Part shown: piece after piece, positions 1 through 64,000 of the stretch | Numbering within the stretch: position 1 is the first letter of the stretch | How the letters are laid out: each line of letters starts with the position of its first letter | Assembly (NCBI GenBank): GCA_026874595.1 | Contig: CM049306.1 | Span: 59,464,019-59,528,018 of the forward strand | DNA from: Sipunculus nudus | Taxonomy: Eukaryota; Annelida; Sipuncula; Golfingiida; Sipunculidae | Direction of reading: 5' to 3' | DNA length: 64,000 nt | The notes under the pieces: model-generated | The model's input: only the letters and a program-made list of their open reading frames with translations | Database searches by the model: none | What the model was told of the DNA's origin: nothing | Translations under genes and position numbers: made by a program

Positions 1-710
1 CATAATTATCATACAGTATGCATTTTTATTCATTATAATTACATAATCTGCTACATTTTTAGAAGTTTTTCTTTCGATAAAAGACAAAATGAACAATAAA
101 CTTCAGCATTAAACACCTGTTATTGTTTAAGTGATCGTACCTGTCTGCGAGTACGTAAAGTAATTCGATTATGAAGATTTAATCCTACTTCAAACAGCGG
201 AGTGATACATATATCCGTGTATAGGGTGTAGCCTTGCGCCGCAGTCAGACATGACAAGGTCGGGACGGCTGACGGATTTGTGACAGATACATCATTAGAC
301 ATGACAGACTGCGCTCAAGCCACAAACAGACTACCAGACTGTGGTTTCTGGTTTACAAGCTGCAGCCGACCAAGTCTTATAGATTTAGTGGCAAAGCTGT
401 GTGGTTGCGGTTGGTAAAAACTCACTGATATTTATCTTGTGTAACCGACCAGACTTTCTCCGGTGACCACCCCGGTATAGTCACTTGCGAAAAGTTTACA
501 ACCAGTATCTGTGGTTCATAAACTGTCTAATATCAGGAAATGAAAACACTTTATTAAAGCTATGTTTTTGTAAACAACCAAATCAGCTCACACGAAACAT
601 TGCCTTTACACAACAAACATAAGTGCTTTTGACCCTTTTTGATATCTAGAGTCATATAGAGTGACCAGGCAACAACAACAATGATAATATAATGATAATA
701 TCAGTAATAT

Positions 711-761
711 TCTTCTTCTTCTTCTTCTTCTTCTTCTTATTATTATTATTATTATTATTAT

Positions 762-811
<50 letters not shown>

Positions 812-830
812 TTGTAGTAGTATTTTACAC
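711..830. repeat. Compound trinucleotide microsatellite
   Basis: Consecutive runs of TTC, then TTA, then GTA repeats, each differing from the previous by one base of the unit. The low-complexity ORF running through it on the minus strand (Thr, Asn and Lys runs) is an artefact of the repeat. Confidence 0.95.
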
Positions 831-2283
831 CAATAACTAGAATGGCACTTAAAGAACCCAAACCTCCGCCTAAACAATCGATCCTGCTATAGATCCGGCC
901 CTTTATTAATCTCGATCTCGAAGACTTGCGTTTTCCATGTCCCACCCCCCAAAAAGCGTTTCGAGAAAACTGATGAAGTAGTTTTCCGCAATCGTACCAG
1001 CAAATAAACAGAAGCAGGTGACCTGCGTGGCGGAGGTAATAGCATAATAGTCACCATAAACATTATCTAACTTGTAAAAAGAGATGACTGCCTTAGAAAC
1101 TTTTAGTTAGATTGAGTGAACCAACCCTGACACTAAGTGTTTAATCAGCAGATCCTATCAGCTGATGAGATCGTTGAACTGTCTAATAAACCTGACGCGA
1201 ACCGACGGAGCGTACAAGGTCATAGGGTGCACATATCTGCGGGATAAATGTATCTTATTCCCTCCGCACAGTTCATTACCCTTTACTTGGTGATTAAGGT
1301 AGATAAGCTTTTAGTTTGGCGAAACGATGAAAACCTAGGAATCCCCGATAGATCACAAGTCGGTCGCACTTGAAGGCTTCAAGATGCTAGGAAACGCTCA
1401 GGAGATATTATCACAATATCTGCACGTGAACGGCGCTACGGACTCGCCAATTACGTTACATACGCGACGCCGAGAGTAATTTCCTTGGGTCTGACCTGTA
1501 CAAATTTGCCAGGCCTTACCAGCAATTTGAGCGGCAACTACAAAGGCTTGGGTTACAATACAAGTAACAAGCTTAAATAAACCCTGAAGGGTAGCAGACT
1601 GTCGAGTCGTGGATAGTTGCCGTCATAGCTACCACAGCCGGGGTGCGTAAGGAACTTCACTTCTGTTAACGTCATACCCGCATCACCGAGTTGTCTCTTC
1701 CATTAACCCGTGTTCCACCGGATTGTACACTGAGCGTCAATGTAGATTTAAGTATCAGCCTGAAGCTGGGAGATATGGCCTGCATGTGAGCCCATAGTGA
1801 AGCATTGACTTTCAGCGTATTGGCCATACTTTCATGCCTTTTATCTAACCATCTATTTTGAAACTGATAAATTGAAATTTAAAATTTATTTAAAACGCCA
1901 TGTATATACATAAAATAATCCAGAGTTGCTCACAATTAAATTATTTAAAGCACCTAATTACCATCTACATATTCGTTAAGACAACCTATCACAAGTTTAA
2001 TTACAAATATTTTACTTTATTTCACAATCGCCACGAAATATTTATCGAATGGTATCACATTTGATAGAGAATACCGATGAATCTCATATGTGTATAAATT
2101 TAAAGGTCTGGTTGAAGCACACATTGTTGGTATTGGTTCTAAAAGCGGACCGAACTGTCTCGCTAGTGAATTTAGCTTTTCCACAGAACCCAGGACAAAT
2201 GTGCCAACGACATAGGTTCGAATCAGGATTGTTCCCAAAATTCGCTGATAAAAATAACCTTATATTTAAGGGATGTCTACGTG

Positions 2284-2330
2284 ACATAATGGGGGCTCGT
2301 CCTGGATTTGAACCCGGGACCTCTGGAATC
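2284..2330 (-). repeat. tRNA-like SINE fragment (B box)
   Basis: On the minus strand this reads as a tRNA T-arm and 3' acceptor: cccgggttcaaatccagg with a good B box (2304-2314). The matching 5' half of a tRNA with a complementary acceptor stem is not found, so it is a SINE end or tRNA pseudogene rather than a working tRNA gene. Confidence 0.55.
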
Positions 2331-2721
2331 AAAGACATTTTGTCGAACGATAGAGTCTACCTCTGATGGTAAACGACGGGTCTTACATTATATATGAGCT
2401 TAATATAAAAAAAAATCATTTATCTGACGGTTTAAGCATATAGTCATACTCTTCGGGTATACATCAAAGGAATAACCTTTGAATACAAAATGAAAAAAAC
2501 ATCTAAACGTTTTAGTATGTTGCACGTGGTTGTTATGGCTGGTTAATGAGTACATCGTCACATCATATATATCATACAGACGATTTATCATATTAACCTT
2601 GTAGCATGGTGTTACAAGTGCCCTTTTATTGTGTGCAGCGGTCTTAGAGATGATTGTTTTATTGGGCACACGGATGTTCCATGAGTTGTTGGCATTTGGT
2701 TTGTGTGCCACGCGTAGCTCG

Positions 2722-3368
2722 TGTTGTAGCGGCCTCGCCTGGTCGGATGTTGCAGGCTCCGTTTAATCCGCATTGGTTGAACCCTAGATACACAGCGTTC
2801 TTTGTTCTAGTATGTTCTTTTAACGTGTGTACTGTGTTAGATTCTTAGATTGTTCGTGCAATGGAAGGTTCTCGGCTGGAGGTGAGAAATTATAAATAGG
2901 GGGCTGTGTTTTTGAGCCGAGAGAGAGGTGAGAGAATATTCCAGCGGACACAGAAGCGTGTATGTCAGTTTATGGGACCTATTCCGATAAGTGCGGCAAT
3001 TATAGATTTTCTTCCGGATTTGTGACGAATCTTATTTGGTCTTCAGTTTACTTTCGGGATTGTTACAAGAGCTTTACATTGGACTGTTATTCTCCGAGAG
3101 AATTTGTGTGAACTGTTCGTCCGGCTTATACATTTTAAAGGACTTATCGTTGTGACATTGGTGGTACCCAGGTACTGTGCACTTTGTTTATTCTACTGTG
3201 ATTGTATTGGTTTGTTGTTATACTGCTGTTATATAGTGTTATTGTATTGATTTAGTGTATTGTATTGTTAGGGTTGTTTTAAGAATAAATTATAGTTATT
3301 TGTTAACAAAAAAAAACACTGACTTCTTTATTCATTCCCCTAGACATTTCACGCTGCCTAGTGTTACA
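2722..3368 (+). mobile_element. Possible solo LTR or retrocopy
   Basis: A block starting tgttgtagcgg and ending tagtgttaca (TG...CA), with a TATA-like tataaatag at 2891-2899, an AATAAA at 3284-3289, and an A9 run at about 3309-3317. The layout fits U3-R-U5 of an LTR. I see no target-site duplication and no primer-binding site or gag-pol after it. The poly(A) run could instead indicate a retrocopied transcript. No second copy is in the window. Confidence 0.35.
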
Positions 3369-3939
3369 GAATCTGTTTTTTTTTTCTCCTTGACAAAATT
3401 TATGTTCATCACGCCAACGTGATCTGTTGATATTAGGTTCCGTAACACATGGATTTAATCATTCCTTCCTGACCTCAGTCATAATATGAAGGTGCATGTG
3501 TAAAGATGACCACATGGCTTGCTAACAGAAGATGTGTTTATATCGGTTATAGAAATTACGTAATGGCCGAACTTCGGTAATGTTTTTATCGATTATCGAT
3601 AATATCAATATTTGAATAACGAGAAAGTTTGTAAAATCTATCTAAATGCCCTTGCAAGGAAACAACATAAGTGCAACGTATATTTCGACGTAACAGTGAA
3701 GTTTCTGCTGCATTTATTTGCTTTGGAATATCTTGGATGAATCTCAATTTTTATTGAAATATTTTCAATAGACAAAAATTGCAATCTAGAGTAATCTAAA
3801 AACGCGCCGGATCGATGCTTTAGTTTACCATAATTGCATTAATTTTGATATCGATTCTTGTCAGAGCCATCGATTATCACTTCGCTTCCTGTCAGGGTCA
3901 TAGAAAATCTTACCAAAGCCGTAGGATAAGTGTCCGAGG

Positions 3940-3942
<3 letters not shown>

Positions 3943-3981
<39 letters not shown>
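3943..3981. repeat. (TA)n microsatellite
   Basis: Uninterrupted TA dinucleotide run. Confidence 0.97.
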
Positions 3982-3984
<3 letters not shown>

Positions 3985-6900
3985 GCCAGCCCCATACCTG
4001 ACCCATCGTAAACCGAGCGACGTAACCCGTTGTTGGTCTATCGCTTCACCTTCTGACATGCAAATATTACGGAATTCTATCCCGTGAATACCAGTCTCCT
4101 ATAATATTTACATTCATGAATGTATACTCTGGTTACGAATAAAACAAGAAATCCATGCACGCAGTGTTCGCGTTATTCCCCAGCCAGTGAAAGTTAGCCA
4201 ATTAATATTTTACAGTAAATGAATATGCTGTAAGCATAAAGCATTAAAGCGTTGTAATATTTCACTCGCTTTCCGCATATTAAACAATAATATATCAGTG
4301 ACTCTAGTTAAATAAGGAAAACAAACATGTGGAAACCCTTGGCTGAATGCGGTGCACGGTGTGTACCCAGCATTCCAACATATACAGACACGTTTTTTCT
4401 GGCCTTACAGGTGAAGTCTCGTGAATGAGTAAAGTCACTGGGTTGTGGGGAGAAATCCTACACGTGAATAAGCATAGATTTGTGTCTAAAAATGACCTTG
4501 TTCGATAACGCCTCCCGCAAGGTACAGTTGACAAAAGCCACGGGGCTGGTTATACTTTAGTAAGAGATACAAACTGCTCTCCGCATGAATAAATCATTCT
4601 TGTTGATGTAGTTACAGGGGAGTGTTTGTCAAAGACCCCGGCGTGATAAGTATTAAATGAAAGTGACATGTATGCAGTATCGGCAGCAGACACCAACCTA
4701 GGCAGAAAGAAATCGAACCATAACAGTGAATTAAGATAGCACAAAAAAACGTGCCAGATTTCAGCCACACGGTTGAAGCTTAAGGGGTTTAGAGTACACA
4801 TGTTAGAACTACCGGAAAATATTCCACTGCATGGCGCTGGTGTAAAAATATTCGTCAAACATGCGAAGCACTCATCACTCTTTCCTTGAAAAGAAAAATG
4901 CATTTTGCATATAACTGAGGGTGGGTGGGGGCAGGAGTAATTCAATTTTCATTCTATGATTTTCTTTACAAAGGACTATATGCTCAGCTGCATTTAAACA
5001 TATAATATATAATATATAAGCCTCATGCCATGTGATTATATAGGACAATGCATTTTCACGTGTTTGTGTCCTTTTTAGGAGTTAAATAAAATCATATCCA
5101 ACAAGAATAATATAATGTATACATTTTAATGTAGGTATGAATTCCTTAAACCTGTGAATTATTTCATCAACTAGCATTGTATAGTTCGGGCCCCTGTTAA
5201 CAACATCAGCCTATGGTGTTTATGACCAGCTGGGCACTGGAGGTTTCTGGATTATCCGTAATGCCGGTTTCAGTTTACTTAAACTATCGCTGCAGTAATT
5301 GATTTATCGCTCATGAGGATTACGTTTTTAGCACCTGTTTCTTTGACTATGAGACTAAATCTTTCTGGGTCACCTTGAACATGCGGCGTCATAAATTGAC
5401 TATATATATATATAGCTGTGTTGTTTTCTCGTAAAACGGTGTTAAATTAAAAAAGAAATACATTTATCCTGTATAATTCACCATTTGATTAACATTTTTC
5501 AGTCTTACCTGAAATACACACAAATATATAAAAAAAACAAAATGTACAAACGGCGCAAACCAGAATCCCTGATCGATAATAAGCTGGAACAAAATAAAAC
5601 TGAGGAGACAGCTTACGTTCTCGGTTTTTTACGGCTGTTACACGTGTCTCGCTGCTAGTTTATGAGAATCATTCACGTGCTGCTTAGAGAACTCTCCACT
5701 TAATTGTCAGAAAATAGAACAGTGGACCTAGAGATTTAAGGAGACCACCATTTAGCCAGAGGGCAGCTATGCCTGTCTCATGTTTTGTCTTTGAGTTTCT
5801 TTAACCGTATAGTAAGTTTTGTTAATAAAAGTTCTTGGTTAGGTTTAGTGCGTTGTATCTTCACGGACAGTCACGCGGGCGCGAGATTTAGTGAATTATA
5901 GGCAACTATATAACCCCAAAAGTTACTAACGTTTCTGCAACTGTTACGGTCTATTTTGCTTTTGTGTGTTTATACGAACAATTTACCAAGTGGGGGAACG
6001 GTTAACGCCTGTATACAGTTTCAATCAGGGGCTGTTCGGCCACTTTACCATCTGGCGGGCCCTGCGCCTCATCTGTCACTAACGCTGTGGCAGCCGACAT
6101 AACTGATATTCTTTCATGTGTCACAGAGGTCACGCAACTCTCGTTGGATTCACCTCACTAGCCGCAGTCGTCTGCCCTGGAATGCTACGATACTTGGAAC
6201 CTGGCTAGCTTCATTCATTCACAAGAACTGTGTCATCGTCCCGCTTGGGAATTCATCTACCCGTTTCTCAATGTCCTCTTTCTATAGTTATGTAATTTAT
6301 CTCCATTACACCTTGATTAATAAACCTGTCCAACTCATTCTTATGTACGTTCTTCTCACTGTAGATTTGCTATGATTTTGAAGTATGAAATAATAAACCT
6401 GTCCGAATTATACTAATATACGCTCTTCTCACTGTAGGTTTATTATGACTTAAAAGTGTGAAACCAGACGTAAGCCACACTAGATCAGGTTGACGATACA
6501 GATCATTACATACGCACAGATGCTCACTGAAGTCGGGTGCGACACGTCTAGGTTACATTTGCGATACTAAACGAAGAAATCCCATACGTAACCTGGACGT
6601 AACGTTATATGGCCACGGTGTTACGCTGCGTTTTCATGGGTCGTGACGCAGACGCAACACTTAGAAAATGCTCTAAGTTTCTGAATGTAACCGAGACAAA
6701 CCATAGAGAGAACTAGAAATATGCATACTAAGGAATGCAAGCCTCCGCCATGTGGGCGGTTCTTATTCTGGGATGCTCCCTTAAACATGTTTGCATTAAT
6801 TATTCGGCCCATATATCCAGGTTCAGTCATGCATAAGTGACTGTGCATTTGTGAATATTCCTGGTAGTTCTTCCTGGACCCGGACCATGAGGCAGATCCA

Positions 6901-6996
6901 CATCAAAAGTTAATCGATTCTTCCATTTCCTATCCCCGAAAGGCCCAGGAAATTCCAACAGATATCATTCATGATTGCGTGAATTATGTGGATAAG

Positions 6997-7027
6997 CACA
7001 CACACACACACACACACAAACACACAC
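6997..7027. repeat. (CA)n microsatellite
   Basis: CA dinucleotide run with one AA interruption near its end. Confidence 0.96.
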
Positions 7028-7523
7028 GAACGAGGATGAACGCATATCCTCCTGGGGGAGACAAACATTGTAGACGTAGCGTTATATGTACACCCGGCTT
7101 TGGGTAAATATACGGATTCCACTTATACCAATTTAAGAAATAAACGTTTAAATATTACCTTTCCATGATTTATGTTGACGAAAGAGTAAAAGATGAAGGT
7201 GACTTTAAGAGATGGGAGTGGAAATTCTCGATCATAATTTTATTGAGGGACGCAAATCAATGTGATTTCTGACTAGGACCCGCGGGTCATACATCAGTGA
7301 GAATCTAAACAGTTTAAGGAAGAGAGAGAGTTTCAGGACTGATAGTACTGTAGTAATTAAAGTCCCATAAAATACATATTTACGATGTATTGGGTCGTAA
7401 AACAAGCCGGGAAAAGCAGGTTTATGTACACAAGTGTTCATGATTATGGGACATGGTTAGCCATAAAGCATGCATGCAGACAGAATTATGACACATACTT
7501 AAACAACTGTGTTTGTTTTTCAG

Positions 7524-7595
7524 ACGCCTCAACAGAAACCGACTTCAGAGTATTCCAGATTTGCTATTCGTAAAAATGCCAAACCTCTACCGACT
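7524..7595 (+). CDS. slit: slit exon: D1 LRR3
   Basis: A 72-nt exon encoding one 24-residue LRR, beginning [15 protein letters not shown] and ending MPNLYRL. The conserved frame LxxNxLxxIPxxLF is visible, and the RLNRN start is what Slit LRR3 shows. The acceptor is a T-rich tract ending in cag (7521-7523) and the donor is gtgagt at 7596. Both flanking introns are phase 2: the exon starts with the third base of a Leu codon and ends with CT, which joins to A in the next exon. It is separated from the next exon by a 23.4 kb intron. LRR1 and LRR2 were not found upstream within the window. Confidence 0.93.
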
Positions 7596-10500
7596 GTGAG
7601 TATATTACCAACTTCATATACCAAATAAACATGCATGCATGATTGCCATTTGGGTATGTACAACAATGTGTCATCAATGAGTTGCGAGTTCAAATCCCAC
7701 TGCCGTTGTCAGTCTCTGACAAGCTGATATTCCTACAAATATCCGTGTGCATGCTTTGCACTCCTGTCATTCAACTGAATGTGTATATGTCCGACCAGTA
7801 TAACGACTGAAACATTCAGGACTGTATAAAATCTTTTTTTTTAACAAAAAATGTTTATACTTTTTCACACAGACATAAATTTGCTTTGGATACAACAACA
7901 TGTTCTTGGTCAAATGCTCAAATTCGTAATTATTCAGTGTTATATAATATTATATATACATTAATATATATGTAATTTGTATATATTATATATATATGTG
8001 GGGGTATAATAGTTTATATTATTTTTCAAACCTTATCTCTAGGATAACCATAAAGGAATTGATAAATATATATTATACCTTTCCAACAGAATTTGGTCTT
8101 TCATATATATAATCCAACATTCACAAGTTAGGATTTCAATACTGGTGTTCTGTCGAATGCAAGAAAAACGACCGCAAAATAGTACGACTAAAAGCAATCA
8201 TATAAAAACAGGCTACTAATACGCACACACACACATGTATAGTCACAAAAACGGCCATGAAGAATGTGTCTCGATATGTTGTCACAAGAATTAAATACGT
8301 TTGTACAAAATCCTGCCTATATGTATTTATGCTACATATGTACAGTTTGTCAGTCCCTGAAGTTGGATCCCATGTGTATAATGCCTTTGATTTATACCTA
8401 ATAATACGGGTACATGTTTATTAAAATCAAATATTTATGGAATGACCAGACGGAATCTCCCTGAAGCAGCAATGCGTCTTTGATTGCCGGCCAAATGAAG
8501 CCAATACATCCACAAATAAATCTCATAGCCCACGGTATAATCGGGGGTCCTTCAGTATCGATGTCGTAACTAATATTGTAAATTTTCACCGAGGCAGGTA
8601 TTGTGGTCGTTTAATGTGACCTCCGTGAGGCGGTATTAGATCAAGTGGGGATATATTCTCAACGATTCAGCAAGCTTTCTCACTACCTAATGAAAACATT
8701 TACCACCGGGCCAATTAAGCGGCCCGACCATGGGTGAAAAGTTCAAAACATACAGGTTAATGTTGACCCGGCGTAGCTTTATTGTTGCCAATAGCCCGTA
8801 GTCATTCAATTGCTGATGGCGGCCAGTGGACGGTCGTCGGCACCATTGACCACCAAGTGATACTTACGTTAGTGTCTATTCGCCATGGAGTGTTTGTTAG
8901 CGTGATCTTTCCGCCATCCTTCCCAATACGTTCTGATGAGCCTGAAAGCTGTCTTGAATGGAATTGGCGGTGGGAAACCCATCCGGCCACTCCCCGGGTT
9001 TGTTGTGGCGGTGCTTGTTTTTAGGATAACCGTATTGTCCTAAAAGCTTTATTCAGGCTTCTCCAGAGCGCGGGGTTCGGGGATGTGGTCACAGGCCTCA
9101 TACCTTCATTTCCGTGACATAATCTTAGTTTGTTCCGTTCGTGAATTTGCCACAAACCTGTGTATATTTGTTCTATGGCTTTTCCTTAATTCTTATGTAT
9201 GCAAACCCGTCACTGAAATCACCGACTTCTGTATAAGCAACGTTTGACATGGATAATTAAACGGAAACACGAACATTGTAGAATTAATGGTCACACTTCC
9301 AGTTTAAAAAAAAACAGACGTCTTAATTCTTCTTTCTGCTAACTTTCAGTGCAGCGAAGGAGAAACAAGAATAAGTTCTAATATAACATCAGTTTTACAC
9401 TGAATGCATACGATAGAAAGTGTAAAGAGATTTCAAAGTATTATCAAATCGTCTTAACTAATAATTTGTTGTTTCTATCACCTGGAGCATTCATAATCAT
9501 CAGTGGTTCCTTCTGCGGAGACGAAATGCGTCTAGGAGCAGATCAAAATGGCGGACCACGCGCGGAGACAAGCGCTTGTCATTTTAAGACGCGTTTGTCC
9601 AAAAATGAGAACTATGCAAGTGTCGTTGTGTCCGTTATCTTTGCACATGCAGTCTGTTTAATTTGCCTGTACACAGTTTTGGTTTGAAACTTTAGAATAA
9701 ATGTTGCAAATCTCTTTACATTAACTAATGAATCGATGAAACAAGCTTGTTTGTGAGTTTTTAATTTTCTTGTTGGACCGTACATGGACCCTTCAAATAT
9801 AAATAAGGAAAAAATTCGAAAGGAAGACTGAAATAAAGAAGAAGGAATATAAAATGTTTGTGTTATGACTGTGGTTGGTCTCGTTTTAGTTTTAAAAATA
9901 TATATTGTTAGGCCCAGGTAATATACTATAAATATATATTAAATAATAAATATTTGTTTTCATTCAGATGAGTATATGACGGGTATGTATTTAATAGGTT
10001 AGCCATGGTGGTTGGGTCCCTATCGTAATGAGAATATCATCTGAGCGAATCATTGGTTTGGTCGCTAATTTCTGCTGACCGGAACCCAAAACTTCGGGCG
10101 TCATATCACTGCACAACACTTTTGACGCACCGCCTGAAGGCAGGAATTCTGATGTATATATACCTGCTTTGCTGGCCCAGCACAACTGTTTACGGTGCTG
10201 GGTTGTCACATTACTATCCACTCAATGCGACCTGACCTAAGACAAAAGACCCGTGCTAGGGGCCGTTATAGTTCATCCCGTGCCGCCTAGCTTCCAATAA
10301 CGAAGGCCATAATCCCGTCGTTAACGTCAGCTCCATTCTCTATGCCAGAGATAAATTTATCAGGACCGTCACCAAGATCACTCTCCCAAGAATCCGGCCC
10401 CTGCGGCATTCACTGCCGTGATTACACCTATAGTCACCATGCAAATATGCTCACAAGCTGCCATTGCGCATGCGTATACACGCCTTGCTAAAGTAAATCA

Positions 10501-11013
10501 AATAAATTGTTAAATTTATATATTTTGTTATTGTAGATAATCGAAGAATTTCATGTTTAAGTCTTTTTTTTTAAATATTAGTAATATTGAGTTATACGCC
10601 AAGTGGGACTTCTTTTAGTTTTACATTTACCCAATTAAGCAAGCACCCTCTCTCATGCTTGGTATACATGCAGGGAGGTTGGTAAAGCTTCTTTTTTGGT
10701 AAAAATGTCTGCGTTTGCTGCTTAGCAGGTCTGCAGTTATAGTATGTCTACATACTATTAGTTCAATAACAAAGCTTTGAGGTATCATGAAGCATTCTCT
10801 CATTATCTGCAAGGCCGAAATCCTACAGTTCCAATTATCATATTAATCGATGATTTTGCATGTCGGATCGAAATAAAATCATAGGATGTATAAACGCAGA
10901 TGTGCCAGTTAAATTTGCACCCGTAAAAGAGTGGTGCGACCTTTTTTATACTTTACTCATTCAGAGTACAAACTTGCTATGTTTGCTGACTATACCCACC
11001 CACACACACACGC

Positions 11014-11082
<69 letters not shown>

Positions 11083-13324
11083 ACTTATGAGAGATTATGA
11101 GGGATAGCTTTAATTATACCACTGATGAGAGCTAAGATTTGGCCTTGATTAAAACGATATACATGTAATAGTACTGAGGTCTGATGCGCTCTATCCAAAT
11201 TACATACACCGGCAAAACTAGTGTCAGCAGCTGCTGACGTCACCGCACACTCCATTTACGATGCTTGTTCTCGAAAAGGAAATCTGGCAAGACTTGACCG
11301 ATACACATTAACATGCACCTATTTCGCACTTTTTTATTCTGGAACATATTTTTGTTGCGTTGAATGAACTCCGTGGTTTTGAGTACGCTTGGTGTCGTGT
11401 ATGACCCAGGTACAGCACGGAGGGCCTTCACGATGAATCGGACGCTACTGAACCCCGTGCTGCATTGCTTATTTACGTACATCAGCGGATCTAGAGCCAG
11501 GATATTGGCCTCTTAATGAAGTTGAGCCTGGTTGTATCAGCGTCCAGTGCCCTGAATATTAATAGCTCCCTGGAGGCAAGTTCAGTCTATATACCGCACA
11601 TGATCTAAATTCGTCAGCTAGAACACCAGTAAGGCTACCATCATATACAGGAGGTGTACGTTGGCCAGAGAAGATGTCAGTGTCCAAAATCGAATATACT
11701 GGAGAAAACTTAATAAAGCAATTGTAAATTTGCACTGAGAATTTATAATAAATGGTGTCATATCATCAAGGCGGCAACTCGCAGTGAAACGCTAGATATG
11801 TATTGCTGAATAAATCACTGCGGGAAAAAATGGAACAAAAGGACAAAAGTATCTCTTGATCATAGGTTACTGAGGTCACAAGGTGTAACAATTACTTATG
11901 CAACCTCAGTGTACATGTTTTAATTTTTTTTAACTCATTAAGTGAGAGACGAATGGTGTCACGTGATTTCGTACCTTTTGGTAATTAATATTTGTTAATG
12001 TTAATAATATAGGGATCAGTGTCGGTGGTTTCCACGCTATGTGGGTGGTCTAATCAGGTAACAATCTTTTTGCCACACATTTCTCACACAGTCCCGCCAG
12101 AGCTGGGCCCAGCATGATCGTTACGACAAACAGTGACCTCTGTACCCGTGTATACTCAAGCTGTGATGATATGTATGCTTATTTTAATTCCTTCTGATTA
12201 CCCACATGTGCATAGAAATAGACTGATTTTCCCTTGTGTGGCCGGTAAGTGATCCGGCCGACCATATAAGCGAAGACAAATATTGCACACCTTCAGCAGG
12301 GCAAGGGCAAGTGCATGCCGTCAGAAGCTTTGTGTAAATCCAATAGCATGTGTTCAGTTTGGAGATCAGCCAGCAATAGGTGTAAAGTCCATTTAATTTC
12401 TATATGATGTGTAACCTACGTTAAGCAGGGGTGGTTCACGCATTTGGCCAACCGCTGAGCTTCTGTTGCGGTTATACAGGCATATGTCACCCCGTGCACA
12501 TTGAACAAAACCCTGTCCATGTTTAAGGTGAGGTTAATACATTGAAGACATAGAAATTGAAAAATGGCAAGAAAATGTATAGGGCTGAATGCTTGTCAAA
12601 TCACTGGTGCGTATAAACACTCTGTGCTTATTATGGCTAAGCATTATCGTTTGATGGGCCGTTAGAATGTTGGTTCAGAATTGGGAGACATACAATCGAC
12701 CGCCCGAGGGACCACAGCTGTAGTGGAATAACTCAGGGGCGTTGCGACGTCACACTGCCGTGGCTTCTGCGAAACAATACGCGATCAGTTCACAAACATT
12801 GAACCAGCGACCAACAATTAATTTCCAACCCGTATAAGTCTTGTAGAAACTATTTATTTTCGCAAAGAGTCTGCTTACTTCAACAGGGGAAGAATGTTTG
12901 AGGTAGTCCCACAGGACACCATGGAGTGTACGCTATTAAGTCGGCCGATTCACGCCTATGAATAAAATGTGTACCCTGCTCCTCTATAGCCCCGGGACTC
13001 GGATACATTTATGTAGCTTTCCTCTTTACCAGCAACGAAGTTTCGCAGGTGGAAAAGACATTCACTAGAAAGCTTGCCTGACCATGTCGACAGCTGTGAA
13101 TGCATACGCACAATAATCAGTACAAACGTAGAGGGCTCTTGAGCTAACAGCACCTACCACAAGACTAATACGTCCTCCATTTGGCTTACATCTCTGCCAC
13201 CTACCTTCTCAGGCCATGTCCTTCTTAAAGAGAATGTCAAGATTTTGGTGCTGATAGACGTTAATGATTGCTCCACGCTCAACGAGCGTAAGAGTTCCTA
13301 ATAGTTTTATTGCTGCTGTCCCAG

Positions 13325-13378
<54 letters not shown>

Positions 13379-16300
13379 GCTTTCCTTAATGATATATCTT
13401 TCGACTCATTGGTTGATTTTACTCAAGTTTAAAAAAAAAATTAAAACAGTGCTACATTTTGACTCAAGTCGGCTTGACAGAAAAAAAAATAAAAAGAAAT
13501 TTTCGACTTTTTATAATAGTTATTCGATTAAAATATTGCCTAATAACTCCTCAAAAAGGTAACAAAGGTAAATTAGTGACTTCGTTTCAATACACAAGGG
13601 CATTAGCACATTATATAAACCTGCGACATTTTATGTTTTATTGCAGCTAGACATATATATTAGATGACGGGATACCATGCTTGCCACCCGTGCCATACCA
13701 AATGTTATAATATTTTTTTTCATATGGCCACTTATGCATTAAGCTTAAAATAATCAAGAAGACATGGCCTGTTGTCAGGATATCATATTGAATCTCTATA
13801 GTGAGAACAGATTTCACTATTTTGCTTGGATAGCTCAGACGGGGATTTATCCGTGGACTTTAAGCTCCGAAATACACCCCCGCTTTAAAACTCATCTGTT
13901 CTTTATACTAAATGTACTTAATTTATGGACACGTATGTTAAATGGTCATCACAAATCCGAGATGCAATTTTTAATATGATAATGTAAATAGTTATTTAAC
14001 ACAGTTAACATCTTTTTCTATTTTCACAAAATGTCACGTTCCAGTAGTCACACATCCGGTAAAAGCGGATGCAAAAAAAAAAAAAAAAAAAATAGTGACA
14101 CCATTGTAACTGATCCGGGGCCTCTGTTAACGACACCCAATTCAAGCATTTTTTTATCACACAAATTAACAACCACAATTTGAGTAACAAAGAAAACACC
14201 CCTGACCACGTCACGTTCTTGTGGATTTCAAAATGAATTATGTGATAGATATAGCATTTTCCCCCAAGGTAACAAGTTAACTCGCCCAGTGCACATTCTT
14301 GTTATTATCTAACTCATGGAGGGGTCTCCCTTGCTCCGGAAGGGAGACACCGTTCATATTCCCATACTAAAAACTTCCCACCAAAGATTCCCGAAGCAAC
14401 CGAGCTGGCCGTCAAAAAATGCTGCATGGTGTGACAAGTGGTGGTGAATTCACTGTAATTGGGCTAGCGTGAGTAAACCGTGCTGCGTATACTCCGCCTT
14501 CGTGGGTGTTTACTGTTTAAAATATACCATGCTCTGACAAGCGCATAAACACGAAAAAACTATCAGAGGACCTGTGCGTTTACTCACTTTCTTCTTAAAT
14601 GATACTGAGGATGAATTAATTTATCAATCACATCAGGTTATATTGTTAATAAAGTGCGATTACAGAAGAAAATACACAGACAAAACACATCCGTTTCCCA
14701 TATATAATCCAATATCACGGCTTAACAAGAAGTATTGTTGAATTTATTATGAGACAATATCTTTAAATAGAAAACAGAAACAAGTTTTCTTGTTGTAATT
14801 CAATCAGGTTTCTTGGCCTGACACACACACCTAAGGTGTGGCGTTAGTGACGCGATCCGATGGTCTGGAACCTACACATAAAGTCAGGTTAATAATCAGA
14901 CCTCATAAATTGGCATCTAGACAAAGTCACGCTAATAATCAGACCTTATACCATGGCACCTGCACATAAGACCAGGCACCTGATATTTATGTCATATAAA
15001 TTATCATGAGCTGGCACTTACAGATGAGGCCACGCTTTTGATCAGTTTTCATGGGCTGGCACCTAGACATAAGGCCATGCTTTAGATCAGTTCTCATAGT
15101 TTGGCACCAAGACACGAGGCCACGCTTTTGTTCGTTCTCATTGGCTGGCACGTAGACATGAGGTCACGCTTTTGATCAGGTCTCATGGACTGGCACCTAG
15201 ACATAAGGTTCTGCTTTTGCTCGGTTCTCATGGGCTGGCACCTTGACATAAGGCCACGCTATTGATCGGTTCTCATGGTCTTGCATCTAGACATAAGGCT
15301 CCGCTTTTGACCAGTTCCCATGCGCTGGAACTTAAACATAAAGCCACGCTTTTGATCGGTTCTAATGGGCTGGCACCTAGATATAAGGCTCCGCTTTTGA
15401 TTGGTTCTCATGGGCTGGCACCCAGACATAAGGTCACACTTTAGATCAGTTCCCATGGGCTTGCACCTAGAAATAAGTCCTAGCTTTTGTTCGGTTCCCA
15501 TGGGCTGGCACCTAGACATAAGGCCACGCTTTCGATCGGTTCTAATGGTCTGGCACCTAGACATAAGACCACGGTTTCGATCGGTTCTAATGGTCTGGCA
15601 CCTAGACAAAAGGCCACGCTTTTGATCGGTTCTAATGGTCTGGCACCTAGACATAAGGCCACGCTTTCGATCGGTTCTAATGGTCTGGCACCTAGACATA
15701 AGGCCACGCTTTCGATCGGTTCTAATGGTATGGCACCTAGACATAAGGCTATTGATCGGTTCTCATGGTCTTGCATCTAGACATAAGGCTCCGCTTTTGA
15801 CCAGTTCCCATGCGCTGGAACTTAAACATAAGGCCACGCTTTTGATCGGTTCTAATGGGCTGGCACCTAGATATAAGGCTCCGCTTTTGATTGGTTCTCA
15901 TGGGCTGGCACCCAGACATAAGGTCACACTTTAGATCAGTTCCCATGGGCTGGCACCTAGAAATAAGGCCTAGCTTTTGTTCGGTTCCCATGGGCTGGCA
16001 CCTAGACATAAGGCCACGCTTTCGATCGGTTCTAATGGTCTGGCACCTAGACATAAGACCACGGTTTCGATCGCTTCTAATGGTCTGGCACCTAGACAAA
16101 AGGCCACGCTTTTGATCGGTTCTAATGGTCTGGCACCTAGACATAAGGCCACGCTTTCGATCGGTTCTAATGGTCTGGCACCTAGACATAAGGCCACGCT
16201 TTCGATCGGTTCTAATGGTATGGCACCTAGACATAAGGCCACGGTTTCGATCGGTTCTAATGGTCTGGCACCTAGGCATAAGGCCACGGTTTCGATCGGT

Positions 16301-19300
16301 TCTAATGGTCTGGCACCTAGACATAAGGCCATGCTTTAGATCGGTTCTAATGGTCTGGCACCTAGACATAAGGCCACGCTTTCGATCGGTTCTAATGGTC
16401 TGGCACCTAGACATAAGGCCACGCTTTTGATCGGTTCTAATGGTCTGGCACCTAGACATAAGGCCACGCTTTTGATCGGTTCTAAAGGTCTTGCACCTGG
16501 ACATAAGGCCACGGTTTTGATCGGTTCTCATGGGCTGACACCTAGACATAAGGTCACGCTTTTGATCGGTTCTCATGGGCTGGCACTTAGACATAAGCCC
16601 ACGCTTTTGATCAGTTCTAATGGGCTGGCCATGCTTTTTTTCGGTTCTATATAATGGTCTCGCATCTAAACATAAGGCCATAGGTTGCCATGGGAACTAG
16701 CGATTACATTTTGTTACCTCATATTACTGTGGTAAGACCTGGTTCAAAGGCATAATGTAAGCTGACTTGTATGATGTAATAGTACCGCATTCACCGAACT
16801 GATTTTGCTGTGTGACCTGTATTTTTCTGTTTTTTTTAATAAAAGCTAAATGCAAATGGCAACTTTAAATACCAGTATAATATTAGAATAGCTACCATAG
16901 CGTGGCCCTTGATCGTTTAAAGATATAATAAATAAAATTTTTTTTGCCGGTTTTCCTTAAAATGAATTCAATCATTTAATACATAAAGGGTCCGAGGTAC
17001 ATATTTATATAGGAGCTAATATATTATGCTAAACCGGACACTGTCAAGTCGCTCCCATGCACTCTATATATCGAAGTATGTGATTCACAGGATAGTGACG
17101 GCCGGTTTGACCATCCCCAAGTCAGATCAAAGGGTTAAATGTACATATCTTATCTGTGTATACACGAGGGAATCTGTTAAGCGTTTACACACTTGCTTAT
17201 CTGTAAGCCCCACGTTTAGTATATATTTAAACAAATGCGCAAAGGAAAACGCCAGAAGCGCAAAGCACGGCTTTGTAGACTTTTGATATGGGAGGTCAAT
17301 AACGAACGTTTTGCCCTGGCGGATCCAAGGCTCGGGAGGGTGGAGTGTCAAATTACCACTTAATAATAATAATGATTATAAGTATATAATGATAATAACA
17401 ATAAAAATATTATTTTTTGTTCTTATCTACCGATATCTCAGTGACTCCTTATTTTTTTCTTTTCGTCATTGACATATAATTAGTCATATTTTGTCAATTG
17501 TTTTAACACATAAAGTGTTATATATAACAGAATATTAACAAAAGTAATTACTAGTAAAAAGTTACCAGTAAAATAATATACATTTAATACGTTTAATATA
17601 CATTTTCAGGTCACATGCGCTTGTGATTCAGTTCTGTTGATTTTGATAAGATTACTTAAATATCCACATTGTATGCACAGAACATCTTTCAAGAGATACG
17701 TGCATGTTGGATTTCTATTTCATTACCCTATATAAATAAAAAAAAACAGACTGAGTTTGTGGATAGTTTTTAATAAGTTTTTAAACCAGTTTCAAGCTAC
17801 TGCATTTAAGAATAGCTGATGAATCCTATCCATGCCCTCCCCCAACCTTCCCTATATAGACGGAATCTCCTATCCTGTGGATTTACATGTATACAGAATC
17901 TTCGACAAGCCATCAGGGAACGTTTAAACACCTGTGATATTGTCTCGTCAAACCTGGAAGTGCATTTAGTCCAAGTAGGACATCCGAACTTCTCAGCGAA
18001 CACCTGCATAAGAACCAAGTATATATAAACATACTCAATGCTTTGTTTACATGAGTATTACTTCCACTCAAATGCAGTCCGACTTGACGAAACGTGGGCC
18101 TGTGACGACTGTTTGCTGTGCCATGCCGGTGTATTTACACGCATGTATTGTGTCAGAACACCCACGTAACTATGTCGTACAGAGGTGTGAAGACATCAAG
18201 ATTTGTGGTTCTGAGGAAAGTTTCAAGAGGTGCCACTTGAAGCATTCCGAGGGAATTATACATTCATTTAAGAACCTGGGAATTTATTTTATTTTTTTAT
18301 CTCTCCCAGTATACTAAACATTGTCCCAGTTCCAGCCCACGTGTACAAAAAAGATAGCCTTAACACCCCTCGAGTGCATTGTAAATTTACAAAAGATGAC
18401 ACATTAATAATTTATAATATAGACCACATGAGGTTGTTGTGCAAAAAAAATCTGGCCTCGTTAACTACTATTTATTCCATTCATGCCGCAGCCGAAACGA
18501 TGTACATAGTCGAACGCTTCACAAAAAGCAAAGAACTGTCGATCAGGAGTTCAGTATTCAGAGCGCTGCGTTTTGTAAACGTTTCAAATGATAGTTTTGC
18601 GTTCGATGACGTCTCGTGCTTTTGTAATTTGCTGTGGTTAACAGAATCATAGTCCCTCGCGTGTGGACTTCGTGTCTCCAGCCTGCTGTAACACAATAGA
18701 TGCCCACAGTTAGCACCTGCTCTCATCCTTGCTTAAACACACAATAACACTGAGATACTTCTGACGATGCAAGAATCTTTAAACGCACATATGCATTATT
18801 CTAAGGCTCGAAACGGTAGCTCATATCACTGAAAGGACGTACAGGAGGACATGTGTTCATCCCCGTTCGTGTGTGCGTGTGTCTGTTCACAACATAACTT
18901 ACGCAATCCTGATTAGAATCTCATAAAATTTTCAGGGCATTTCGGAAATGGGCCATTGAAGTATCGGTTAGATTTTGGTGTGGGTCATGCACATGATCAG
19001 GATTCAGGAGCGTCATCAAGGAATATTCACAAATGTATACAGTGACTTATGCATGAATGAACCTGAGAATACGGGCAGTATACGTGAATGCAAACACGGT
19101 TTTGGGACTATCCTACAATAAGCCCCCCCCCCCGACATACACACATTAAACATAGCGGAGGCTTGCATTCCTTAGAAAGTAGATTTCTAGTTGAATCATT
19201 GTTATCTGACTTATTAATCAAATTCCTTGTATTATCAATATTATTTAGAAATTTTAATTTTCCACTGATGCGAAATATAAAATATATAGTTTAGTGACAT

Positions 19301-22300
19301 TATCTTATCTAATACATTATATCTCTCGTATGCAAACTGAATATTATTGATATTCAGTTAAATAAGAATTCATGACTTAAGGTTTGTTTGGTTACCTCCA
19401 ACATAAATAAAATCACACAGTCCCATGTGAAGTCCTGCTGTGCATGTGTATCAAGGAACTGGTACTTTTGTGGTTTCATGTATATAGTGGTGGGCCGGAT
19501 CCATGTGGCTGTATTTACAAACAACATACCTTTTACTCATCATGAATGCTTGCAAATGTCGTTATCAAACTGGGACACCAAGGCGGAAGAGATAAAAGCC
19601 GTCTGACCTCAGATGTGAAATAAATCAAATTAGTACATTGATTCTACCACTAGATGCCGCCATTCGCATAAGCGTAAGTTACCATAATTCAGCAGAAACA
19701 CTTGATGGACTATTAATACTTGCAAGCATGGTGGATATTAGAGAAGTTAATACATGGATTATTACAACACTAGGAAATGCACTCTGTTACATGACATAAC
19801 CATGTTCTACTGCTAGAGAGGAAATAAACATATTTGACGATATAAACAACTTTTTCTACTCACGGAGGGAACACATAGACGACATACATAACCAATGTTT
19901 TCTACTGCCAAAGAGAAAGCATAGGAGACCACATAAGTAGCCTTAACTTATGCGAGAGAATGAAAAACATAGTAGACCGCATTAACAAACTTTCTGCTGG
20001 CAAAGTATTAAATGTAGGAGAAGACAGAACCGCCCTCTTCTACTGACAGAGGGAATACAAAGGAGAAAACATAACAAACCTGTTCTTTACTGCCAGAGAA
20101 AAAAAACTAGGAGACCACAACCAATCTTTTCTACTAACAGATAGAAAACATAGGAGACGACAGACACGTCCTTTTCTACTGCTAGCGAGAAAACAGAGGA
20201 GGCGACAGACCCGCCCTCTTCTGCAGCGAGAGAGAAATGTTATATTCACAACATGTAACAGGACAAGCATATTTGCAAAATATACTGAACATACGATACA
20301 CACGCAGTGTTACAGATTTCTGTATAGCATGTTGTGTACACGGCCAGGGTTTTGGTGTAGGTTTGTTTACACACTGCATCAGTAGCTGCTTCTTGGCGTT
20401 CGTTATTGGAGGCAGGACCCGGGGCCGGCGGGCTCGTCGTCCTGACCGTAGTTGTTTATTATTGCTGCTGTTCGGAGTTCTTCCCCTTCTCTGGCAGTAA
20501 CATCACGTCTCACCATGCCTCCCTGATGAGTGCCAGGTCCGGTCTTTTGTTCACAGTGTTTCCCGTGTCCGCTGCCTTCTGGGCATAACAAACAGCGGCC
20601 ATATGCAGTCAGTTCTCTTCCCGGGTGGAGAAGCATAGATACTGAAAACACTCCTTTGTAAGGTCTACCGCAATCGCTTTTATATTTCCCATGTCATTAA
20701 GTACTTCAAAATATTGTTCCTTCGTAAAACGTTTTTATAGGGGCGGGTCCATGCTATATAAAAAGGGGAAGAGAAGGTTCCATTGTTAGGAAGTTTAGGT
20801 CGAAAGGTACACGATATAGTCCCAGAAACATTTCTTTCAGATGAATAGAGTACTATCAACAGTAAAATCTTAATTCATAAATAGATGTTCATTGGAAGTA
20901 TACAGTATATGTCTCCCCTCCCATTGGGGAGACATATTGTGTTTTGTCTGTTGTCGTCGTCGTCCGTAGTCGGCAACGTCGTCGGCGTCGTCTGTGTCGA
21001 TTCTTATGAACGCAATAAATTTTGAACGACTCAACATATTTTCATTCGAAATTCGGTGAACCTGACCTGTATCATCAAGGTCAAACAGGCCGAAGTAGAA
21101 AAGTTTTGTGAACCCCAAAAAGTTTGAAATATCGCATATTTTATCCTCGAATTTGGAACACTTATTGTTTCAACCAAAATCAATGACGAGTTCGAAAATT
21201 TGTCACCTTGACCTTCAACATCAAGGTAAAATAGGCCAAATTCAATTTTTTTTTGTGAACCCCATAACTTTTGTTGTATGGCATATATTTTATTCAAATT
21301 TGAAACTTTAATTTTTTTCAAGCAAGTTCAATGACGAGTTCAAAACTGATGAAGTTGATGTCTGCTGATGTCTGCAAATTTGATATGTGAACTGTTTCTA
21401 AAAAAAAAATCTCGGAAGTGTTCGGAAACGGTGACCTTGAACTTCATCTTGAAATAGTCCGTATTTGTTTCCTCGAATCTGGGGATGGGAGGCTCAAAGG
21501 GAGGGGAGACATATATCTATATTTGCATTAACACACAAGCTCATTTTAGTTGATAATGCGAGACTAAAACCAGATTATATTAACTAGCGGTATACCCATA
21601 ATTTCGACATGTGACCAATGACATCCGGGTTTTAGTGTATACGCAAAATGGCAACCCCCATGAACGTTTCAAGAAAATAGGGGAAATATACCTGTCAGGG
21701 TTCGATAAGGGCGGGGGGATGCGATACGAAAATACTACAAGGATAGCGTCCGGGCGAGTGTGCATCTGCGAAGAGAGCTTTGTGACAAATAGATGTGTAT
21801 CGGTAAAGATGAGACCGAATAACGATTTTTTTTACCACGCCCAAATCCTCCAATTTTAGCAGGATATACATATACCAATCGTGCTCAATGCGTTGACAGG
21901 AGGATTGTTTTCACTCGAACAGCATGACAAGAGCTTAACGGAATAAAATAAAGATGTTAACCGTTGCTGTATAGATAATGTTTCGACGCGTGTTAATATT
22001 AATGTGAACAGTATAATGTTTATTATATTTTACTAATCTGAATGAATATTTCTATTTATTTGAAGACTTTGTCATATATATTATATATATATGAAATCTA
22101 GGAAACTATAAAGTGAAATATTGATGTCATACTTGAGTTTCAAAGGTATGCCTTGTATATAAACCACAACGTATACAAAGTCGTAACTTTCATGTCGAAT
22201 TAGCCAAAGTGAAAATGGTAAATAAATATCAGTATTACGTCACCGACATCATAGTAATAATGCATAGACATGGTTGAAACATGATTCACGAGATCAGTTA

Positions 22301-25300
22301 CAGATAAATGATTTTTTTGCAGTAAATTCTCTAAAAATCAAACACTAAATGTGTTTGTATTACATTTATATAAATATGTGTGCACTATATACATATACAC
22401 AGACCGCAATATATACTTTATAAAAAGTCACACGTTCCGGCGTCATAAATAATATATACAGGATGTTCTTTGAAGGTGCTCGGAGTACCGTGTTATCTGT
22501 GTTCAAGGGCCTACGGATCAGGCATCAAGGTCTAGACGATGTTACATTTATTACTTACAAACCGTAACACCGCGTGTCGTAATCCCACGACTCATGTACT
22601 GTATCATGAACTGTCGTCAAGGATCTTTATGGTTTAGGTAAATACCTGGGCGCACCTGTCGCAGGTAGAAGTCATGTTATCATTAAGGTGTGAAGAGAAT
22701 ACTCCTGAATAAAGCCGCTATCAACAGCCAGGTGTTGTAGTACTTGAGGCCCCGAGTCCAGGTGGGGCCCTCCTGTTGAGAATGGCTTAAAATCAGTGAG
22801 CTCTCACGGTCTCGGCCCGCCAGGGCACCGCCCTCACTTATTCACACGTGCGGTTATTTCTATCCGCAAACGATTTTGCACAGAGAAATAAATCGTAATT
22901 GCAGTATAATAACCTGTATTGCTTCTTGTTCTTCCTTATAACCATTTCATATCGAATTCAAGAAGACTTTGTATCTTATAGAACTTTTATCGTGACATAT
23001 AATGTTTCGGCAATATTATTATTAATACCAAAGTAATTATACCGAGAGTAGTGAATGGGTAATCTTCCCGCGCTTAATCGCCACTGGTTTAAACGCAAGT
23101 ACTTCGTAAGTCGTAAAACAAGTCGACCAACGCGATAATACAAGAAATTTCATCAATTCTGGGTACAGCTGTCACTTTTTATCAGAATCAAATGATGTCA
23201 CGTCTCGAAATAACTTTATTGCAGTGCATACTGCGCACACCTGCAGCAATGGGCGCATTCCTGCATGCGTGACGTGGCGCGCTTCTTGCGGTGGCATGGA
23301 TGTCATGGAGAGGACACTTGATCTAGGACAGAAACCAGAGCACGTCGCTGGAAAATTTGGCGATTAACTCCTTTATATCGAGATGCTATTTGCTGACTTC
23401 TTCAATCGGAATTGTTACACCAGTGCAGCGTTATCATCTGAAATCATATATCTGATTATTTTTTATGCTTCAATCGTTTTATACTTCAGGACCTTGTTGC
23501 TAACAACAATGTACCGGACTTAAGCCCAATACCATTGTTACAGTTGTGACGTCATAATTAGTGCTATAGTAACACACTGGTCATAGGTCACCACCGGAAC
23601 ACACAGATGAGATTACCCTGGGCTTAATTCCCCTACATGACTCCAGTAACCCAGATCTTTTGAAGAAAACGGTTCTGGAACTATTTGGCTTGGTCAACTT
23701 TCACAAGTTTCATTAATATGAAGATATATATATATAAAATACATCATTCAACAGACTAATAGTTACTCTGGTTGCTGTGGTTACAAAACTTTTCTCCTCC
23801 ACACATGCGAGTTATATCGCCCATTATATTTAACTTTGGGTAAAGCTTCTGATATGTGAGGATAATGTTTATCCCTTGCGATATGACGCCATCATTCTGC
23901 GGTCAATGACAACATACCGTTGAAGGTAAAACATGATCCTTGCACCCAAGTCGCTGGTCGACTGTAAACACGTGGCGGACCTGCATTATAATTGAGCCAT
24001 TTTATTCGTCAAGTCGTCATATTATGTTTAACAATGCTGATTAGGCCGTCTGCGGGCCATGCTTTAAGGATCTGAGAGCAGCAAGATACGGTCTGGGAGC
24101 TGTCGTTCTCAGACTGAAGACATGGGTCGGGCTCTCGCGGGTCATTAACACCGTGATTGTCCGTCAACTAACCAGCTTTGTATGGCCATCAGGATCTTAA
24201 GTGACAGAGAGGGAGTTGTTACAGACTCTGACATGTTTGCTGTCTGGGTCTGTTAGATCTGGCACTGATGATAAAACCAGAGGGTTTAATACATTGTCAC
24301 CTCAACGAGACTCCAGCGGCCAATCTACATACAAACAGCCAGCATTATGAAGTAAGCGCGGCAGAGACAGTGAACAAAACGCAGTTTCCTAGCGTCGATT
24401 TCTAGGTCTCACTGGAACGTCTTTACCGGATTGGCCCTTGATTCTGCCTGGAAACCCATACACTGATACAAAAGCAAGGGGTGTATAGGCCTACTTTATG
24501 ACTTCCACGTTACCAGTCCCAGATTGAGAACGTTTTCCACTCTGATTTTCCGGGGATTTTTAATTTAAAGCCAACGATAAACTCTTACCTGCTTTTACCA
24601 TGAACGCGTTATTTCCGTTTAAAGCAAAGTTCACTTAGTGCTTACAATGCGTCAATTATGCCAATTTTAGCAGTCCTTGTGATCGATGCTTTGGTAGATC
24701 TCTTATGCATACGTTTGCTGAAAAAAAACACAGTCTCAGATATAGTTGGAAAAGCGTGCATGAAGATAAACATATTATATTTTAGTATGAATATATAGAA
24801 TTCTGTACGATTTACCTCTTGTATAATTCACCTCACCATAATGTGTGAAAAAAAAATGTTTAACTGAAGATTTAAGACCAATCATGAGGACCAATGATAA
24901 AAGTGCATTTAATATTAAACTGCAAAAAAAATTTCTGACGATTTTGCCAGAAATTATCGAGAGTGAAAAAACAGAATATGCTTTATGGGGTGCACAGAAA
25001 TTCCCTATTAAAAATAATAAATGAAATTTTCTTTCGACACAAGTTGCGTTTATTTTTAATCTTGGAACCGCCCGTTTTATTTATATAAATCTTTCGGCCA
25101 GTCAGGGCAGCTGCTAAATGCAAGGTGACAGGTTTCTTTGAAAATGAGACAAAATATAATCTTATTAGTGGATATTGCCAGTGACAGACCGATCCAGAAA
25201 GCATGGCGGCCCCGGGATCAACCTCCTGCCCTCTCTTCCCCATGCAGGGCTAGTTAGCCAGTCAGACAGGCTCTGTTATGTCTCCCCGGGCAGACTCCTG

Positions 25301-25758
25301 GTCAGCCGGTCTCCTTATCTGGAACGTATCCATGAACATCAAACGTGACCACACAGCTGGCCAAGGCGTCGTCTGTGATTTGTGGCCAGTCCAGTTGTGT
25401 CATATGTTTTACGTAATGTTATCAAAAACTGGTCAGTGAGACCTCTTCTCCAGTGCAGTAATCTCTGTAATCTCTGTCTCCCGGGCGATGTGGCTTTTGA
25501 TGCTGGCAGCTATAATAAAGGAAGTGTCTAGGCAGCCAACAATGTCGGCTGCGGAGCAGCAGAGTCCTAGAAAAATCTAGGCAGCCGACATTTTCGGCTT
25601 TTCACAGTCTAACCTTGCATGCGCAGCCGACAATGCTTTACTCGATATTACAAGCACTTGTGTTGTCTATGCATGTACACAAACATTTAATATTTTGTTT
25701 GTCATTTACAGAACTGATATTACAGACGTGAGATATATACATAATAATTAACATGCAC

Positions 25759-25816
<58 letters not shown>

Positions 25817-28800
25817 CTTACTAACGTGCCATTTTATGCATTTTGACAACTCAAGGTTTTAAGGTTTAATGCTCAGAGGGTCAATAATTATATATAAGGT
25901 GCATTCTAAATTTATAGGCATATTCTCACCAAGAACTCAGAATCTGATCTCCCTCCATAGATGATACAAACTTATCGTCATAAATGTAACTAATTGGCCA
26001 ACAATGCATGAAGCTAAACAAGAACCCACAAAAAAAATCTATGGGTCATCATAGGGGATCAAAGGGATGTATTGTAAAACAAACACACTATCAACAATGT
26101 GTACAGGTATGGGGCATTAATGGAGAGAGCAGGGGAGTTCCCTAGTAATTAAAATACAAATACCTTTTATGGAATACATGTGGTGTCAGTGTATGTATTT
26201 CATTGCATAAAAAGTAAAACATGTTCATTACTATTTGAATCATAATATATTGAAGGTTAGGCTTCATTTTGCTGTTTTTCTTAAATTTAGCTACTGTTAA
26301 CCTAGTCCATTTTATCCTAGCCATTATCAACCTAGCTATTTTTACCTTGGGCTTTTTACTTAGCCCCAAATGATGTTAAACAGTCTTGTATTTTATAGTT
26401 TGTATATTTGAATATATAAGGTCTTTAATATCAGTACTATAAATGAAAGACACACAATATGCTTGTTATACACGTTAAAGCATTGTCGGTACTACTGAAA
26501 GATAAAAAAAATCCACAGTTCAACAGGTTTGCTTGAATAAGGGTAAAGGGTAAATTTATGAAATCCTTAAATGGCAGACAAATTATAAGTGTGAAACATT
26601 CTTTTTTAGTAAATCGAACATATATTGCATGAAACGCTCTACATTAGGGCGTTAGTTAACGTGATGTTATCTCAAATATTTATTTTTTTACCAACTTTTA
26701 TTTATGGGAACAAACCAATTTCTGCATACAGGAATGTCAGCGATATGTTGGGGCGCTGACAGGCAGTTCAAGCCCGTATGTATATATGAGGTTTGTTCCT
26801 TAACTAAACTCAATGAGAAGGCCATATAACTGTCAAAGTGTCGCGAGCACAGGTTGAATTCTTTTCATCCGGCGGTATGTAGCAGCCACGGATAACAAAG
26901 CTCATGCCGGTACATTTTATTTGGTGGCCCCAGTGGACATTATTACCGGGTATTACTTGGCAGGCAAATGTGTATGGTCACGCAACGCGGACGGTCCATC
27001 TTCTCCCGTTCCGCAGTGATGGTGGCGGCTGTTAGTTAATCTTGAAATATGGTTTCTCCCACGGGCGCACGGTCGTAACGCGGCACAAAGGTGACATTTA
27101 CAGCTAATTCAATTTCGGCGGCAATCTGTCAAAGAGCATCCCAGCGCTGTCTGTCGGCTCAATAAGCCTTACAGAGCTATTAATTCACCTCGCGCTTGCT
27201 GTCCCTGGCTGGCTGTAGCGGGTATGCTGGTCTGTGGAACCCCAGTCCCAACGATTTATCTCAATCTGGCCGTGCATTGACGTTATCGAGTGATTTATTC
27301 TCCGGTATTATGGCACCATGCGGTCCAGGTCGAATGCTAGCAGCTCGGCAGTTGCTCCTGTGGCAGTGCGATCAAATCGGCTACTTTGCTTAATACAACT
27401 ACTGTTCAGCTCTGAAAGCCCGGGTGTGATATGGGTTCATACCTGATCAAAAAGGTCCCTTCACACCCCGTCTTCCCGCCCTCTTTATATCCTATCCATT
27501 TGCGATATTTCAGAACTGTTTTGAAATCCGTGCGCTCGCAAAGTTATGTGCATGGACACAGCAAAGCATTGTTGAGGTTGGGCTACATTTAATCCAAAGA
27601 TAAATTATTTACGTGCTTATTATCATGCATAGTTTGATCTCTTCTGCGTCTTGGCATATTCCTATTTATGCTTGGGGCTGGATATTAAAATTGTTAGGAC
27701 CCGTCTCTTTATTTGATTTTATATGGGTTATTCAACCAACTTCGACGTTGGAGAGTCTTCGTGTTTTGACTTCAGCTTTGAACAAACCAAAATTCCAAAA
27801 CGGATACTTCAGTATGCAGATTTTAATCAGTATTACTTTTTATTATTCGTCTTCGTCAGTAAAGGGAAGTACTGACAATACCTGATATATATGTAAAGTA
27901 CACAACTCTTGAGAGCTAACTGCATTTCATAAGTCTTTTTTTAGGATAGGTCCGTGGACTGTTTATGACACTGACTGTTGGTAAAGGATGAAGGTATCCA
28001 TACGATAATAATGATAAGGATGTTATAATAAAATCTTCTGTATTTCAGGTTTTATCTGTAGGGGGTTAGTTGTAATCGAGAAGGTATGACCTGTCGTCAG
28101 GATATTAGAGCGAATCTCTTTGGGTCTAACGAGATCTCACCATGCAGTATATGCCATAAAGGCACAGGCGGGGTTTGGACCGTGGTCCTTCTGCTCCGTA
28201 GTCTAACGCCTTAAAGGGGCATAATCACCAATCTGACATTTAAAACTAAAGGTAACCCCTTGGAGCTGATATAAAAAAAGACCAGAAAACGTTGATATCA
28301 CTGCACACAGGCTGCTCGTTTTGCTTATATCAACGTGTTAATAATATGTGGGGACCCTCCAAAATAATCAAAACAAATTCTTCAAGGGCATCTGGCAGCA
28401 AGTCAAACAAGCCAGCGCTTTGCAAATTGCGTTTTGCAACAAGTAACCTTTCTACTTCCGCATATATGCAACCTAACACCTAAGGTTATATTTTTTTTTC
28501 CTTTTGTCAACATTGCCGTGTTTATAAACACGTTGATATATAAACAAGTTCATACATCCTTCACGGAGGCGTTATAAGAGCTTTTCATAACCAAAATTAC
28601 CCTTAGATTATTAATATATACACAGAGGAAGCCAGAAATCACATAAATTCTTTTTCAAAAGGCAGGTGAATGCGCATCTTTAAACTCCGGGCTGCGTCCT
28701 ACGCATTTAATAGAACTTGATTCTCTAAAGAAAGGAAGAAAAACACGAAAAACTGATCACAAATACTCTGGCTTTTGTATCTTTTGTTGCACGGTCGTTC

Positions 28801-31562
28801 AAGGGCAATGATTATGCTGCAAAGGTTTGGAGCTCATTTCTTCATTCGCAACTATCGTCAGAGAGAAAAAATGCAGGTCTTCCCGAGAATCCAAGAAAAG
28901 GTTAACGAATAGGTCAGGTTAAATGTGCGGGGTTAAACCGTGACGTAATAACATACGTTTGTAAGTAAAATATGTTTCACACTCGGCCTGAGATGCCTCA
29001 CGCGTGCATGCGGTTTGACAGTGGTGATATATACACGTCTGTGCCTTTAGACGTGAGACTCCAGCTGGATCCAGGGACTGTAAGGGTTGAGATGTGATGG
29101 TTCTTGTCAAGGCTGGACCGTGCTGTCCAGTGTGTTGTTGTAGTCATGGTGTAAGGGTAGATAGGTCAAGTTGAGACTGGTCTCATCAATCATCCAGACC
29201 AGTCTTGGGGTCAAGCCAATATGTAATGTCTTAGGGTGTATTTCTCTTACCCATCCCCTAATTTCCGGAACCAACATGTTTCACCTGGCCGACCACCAGG
29301 AATATTCAAGCACCCGGGACTACCGACGAAATCTACCCAGTCAAATCCCCCCCCCCCCAGAACAACAATCAAACTGGTCAAGCATATACCTCCACATGCC
29401 CCCTGTGTCACTCGAACATACACCCACACCATAAATCCTAAAAAGGGTTACATCATGCATTTTAATACATTCCAGATTAAATGGTAAATCCTTTGTAGAT
29501 ACACATAAATGTGTATCTGAGCGTTCAGGAGTGTTATATGAATACCACTGCCACTGCAAATAAACCATTTATACAAATTGTTAACAATTAGTGTTTTAAT
29601 TGAAAAAAAGTTTTAATAAATTCGAATTAAATATCATGAGTGTTCGTGATAGAAAAAAATCCAAGAAATGAATAATAATAATAATAATAGTAATAATAAT
29701 AAGTAGTTATCATCATCAGAATCATAATTTTAATGTGAATAATATTTTACAAGCTATGTCGACGTTAACCTTACACTTCTTTACGTGAACTTTTTATCCG
29801 TGAAAGTATTATCCGAAGAGTGGGGTAGGTTAGCTGGGCGGGTATTATTGGGGAGGGGATGACTTTAGCCAGGGGAGTTTTGTCGTACACCTCAGCACCT
29901 GTTGCCCACTGACATGGTGGCCCACTGCAACATGCCTTCTCTCATCGTTGTAAAAACAAACCGACTTTGAACCCCAACATAAAGTGTGCCATAGATTACA
30001 GGCTAAAGATGCCGGGCCTGGCTGTAAACAAACAGAGACAAATGATAAACAGTAACGCGAAGTGATGGATGGTGAACAGATTTATCGACCCTCATACATG
30101 TAACGATACGGAAATAAGAAATAGCCCTCGTTGATGTGGCCCCGACGGCTGTGGATGCGATCAGGTGCTGAACGTCAAACAATGTCTGTGTCATGATGTT
30201 CTGTCGGGATCATAGACATACCTTCAACATCTGACGTTTTTATTCCCGGAATAATATAGATTTTAGCAATGTCATATGTCTGGTTGTGAAAGAGAAGAAG
30301 TGACCTTTTTTCATAATATACTGTATGGCAACAAAATGATCACATGCATGCATGATAATGCAGCGTTTTCCACTAGCACCAGCGTTCTTTCCCTTTATGA
30401 TGGAGAAATGATAGACTGAATAAGGTGTCTTGCTGTAATATATTCATAACTGTAATGGAATTTCTGATTATTTTGTCAGCCACCATTTTTAACCTTTTTT
30501 GACTGCATGCATGGATGAAATTAGTAATTCTTATTTGCCGAGCCTCGGATGTTATGTGACTAAATTCTTTCATTGTTGAATTTTGTATACCTTTGGAAAA
30601 TCGCGTGGTTGGGCACAGGAATTGGACTGTGTTATGCCAAAATATGTATGAAAATATTTTATTCAGCAGGTTTTAGGAGACTTAGCATAATTGTAATCCC
30701 AACTTGGTCATAAATTTTCAGTTATTTGATTTTTATGGTCTCCCATATCCTCACGACGATTCTCACTGAAGGTTCGCCCAAGTCAGAACATGGAGCACTG
30801 TTTGCCTTGTATCAAAGGACCCGAACATCAAGTGCGAGGGGTCGCCGACAGGTGTCAGATGTGTGGTTTAAAAGGTTCATTGTATACATTTTTTCTCGTC
30901 CTTGCCAGAAATAAAAACAGAAGACAAAAAGCGTTATGGATACCTTGTATGCAGAATGAAATTCATGTTGTAGTTGTACACTTTTATGCATAACGATTAA
31001 TTTTGTCTTATGTTTGCAGAGACCTCAGCTACAACAAAATAAAAGTCATCGGAGAAAACACGTTAAAAGGAGCGCCTTTACTAAAAAACTTGTGAGTATA
31101 CAATCTTAAACACATATATAGTAGATAAACAGAAACTTTAAACAATTAATTAAGTTTTCATTTTGGCAAAAAATAAGTTGACAATAGGAATATATTAATT
31201 GTGAAGGAACTCTATGAAACGGATAGTTTTTAGTCTGTATAATTATAAATAAGTTCCCATGCAGCAAAGTTTTCGCCAGTTTATGTATATAATCACTGCG
31301 AGTTCATTTACCATCAGAGGAGCGTTATCTCTTAAGGTTTGCCACCCAGTACTTCAGGCGGATGTACTGATAAGAATGTTATTGATAAAGAAGGTGAAAC
31401 TGGTACAACCACTGGAGGCTCATGTATGATAAAAGGCTCTGGTGCGGATGACACCCTTAAAGTCTGAACTGTTCGACTTTAAACGTTGACATTTACTTCT
31501 ACAGTTTCCTCTTTCTCTTTCCATGTACTATCTGGCTCATTCCGTATACGAATATAAATAAA

Positions 31563-31618
<56 letters not shown>

Positions 31619-34600
31619 ATAACATTTAAGACTACTCTGTCTTTATAGAGATTGTGATCAAGATCTGATCATTGTAATGCTGGCCAAAATTTATTAACTT
31701 ACACGGCCTTTACTTCACTAAATATTACATATGAAGGACAACTAAAGGGGCCATCGTCAGACACGTACATGTAGAAGAAGCCAATCAGTATTTTTAATGT
31801 ATTGAGTCAGTTTTAATACGAGGTCTGTTAGCCGGAATGAATGGACCCATTTGCTCCACGTGACAGGGAACGGGAGCGTAATAAAAAGGCTGAAGGCGTC
31901 AAACATGAATGGTTATGGATCTGTAGATGTGTCAATAAAGGTGCTGGCGTTCCTGAGCACGTCCGGGCTATAATGTGCAAAACGTGTCCGTAAGCCACAA
32001 GGGTAGCTGGTACTGACCCTTTGTTAGCAAGGACGATTGATTCTGTCACCTCGCCATCGTGGGAGCTGGAAGAAACTCCTACGGTTAAAGCAGTTAACTA
32101 ACTCCCTGGAGACTCCAGCGGTTGCCTGCGAGCACTCGAAAATAACGGATTGCCTTTGCGCCTTCTAATAGAAAACTAGCCAGTTATTGTTGAAAATTTA
32201 TCTGCTATGTTTAGGTGGCATTGGACTTTGATTGGAAAATGTGTCGAGTTACTTATACCTCAATTAACCTAAAAAGTTAATGGCTTTATTGCATATACAT
32301 TTGATTAAAATATGCAACACAGGAATTTATATTAGTAATAAGTATTTGACCTCATTTTATACTTGTGCATTATTGTATAATTTTCATTGGAAAAGAAATT
32401 ATCAATATGATAAGGTTTTCATGAAGAGTCGAAAAGAACACATGCATTTCGTGTAAAGGCATATTATTATAAGTAATACAGTCGGTTTATACAGTCCTTA
32501 ATATGCGATTATTTACCAGTATAATTACCAGTGCATGTATGCTGTATAGTAACTGTTGTAACCAGCTATAGTTAAACCAGTGTTAACTATACGGTATTGA
32601 GCGCTAATTGTATAAGATGACCTGCATATAATAAACCACAGGATCGGGGACCCATGCAGTCAGACCCTAGCAGAATGCAACACATGCAGATAACAGGTTG
32701 GAGTAACATTTCAGCTTCTCCCAAGCAGCAGAATTCCCAGTCCACGTATATATACTCTACGCAGCCTGTATATGACGCTAATAGCAATATGCTGTTAAGG
32801 AAAATGTATATAGTCCCAACGCGGTTTCATTTCGTGAAGAAAATAAAGATATATGTTTTACAAAAGAACACACTTATTCTCATTCCAGGCAAATGGACAA
32901 CAACGAAATTACCTGTCTGTCAGAGATGGCGATCAAGAACTTGAATTCCATGGAGATATTGTAAGTGTATTGGTTATCAGCAACTGCTACAGAGGGACTA
33001 TCTCCACTTTACTTGTGACATATATAAGACTCTTTTCGCTTTTAGCAAATGACAAAGGTATAATGGAGGAATAATCTACTAGAAAGCTGACCATTAAGGT
33101 TTAATTGTTATGTATATACGTATATGCCACATTTAATATCTGCACTTCACATGAGCCGAATATTAGTGGTCACCCTGCAGATAACACCGTACATTTAACA
33201 TATAAATAAAGCCGGAACTTATATGCTATTGGTTACTATATAAGTAACGCCTTTCATTGTGCATCTTTTTTAAATGTAACGTTCAATTTTTTTCAAAATT
33301 CTGGAAGAGTGTGAAAGCTCAACATTCAGCTCTCTATCTAAATTTACATGGTTGACTTTAGTTACAAATTTTATGACAGATATATCGGCGTTTCATATTT
33401 AGAAATGAATGCGGTTGTTGCTCTTTACCAGTATATTTCTTCACACAGTAATTGTAGATTATGAACATTTAGTTTAGCCGTGCAGTTGAGAAGGTGATGA
33501 AGGCGAGCAGGTTTGATTAAGCCTTCATTTCTTCCTTTTTCCGAGTTACTGAATTTAATCTGGCGTATCTTGAAATGTTTGAAAAACAAGTGCAAAGTAA
33601 ATTGCAAGAGAACACTTCGTTCTCGTAATTGTCAGGAAATTTAAGTCATTGGGTTAAAACTACAATGCATGTGCCCGTCGTAATTTACGTCCAATTTCAT
33701 CCCCTACTAAAACATGAAAGGAACATCTTTTTAACTGCCTGTCGTGTATTAATATATGAAGAGTGGATAGGAAGAGTTGACGAATTACACTGTAACTTCA
33801 ACAGCAAATGAGGTCTGATATAAAAAAAAAGCAAAATATGATCCGTCAGACTATCCGTTGTTTTTCGAAAAGGAAATACGATAGCGTTTCCATGAATCAA
33901 GCTTAATCATTCATCCGACCGACGTAATCCTGTCAGGCGGGGGGTGGAAACTGTGCGGAAAAGACTGGGGGTTTAAGCCGACACCTGTCAGTTTATCAAA
34001 TAATTCGTTTTTAAAAGCTCTCATGTGCTGAGACAGCTGCTGTTCGCAGGCTGACGAAGAACAGCCTAAGCCTGATTTTATGTAGCGTTTATAATGCGAT
34101 TTCTTCCTGTTGGTTTGAGACTGATGCTATAGGACCATTGCAGGCAGTCGCTATAAACATGCATTTTTCCAGATAACTCGTGCTTTATCCACATATAAAT
34201 GATGCCGAACATTTACAACCATCTTGCAGTATAGTACATTAATTTGATTAAAGCATAATGCATTTCACCTACACTTTTATATGTTTACCTTAATGAATAA
34301 ACCAAATTGATGGTTTCGCAATCATTTGTTCCTTATTTTTAATCAGACTTCTGTTACTGGATTGAAGATAAACTGCAGATAGACACTTTCTCGAGATTTT
34401 AGAGTTATGTGGTGGTAAATTCCAGCCTATAACTTAATTGTTTATTATCACCGAATCAATCGAAATTATTAACTATACCGTGACACAGATAAAGCAACTT
34501 GATCAAAATGCACTCTGACACACTGTCACTTATATGTACTCTAAAGTTTAACGACAATATATTAAAACTAAATATCACAAAATAAGGAAACGGACTTTTC

Positions 34601-37600
34601 AGGAGTGCAGATTTTCATTTGAACATGTATTCATTTGAAAACCTTGAAGATATATGCCACTTGTAATAATATGAACATTTGTACTTTAAATGAATACATG
34701 ACCGGCATCATGATTCTTAATTTTTATATTACTGTACTTCCTTTTGATATAAATTGAGATTTAATAATAATATATGTCTTTTATTTTCAGAACATTGAAT
34801 AAAAACAACATGACAACTCTACCAGAAAAGATCTTCAGCAATATGAACAAACTAAGAGTGACGTAAGTTCTTTGATATCTCTCTTCATGAATGCTTTTAA
34901 AATCATTTTAATTATAAGTTTAAAACTACATTTTTAGAAAAGGTAAAACTGAGCTTACAACGTGGTTATAGGTTATAAAATTATGTTACATAATACTTAA
35001 TAGTTCATGGAAGTTTTAAACATTTCCTTCAAATTTTGTTTTTGTCATTTCAGGAGGATTGCAGATAACAAGCTCCGATGTGATTGTAAATTAGCATGGT
35101 TATCCCAGTGGTTGCGCACGCATCCGACCCTCGCACTTTTCACCAAATGTGCCGCACCGTCCGCGCTCAAAAACGAACCTATTGCCGAGTTAGAACCCAG
35201 TGACTTCAAGTGTGACGGTAAATTCAGCTATCCTTTTCTCTCTCCTCCGGTGCACATCTCAACTTTATACTTAAATCCCGATGATGTAAATAAACAATTG
35301 AATCTTTATGATGTAAATAATCAATTGAATCTTTATTTTATAATATCTATTTAACAAAACCCTTGTTTGAAATTCACCTTTTCTTAAACCTGTTCAAACC
35401 GAAAAGACCGAGAGGAAAAATCCACCGTGAGAACAGATTAGATTTTGTTAATTGTTATGAATGGTTTCGTATTATCAGAAAACGGTACATTTCAGCTTTA
35501 TTCAAACCAATATTTCTAATATCTTTGATGTGGTGAAACATAACCTGTCAATATACCTGGTGCCTATCGTCCGTGCACAGAGAGAAATTTCACAGAAAGG
35601 GGCTCCCGATTGTCACATGCACAGTTCTTGGAGTGTTTCTTTAATAATTAATCGTTCAAGCTACTTATCAAGTAATGAAAAACACCACAGAAATAGTCCC
35701 AATGTGAATTTGACCAAAGATGAAGAACATTTGTTCCTATTGGGGCCTTTCAGAATGGGTTTATCATATGAATGCACCTATTTCGAAATCCATTTCGCAG
35801 TGTTTCGGGCTTCCAAATGATTTCTGTGCTGGTACTAGTTAATGACACCTTTATGGGCCACGCAGATGAAAGATCACAGTCCAGCCACATTAACCATAAC
35901 CGTAATATCCAGATAACGTCCATCAAAATGCCACAACCTCGGTCAGACCAGACGCCTCTTTTGATTGTGGTTTCTCGGGATTTAATCACCCATGTACTGA
36001 GGCCGCCACCATATCCATGGAACGTTTATATCTACTTTTGGTCCAGTTAGGGGCAATGCTATAGATTAGAAAGCGCGGCCACTGTTTAGGAATTCATATT
36101 TTAACAAACGCTCAGGATTGTAAACCTGAACTCAGTCCTATAACCTCATAAGTTCTCGTCCTTTTTTATGAATGCTCTTCCTGCAAGAAATGTTAAAATT
36201 ATTTCCATAGATGATATGGTAGTTTATTTTTTAGTATATAAAAAAGTACCATGTAAGATTCAAAAGTCAATCGCACTTGAGTGATAGAATATATAAGATA
36301 TAAAGCTGAATGCAATTATTCATGGATTTACAATCGTGTTCGAACGAGTTATTCTGTGATTGACAAAAAACCTTGTTCATTTGACAAACTCTGATGTCCT
36401 TTTAAGAAAGAGCAATTCATCAATTACCATTGTACGTATGTAGCTTGGTCGCTTAAATTCTGTTTTTAAATTATAAAGATTAACCCTTGTATGTGCAACG
36501 CCATCCCGACGGAGTTTAAATGTTTATAACGGCTATCATGATATATCGTTTTATCGATCGATGCATGGTGCATGTCGTTGCATGTCTACTGTCAGGCGTG
36601 CCTATATATACTAGTCAATAAACTTGACGGCCTCACGTGTTGTAAATTAGTCTCGTACTGTTTGAATTAATTGATCATTTCGTTTTCTTTCATAATCAAT
36701 TAAATTAGTTACATCTTTGCATAATCGATCACAAGGAATTATGTAATGCATACACAAAGAAGTCATTTTATAAACAAAAACTCACCCCTTGAGACATATA
36801 AAGGACTTGACACAAAGTATAACGAGCAACATAAAAACTGAACAACATGGCCATTTATCTTTACCTGTCAGCGTGATTTACAAGTATATAGGACTGGATT
36901 CACTCGGTAAATATACTAGGTGAAATTTCATACAGAAGATTTAACGGTAATATATATATATGAAATAATCGATTAACAATCTATCAGATAGTTAAATGGC
37001 AAGGAAATGTGTATTGGCAAAGTTAAAAGCGGGATAACGCTTTTTTCGACCACACCAAAATCCTCAAATCCTAGTGTGTTATCATCTGAACGTAACTGCC
37101 TTCCATCATGCAGCGTCGCACAGTTATGTAAATGTAGCATACCGATGTATATAACTAGGTGTCATGTATTTTTATTACTAGAACTTATATGTACTGGTAT
37201 CAATTCCATTGTTGTATATTAGTAAAAAAATTCAAGCCAGTATTTACCGTGCAAGTAATATACCCGCACCAGCAACCCCGCTGCACCGCAGAAAATGAAC
37301 ATGTATATAAACTTCCTTTGCTGAATGTCCGCAAGTATATGTTTGCTGTTAAGTGTCTACACAGAAATAACTGTGTGATCCTAGGCTTTATTATGTATGA
37401 CATGTATAATCATCAACGATGAAACGCTGCGGTTTTGAGTGTACATGACTAAGTTTTCTATATAATTATACTTATAGTTAAAGTTGCAGGTCTGTTCGGA
37501 AGCACATGCACAAGTCAACAGCCATGTATATGGTTGGCTATTCATGCCGACTGTATATATGTTTAATCTCCCACATCATCATCATCATCACCATCACCAC

Positions 37601-40600
37601 CGCCATCATCATCATTTACACCACCTTCATCATCATCATCATCACCATCACCATAATCACCACTTCCACCACCATCATCATCACCACCACCACCTTCATC
37701 ATCATCACCATCATCATCACCACCACCTTCATCGTCATCATCATCACCACCATCACAACCATCATCACCATCAAAATCCTCATCATCACCACCATCATCA
37801 TCATCACCACCTTCTTCATCATCACCATCACAACCATCATCACCATCAAAATCCTCATCATCACCATCATCATCACTCATGATTGAAATGGGACCTGTGT
37901 ACCGATCGTCCTAAATGTAATATAAACTTTCCAACAACTAACAGCAACTTAAACAGAAAACTTATATGGTGATTTGAAAATAAAAGCATGTATTTAAATA
38001 CTTATTTGATTCCACGTTCTTTTGACATTCTTTTATTCAAGCATGACAAGCGCCCAGTAACTGCGAGTTTGTGCGTTCGGTACACAAAAAAACACTCTTG
38101 GCAATAAACGAGCAGCATGTTTAATTCGTGCATGAAGAGTTAGTTTATTTGACAAAGATCGGCTCACTTGACTTCCTGACACCCATTACATGCTTAATAG
38201 CTGCATGTGTTAAAAGAAAACGCCGCGCACCGGTGAGGTCAAATTTTTCATTATTTACCGCTGGTCTCCGCTAGGTTGTCAGGTGTCTCAAAGAAAACCG
38301 TTCCTATTATAACAGGCCTGACATGAGCCGAACCCAGGCGTTGTAGTGCCAGAGATGTTGTTTCTAGCTGCTAATAGGCGAGGTGCAGGTACGACGCCCT
38401 TTCAACTTCGTCTCGTTCTTCTTCTGCACAACGGCAGCGCTACCTGTCACAGATCTCGGTCTTTAGTCCCCTTTTTTCTGCTCCTGCCAGCGGGCAGCCC
38501 TGTATCTTCATTAGCCCGTTGCTGTAACGTGTTAAATCAGGCTATTGTAGCCGCGGGGAACATTAGGTTCCAAGTCGGGTCACGTTCCCTGCCGTTGGCG
38601 ACGAGGGGACATATAACTCGCTACCAACAGCTTGTAGATTATGAGGCTTTCCACAAGTGTCCCCCGCTGGATGTGACTGCAATGGAAATCACAGCACACA
38701 TTGTGTGATGTCTTTATCCTGCATTAAAACAATAAAACAATCTTTGTATGAAACTAGTTAGTGGCGACGTTCAGACAGTTGCATTGTAGTTCTTATTCTA
38801 CGAGAGCGAGATCATCGAGAGAAAAATGTTTATATCGCATTTTGACTCGCGCTTAACTAAAAAAAACCGCATGTTGTGTTGAAATGATTTGTATATACGA
38901 CAACAGAAGAATGATGCAACCTTCCCCGCGTGGTATTACAGTACGCAGTATCAATATACTACTTAAACTACTACAAGACGGCCAGGAATGGAGATGTTGG
39001 TGACACCTTCGTCTGTAGCCAGTATTATTTTGCGACCATGGCAAGCCTTTAAGTCACGAAAGAAGGCAGTTGTTTTTGGTTCTTTGTGTCAGCATGGAGC
39101 TAGAAAAAACGGCGTGGGTCTGCTTTATTAGAGAGACGTTAGCTGTTGCGTTAATATTCATCAGTGTGATTTCCCGAGCGCTGTCAGTGGGTCCCAGATA
39201 GGCCTGGTGTGTTAATATCGTCAGATGGCCATTGACAATGTGTTTTATCTTCTTGATGGCGCTATCCCTGCGCTCGTCACCATGCATTCTTCCCGCCACC
39301 GCTGATCTAACCCGACGGTGCAGCCAACATGAGGCAAAACTTCAGGCGTTATTCATACAAGACCTGAATGATACTAACGTCACTTATAGAACGGCGAGTA
39401 CACAAAAGAGCTACATTGTGTGTTAACCTAAAACAATCAATTCATTCCTACAGAATACTGGAAGGTTGCAGATGTATTTTACCCGCTACTTTTTTACGTA
39501 ATTCTTTTTTCATCAAATATTTGTAAAACTCTCCGACTTTTTATTATTTAATACTTATAATAATTATAACCTCCTTGTAGTAAAGTGCACAAAATCATAA
39601 TCAGCCAGGCGAAGCTTTAGTGAGTTTTCAGTGATAAAAAATATACTCTTCTTGAGGAACACATGCAGCATATAGCAGAATACCTAAAATCCAAGTAAAA
39701 AAATATAACATTTTTATCATAGGTTTACTTTCAACCACATTCAATAGACAGAGCCACCAACAGGCCTATTACTCAACTAGATAGAACATCTCTATAATAT
39801 TTCTTAAGGACAGAACTGACTATAGTTTTGTGCGTTTCATAGCTCAGTGAACACAAAAACACATTAGTTATAATAACGATCCCTTAACTCCTCCAAGCTA
39901 GACATATAAGAGGAAGACTGATCCATGAATGGGCTGGCCAAGACGTGCCAATTTCCCATGAACGTGTGCCCTCCCTTCATCCGTTTAACCAGTGACAGTA
40001 CCTGGAGCCCACATTGTTATTAGCGTATGAGATATGGCATCCGTAGCACTATGTGGTATTTCTTGATGATGTTTGAAATCAGATATGGATCTCCACTAGC
40101 ATAAAAAAAACCTTCAGATTGCTGCTTGTTTATAAAATATCCTGCATGCTGTACCAGTGATTGGCAGTATTTGCAGAGATAGGGAATCAAAACAAGGGTG
40201 GGGTCCAACATATTTTTTACCCAGGCTAGTGTACATTATGTTTTGCCATCATTGAATGGTTTGTAGGTTGGTTGTTTGCTCGGTTGGTAAATTAATCTGA
40301 AAGCTTGAAACTGTTTTGGTTAAGGGTGCAAGGAACAATCCATTCAATTTTAGAGGTAATCTGGATCAACATCAAGATTCAGAAATTATATATTTTTAAC
40401 CCTTGGGAGATCATTCACTTGTATTTAGGCAAAATTACAGTGCATCTTTTTTATGGGATGACATTTTCTTAAACTTTTGTCAGAACATGTGTGAGCAGAG
40501 TTGATGGTACATTTTATTTGTTTACTTGACAGGCACAGAGAGCCAGGACCAGGACTGTACGGTACCACCTGTGTGCCCCTATGGGTGTACATGTACCGGT

Positions 40601-40689
40601 ACCATTGTGGACTGTAGAAAGAAAGGAATGAAAGAAATCCCACATAACCTGCCCGATGCTGTCACAGAATTGTAAGTGGAGGAAATTTT

Positions 40690-40744
<55 letters not shown>

Positions 40745-42210
40745 TATATATATATATAAAGATGAGAAAATGTTCTATTATTGACATTTGAGGAAGTCTT
40801 CTGGACATTAGTGATTTTGTGACTTATATAATTATAAACATTCAGATATTCATCATATATTCAGTGTATGACTTTCACAGTGACCTTCATCTTTAAGGTC
40901 AAATCAGCCAAAGCATTGTTTGTGAACACTCTAACCACTTCATATTTTTCATGAAATTTGATACATGAATTGTTTCCCCTGAAATCTCAGACGAGTTTGA
41001 AAGTGGTGACTTTGACCTTCATCTTCAAGGTCAAATCTTCAGAATTCTAGGATTTTTGTGAACCCATCAATTTTTGAAGAAGTCCATATATTTTTTACAC
41101 AAATTTTGGGTTGCAGGGCCCATAGGGAGGGGATACATATATATGTTTTTGCGGCTGCAAAAATAAACTCATTCTATTTTTGTTGTTGTATTCAGGAAGT
41201 TACATTGTAGCCAGGGGTTGAAACTTACTTGCCTTGACCTCTTAATTGACAGAATAGTATCCTAAGTACATGTTCAAGCTGTTGATCTTATGAAGTATCA
41301 CTTTCCAAGGGGAGGGGAGGAGCTCTCCCTGCCTGATAAACCAGCTGTTTGGTCCCCTGTTCTGGCCAGCTGTTGAAGATGTACCTGGCTGGCCTGCCAT
41401 TGAGTCTGTATATAGATATGTAGATGTGAATAAAACCAGCTTGACTGACAGATCACTGTTGTTCATTGTGTGTAACATTGATTTATTGTAAATATGCCAG
41501 TAGTGAAGGATATCTCTGTTGTAAATATACCAATAGCTGGTCTGAAAACCACGCATACACACATACACACAAACATTCGTAGAAGAATTACACATATACA
41601 TGTACCAGCTATATATTATTGGTGTTCCAGTTAATCAGTTATATTGAAGAATGGTCATTTTCATTCATAATCACTTAAATTGATTGCAGTTTTGAATAAT
41701 CAGTCTCATGCAAAACAGTCATGTTATCTATCCCCAGCGTGGCTGTGAGTAGGTTGTAGTAGCCAGTCCAAGGCCGGTGGTTTCTTCTGGGTTCTCCAGT
41801 TTCCTAAACCCACAGACACTACCGAACACCACAACCTGAGCCATGGAGATGCCTTGATTAGTTATAATAACTATTTGTATAATCCATGTTAAATAAATAA
41901 AGTTTATAGTTTTAATATCTAGAAAAAAAATATTCTAATCCTATCAGAGGTATACAAAAGATGGACACAATGTAGCAGACAGCAGTATAACTGAACTTGT
42001 GCAGTGAACAAGTGTCAACAATGTGGCCATAACCATGAACCTTCAGCATTTTTTAAAAGTCAGACTGCATTTAATCAGTAAATATATTAAGTATAATTCT
42101 GTACATTAAATTTAGAATATACAAGGTAGTTAAAATATTTGGTTAAAATTGATCATTGGTCGTTTTTTTTTCTTTCAGTCATCAATCATGTTTAACAACC
42201 AATTTCTACA

Positions 42211-42263
<53 letters not shown>

Positions 42264-45200
42264 TGCTAATAACTTGGTTGTTAATACCTGTAGGTTATTA
42301 ATTTTGTACCCATTTTATATGTGGGCCAGGTTTCAGGTGGAGTCTTATGTCATAAAAAGCACTTTCTAGAAATGATGTATGAGCCACAGCTGCCGAAAAT
42401 GTGTTTTTATTCTTCGTTTATAACTGTCTGCATAAAGGATCAAGTCTGTCAGACATAGAGAGGCTACTCCCCCTACCATATGACTATACTGAATCATTAG
42501 CAATTATAGTAAAATAACTAAGATATGAAGTTACATACTGGAATATAGTAAATGTACTTGTTGTCACCCTCCAGCTCTGGCTTCGGTAATTATCATAAAG
42601 TGATTATAAATGACAGCTCTTTTGGTTATTGTTTGCAGGAGACTGGAGGAGAACTTGATATCAGAAATCCCACCAAAAGCCTTTGTACAGTACAAGAGGT
42701 TGAGGCGCATGTAAGTACTTGAATTTGTCAGTGACTCAGTAGGAAACATGAGTAATAAATTCTGTTAGATCAAGTGGACAAAAAATAGTCTGCATAAATT
42801 AAGAAGATTCAGAACAGTTGTGGTTTTGTCTGCAGGAACAGTTTGTAGTGTTTCTTCACTCTGTGGTTTCATATTAAGACATCTCTAATCCACTGTACCT
42901 GAAAAAGAGTATACCTAGATGAAGGGTTGACACATTTTTGTTAAACTGTACTGTATAATGTGCATAATTGCCTTTGAAACCCCTAAGGTAAACTGTATGT
43001 AGATATTGCAAAAATATTGATCCCTTGCAAAAAACGGAAAAGTGGATATTGCTAAATTTTAACCTCACAGACATGTAGCAAACCACACTATAGGAATCCG
43101 AGTTCATCCTCAATTATTGTACAAATCGATTCAAATATGTTTTAATAAGAACCATCTTGGATTGCTTTCAGTTTCACCAATTACTTTGTTTTCTGTTTGT
43201 ATCATAATTAATAATGATCTACCATTTCAGTGATTTGAGCAAGAACCAGATATATTATGTGGCCCCGGATGCCTTCGCTGGACTAAAATCTCTGACATCC
43301 CTGTGAGTATATAATCATCATAACAACCAATTAAGTTTCAGACATAAATACCCCTTTCACATAGCAGATACAAAAGTTTCCAAATTTTTTTCAAGATTAG
43401 TTGAGTGTTCACATGGCAATCCAGAATGACTCCAATCAAGATAAACCAAAATGTTTTGAAACCTGTTCCTTGATATCAAGGAGTTCCAAAACATTTTGTG
43501 CTTGTCCATGTTAACTCTTCCAAACTGTTATGGCACATATCCAAAAGTATTGTGACTCATGCTAAACAATGACTGGCGGATGTCTTCATATTGCTAAACA
43601 CTTGTGCTGCAAGCCACAAAGCTTGACTCGAGAAACATCAGATTTAAATTTTATGTTCTGATATTATTGTCACAAGCTAGAACTGCACAAAATTCTGGTT
43701 ACTTCAAGAAATATGTGATCAACTGTATGAAAAACTTCAGAAAAAGGAGCAAAGATAGTTTTCAGAGAGCTTGTTTTCTCATCAATTAATGCAGGTTTTA
43801 CTAAATACCTTCTACAGAAAGAAGATGGGATAAGCTCTTGTTAATTCATGTTATTTCAAGACGAAGGTCTTTTCTGTTAATTTGCCATATCACTTCATTT
43901 AGAGTAAATAATCTTTTTGAACTTGCAATGTCAGTGTCTGACTTTAGTTAATTTGTTAATCATGAGAATGAATTTGGCTGAAGAAATGAAACACAAGCTA
44001 TTTAATATCAATATATATATATTAATATAATATATCATATAATATTAAGAAATATTTAAGTTTTAATTTAAATGTTAATCATGGTGTGTGTATATGGACA
44101 TTAATTCAACTGTAAATAACCATTAATCAAATAAAGAGATTTTATGTGAATAATGATAATCTGCAAATATGTTTAAAAAACCTGAGGTTGATCTACAAGT
44201 TACAAATGTCATGGAATAAATTAATACCACATGTAGTCCTGCCGCAGTAAGTTTTCAATGGACTGAACCTGGGACATAGTTGTACCAAGGACAGCCTTGC
44301 CCAGACGTTGTAATGAAATAATACTTTAATGGTGGTGGAGCAAATATTATGTATATATCATGCAATAAGTCACAAAATAAGAGCTCCAGAAAATCTTATT
44401 ATCCACATCTGCGATAAATGTATGCTGTTCGGGTTCTTATGGAACTGTTATCTTTTCATTGTTGTTCCAAATCTGTGCTAGCATAATAAAATAAAGACCT
44501 TCATTCAATTCAATTCTTGGTGTTATTTTCTAGTTTTCCCCAATATGCTTAGGTTCTATTAAATTACTCCTTTTAACCAAGTTGACTCAATTTCTGTTGA
44601 AAACCACAAACACAAAGGGATGAATTACCGCTATATAAGATGCAAAACTGGATATGGTTACTCAAATGCAATAGTCCAGGTGTTTTATAAAGATGAATAA
44701 AAATGATATCCCATATACAGTAACCTATACAGTCTTTAAATGAATTACACATGTTCATAAGAATATATATCACATCAGCTGTACTCTTTCAGTAAGGGTC
44801 TGGGAAGCAAATTCAGTTTGCTTTCATGATAGGGGTTTGTAGCATTATGATGTTGGTGTTATCAGTCTTAACTCTTTTGAAGGGTGGATTCATTATGTTA
44901 CAATCTCTGCAAAATTTGTCTTGACAAGTACAGGCTGTCTGAGTAATAACATTCTGCAAAAGGCCATAATCAGGCAAGTATCATATCTTTCTAAGAGTGC
45001 TAAAAAGTGCCTGTGTCAAGCCCTAAACCTACATCTAATAAATAGGCTTAAGACTCTGTTATATCAGCAGTGATGATCTTTTCATTCCGGCTGGGATGGT
45101 TCTTACTGTCGCCGTGACAACATATGATTTTGGGTTAGCATAACCTGTCATGTCAGCTGTAATCTAAGCACTAGCGTTGGATGCCGCCTAGTTTTATCCT

Positions 45201-48200
45201 CAATTGAGACATTAATGGCTGGACCTCCATTGTGTGATTTGATTTCGTCAGAAAAGTAACCAGTCAGCACTGCGTTGTCTGCATATTCATCACGCATCCA
45301 CCGCTGGCAGAACCCTTAAACTTCCTGTGACAGCCATAAAGCCTGCTGCAGCATGCATGCTGGTGTGATGGTTAGAGCCCTGAACTTGAGTAGGCAGCAC
45401 TGTTCAAGTCCCATTCTGACCATTTAATCCCACAGAATACCCTTAGCTAAGGTCTTCATTAACAAGTTAACGGGTACTGGTCATGTTAATGTATCAAGAT
45501 GTATAGTATAGCTCTCATAGACCACATACATCAACCAAGGCAAAAACAATCCTATTGGATCTACCCTTTATCATTCACAAACTTTTAATGAGATTTTCCC
45601 TGGCCCCTTGTGAAAGATTTGAGGGAATTGATCAATTCTGAACTTTTTGCATACCCCTGTTAATAAACAAACAAGACAACATTGGTGAAGACATAAACCC
45701 CCTTAAGGAAATAATCCCCTGGCCTCTACTTTGGCTAGGTTGGTTGCCTGCTCCGCTGCATGGAAGCTTAGAAAAGCTACACAAATGAAGAAGCCATAAA
45801 AAATGAAGGAGAAGTGTGAATTCTAAGTTGGATGACTTTTACACATTTGTGATATCAAATAATACAGCCCCTTGATTTATTAAAGCTTAAAGCCAACTAT
45901 TCATCCAGCTTTTCTGTAGAATTTATGAGACTATTAGCTTACTCTGCATACATATAAATCAACTGTGTTCCTGATAAGAAGAGTTCTTACAGTGTCTCTA
46001 GTGCTGTTATAGATATATATATATATGAGCTTGTTTATTTGCAAGCTGTTAGTAAACACAGCAGTGTTGACAAGTTACGGAAAAATAATGTAACCCAAGG
46101 TAGTTGGTTACATATGTGTGGAAGCTGAAAGGTCACTAGATGCAAAACACCATTTGCAAAACTCTCTAACTTGCCTATAGATGTCCTTGCTGAATGTGTT
46201 TGGATTATTTGGTGCCCCCATTTTTATACACCTGAGCATAAACAAAATAAACAGCCTGTGTGCAGTCAGAATGGCATTTTCTGACCTTTTTTGATAAAGA
46301 GTTCAAGGAATTATCTTTAATTTATACACATCAGATATTTGAAAAGGTATTTAAAGGTACTCAAAGGTTTTTTATTGTTTTTGCCACTTGAAGCACACTG
46401 TATAACCACACATTTCTACAACAATGAGAGGATTAGACCAAGGTCAAGGTCAGCGTGAGATGTGCAGACCTGGTTTGATGACAGATGGTGATCAGCCTAA
46501 GGGAGTTAATCCCTAGGTCATGTGGCAATGACATAAACGTTACACCTGCGGTCACTGTGCTCATCTTTTTTAACTGTTTAGTCATCAGCTAATTACCTTG
46601 AGTGCAAATGACTTGAGTTTCTTCATTATGGCTGATGAAGATGGAAACCAAAATAGTTGACTTTTTAAAATTAAAATTGGACTTTTGTCCTTAAAGAGTG
46701 TTGCAAACAGGGCTCTTACAGAGTCTCTGTTTGCAAGCGTGACTGCGAGGGCTCAAGGGTTGGATATTCTGGACTCAAGCACCCAACAGATGTTACCCAA
46801 TTTGGACTCAAGTACTCATCACCATGAATTACTACAATTTGCATTTATATAAAAAATACCACAAAAGGGAATTTAACATCTTTGTTTTCTGTTATCCTCA
46901 ATGTGCTTCTTGCTTCACTTTCAATTTGGTCATGCATCTGCTATTTTATCTAGTTGTATAATTGTAAGCTGGTGTCCAAGATCTTTATACAAACTGACCC
47001 ATAATGTCTTCCAGGTTGTTGTATGGGAACAAAATCACAGACTTACCATCAGGTGTATTCAAGGGACTACACTCTCTACAGCTACTGTGAGTATACAATA
47101 GATTAACATCTATGACAGTTGTCAAAAAAAAGTTGATGCACTGGTATAAGTTTACCTGTATACATTCTATAAAAACTGAGTAAAGGTCATCCATGGTTGA
47201 TCAATGTTGACATAGGCCTATATGAAAGATGCATGAGGTTAAGTATAACAGACATTTACTTTAAAACTTTTTAATCAACCACATTAAATAAAAAAAATTA
47301 ATTCAATTAAATTGAAATTTTTACATTAATAAATTTATATCAACTCTTTTAGAAAAAGGTAATTAAGATTGGAGAAAGGAAAAGATTATATGTTTAATCA
47401 TTAATGAAATATATAAAACTGTTTATTTTTCCATGAAATGTTATAGAATTCATTAATATCATTACATTATAACCTTTTCAAATGATTCTTTAAAGTGTGT
47501 TACATTTTTTTCAAGTGATATTGACTAGTTACTTATTACATTTCAGCTTGCTGAATGCTAACAGGATTACCTGCATCAGGGAAGATGCCTTTGTCGACCT
47601 TCACAGGCTCAATCTCCTGTAGGTATATACTTCCTAGGATTAATATTATGCAGTAAAGTGAAACCTGTGAACTACCCAAAAGTGGTCTTAATTCACAGGT
47701 GGTCTTATTAGACAGGTCTTATATGACCAATGCGGATGTTTTTGTTCACTCAAGGGTGGTTTCAAAAGAAAAATGGTCTTATTAAGTAGGTGGTCATAAA
47801 GACCAAGTATTTTGTTCTGTTATATAAAACGTACACTTGATATTTTTTTATAGCAGAATATAGTAGATTGACTTGAATTAGCCTATTGTTGAATTTTTTA
47901 ACCAAATTGTACTTTTTATGCTGGTATGCTTAGTGATATGTAAACAGTGATCATGTAATTAAACCGATGAACCTTAAGTCTTAGACTGCATGCTAGTAAA
48001 TAGAAATAAACAAATGAGTATAATGAAGTAGTGATGATGATGATGATGATGACCTGTAATATTTTTGAAACTTTAGAAAGAAAATCTTACATGTTTTGCA
48101 CTTAGATTGTCAATTTTTAGCTATTTTAAGAAGAAGGAAAGTTTGTGATAGTTTTTTCCAACAAAATGTTTTTGGCAGTGATTGTTATGTGAGTAATGAA

Positions 48201-51200
48201 CATCATATTTGTTTGAACTAAGTTGATAATTTTTGTTTTCTGAAATCTTTACAGGTCCCTGTATGACAACAAAATCCAGTCATTGGCAAATGGAACTTTT
48301 GCTCCGCTTAAAAACATCCAGACATTGTAAGTACAGATTTTCCATAAAATTTGTTTACTCTGGGAGAGCTCTAGACCTTCTTAGTTAATGTCATATTATA
48401 GGTATTATAATTACATATTATACATATTATAATAATCTGCAAAAAAAATATCCAGTAATATTTTCACGGTTATTTATATCACAACCACATTATACACTTT
48501 TTATGACAGAATTTTTGTGACCTTGACCTGATGACCTTTTCTTGTGACCTTGACCCAGTTAACCATTCATAATTTACCTTTAGGAATTCAGGTCTCAAGT
48601 TGATTTATTCATAACAATGGCTGATATTTAAGAATCAATAAAGCACGATGTATTATCTTCTAACATAGCAATGAGGTTTTTTTAAATTTTTTCAAGTTGT
48701 TTTTATTTTCATTGTATTTGCCAGACACCTGGCCCTCAACCCATTCATCTGTGACTGTAACCTCCGATGGCTGTCAGATTACCTTCACAGTAACCCCATA
48801 GAGACCAGCGGAGCCCGTTGTGACACACCCAGAAGGGTGCAGCGCAAGAGGATCTCAGGGATCAAGGCCTCAAAGTTCAAGTGCAAAGGTCAGAGGTCAT
48901 CTGGTGTTATGATTTACTGACAGGGACAAAGCATGTGGGTGGGGAGGGGGACAGGTACAGTGCGTCAAGGTCATCAATTGAACTGGGGGACACTCATGGT
49001 TTATCTAACATTCACCCTGTCAAATACTTGAACAGCCTCTTGTTTTACCAGGGGGACATCCCCAACCTGTCACCGAGAACCTCAAGTTGTTGGGTACAGG
49101 TGAAGAAGGTCCATGGTCACCCAGTGTAATGTTACATCATAAGTCTGAGGAAACATTAAAAATGTAATGCAGACCACCATAAACATATCTTATGATATAC
49201 AATAACATCACATGTCATTTATTTTAATGAAGGATCATTATCAAAAAGTATACTATTGCAATACATCATGCAGTCAATAAATATATTCATGTATGTTGAC
49301 TCAAACCTCTTCTACCCAAAAATTGGTTTAAACTGTATTAAGCAAGGAAGAATTCACAGAGGCATAATTGACTGAACCAGTTTGCAGTAAGTGCCTGCCA
49401 GTACCCCCCCCCCAAATTTGAGACCAGTTTTTGAACATGTTTATGGTCACTAATTTTTGCAAGTGTCTAAAGATTGTGAAATCACCTCCCTTACAATGTC
49501 TCAAAATGCTTCAAAAGTGTTGTTAGACTAATAAGAAAATGCCTAAATTGCCATGTGAACACAAACCATTTTGTACCTGGTTTCAAAATTGTTTATACTT
49601 GCTATATGAGAAGGGTTACCATAAAATTGTACAATACTACACAAAGCAGTCGAGTTCCTAGACATAATTAGATCATATTTAATGACTTCAGTAATATTAG
49701 TAATGTCGTGCAGTAATTTTTCTTTGCCTTGGATTCGCATGGGACAAGTGACCTCGATTGTCATTGGTGGGGTTGAAAGTTAATTAGTTTCATGCCACAA
49801 TTAATGCCACAATCACAACTAATGCTTTTGATAATGAATGATCCAGTATAAAACACTTCAGACATACAGAAGATAGTGTCAACCATTTTGTTATTAATAA
49901 TATTATTATTCATATGCATGAATGGTCCAGGACTTTTATAAATTGAGATTAATGACTGTTCTTCAGTATATACATATAAGTAAGCATGACTAATAGATTT
50001 TATTTAATTATTCACTGTAATCATTTAATCTAATAAACCTTGCACTGTGACAGGTTAACTCCCTGATTTATGCAAGGTCAGCACTTTTCCCTTACTTCCA
50101 AGTCTTTGCTTTATAATAAAATAAACACTAACCAAAGATTTGTAGACTCATTATTTTAACTGCAATAGCAAGGTTCAATATTTACAAATTTTTCTGGTGT
50201 AGATTCAGGCAAAGCAGAAAATTTGCTAAACACTAAGAATTTTACTGGATCCACATAATGTTACTTGTTTTCAGGATTTTTTAGGGAAATATTGTGAAAC
50301 AATTCAAAGAAAAACACTTTATATACACATCATGGAAACTTAGGGAATAAAAATATTTACATTTCAGAAATTATTAGGAAACAGGGTAAAAATAAGATGT
50401 ACTATCATGTTTTTTTTGCCAGTCAGGGAGGTGGCACTTATCAAAGCTGAAAACTGCTAGAAAAGTCAGGTGTCCAGGCATGTATTTCACGTTCTGGATA
50501 AGAATGAGTCTTGGGATGAATTAAAGCCAGATTCTTTGTTGAGAGGAGAATATGTTTTAAATAGGATACAAAAGTGGGACCAGACCAAGGGTTAGATGAA
50601 ACATCTTTGTATAAAAGCTTGCCATCTCAACTGGTTTAGACTTGAAACCCGAAACCGTGAGTGAATACTTGTGTAGTGTATCCAATAAAGCCTACACCAG
50701 ACAGGGCAGACTGTGAGTGTTATTGGTATAAACAGAAGATACTAGGGCTGGCAGAGGCCAGAGTTATCTAGCCCTGGTGAGGGCCTCATTAGTGCTTTAG
50801 TTTCTTCTACTTTTTCTCGACAGCAAATTGGTGTCACCAATTGTACGTCCACAGGGGGTGGGGGCAGGGAGTCAAGAGACTTTTGTCTTGTTTTTGAACT
50901 GAGTGATGGAGAAATGAGTGATTAATAGATTCAGCACCAGGACTTGCCTAGCCCTTGTTATGTGCCATTTGACCAGGTGATCTGAGCAGAGAATATTAAA
51001 CAGTGGGGATCCTTTCTCAGAGATAATGAATCTATTGAGCGTTCCTGATGGTTTCATTCTGTTTGGGTTCTGCCACTGTAGTAGCAACTTAAAATCAATT
51101 ACACGCTCAGTTGATATCTCACATTTCTTAGGAATGCCAGGCAGATTAAGATGATGTGAAGAATTCTAAAATCTCCCTTGTCTTGTTTTAAGACTCCATT

Positions 51201-53480
51201 ATTTTCTTCACATATACAGTGCAACCTGTCTGATAGACCACTTGTCTAATAAGACCTCTTGTCTCATAGAACCACCTGTCTAATGAGACCACCTGTCTAA
51301 TGAGACCACCTGTCTAATGAGACCACCTGTCTAATAAGACCTCCTGATATTCTGGATATTCCAGATTGTCCAGATCTGCACAAAAAAGTGAACTGTTGAT
51401 CTTTTGTAATAAGTTTCCTTTGGAACTCTCTACAAAAATTTGTGGAAATTGGTTAAGTATTTTTGGCATTATCCTGCTAACAGGCAAACAAACCAACCAA
51501 CTAACATACAAAGAGACACTGATGAAAACACTATCTCCTGGGTGGAGGTAACAAACAAACAAAAATGTGTGGAAGAATAGCCTTCCTGGCAGATGCAAAT
51601 GACTGAAATTCCGATTGTTCTGTGTGCTGCCTGACAATGAAAATAATCCATTTAGAATAATGCACACTTATTTTGGTGAAGTCATAATAATGTTGTTGTT
51701 TCATATTTATGAGCACCTCTTTTTCAAGTTGCCCTGGCCTTAAGTCAGAGGGCAGAAACAACAGAGGCAGACTTTCTGCTGATTTAAGTTCAAGGCTGAA
51801 TACAATGTTATCAGCCAGGGTTATTTGAAGAGTTAAGTAGAAGGTTATACAGTGATGTTTTATTTACATGTACTTAGAACTTTGAGGGCAAGGCTAAATT
51901 TATCTTATCACCAGATTTTGTAGAGTAAAATAGAATGTTAAAGTTTTGGTTTTATATTTCAATGTTTAAAACCAAAATCTCTTTGAGTAAATGTTTTTAC
52001 CTTATAACTTTTGATAATAATTCAAATTTATGAATTAATTCATGTTTTTTGCTTAGTTTAATAAAATTGATTATTATATTGCTAGATAATAACAGATTAA
52101 TTGGCTGCAATCTGCTATATTGAAATTATTTATTATAATATATATTTTATGTACAATCTATTTTACCCTGAAATATGCTGTAAAGAATTATACCTAAAAT
52201 ACTGACAGAGTAAATTCAGGCTTATTTGTACATCATGCTGAAAGGTCAATGTAATAGTCTGGTTAATGAAACTTATTCTTTGCATAAGGTTAATTTTCAT
52301 TGCAGTTTGTTGTTTTGTGCCTGTCTCTCCTATCTATCTTACAGAATAAGAATATTTTGTTGGGATAATTTGACTTCATTTGACGTGCATACATAAGCAT
52401 TTATTATATAGCTTATGCAAAAATGGAATCAACTTAATTGATAATGAAAGAAAACAACCTATCATTGATATGATAGATTATTTGGCAGTCACCACATTTA
52501 AAATAAAATTTAGATAAAAAAAATGAAATAGAAAAACACCAGCATAAAGGGTATATTCAATTATTCCAAAGGGAACACAGATGAAACCAGCCAAAGTATT
52601 AAAACATAATCAAAACATTTCAGTACAGTATGTCTATGTGTAAACACTACAGGAAAGTTTATACTTCAAAAGGTCAAGAAGAAAAACAGTAACCATCCAG
52701 ATAACATAACACAGCATTGTTATGTCACGGCAAATAATATCCAGAGGAAACACACAATTTTATATGAGACACAGGCCACCATTTCTCCCTTTCATGTGTT
52801 TAATTGTTTGTCAGAGTCACTGAGTCATGCTGGGGGAGTGTAGTGTCACTAAATGTCTTCTGAACAATTCCTCCTGGCATTTCCTGCTTTGATGAGGTCA
52901 CAGTCATTTGGGTCAGGGCAAATTAGGTGTCAATCTAACCAGTTCTGTCCAATATTTGGAAGCCCATATTATCTACTGTGTCTTGGTTAATCATCATTAC
53001 AAACAAAGGATCATGAAACAATGGAGTTGTGTCATTCATCAGGCCAATAATAACATGTTAATTGTAACAACTGGCATTCTGAAAAGGCCAGTACAGAACA
53101 GTAATACAGTTAAATTACACTGGTTGTTTAAGTAATTGATTTGCAACTGTTTTCTTGATTCACAAACATCGTATCATTTCACAGAATGACCAGATAAATA
53201 TGAATATATCTATTATTGTAATAATTAAATCATTGATATTAAATTGTAATTTAAAAAATATTATAGTATCATAATTTTTATGAATTTATTGGTTCTTTGG
53301 TTGATTGAATGAAATGTTCAGGATTTATTTCATTAAGATAGTAAATGTAATACTAACGTTTCTGAATCATTACTGAGCTCACTATGGACAGATATTATTA
53401 AAATACATAAGAATGTAGAATGTTTATAAGAAAAATATAACATGAAATCTTGAAAAAGCATGAATGTCATGAAGAGAGCA

Positions 53481-53543
<63 letters not shown>

Positions 53544-56500
53544 CTGTGTGTGTGTGTGTGTGTGTGTAATGCTATGTATATATTGATATATATAGTTTCA
53601 ATTACTACACATATTATCACATGCATGATCCTCAGGAGTTGGTATTACTAGCGTGACCATGAAATTTAGTGTAACATTACTAGATTTGATTGAATGCTTT
53701 GACATTGTAAACAGGCATGGCATTTTCGGGCTAAGTAGATGTAGGGAATTCTTGTTATTTATCAAGTTGACTTAGAGTACCATGACATATAGTGTACCAC
53801 AGGAAGTATATGATTGAACTAACAAATGATGAACACTTCAGCACACACCCACCACCTGGTAAAGTGGCTGTCAGGGGGCTACGGATTTAGCTAACAAATA
53901 CAGCAACATATGGTCCCCACATGCTGGTATTATCTAAAGGAATTCATTTGTTATACCAGGAACAGTAAAGGTCTATCTCAGGTGTGTTACGTAAACACCA
54001 GGCTGTTTTTAATCATATTTTATGTCCAGAATTTTCAGTAAATCATTAATGTGATCTTTTTTTTATTATTTTTTCTTTTAAACTCAAAAGAACTTTCGAA
54101 ATTTTTTTTAATATAATATACTTTATGGAACAATGAATATAAAGAAATGACATTTATACTCTGGCTAACAAAAATAATAATAATCATAATAATGATAATA
54201 ATTATTATTATTATTATTACTATTCTCTTTAAAACAGTTATTGTAAATCTTTAGATATTTTCATTATTATAATTACTTATTTTTGGAAGTATATAGTATG
54301 TTAAATGTTTGACCATGAACCTAAATTGAATCTCTCAAAGGTATAATCATTATCTCAGCCTTTATAACATGATTTTACAATTATATCAACATTTATATAT
54401 ACCTCACATTAACCTCTTGCAGAAGAGAATGGAACATATATACATTAAAGTATACCCTGTTAAATTATAATGCTAGAGTATATGGACATGCTTGTGCACT
54501 CACATGATTGTTAGAGAAAGTGGACATTTCTTAATTAATTATTAAATTTGATGAGGGGAAAATTTATATATCGTTGAATATATATCCACTATCAAACCAC
54601 AAGTTCCTCTAAATTAAATCTGGTACTCCTTTAATATAATAAAAAAAATCAGTAAGTATGTTTTTCCACTTTACCATCTTTATGGTAGCAGTAATTTACA
54701 TGTTTTCCCCTTGTGCCATCTTAACAGTAACAAATGATCAGCATCTGTGCTGTTTATTCTATTACTTCACCACCACCAAGGGAGATTAGCTTTTTTTTTA
54801 CCAATATGTGATATGGGAATACTCTGTCTTGAAACAACAAATGTTTTCCCAGTGTGATATTTAAGAAAATATACGAGTCACAAACAGTTACAGTTAGGCA
54901 GTGGTTGTCCCTGTTATGGTCAGAACTTGGTATATATGCCAGCTGTATTCATGTAAATGTACAAGCCAGGTGTGAGAAGAAATGCCTGGGGATCATTAAA
55001 CAAACACATGTACAGCTCCTATAGGGTTACCACAGCCGGTCGCAAGTTTTTAAATAAATATATGCATGACATGGAATGCTGTAAGGAGGAGCCACAGTTT
55101 CAGTTTAGGGGCCAATTGTAAAGTGGAAACACATGGGTTTATATGCCGGGTTTTCCATCAATTCCATCCATGTGAGATTTTGATATAAGAACTTATTAAC
55201 AGTTTTCTGAGGTTTCTTGCATGAGTTAATCACTGTGTATGGGAGTGTAAAGTCAATTACAATGTGCTAATATGATTTGACTCAACCAGGGGGTCAGTTA
55301 CTAAACTAATTTTCAGCAGCCTAGGCAGAAAATAGGGAGTGGTAGGGGAGAAGAAAATTTACTGATAGGACCCTTGTATCATGACACCCTTAAAATGCTA
55401 TCCATGGCCATTTCAGTTATAACAGAATGCGGTGCCAAATCCCAAATGGATGATTTTAAAATTTCTTTTATCGAAACTAGCAAAATGAATATCAAATGGA
55501 CAGCTAACTTTTTAATAAAATTCCATAGAATCAGAGGATCATATGTCAGTTGATAAGGTAACTGTGTTAAGATTATGGTGATTATTGGGCCAAATAACTA
55601 TAAATTAATTTAGTTTTATTGATTTGGTGAATATCATTTTAGGTAAATTCTTTTAAAAGATTTGCAATTTATGTCAGGTAAATTTTGAAATTTTGAATGT
55701 CCAAGGTCTGTTGCTTAAATGTCCCTGCATCCACTTTCAATTAATTCAAAACACTTGTATAAAGGTTGATCACCAGGTGGTCCATAAACCATTTTGGTTT
55801 CACCTTGCAGTGTCCACGTTGTTAATGGCAATTTCTTGTAAACTTATATTTTGTATAATTTGGTCGAAAACAGCATGTACAAAGGAACAAAGTCTAATGT
55901 AGCCATGAAGATTTGATTATTATTACTCTTTTCTATTTTGATTATCAAATTATAAGTTTATATGAATGTCAGTACCCTGTTTATATCTTACAACGTTTTA
56001 CAAATTAAATGTTTTCCTGCAAAAGCTGCTATTTTCCTTGACATGTTTTTTATACTCTACATGACACCAGGATCAGTTAAATATATTTTTTACTCTTGAT
56101 TATTAAAAGCCATAAATGAGATTGAGATGTTTAAAATAAAGATTTTCCTCTCAGAAATTAAATAATTTTTACATTATGGACATTGGTTTAGAAACAGAAA
56201 ATAGAAGGTCTTGTCAGGTCTGATGTATCTTAAATTTCATTTATTTAACTGTATTGATACAACAGCCATCTGTCTCTTACTAGTGTCAGATAGAAAAAAA
56301 ATAATAATTAAGCATGCAAAATAAATATCAAGTGTCGTGAACATTTTTCTCCATCTGGATTCCAAGAACTCTGGTGTCTGATATATGGTATCAACTGCTT
56401 CTCAACTTAATATGGCCCAGCATGGTATCACATGTCACAGATTAGATAACTATTAGTCAAGCCATTAGCTTGGAGATATATAGCCTGGGAAGAACAAGCT

Positions 56501-59500
56501 ATATGGAGCCCCTCATGAAGCTGTGGTTAGGCTCTCTGTGTGGTCATACCACGACCAGACCTGACATGTTTAGCCGGAATATGACCTCCCTGCTACTTGG
56601 TACCTAAGAGAATGGACCTCCTGTTTATCCCAAGCCCTCAACCAGGAGGCCACTCCAATTTATATTCATTCAGGAATTTGTTGGAAGATATCAAATGCCT
56701 GGCCACCATTCCCCTCACTAGTCTGGTCAGGATCTTGTTTAAAATACATCTGTTACAGTCAGAAACTGAGTTTTTTAGTTACGTACTCTACACATGCTAA
56801 TAGTCCAGAATGTGTATTGAATTACAAAAGCTAGACCTCAACTGTACACCTCAAGTAATTGTTATGTTGTTGGTTGATGTTGGACAAATACCTCCTCCCC
56901 AACCTCCAACAATTAATAGCCCCCCCCCCCCCCCCCCCCGCCTTCTTCCCCAGTCAAACCTATCCCCTCCAATTCCCACTCTCCTCATTAAAAATCCTCC
57001 TCTTTCAAAAGCCCACTGCACAGATTGACCCCAAAGAGTACAAATCCAGAAAGTTGGCCTTTATTAAGCTGTACTCTTCTCTTGTTAATGGAAGTGTGAT
57101 TTACACAGTAACATGTATGTAGATTACTACATGGTGAACATTTCTGGCACCAGATATGTCAGTTTTATTTGCTGACAATGGAAACATTTAAACTTTCTAA
57201 GTCTCCCCTGCCTTTACTGCTTGCACTTTCAGCAACTTCATTAAACCTGAAAAAAACTTCAAATTTGATCACACTGAAGCTAATGTTTTGTAATTTGATT
57301 TCATTGTGGGAGGATTATAGAAATTATTTGTTTCCCGTGGAGGGGTAACAATTAAACAGAGGAGGTAATTCTACTGACAGAGACAGATAGGGTTAAGTGA
57401 TAGATGAACAGAGGGTTGAGTTTTGTGGCCTAGTGGTTCCCCTGATGTTAGAGCGGGTCATGTCACAGAGGAGGGTGGTCTGCTGTAATAAGGACTCTCC
57501 TGTGTAGTTTTGCTGGGTTTTGTAAACAGAACATCACATCAAAGTACCAGCTTCTGTCTGGCTGGCCCATGGTCAGTGGCTGGAGAGCCTGGCTGGTTCT
57601 TCCAGTAATTGGTCTCATCTTTCCTTCTCCTGCGGGTCTTCTCCTTTCCTTTCAAGTAACTTTTTCCCCTTCAGCAGCACACACTCCAGGCCTTGATCAG
57701 GACTGTAGACAGATCCCTGAAAAAAGTAACTGAATTATATTTACCAAGTTAAAGGCAGTAAAGCCTGTACAGCCTTTCAGGGCAAATCCATGAATACTTT
57801 GAAAGTTAAGCCATCAGGGTTTTACTCTCTAGATATCCCAGTGATTTAACTACTCTACATATTTCAAGCACAGTAAATTAAAGAAATGTCACTTTTAAAT
57901 TGTTATTTAGATTTAATAATACATATTAACATAGTTTTAATGCTATCAGTACACACAATCTAACATGTCATTTTAACTGTAAGTTTCCAAGACTATCATA
58001 ATTAAACTAGTCCTACTCAAGAAAATTAATAGTGTTGACAGTGTTTGCAAATTTCATAATTTTACTCAATATCAGACTTAATGTAACAATATGTTGTTCA
58101 GACCTGAATATTTGACACAATGTGAGCATAAATTTTTTTTAACCCTATAATGGCTTTTTAAGAAATGAAAACAAAACATTGAAGCCTACAGTATTAGCCG
58201 ATTCCAAAGTATGCCTAATCCTTAAACATCAAAATAATAATCTGAGCAAATCTTAGAACAGAACTGGAGACCTAATCACTCCTAAGGGTCAAATAGGGGA
58301 AACGTAAACCACAACAAAACTTTTAAGGATGAAATGGTCATATGTTGTCTAAGAGCTGAAACTGGATAATATATGAGAAAATGGAAACATTACAATGGAA
58401 AGAGAGAAAAGTGACTTTAACCTGGGGCTGTATGGCTGGGACTGAACTTATTATGACCTGACCACTAAGAGCATTTTGTTGTAGCTGGTTAGATGTGGAG
58501 ATTTCACAGACAGCTGCTATCAGGCCTGTCTCAGCAGACACCTGTAGGTCAACACGTTGACTTGCTCTCTCTGCACTGACCAACTGTCAGCTGGACATAT
58601 TGAACTTACAAACAGGAATTTTATAGCCTTAAAATTCATTAAGCCTGGAGTCATTAAATCTTAATTATGTAATTTAAGAGTTTTTATAAAGGATATGTCT
58701 ATAATCTGCAGGTGACACTGCATTTGAATGAAAATTAAGGTATTCATACTGATATGATCCAATAGCTCCAAGGAGTGAGGGATAATCAAGAAGCCATTTA
58801 ATTTATTTACTTTCCAATTGATAAAATTACAGAGAATCCTGAAAAAGTCATGAAAATGTGGTTAGAGTATCCACCATTTTAATTGGTCTTTTTGTTCGAA
58901 TTTTCCCATTTCATTTGAGGTAGAGAACAATTAAAGAGGTTATGACTACTCTATTTATATCTGTTGGAATTGTTGAAATTAATTATCAAATCTGATGTTT
59001 GATTAAAAAGTTATTGAAGCTTAACTAAAGAAGAATCATTTGGTTTATTTTTGGTAGTGAAACATAGAACTATTGAGTATGCAAATGCATGGAAATGTCT
59101 TATAAGTCAAATATTATAATTTAATACTGAAACATAAAATTACTGAATGCAGTCGGAAATGTTCTTTAAGTCAAACATTTATATTTTATTCTGTTTTTTT
59201 TTATGTAACCTTTAATTAATGGAAAGCTGTAAAAAAAAGTCTGGATGTTTGAGACCATGACATAAGAGCAGGAATTGTAAGGGAGACATGCAGGAGGGAT
59301 CTGGTGATCTTGTGTTAGATGCTCTCCTGAATAAAGAATAGCTGCAAATATTGTATATTAAGTGATGAACATGAAAAGGAGAGACCGTTAACCATTACTA
59401 CTATTACGTTTTGTCCCAGTGCACTAGCGTCAGCAGACATTATGTATAAGTACTTAACAGAAGCTGCCATGTACACCAGCTTTCGGATAGTCCACAGCTG

Positions 59501-60290
59501 TTTTTGTATATCTGAATTTGGTTGAGGCAATTTCTGTGACACGCACAGGAGGATGACTGTCCTGCTATTTGTCCATGGGCAAAATATGAGGCATACAATA
59601 GTGTCTGTTTACATGGACCACTAGTTAATGTTAGTATGGTGTTTAAAGGTGGTGAGAATAGCAGTTGATGGAGTTAAAAGGTTAACTGGTTTGTACAATG
59701 GGAGTGGTGAATAATGATAACTAACAGAGAAAGTGAGATCTTGAACTCTGACCTGACCTTGATGATGTTTCACAAAGGTCAGGGGTGGGAGAGATTTCAG
59801 TTCAGTGACTTGATAATATTTGTTACATCTGCTGCGGTTACTCATTATCCTGACAATCCTAAGAATGAAACAAACATAATTAAAAAACCTGTTATCTATT
59901 TGGTGGAAAACAACTATGTGTATATATAAGTGTGTATTAATATTCATGATGCATATTATTAAGACACAGTAAGTGCTGCATTGGTACACTTTTCTAATTC
60001 TTTACTACATGTATATGATTACCCCTATTACTGGTACATGGTAAATGCAAAACATTTTGGAATCATTCACTTAATTCCAGCCTTATTCATACAGCAATGC
60101 AAAATGTATCCTCTCTATTAAACCAAAATATTTTGCAACTTTATAAGGTGGTGGTTTCAGACTTGTTTTAAAGCAGGTAAACCAAAACATTTTGTATCTT
60201 CTCTGTGTAAATTATAACAAAACATTTTGGCATATATTCAAAGCATGGTAGCCAATGTACAGGCACAACCTCTGAATGCCAGGCTGTCAG

Positions 60291-60328
<38 letters not shown>

Positions 60329-61776
60329 GTATGTATGTACGTGTATATAGGATAAATACAGTTGCAATAAGAATGAACATTATGTCTGTGTGAATATATT
60401 AAACATTATGAAACCCTGATATCATGCATACAGTCCCATACATTTTGAAGTCATATAGTGCGTGAAATGGTATTATTTTTTAAGTAATGTTACACTATTT
60501 AGTAATTTATCATTTATGTCATAGCATGATGCACTAATCAGAAAGGAAGTGTATCTTCAGATAATTCCAAAAATTTAATTATGGGTAGCTGTAACCAACT
60601 CCACTGATGTTTAAACTGAGACTAGTTGAGTAAACAGTGTGATGCTGTATCAGAGCATCTCACACTTACATCTCTTCAGTGGCTGATGTCATGTATATTT
60701 AAAAAGACAGATGAGCATAGGTTGTAACCTAATTTTTAGGTGCGGAATTACTGAGGGGAATGTCCCTAGTTTGAACCCTGCTGATGACTCAAAGGCAAAA
60801 ATAGTGAATTTTTTATAAAACCTCAGAGATCCGAGCTCTAATGCCTTAACAGCGGGTTTTTACATTTAGATTTATCTTAGCTTGTGCATGTAAAAACCTG
60901 AAATCAAGAAGGCTTAATTTTTTAGTATCATTCTTCATCCTTATCTTGGAATAAAGACAGTGCCACTAACAATCCATGGGCGTATCCTTTATATAAAATA
61001 TTTATCACAAATTTCCTTATTACTTTTTAATGTACACCTACAGTAGTTAAAGATTATAAAAAAAGTTCCTAGATTTAAAGCTTTTGGGGCTTTAGTATGA
61101 CAGTTTAATAGAGCAAAAGTCGAGGCGTTGAGATTTTTCTCAGTCTGCCCCCGCCTAAGGTTAGCACAGGCTTAATGGGAAGGCTGTGCCCTGCAGATGT
61201 ACATATACTTGTAATTGGTTTAGCTAATGTTGAAAATTGAGGCAGTTACTTCCAACAAAAAATATTATATAAAAAAAACTGTAGAAGTACATTCATTATA
61301 TACTTACATAATATTTTGCAAGAGGTGAGAAATTCTGCAATGAAAATGCAGACAAATGCATCATCAACATGGGATGTCTGGATAAGTGTGTTAAAAAATT
61401 GAAGCAGTTACTTCCACCCAAAAATATTATATAAAAAAACTGCAGAAGTTTATTCATTATATATTAACTGACATAATATTTTGCAGGCGCTGAGAAATTC
61501 CGCACTGAAAATGCAGGAAAATGCATCATTGACATGGGATGTCCGGACAAGTGTGAATGTCAAGGGACAGTGGTAGACTGCTCCAACAGGAAGTTGTCAG
61601 AAATCCCACAGGATATACCCACATATGCCACAGAGCTGTAAGCTGCAGACTTATTATTCCCTAGTGTAATATGGTCATGTGTGTGCATTAATTTTGTTTT
61701 CATTCATCTTTATTAAACTTAACACTAGAAAATGTTATTTTTATAATCCAGTTATTTTGTTTGTTAATTTGTATTA

Positions 61777-61845
<69 letters not shown>

Positions 61846-61857
61846 TAACATTAATAG

Positions 61858-61901
<44 letters not shown>

Positions 61902-63774
61902 ACATTAATAGCTATCTTCTGCTTAACCTAAGAGAGCATTCCAAATGAAGTTTTCAGCCAAAAACAATTATATTTACAAACTAATTATTTTTGGCCTATA
62001 ACTGCAAATTGAACAAGGACACCATATCATTCAGAGATGAGAAAAAATACGTTTGAACATAGCATGTTTGTAACTAAGCCTGTATTTTTTGTCCTTTTTG
62101 CCCTCTTTGTTCCAGTTTTCCATTACTGTGTTTGGCTGGTGATTCATTCAGTCTAAACGAGAAGAAATATTCAGCTAAATGGGATTAGACTGACACAGTC
62201 TGTTATGGTTTAAAAATCCTTTGAACAAAATCTTTACCAGCCACCTTCCCATTATCACCCACTATAGATCTCAATCAGGTACACTGATTCACGTTTTATA
62301 CTGGTCTGGCTATGGAGCAGTGACATCTGTTTAAATAGAAGTCCCCTGTGTATCACTGCTCCACCGTGATTGCGCTGGGACAGGCTCTCCTGTGTCTGGT
62401 TAATGCAGCTTCATGACAGTTCCTGAGATCAATGCTGTCAGGATGACTGAGTCAGTACCTGTATATACCTGCTGTATATATGACTCACCTTTGCAAAATA
62501 CAGGGGTGGATTAAGGGGGCTGAAAAAAGCTTAACTGTCTTAAACCTTGGTAATAGCTGTGGTAATATGCCTGTTAGGCAGTTAAACACAAGTTGTATGC
62601 CAGAAGTCAGTTATCTTAACTTGGCATTTGTTACTTTTGACAACTTTTTTTGTGGGCCGATAACTTGATAGCACTTGTTTTGTGGGCAGATAATTTTAAG
62701 GCACCTTTCTTATAGGCAGATAATTTTAGGATACTTTTCTTGTAGGTATAATTGGAGGGCACCTTTTTTTGGGCAAATAACTTGATGGCACCTGTCTTGT
62801 GGGCAGTTAATTGAGGGTACCAGTACCTGTCTTGTGGGCATTTTAATTGAGGGCGCTTATCTTGTGGGTAGATAACTGAAGATAGCCTTTCTTTTGGGCA
62901 GATAGCTGGAAAGCACCTGTATTGTGAGCAGATAGCTGAGGGGCACCTGTATAGTAGGCAGATAACTTGAGGGCACCTGTCTTGTGGACAGAGAGCTGAG
63001 GAACAACTGTCTTGTGGGTAGTTGATTTAGGGAAACTGTTCAGTGATTCAAACCATTAAAGTGACAAAGGTGAAAACATAACCTCCTTGGTAAAGTAATG
63101 GATTTTGGGGTGTTCACCTGCACACCCCAGAACTTTAATCTACTCCTTTAGATTCTATGTCAGTCAGAATTAATACCGACGTTTTACAGTTCTACAATAT
63201 GCAATTTAGAAAAAAAAAAGAAATTTAAAGATGTGTACACCAATGTGGGTGACATGACCTGGGCTTCTCTGATTTCCAAACATCAAGTTTATTTCATACT
63301 GAATTTCGATGAAGTCTAGGCGAGGTTTTAAATCGATGTGCGGTTTCAAAAAGAAGAAATACCGTACACAGTGAATTTGGAATTTCTAGTTTTTAGTCCA
63401 ACAATAGGTAGATATGTAACCTAGCTCGTAGACGCAAGAAACAGGTGCTATAAATGTTTTGTGTATGTCTACACTATGGTCCACAGCAGGGTACATGTGC
63501 AATGCATAAAAACTGCCCCCAGTCCCTGCATGGATGAGAAAACACAAAACAGAAGCTGGAAAAGAATTTTTTACCAGTAACCTGACAGTATATATTCATC
63601 TGTAATAATTTTCTGCTTACTTGCCTTGGGCACATAGGAATGTAAATGGCTGTTTTATTTTTACATATAATGTTTGTGTGCCACCTGTTTTCTTTACAGA
63701 AAATTGAAGAATAATGAAATCACCAAAGTGGAAAATACAGGTCTCTTTAAGAAGCTGAACAACCTGAGGATAGT
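7524..63774 (+). CDS. slit: slit homologue, partial gene (14 internal exons: D1 LRR3 to D3 LRR1)
   Basis: This is an exon-joined gene model. Slit is a secreted extracellular-matrix ligand that repels axons and migrating cells through Robo receptors; its second LRR domain binds Robo Ig1 and heparan sulfate. Fourteen exons follow one another in the order expected for Slit: D1 LRR3, 4, 5, 6 and LRRCT1; D2 LRRNT2, five LRRs and LRRCT2; then LRRNT3 and the first D3 LRR. All have AG acceptors and GT donors, and all junctions keep frame over 446 complete codons. Family-typical strings include NPFICDCN and [10 protein letters not shown] in LRRCT2, and LYGNKIT in D2. The start codon, signal peptide, LRRNT1, LRR1 and LRR2 are not in the window, nor is anything after D3 LRR1. 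Identity as Slit, rather than another LRR protein, rests on the domain order with NT and CT caps and on residue similarity. Splicing is predicted, not observed. Confidence 0.95.
7681..7842 (+). repeat. SINE-like element with T-rich tail
   Basis: Begins with a B-box-like gagttcaaatccc (7686-7698), continues with a non-tRNA body, and ends in a T run (7833-7842). It starts 85 bp after the donor of the LRR3 exon. The A-box half is not clear, so the element is either 5'-truncated or diverged. Confidence 0.45.
10996..11080. repeat. (CA)n-(TA)n microsatellite
   Basis: Short CA run followed by a TA run of about 60 bp. Confidence 0.97.
13327..13376. repeat. (CT)n microsatellite
   Basis: Uninterrupted polypyrimidine CT run of about 50 bp. 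Confidence 0.97.
13763..13870 (-). repeat. tRNA-like dispersed repeat, copy 1
   Basis: Shares with 28084-28213 the left motif cctgt(t/c)gtcaggatat followed by gaatctct, and the right motif (minus strand) cggagc...ccacgg...aaaccccg. On the minus strand the right part resembles a tRNA T-arm, so this is most likely a SINE family in reverse orientation. Confidence 0.5.
14855..16683. repeat. 45-bp minisatellite with 11-unit higher-order duplication
   Basis: About 40 tandem units of 45 bp, including gatcggttctaatggtctgg and cacctagacataaggccacg. Units are degenerate at the left edge (14855-15000) and most uniform at 16100-16480. A block of about 490 bp (15261-15750) is repeated almost exactly at 15751-16240, with only a few differences. 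Because 45 is a multiple of 3, several frames on both strands stay open (up to 310 codons on the minus strand, with a 15-residue repeat); no coding evidence goes beyond that. Confidence 0.96.
19800..20236. repeat. Degenerate 44-47-bp minisatellite
   Basis: About nine diverged units built on ttttctactgccagagag and aaacataggagaccacat. Spacing between successive tact(g/a) positions is 44-47 bp in the best part (20041, 20088, 20132, 20177, 20221). It is not obviously related to the 45-bp array at 14.9 kb. Confidence 0.8.
20906..21515. mobile_element. Non-autonomous TIR element (MITE-like), about 610 bp
   Basis: Perfect 17-bp terminal inverted repeats: tatatgtctcccctccc at 20906-20922 and gggaggggagacatata at 21499-21515. 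The left TIR is followed by ttggggagacat, which can fold back on it. The interior has about three diverged units with 'gacctt...aaggt(c/a)aaa...ttttgtgaacccc'. It has no transposase ORF. TA-rich ends fit a TA target site, but the target duplication cannot be fixed from one copy. Confidence 0.75.
25532..25636. repeat. Cluster of three GCAGCCGACA motifs, one near-palindromic
   Basis: gcagccaacaatgtcggctg (25532-25551) is a near-perfect inverted repeat. gcagccgacattttcggct lies at 25581-25599 and gcagccgacaatgc at 25623-25636. Function unknown. Confidence 0.6.
25757..25816. repeat. (CA)n-(TA)n microsatellite
   Basis: About 35 bp of CA followed by about 25 bp of TA. Confidence 0.97.
26736..26800 (+). 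repeat. Possible tRNA-like SINE remnant
   Basis: B-box-like caggcagttcaagcccgt (26760-26777) in an otherwise unrecognised stretch; weak. Confidence 0.3.
28084..28213 (-). repeat. tRNA-like dispersed repeat, copy 2
   Basis: Second copy of the family at 13763-13870, in the same orientation. On the minus strand it reads ggcgttagactacggagc, then ggaccacggtccaaacccc, with a B-box-like core. The body after it matches copy 1 through gaatctct and the inverted cctgacgacagg. Confidence 0.55.
31020..31091 (+). CDS. slit: slit exon: D1 LRR4
   Basis: A 72-nt exon encoding one LRR that begins [17 protein letters not shown] and ends LLKNL. The DLSxNxI start matches the fourth LRR of Slit D1. The acceptor ends tttgcag (31019) and the donor is gtgagt at 31092; both introns are phase 2. 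It contains three CpGs, in keeping with the CpG-replete left part of the window. The next exon lies 1.8 kb downstream. Confidence 0.95.
31092..32888 (+). other. slit: slit intron, D1 LRR4-LRR5
   Basis: 1.8 kb phase-2 intron. Apart from a TA microsatellite at 31565-31615 I see no recognisable element. Confidence 0.9.
31565..31615. repeat. (TA)n microsatellite
   Basis: Uninterrupted TA run of about 50 bp. Confidence 0.97.
32889..32960 (+). CDS. slit: slit exon: D1 LRR5
   Basis: A 72-nt exon encoding one LRR that begins [18 protein letters not shown] and ends NSMEIL. It corresponds to the Slit D1 LRR5, which has the same x-D-x-N-x-I-x-C spacing with a Cys after the isoleucine. The acceptor ends ttccag and the donor is gtaagt at 32961, with phase-2 introns on both sides. 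It lacks the usual AF before the last leucines (AI here), a mild departure from the LRR consensus. Confidence 0.94.
32961..34790 (+). other. slit: slit intron, D1 LRR5-LRR6
   Basis: 1.8 kb phase-2 intron, AT-rich, with no repeat or gene that I can recognise. Confidence 0.9.
34791..34862 (+). CDS. slit: slit exon: D1 LRR6
   Basis: A 72-nt exon encoding the last full LRR of D1. It begins [15 protein letters not shown] and ends MNKLRV, with a Thr codon split across the donor. An N-glycosylation sequon NMT is visible at exon residues 6-8; whether it is used is not known from sequence. The acceptor follows a T-rich tract ending ttttcag, and the donor is gtaagt at 34863. The following intron is only 191 bp, by far the shortest in the window. 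Confidence 0.95.
35054..35217 (+). CDS. slit: slit exon: D1 LRRCT1 cap
   Basis: A 164-nt exon (54 codons plus split codons) encoding the C-terminal cap of the first LRR domain. It starts [20 protein letters not shown] and ends SDFKCD. The four cysteines sit in the CxC...C...C pattern of LRRCT modules (RCDC, TKC, FKC), which form two disulfides. The upstream intron is phase 2 and the downstream intron phase 1; the terminal G joins GC of LRRNT2 to make Gly. The exon region 35041-35220 contains 12 CpGs, against 4 in the homologous LRRCT2 region 48721-48900. The donor is gtaaat at 35218. Confidence 0.96.
35281..35334. repeat. 27-bp tandem duplication
   Basis: Two copies of a 27-bp unit (atgatgtaaataaacaattg and following bases) with one mismatch, 63 bp after the LRRCT1 donor. 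Confidence 0.93.
37575..37880. repeat. (CAT/CAC)n imperfect trinucleotide block
   Basis: About 300 bp of mixed CAT and CAC triplets, with a segmental duplication inside (the run containing atcaccatcaaaatcctcat appears at about 37764 and 37848). It gives a His-rich ORF on + and an Asp-rich one on -, neither of which I regard as a gene. Confidence 0.95.
40533..40671 (+). CDS. slit: slit exon: D2 LRRNT2 cap
   Basis: A 139-nt exon encoding the D1-D2 linker and the N-terminal cap of the second LRR domain. The core is [19 protein letters not shown] followed by [15 protein letters not shown]. The four-cysteine LRRNT pattern CxxxCxCx6C is intact. One additional Cys (QDQDC) precedes it, as in other Slits, where the extra cysteines between LRR domains make interdomain disulfides. 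The entering intron is phase 1 and the leaving intron phase 2, with donor gtaagt at 40672. A long AT microsatellite starts within 20 bp of the donor. Confidence 0.95.
40688..40760. repeat. (TA)n microsatellite beside the LRRNT2 donor
   Basis: Imperfect TA run of about 70 bp starting 16 bp after the LRRNT2 donor. Confidence 0.96.
40850..41141. mobile_element. Diverged copy of the 20.9 kb TIR element
   Basis: Contains gtgaccttcatctttaaggt, a later gaccttcatcttcaaggtca, ttttgtgaaccca, and at the right end gggaggggatacatata (41125-41141), one base off the TIR seen at 21499-21515. The left TIR was not found, so it is truncated or decayed. Confidence 0.65.
41740..41880. repeat. Dispersed repeat fragment with CpG decay
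   Basis: Contains ccggtggtttcttctgggtt and ctccagtttcc. The layout resembles a repeat widespread in invertebrate genomes with tcctccgggt and ctccggtttcc; if so, at least two CpGs here have become TpG or CpA. Family recognition is from memory of the motif and is tentative. Confidence 0.45.
42214..42264. repeat. (TA)n microsatellite
   Basis: TA run with one C interruption. Confidence 0.96.
42639..42710 (+). CDS. slit: slit exon: D2 LRR1
   Basis: A 72-nt exon encoding the first LRR of D2. It begins [15 protein letters not shown] and ends YKRLRRI. The RLExNxIxxIPPxAF start and the YKxLRRI end are highly conserved in Slit D2, whose concave face binds the first Ig domain of Robo. The acceptor ends tttgcag, the donor is gtaagt at 42711, and both introns are phase 2. 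Confidence 0.96.
42711..43230 (+). other. slit: slit intron, D2 LRR1-LRR2
   Basis: 520-bp phase-2 intron; nothing else seen. Confidence 0.9.
43231..43302 (+). CDS. slit: slit exon: D2 LRR2
   Basis: A 72-nt exon encoding [18 protein letters not shown] and then KSLTSL. The DLSxNQI...APDAFxGLxSLxSL layout is typical of the second LRR in Slit D2. The acceptor ends atttcag, the donor is gtgagt at 43303, and both introns are phase 2. The next intron, 3.7 kb, has a fragment of a repeat family starting about 50 bp after the donor. Confidence 0.96.
43350..43520. repeat. Repeat fragment with internal hairpin
   Basis: Starts acccctttcacatagcag and contains gtgttcacatggcaat, both shared in reverse orientation with 49510-49620. 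Positions 43448-43496 form an inverted repeat (aaaatgttttg ... caaaacatttt) whose centre, tccttgatatcaagga, is itself a perfect palindrome. Probably a MITE fragment. Confidence 0.5.
45352..45430 (+). repeat. tRNA-derived SINE head
   Basis: A-box-like gatggttagagccc (45367-45380) and B-box-like tgttcaagtccc (45401-45412) at tRNA-like spacing, followed by a non-tRNA body. No closed acceptor stem, so not a functional tRNA. Confidence 0.6.
47015..47086 (+). CDS. slit: slit exon: D2 LRR3
   Basis: A 72-nt exon encoding [18 protein letters not shown] and then HSLQLL. The LYGNKIT string and the FxGLxSLQLL end are the best-conserved part of Slit D2. The exon contains no CpG. The acceptor ends ttccag and the donor is gtgagt at 47087; both introns are phase 2. 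Confidence 0.97.
47547..47618 (+). CDS. slit: slit exon: D2 LRR4
   Basis: A 72-nt exon encoding [18 protein letters not shown] and then HRLNLL. The LLNANxIxCxRxDAFxDLHxLNLL layout is characteristic of Slit D2 LRR4. The acceptor is atttcag and the donor is gtaggt at 47619, slightly off consensus at +4. Both introns are phase 2. Confidence 0.96.
47655..47815. repeat. Dispersed 'aacctgtct...gacca' repeat fragment
   Basis: Includes gtgaaacctgtgaactaccc, gtggtcttattagacaggtc and ggtggtcataaagacca. It shares the theme 'gtg(a/c)aacctgt ... gacca' with 51217-51345, suggesting one repeat family. Confidence 0.5.
48255..48326 (+). CDS. slit: slit exon: D2 LRR5
   Basis: A 72-nt exon encoding [18 protein letters not shown] and then KNIQTL. 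SLYDNKxQxxAxGTFxPL is conserved in Slit D2 LRR5. An NGT N-glycosylation sequon is present at exon residues 12-14. The acceptor ends tttacag, the donor is gtaagt at 48327, and both introns are phase 2. Confidence 0.97.
48725..48888 (+). CDS. slit: slit exon: D2 LRRCT2 cap
   Basis: A 164-nt exon, exactly the same length as LRRCT1, encoding the cap of the Robo-binding domain. It starts [20 protein letters not shown] and contains [17 protein letters not shown] and a basic stretch ([17 protein letters not shown]). The four LRRCT cysteines are present. The basic C-terminal half fits the heparan-sulfate binding reported for Slit D2; assigning these residues to it is inference. The entering intron is phase 2 and the leaving intron phase 1. 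The donor, aaag|gtcaga, is weaker than the others. A 12.6 kb intron follows. Confidence 0.97.
49510..49620 (-). repeat. Second copy of the 43.35 kb repeat, reverse orientation
   Basis: The reverse complement starts acccttctcatatagcaagt and includes gtgttcacatggcaat, matching the repeat at 43350. The middle is diverged. Confidence 0.45.
51223..51345. repeat. 17-bp tandem repeat (accacctgtctaatgag)
   Basis: About seven units of accacctgtctaatgag, the central ones identical and the outer ones diverged. Probably a local expansion inside the same repeat family as 47655-47815. Confidence 0.85.
53482..53567. repeat. (TA)n-(TG)n microsatellite
   Basis: About 55 bp of TA followed by about 30 bp of TG. 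Confidence 0.97.
56922..56939. repeat. Poly(C) homopolymer
   Basis: Run of about 18 C on the + strand; its length is likely to be imprecise in any assembly. Confidence 0.9.
60292..60326. repeat. (TA)n microsatellite
   Basis: TA run of about 35 bp. Confidence 0.96.
60735..60795 (+). repeat. Possible tRNA-like SINE remnant
   Basis: B-box-like tagtttgaaccctg (60767-60780) with no clear A box; weak. Confidence 0.3.
61233..61390 (+). pseudogene. Decayed tandem copy of LRRNT3 exon start plus intron end
   Basis: This stretch is a tandem copy of 61395-61555 at an offset of 162-165 bp. It covers about 90 bp of intron with its polypyrimidine region and then 69 bp matching the first 69 bp of the LRRNT3 exon, with 10 mismatches by direct count. 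The acceptor CAG has become CAA (61319-61321). The reading frame runs on as ...[12 protein letters not shown] and then into intron sequence, because the copy stops before the cap cysteines CEC and has no donor. All three CpGs of the matching exon segment are lost, two by C-to-T. It is therefore a non-functional pseudo-exon. Confidence 0.9.
61487..61637 (+). CDS. slit: slit exon: D3 LRRNT3 cap
   Basis: A 151-nt exon (49 complete codons) encoding the D2-D3 linker and N-terminal cap of D3. The linker starts [12 protein letters not shown], and the cap reads [19 protein letters not shown] then [15 protein letters not shown]. The four-Cys LRRNT motif is intact, with one extra preceding Cys (GKC), as in LRRNT2 and other Slits. 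The acceptor is tttgcag at 61486 and the donor gtaagc at 61638. The first 69 nt and about 90 bp of upstream intron are duplicated immediately upstream (see 61233-61390). Confidence 0.96.
61783..61912. repeat. Duplicated (AT)n module
   Basis: Two AT runs, each followed by tttaacattaatagct, so the module of AT run plus 16-bp flank is itself duplicated. Confidence 0.93.
62640..63035. repeat. Degenerate 30-bp minisatellite
   Basis: About 13 diverged units built on ggcacctgtcttgtgggcag followed by ataacttgag. A 30-bp period is clear around 62945-63005. Confidence 0.85.
63700..63774 (+). CDS. slit: slit exon: D3 LRR1
   Basis: A 75-nt exon encoding a 25-residue LRR, one residue longer than the D1 and D2 repeats: [19 protein letters not shown] and then NNLRIV. 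The first LRR of D3 is also one residue longer in other Slits (TGxFKKLxxLR), which supports the assignment. The acceptor ends tttacag and the donor is gtgagt at 63775, with phase-2 introns. It is the last recognisable exon in the window. Confidence 0.95.
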
Positions 63775-64000
63775 GTGAGTGTTGCTGATTTATTATATTT
63801 TAAGGAGGTTTACAGGACTTCTGCGATTTTGATGGTCAGCATGAGCTGTTACTCGTGTTAGCCTTAGCTTTGTTCTCCTGTGGATTTGCACCCCTGCTTC
63901 ACTAACACATGGTAATATCTGTAATATGACAGCTACTAGTATGATGAGAGAGTAATTGACTATGACTGTTGGTGGAGATGCCGGGTTTATTTTTACTTTA
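63775..64000 (+). other. slit: start of next slit intron
   Basis: Begins with gtgagt after D3 LRR1 and runs to the window edge; nothing else recognised. Confidence 0.85.

Follow-up and report, generated by a model that had tools for sequence, protein, structure and literature searches.

In the sperm of Ciona intestinalis, DNA methylation is described as a mosaic of long domains, either methylated or unmethylated, whose edges are sharp and in which repeat copies adopt the state of the domain that surrounds them (PMC3827831). Genes in this organism are bimodal, being either almost wholly methylated (>0.9) or almost wholly unmethylated (<0.1). The same work describes line E, a transgene inserted in a methylated host gene, whose start lies in an unmethylated stretch of about 800 bp on the upstream side and 1 kb on the downstream side (PMC3827831). 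In the oyster, methylation climbs sharply after the gene start, stays level and then declines slowly past the end (PMC4378273), although the exon results of a later oyster paper contrast with that plateau, with the first exons showing the lowest levels and the internal exons higher ones (PMC5612690). Methylation also rises sharply after the start in a sea star, declining toward the gene end (PMC12550476), and two annelids show hypomethylation ahead of the start (PMC11292947). These descriptions, as well as the comparisons made below, are based on excerpts of the papers cited. Among the open-access literature matches listed, represented by their titles and abstract openings, no intragenic edge of the kind presented here is reported.

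The stretch of Sipunculus nudus DNA analysed here (64 kb, called the window hereafter) contains part of a slit gene in which CpG is frequent on the left and scarce on the right. The features of the window are displayed in Table 1. As in the Ciona sperm domains, slit shows long contrasting domains, a sharp edge and repeat copies that follow their domain; unlike Ciona, the division runs through a single gene, tens of kb away from that gene's start, and what is seen here is a scar and not 5mC (PMC3827831). As in the oyster, the pattern is mosaic and low at the gene start (PMC4378273, PMC5612690), but the first 32 kb of slit, at least, are unaffected, unlike the oyster's rise right after the start (PMC4378273). 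Ciona line E offers another likeness, namely that a start within a gene can hold an unmethylated stretch followed by methylation. However, that insert lies in a methylated host, whereas the left side of slit looks unmethylated over at least 40 kb (PMC3827831).

Table 1. Features located in the 64-kb window (positions are those of the window; o/e, observed/expected CpG).
Feature	Position	Strand	Details
CpG step	39497..40112	.	Change point with 2-unit support interval; most likely position 40042
CpG-rich, unmethylated-looking part	1..40042	.	o/e 0.86
CpG-depleted, germline-methylated-looking part	40043..64000	.	o/e 0.20; continues past window end
slit D1 LRR3 exon	7524..7595	+	72 bp
slit D1 LRR4 exon	31020..31091	+	
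slit D1 LRR5 exon	32889..32960	+	72 bp; AG...GTAAGT; top score of the exon scan, 52 (next, -18)
slit D1 LRR6 exon	34791..34862	+	
slit LRRCT1 exon	35054..35217	+	12 CpG; ends in phase 1; Pfam LRRCT
slit D1-D2 intron containing the CpG step	35218..40532	+	GT...AG; matching phases
slit LRRNT2 exon	40533..40671	+	First exon right of the CpG step
slit D2 LRR exon	42639..42710	+	
slit D2 LRR exon	43231..43302	+	
slit D2 LRR exon	47015..47086	+	
slit D2 LRR exon	47547..47618	+	
slit D2 LRR exon	48255..48326	+	
slit LRRCT2 exon	48725..48888	+	4 CpG
slit LRRNT3 exon	61487..61637	+	
slit D3 LRR exon	63700..63774	+	
Dispersed repeat, left copy	28231..28557	+	8 CpG
Same dispersed repeat, right copy	46021..46336	-	1 CpG
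Dead partial copy of LRRNT3 exon and its upstream intron	61233..61394	+	0 of the live copy's 3 CpGs left

The slit exons were located by tblastn with a human SLIT2 query, together with splice-aware reading, and the one missing D1 repeat exon (LRR5) was sought by a separate exon scan. The exons are ordered on both sides of the CpG step, five on the left and nine on the right, and all 14 are flanked by AG before and GT after. The LRRNT2 exon starts in the phase that matches the end of LRRCT1 (phase 1), so the frame is kept across the step. The best matches of LRRCT1 are slit chains (E = 7.8e-09), and LRRCT2 matches the SLIT2 N-product chain (E = 1.4e-24). With the Pfam LRRCT cut-off at 20, LRRCT1 passes at 24.7 and LRRCT2 falls narrowly below it at 19.1. 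No relative of the LRRCT2 exon was present in the viral contigs scanned. Neither LRRNT1 nor D1 repeats 1 and 2 were found in the window by tblastn or the exon scan, and the gene's own start would therefore lie more than 32 kb to the left of the step.

The CpG step is real and very strong. A model with one change point in the window gave a log-likelihood ratio of 202, with fitted CpG rates of 0.856 to the left of 40042 and 0.196 to the right, and placed the change inside the D1-D2 intron, about 490 bp 5' of the LRRNT2 exon. When the window was divided into 1-kb bins, CpG o/e ranged from 0.57 to 1.17 in all 40 bins of the first 40 kb and from 0.08 to 0.35 in all 24 bins from 40 to 64 kb. In 2000 trials of block shuffling (500-bp blocks) the maximum was 38.5, versus 200 observed. 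Moreover, the 1-kb counts were no more variable than Poisson within each half, leaving out the block 40001-41000 (chi2/df of 0.90 for 40 left blocks and 0.87 for 23 right ones). Concerning its shape, a sharp step fitted best, and ramps of 1500, 2000 and 3000 bp were worse by 1.2, 1.8 and 3.8 log units, respectively; since the wider ramps fit worse, the edge is taken to be no more than about 2 kb wide. The original prediction had placed a CpG boundary in this intron on the basis of five CpG counts (15, 12, 2, 3 and 4). All of them were exact on recount, and both the change point and the clear fall in o/e agree with it. A second change point gained little, at best 2.7 units within the left part and 3.8 within the right, the latter being a weak CpG rise at 63176, perhaps a sign that the domain is nearing its far end, perhaps not. 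Just before this position there is a 30-bp minisatellite of about 12 copies (62650-63018).

The loss is specific to CpG and carries the signature of decay. CpG odds fell fourfold, from 0.860 on the left to 0.197 on the right (z = -26.1), and GpC odds remained nearly flat (1.061 to 0.980; z = -1.6). The odds of both expected products were raised to the right of the step: TpG from 1.143 to 1.306 (z = 6.1) and CpA from 1.185 to 1.313 (z = 3.4). CC and AG odds were likewise higher on the right (z = 5.1 and 4.1). Nevertheless, TpG and CpA account for only part of the CpG loss, since per kb the right side has 27 fewer CpG, about 10 more TpG and no gain in CpA (71.4 to 70.4). Such a shortfall is expected only if many of these products have mutated again, as the lower G+C of the right side (0.391 on the left, 0.344 on the right) suggests.

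The CpG loss was also followed in the exons, and repeats shared by both sides and a dead exon copy served as natural controls. The five left slit exons carry 21 CpG in 452 bp (o/e 1.05), versus 15 in 889 bp (o/e 0.31) in the nine right exons (Fisher p = 0.0014); one left exon, that of LRR6, has none. Within the right side, CpG per kb is about three times higher in slit exons than in the remainder (16.9 vs 5.4), which is predicted if decay is opposed by selection and is partly due to the exons being richer in G+C.

Eight repeat matches between left and right were found, two of them microsatellites; the best match of a dispersed family had E = 4e-36. In the other six alignments, 17 CpG sites of the left copies correspond in the right copies to one CG, 11 TG or CA and five other dinucleotides; these sites are not all independent, because one right stretch recurs in three of the six alignments and one left stretch in two. 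In the reverse direction, one of the four right CpG sites is CG in the left copy, and in the GpC control 10 of the 24 left GpC sites stay GC on the right. A pair of 25-mers (40881-40905 and 41013-41037) has the ends TGACCTT...AAGGTCA, which resemble nuclear-receptor half-sites, and belongs to a repeat also present at 21.1-21.5 kb.

A tandem duplication (61233-61560, about 165 bp, 86% alike) takes in the start of the LRRNT3 exon. In its first copy, which is dead, the acceptor CAG reads CAA, and the three duplicated CpGs of the live exon appear in it as TG, TG and AG. Presumably CpG was the ancestral state at these sites. This points to loss within the right half itself, with only three sites to go by.

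Regarding these data, the pattern of CpG decay agrees with methylation that persisted in the germline over a long time and was confined to the right. The step is most probably where an old, stable germline-methylated domain has its 5' edge, inside a single slit gene. To the right of about 40 kb, germline methylation would have lasted until only about one fifth of the expected CpG was left, and the left part, with its five or more slit exons and the accompanying introns, would have remained unmethylated. CpG-specific depletion, an excess of TpG/CpA odds and an edge of no more than about 2 kb, all hallmarks of methylated gene bodies, are present. An edge soon after the gene start, which is typical but not defining of such domains, is absent, as LRR3 lies at 7524 and the edge at 40042. 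The earlier suggestion that only the 3' part of slit is germline-methylated finds good support by proxy in CpG loss, TpG/CpA odds, exons, repeats and the dead exon copy. CpG content is an imperfect proxy of methylation, because one oyster study, in the excerpt used, saw no obvious relationship between methylated or unmethylated regions and CpG content (PMC5481141).

Concerning the cause of the edge, its sharpness and its position at least 32 kb into slit suggest another start near 39 kb, because published edges follow starts and are sharp on that side. An internal germline start there is our leading candidate, though a tentative one. A germline transcript that recruits methylation would begin within slit at about 38.5-39.5 kb, heading rightward, and methylation would set in some hundreds of bases past that start, as at ordinary gene starts under mosaic methylation. 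It is possible, with rather more doubt, that such a start is evolutionarily fixed and gives a slit transcript lacking the D1 exons. The methylation scar would then be its record, and while CpG decayed the edge of the scar would have kept to within about 2 kb.

An internal promoter or a shorter transcript beginning near 39-40 kb, as the original prediction had contemplated, was not borne out by the searches for it. A search of 37.9-40.53 kb for another first coding exon, with a GTRAG donor and in phase 1 to the exon at 40533, found none; this search is not strictly defining for an internal promoter, as the first exon may be non-coding. A relaxed look gave a single hydrophobic, signal-peptide-like open reading frame of 35 residues (39094-39198, plus strand), with poor donors only, which is a weak lead. 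Near the step there is no GC box, and the one TATA match (40131) is already to the right of it. One CCAAT lies at 39948. Words resembling Inr and DPE also occur, and they are so short that they say little. CpG density gives no sign of a promoter either, since the dense stretch at 38.0-39.4 kb is outdone at 26.8 and 1.15 kb and matched at 22.8 kb, all on the left side.

Strand skew was also considered. GC skew is +0.037 (SE 0.019) on the right versus +0.002 (SE 0.010) on the left. By block permutation the p values were 0.29 for G+T excess, 0.065 for GC skew and 0.13 for TG/CA, and the observed values were reached by 2, 2 and 13, respectively, of 114 rotations, a number that counts the observed arrangement. 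The skew hints at plus-strand sense transcription of the right part only, and it is not significant. The right-hand GC skew would fit germline sense transcription if it were found in related species too.

The main rival to an internal start does without one. Slit is a developmental gene, and it could be transcribed at full length in the germline, with a wide Polycomb-like or H3K4-methylated domain keeping the methylase out of its long 5' part, where the promoter and 5' introns lie and elements of developmental control would abound; the edge would then be a chromatin boundary. This suits a developmental gene and a stretch that looks unmethylated from the window start to 40 kb, and it needs no new promoter, in line with none having been found. 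On the other hand, Ciona genes are mostly all-or-none (PMC3827831) and in the oyster methylation goes up immediately past the start (PMC4378273), according to the excerpts cited. Moreover, full-length transcription predicts skew on both sides, whereas the weak skew is seen on the right only (p = 0.065). We consider a protected 5' domain somewhat unlikely.

It is improbable that the methylated domain is that of a different transcription unit lying over the right part, such as an antisense or nested germline transcript. The domain continues beyond 64 kb, which leaves room for a neighbour. However, of the 18 open reading frames of at least 80 aa on the right, one is slit and none of the 16 tested with Pfam reached the cut-off; four of these gave matches below it (E of 0.01 or worse), the repeat frame at 62631-63026 was left out, and the Pfam scan is weak for short exons. 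In addition, neither an Rfam match at the gathering score nor a tRNA (ARAGORN) was found within the window, and the weak skew favours the plus strand. The edge is also sharp, whereas the excerpted oyster data show methylation fading slowly past transcript ends (PMC4378273). Together, the internal start, the protected 5' domain and this overlapping transcript take up most, though not all, of the probability.

On the left side, 12 of the 63 listed open reading frames, two of them close to the step, were scanned with Pfam, with none at the cut-off and four matches below it. A minisatellite at 15011-16629 (45-bp unit, 36 copies) has open frames on both strands, the longest of 315 aa on the minus strand, which look like the openness of the repeat and not like a gene. 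Vertebrate slit genes carry mir-218; here, a microRNA host-gene reading is unsupported because no Rfam family matched in the window.

The window could also be a chimeric assembly of two genomes that differ in CpG content, and this would account for a step that is single and sharp. The CpG-free tetranucleotide distance between the halves (0.282) is slightly greater than those within them (0.242 and 0.251). Nevertheless, the exons from LRR3 to LRRCT1 on the left and from LRRNT2 to D3 on the right are consecutive and in phase, dispersed repeat families are common to both halves, and the dead LRRNT3 copy lost its CpGs within the right half itself. With gene order and frame unbroken, a chimera was set aside as very improbable, in agreement with the original prediction, which had regarded it as the less likely option. 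Finally, a boundary of base composition or mutation bias without methylation, which would fit the fall in G+C, the shift in CC and AG odds and the flat CpA per kb, is hardly credible and was also set aside, since CpG odds fall fourfold and TpG and CpA odds rise with GpC odds nearly constant.

The slit gene of S. nudus thus appears cleanly divided, its 5' part untouched over at least 32 kb and its 3' part eroded over at least 24 kb. A gene divided in this way lets one ask what places a methylation edge, the start of a transcript or a chromatin domain. Furthermore, CpG profiles within genes hold information about edges that per-gene averages hide. If the edge does follow an internal start, hidden germline starts could be mapped from assembled sequence alone.
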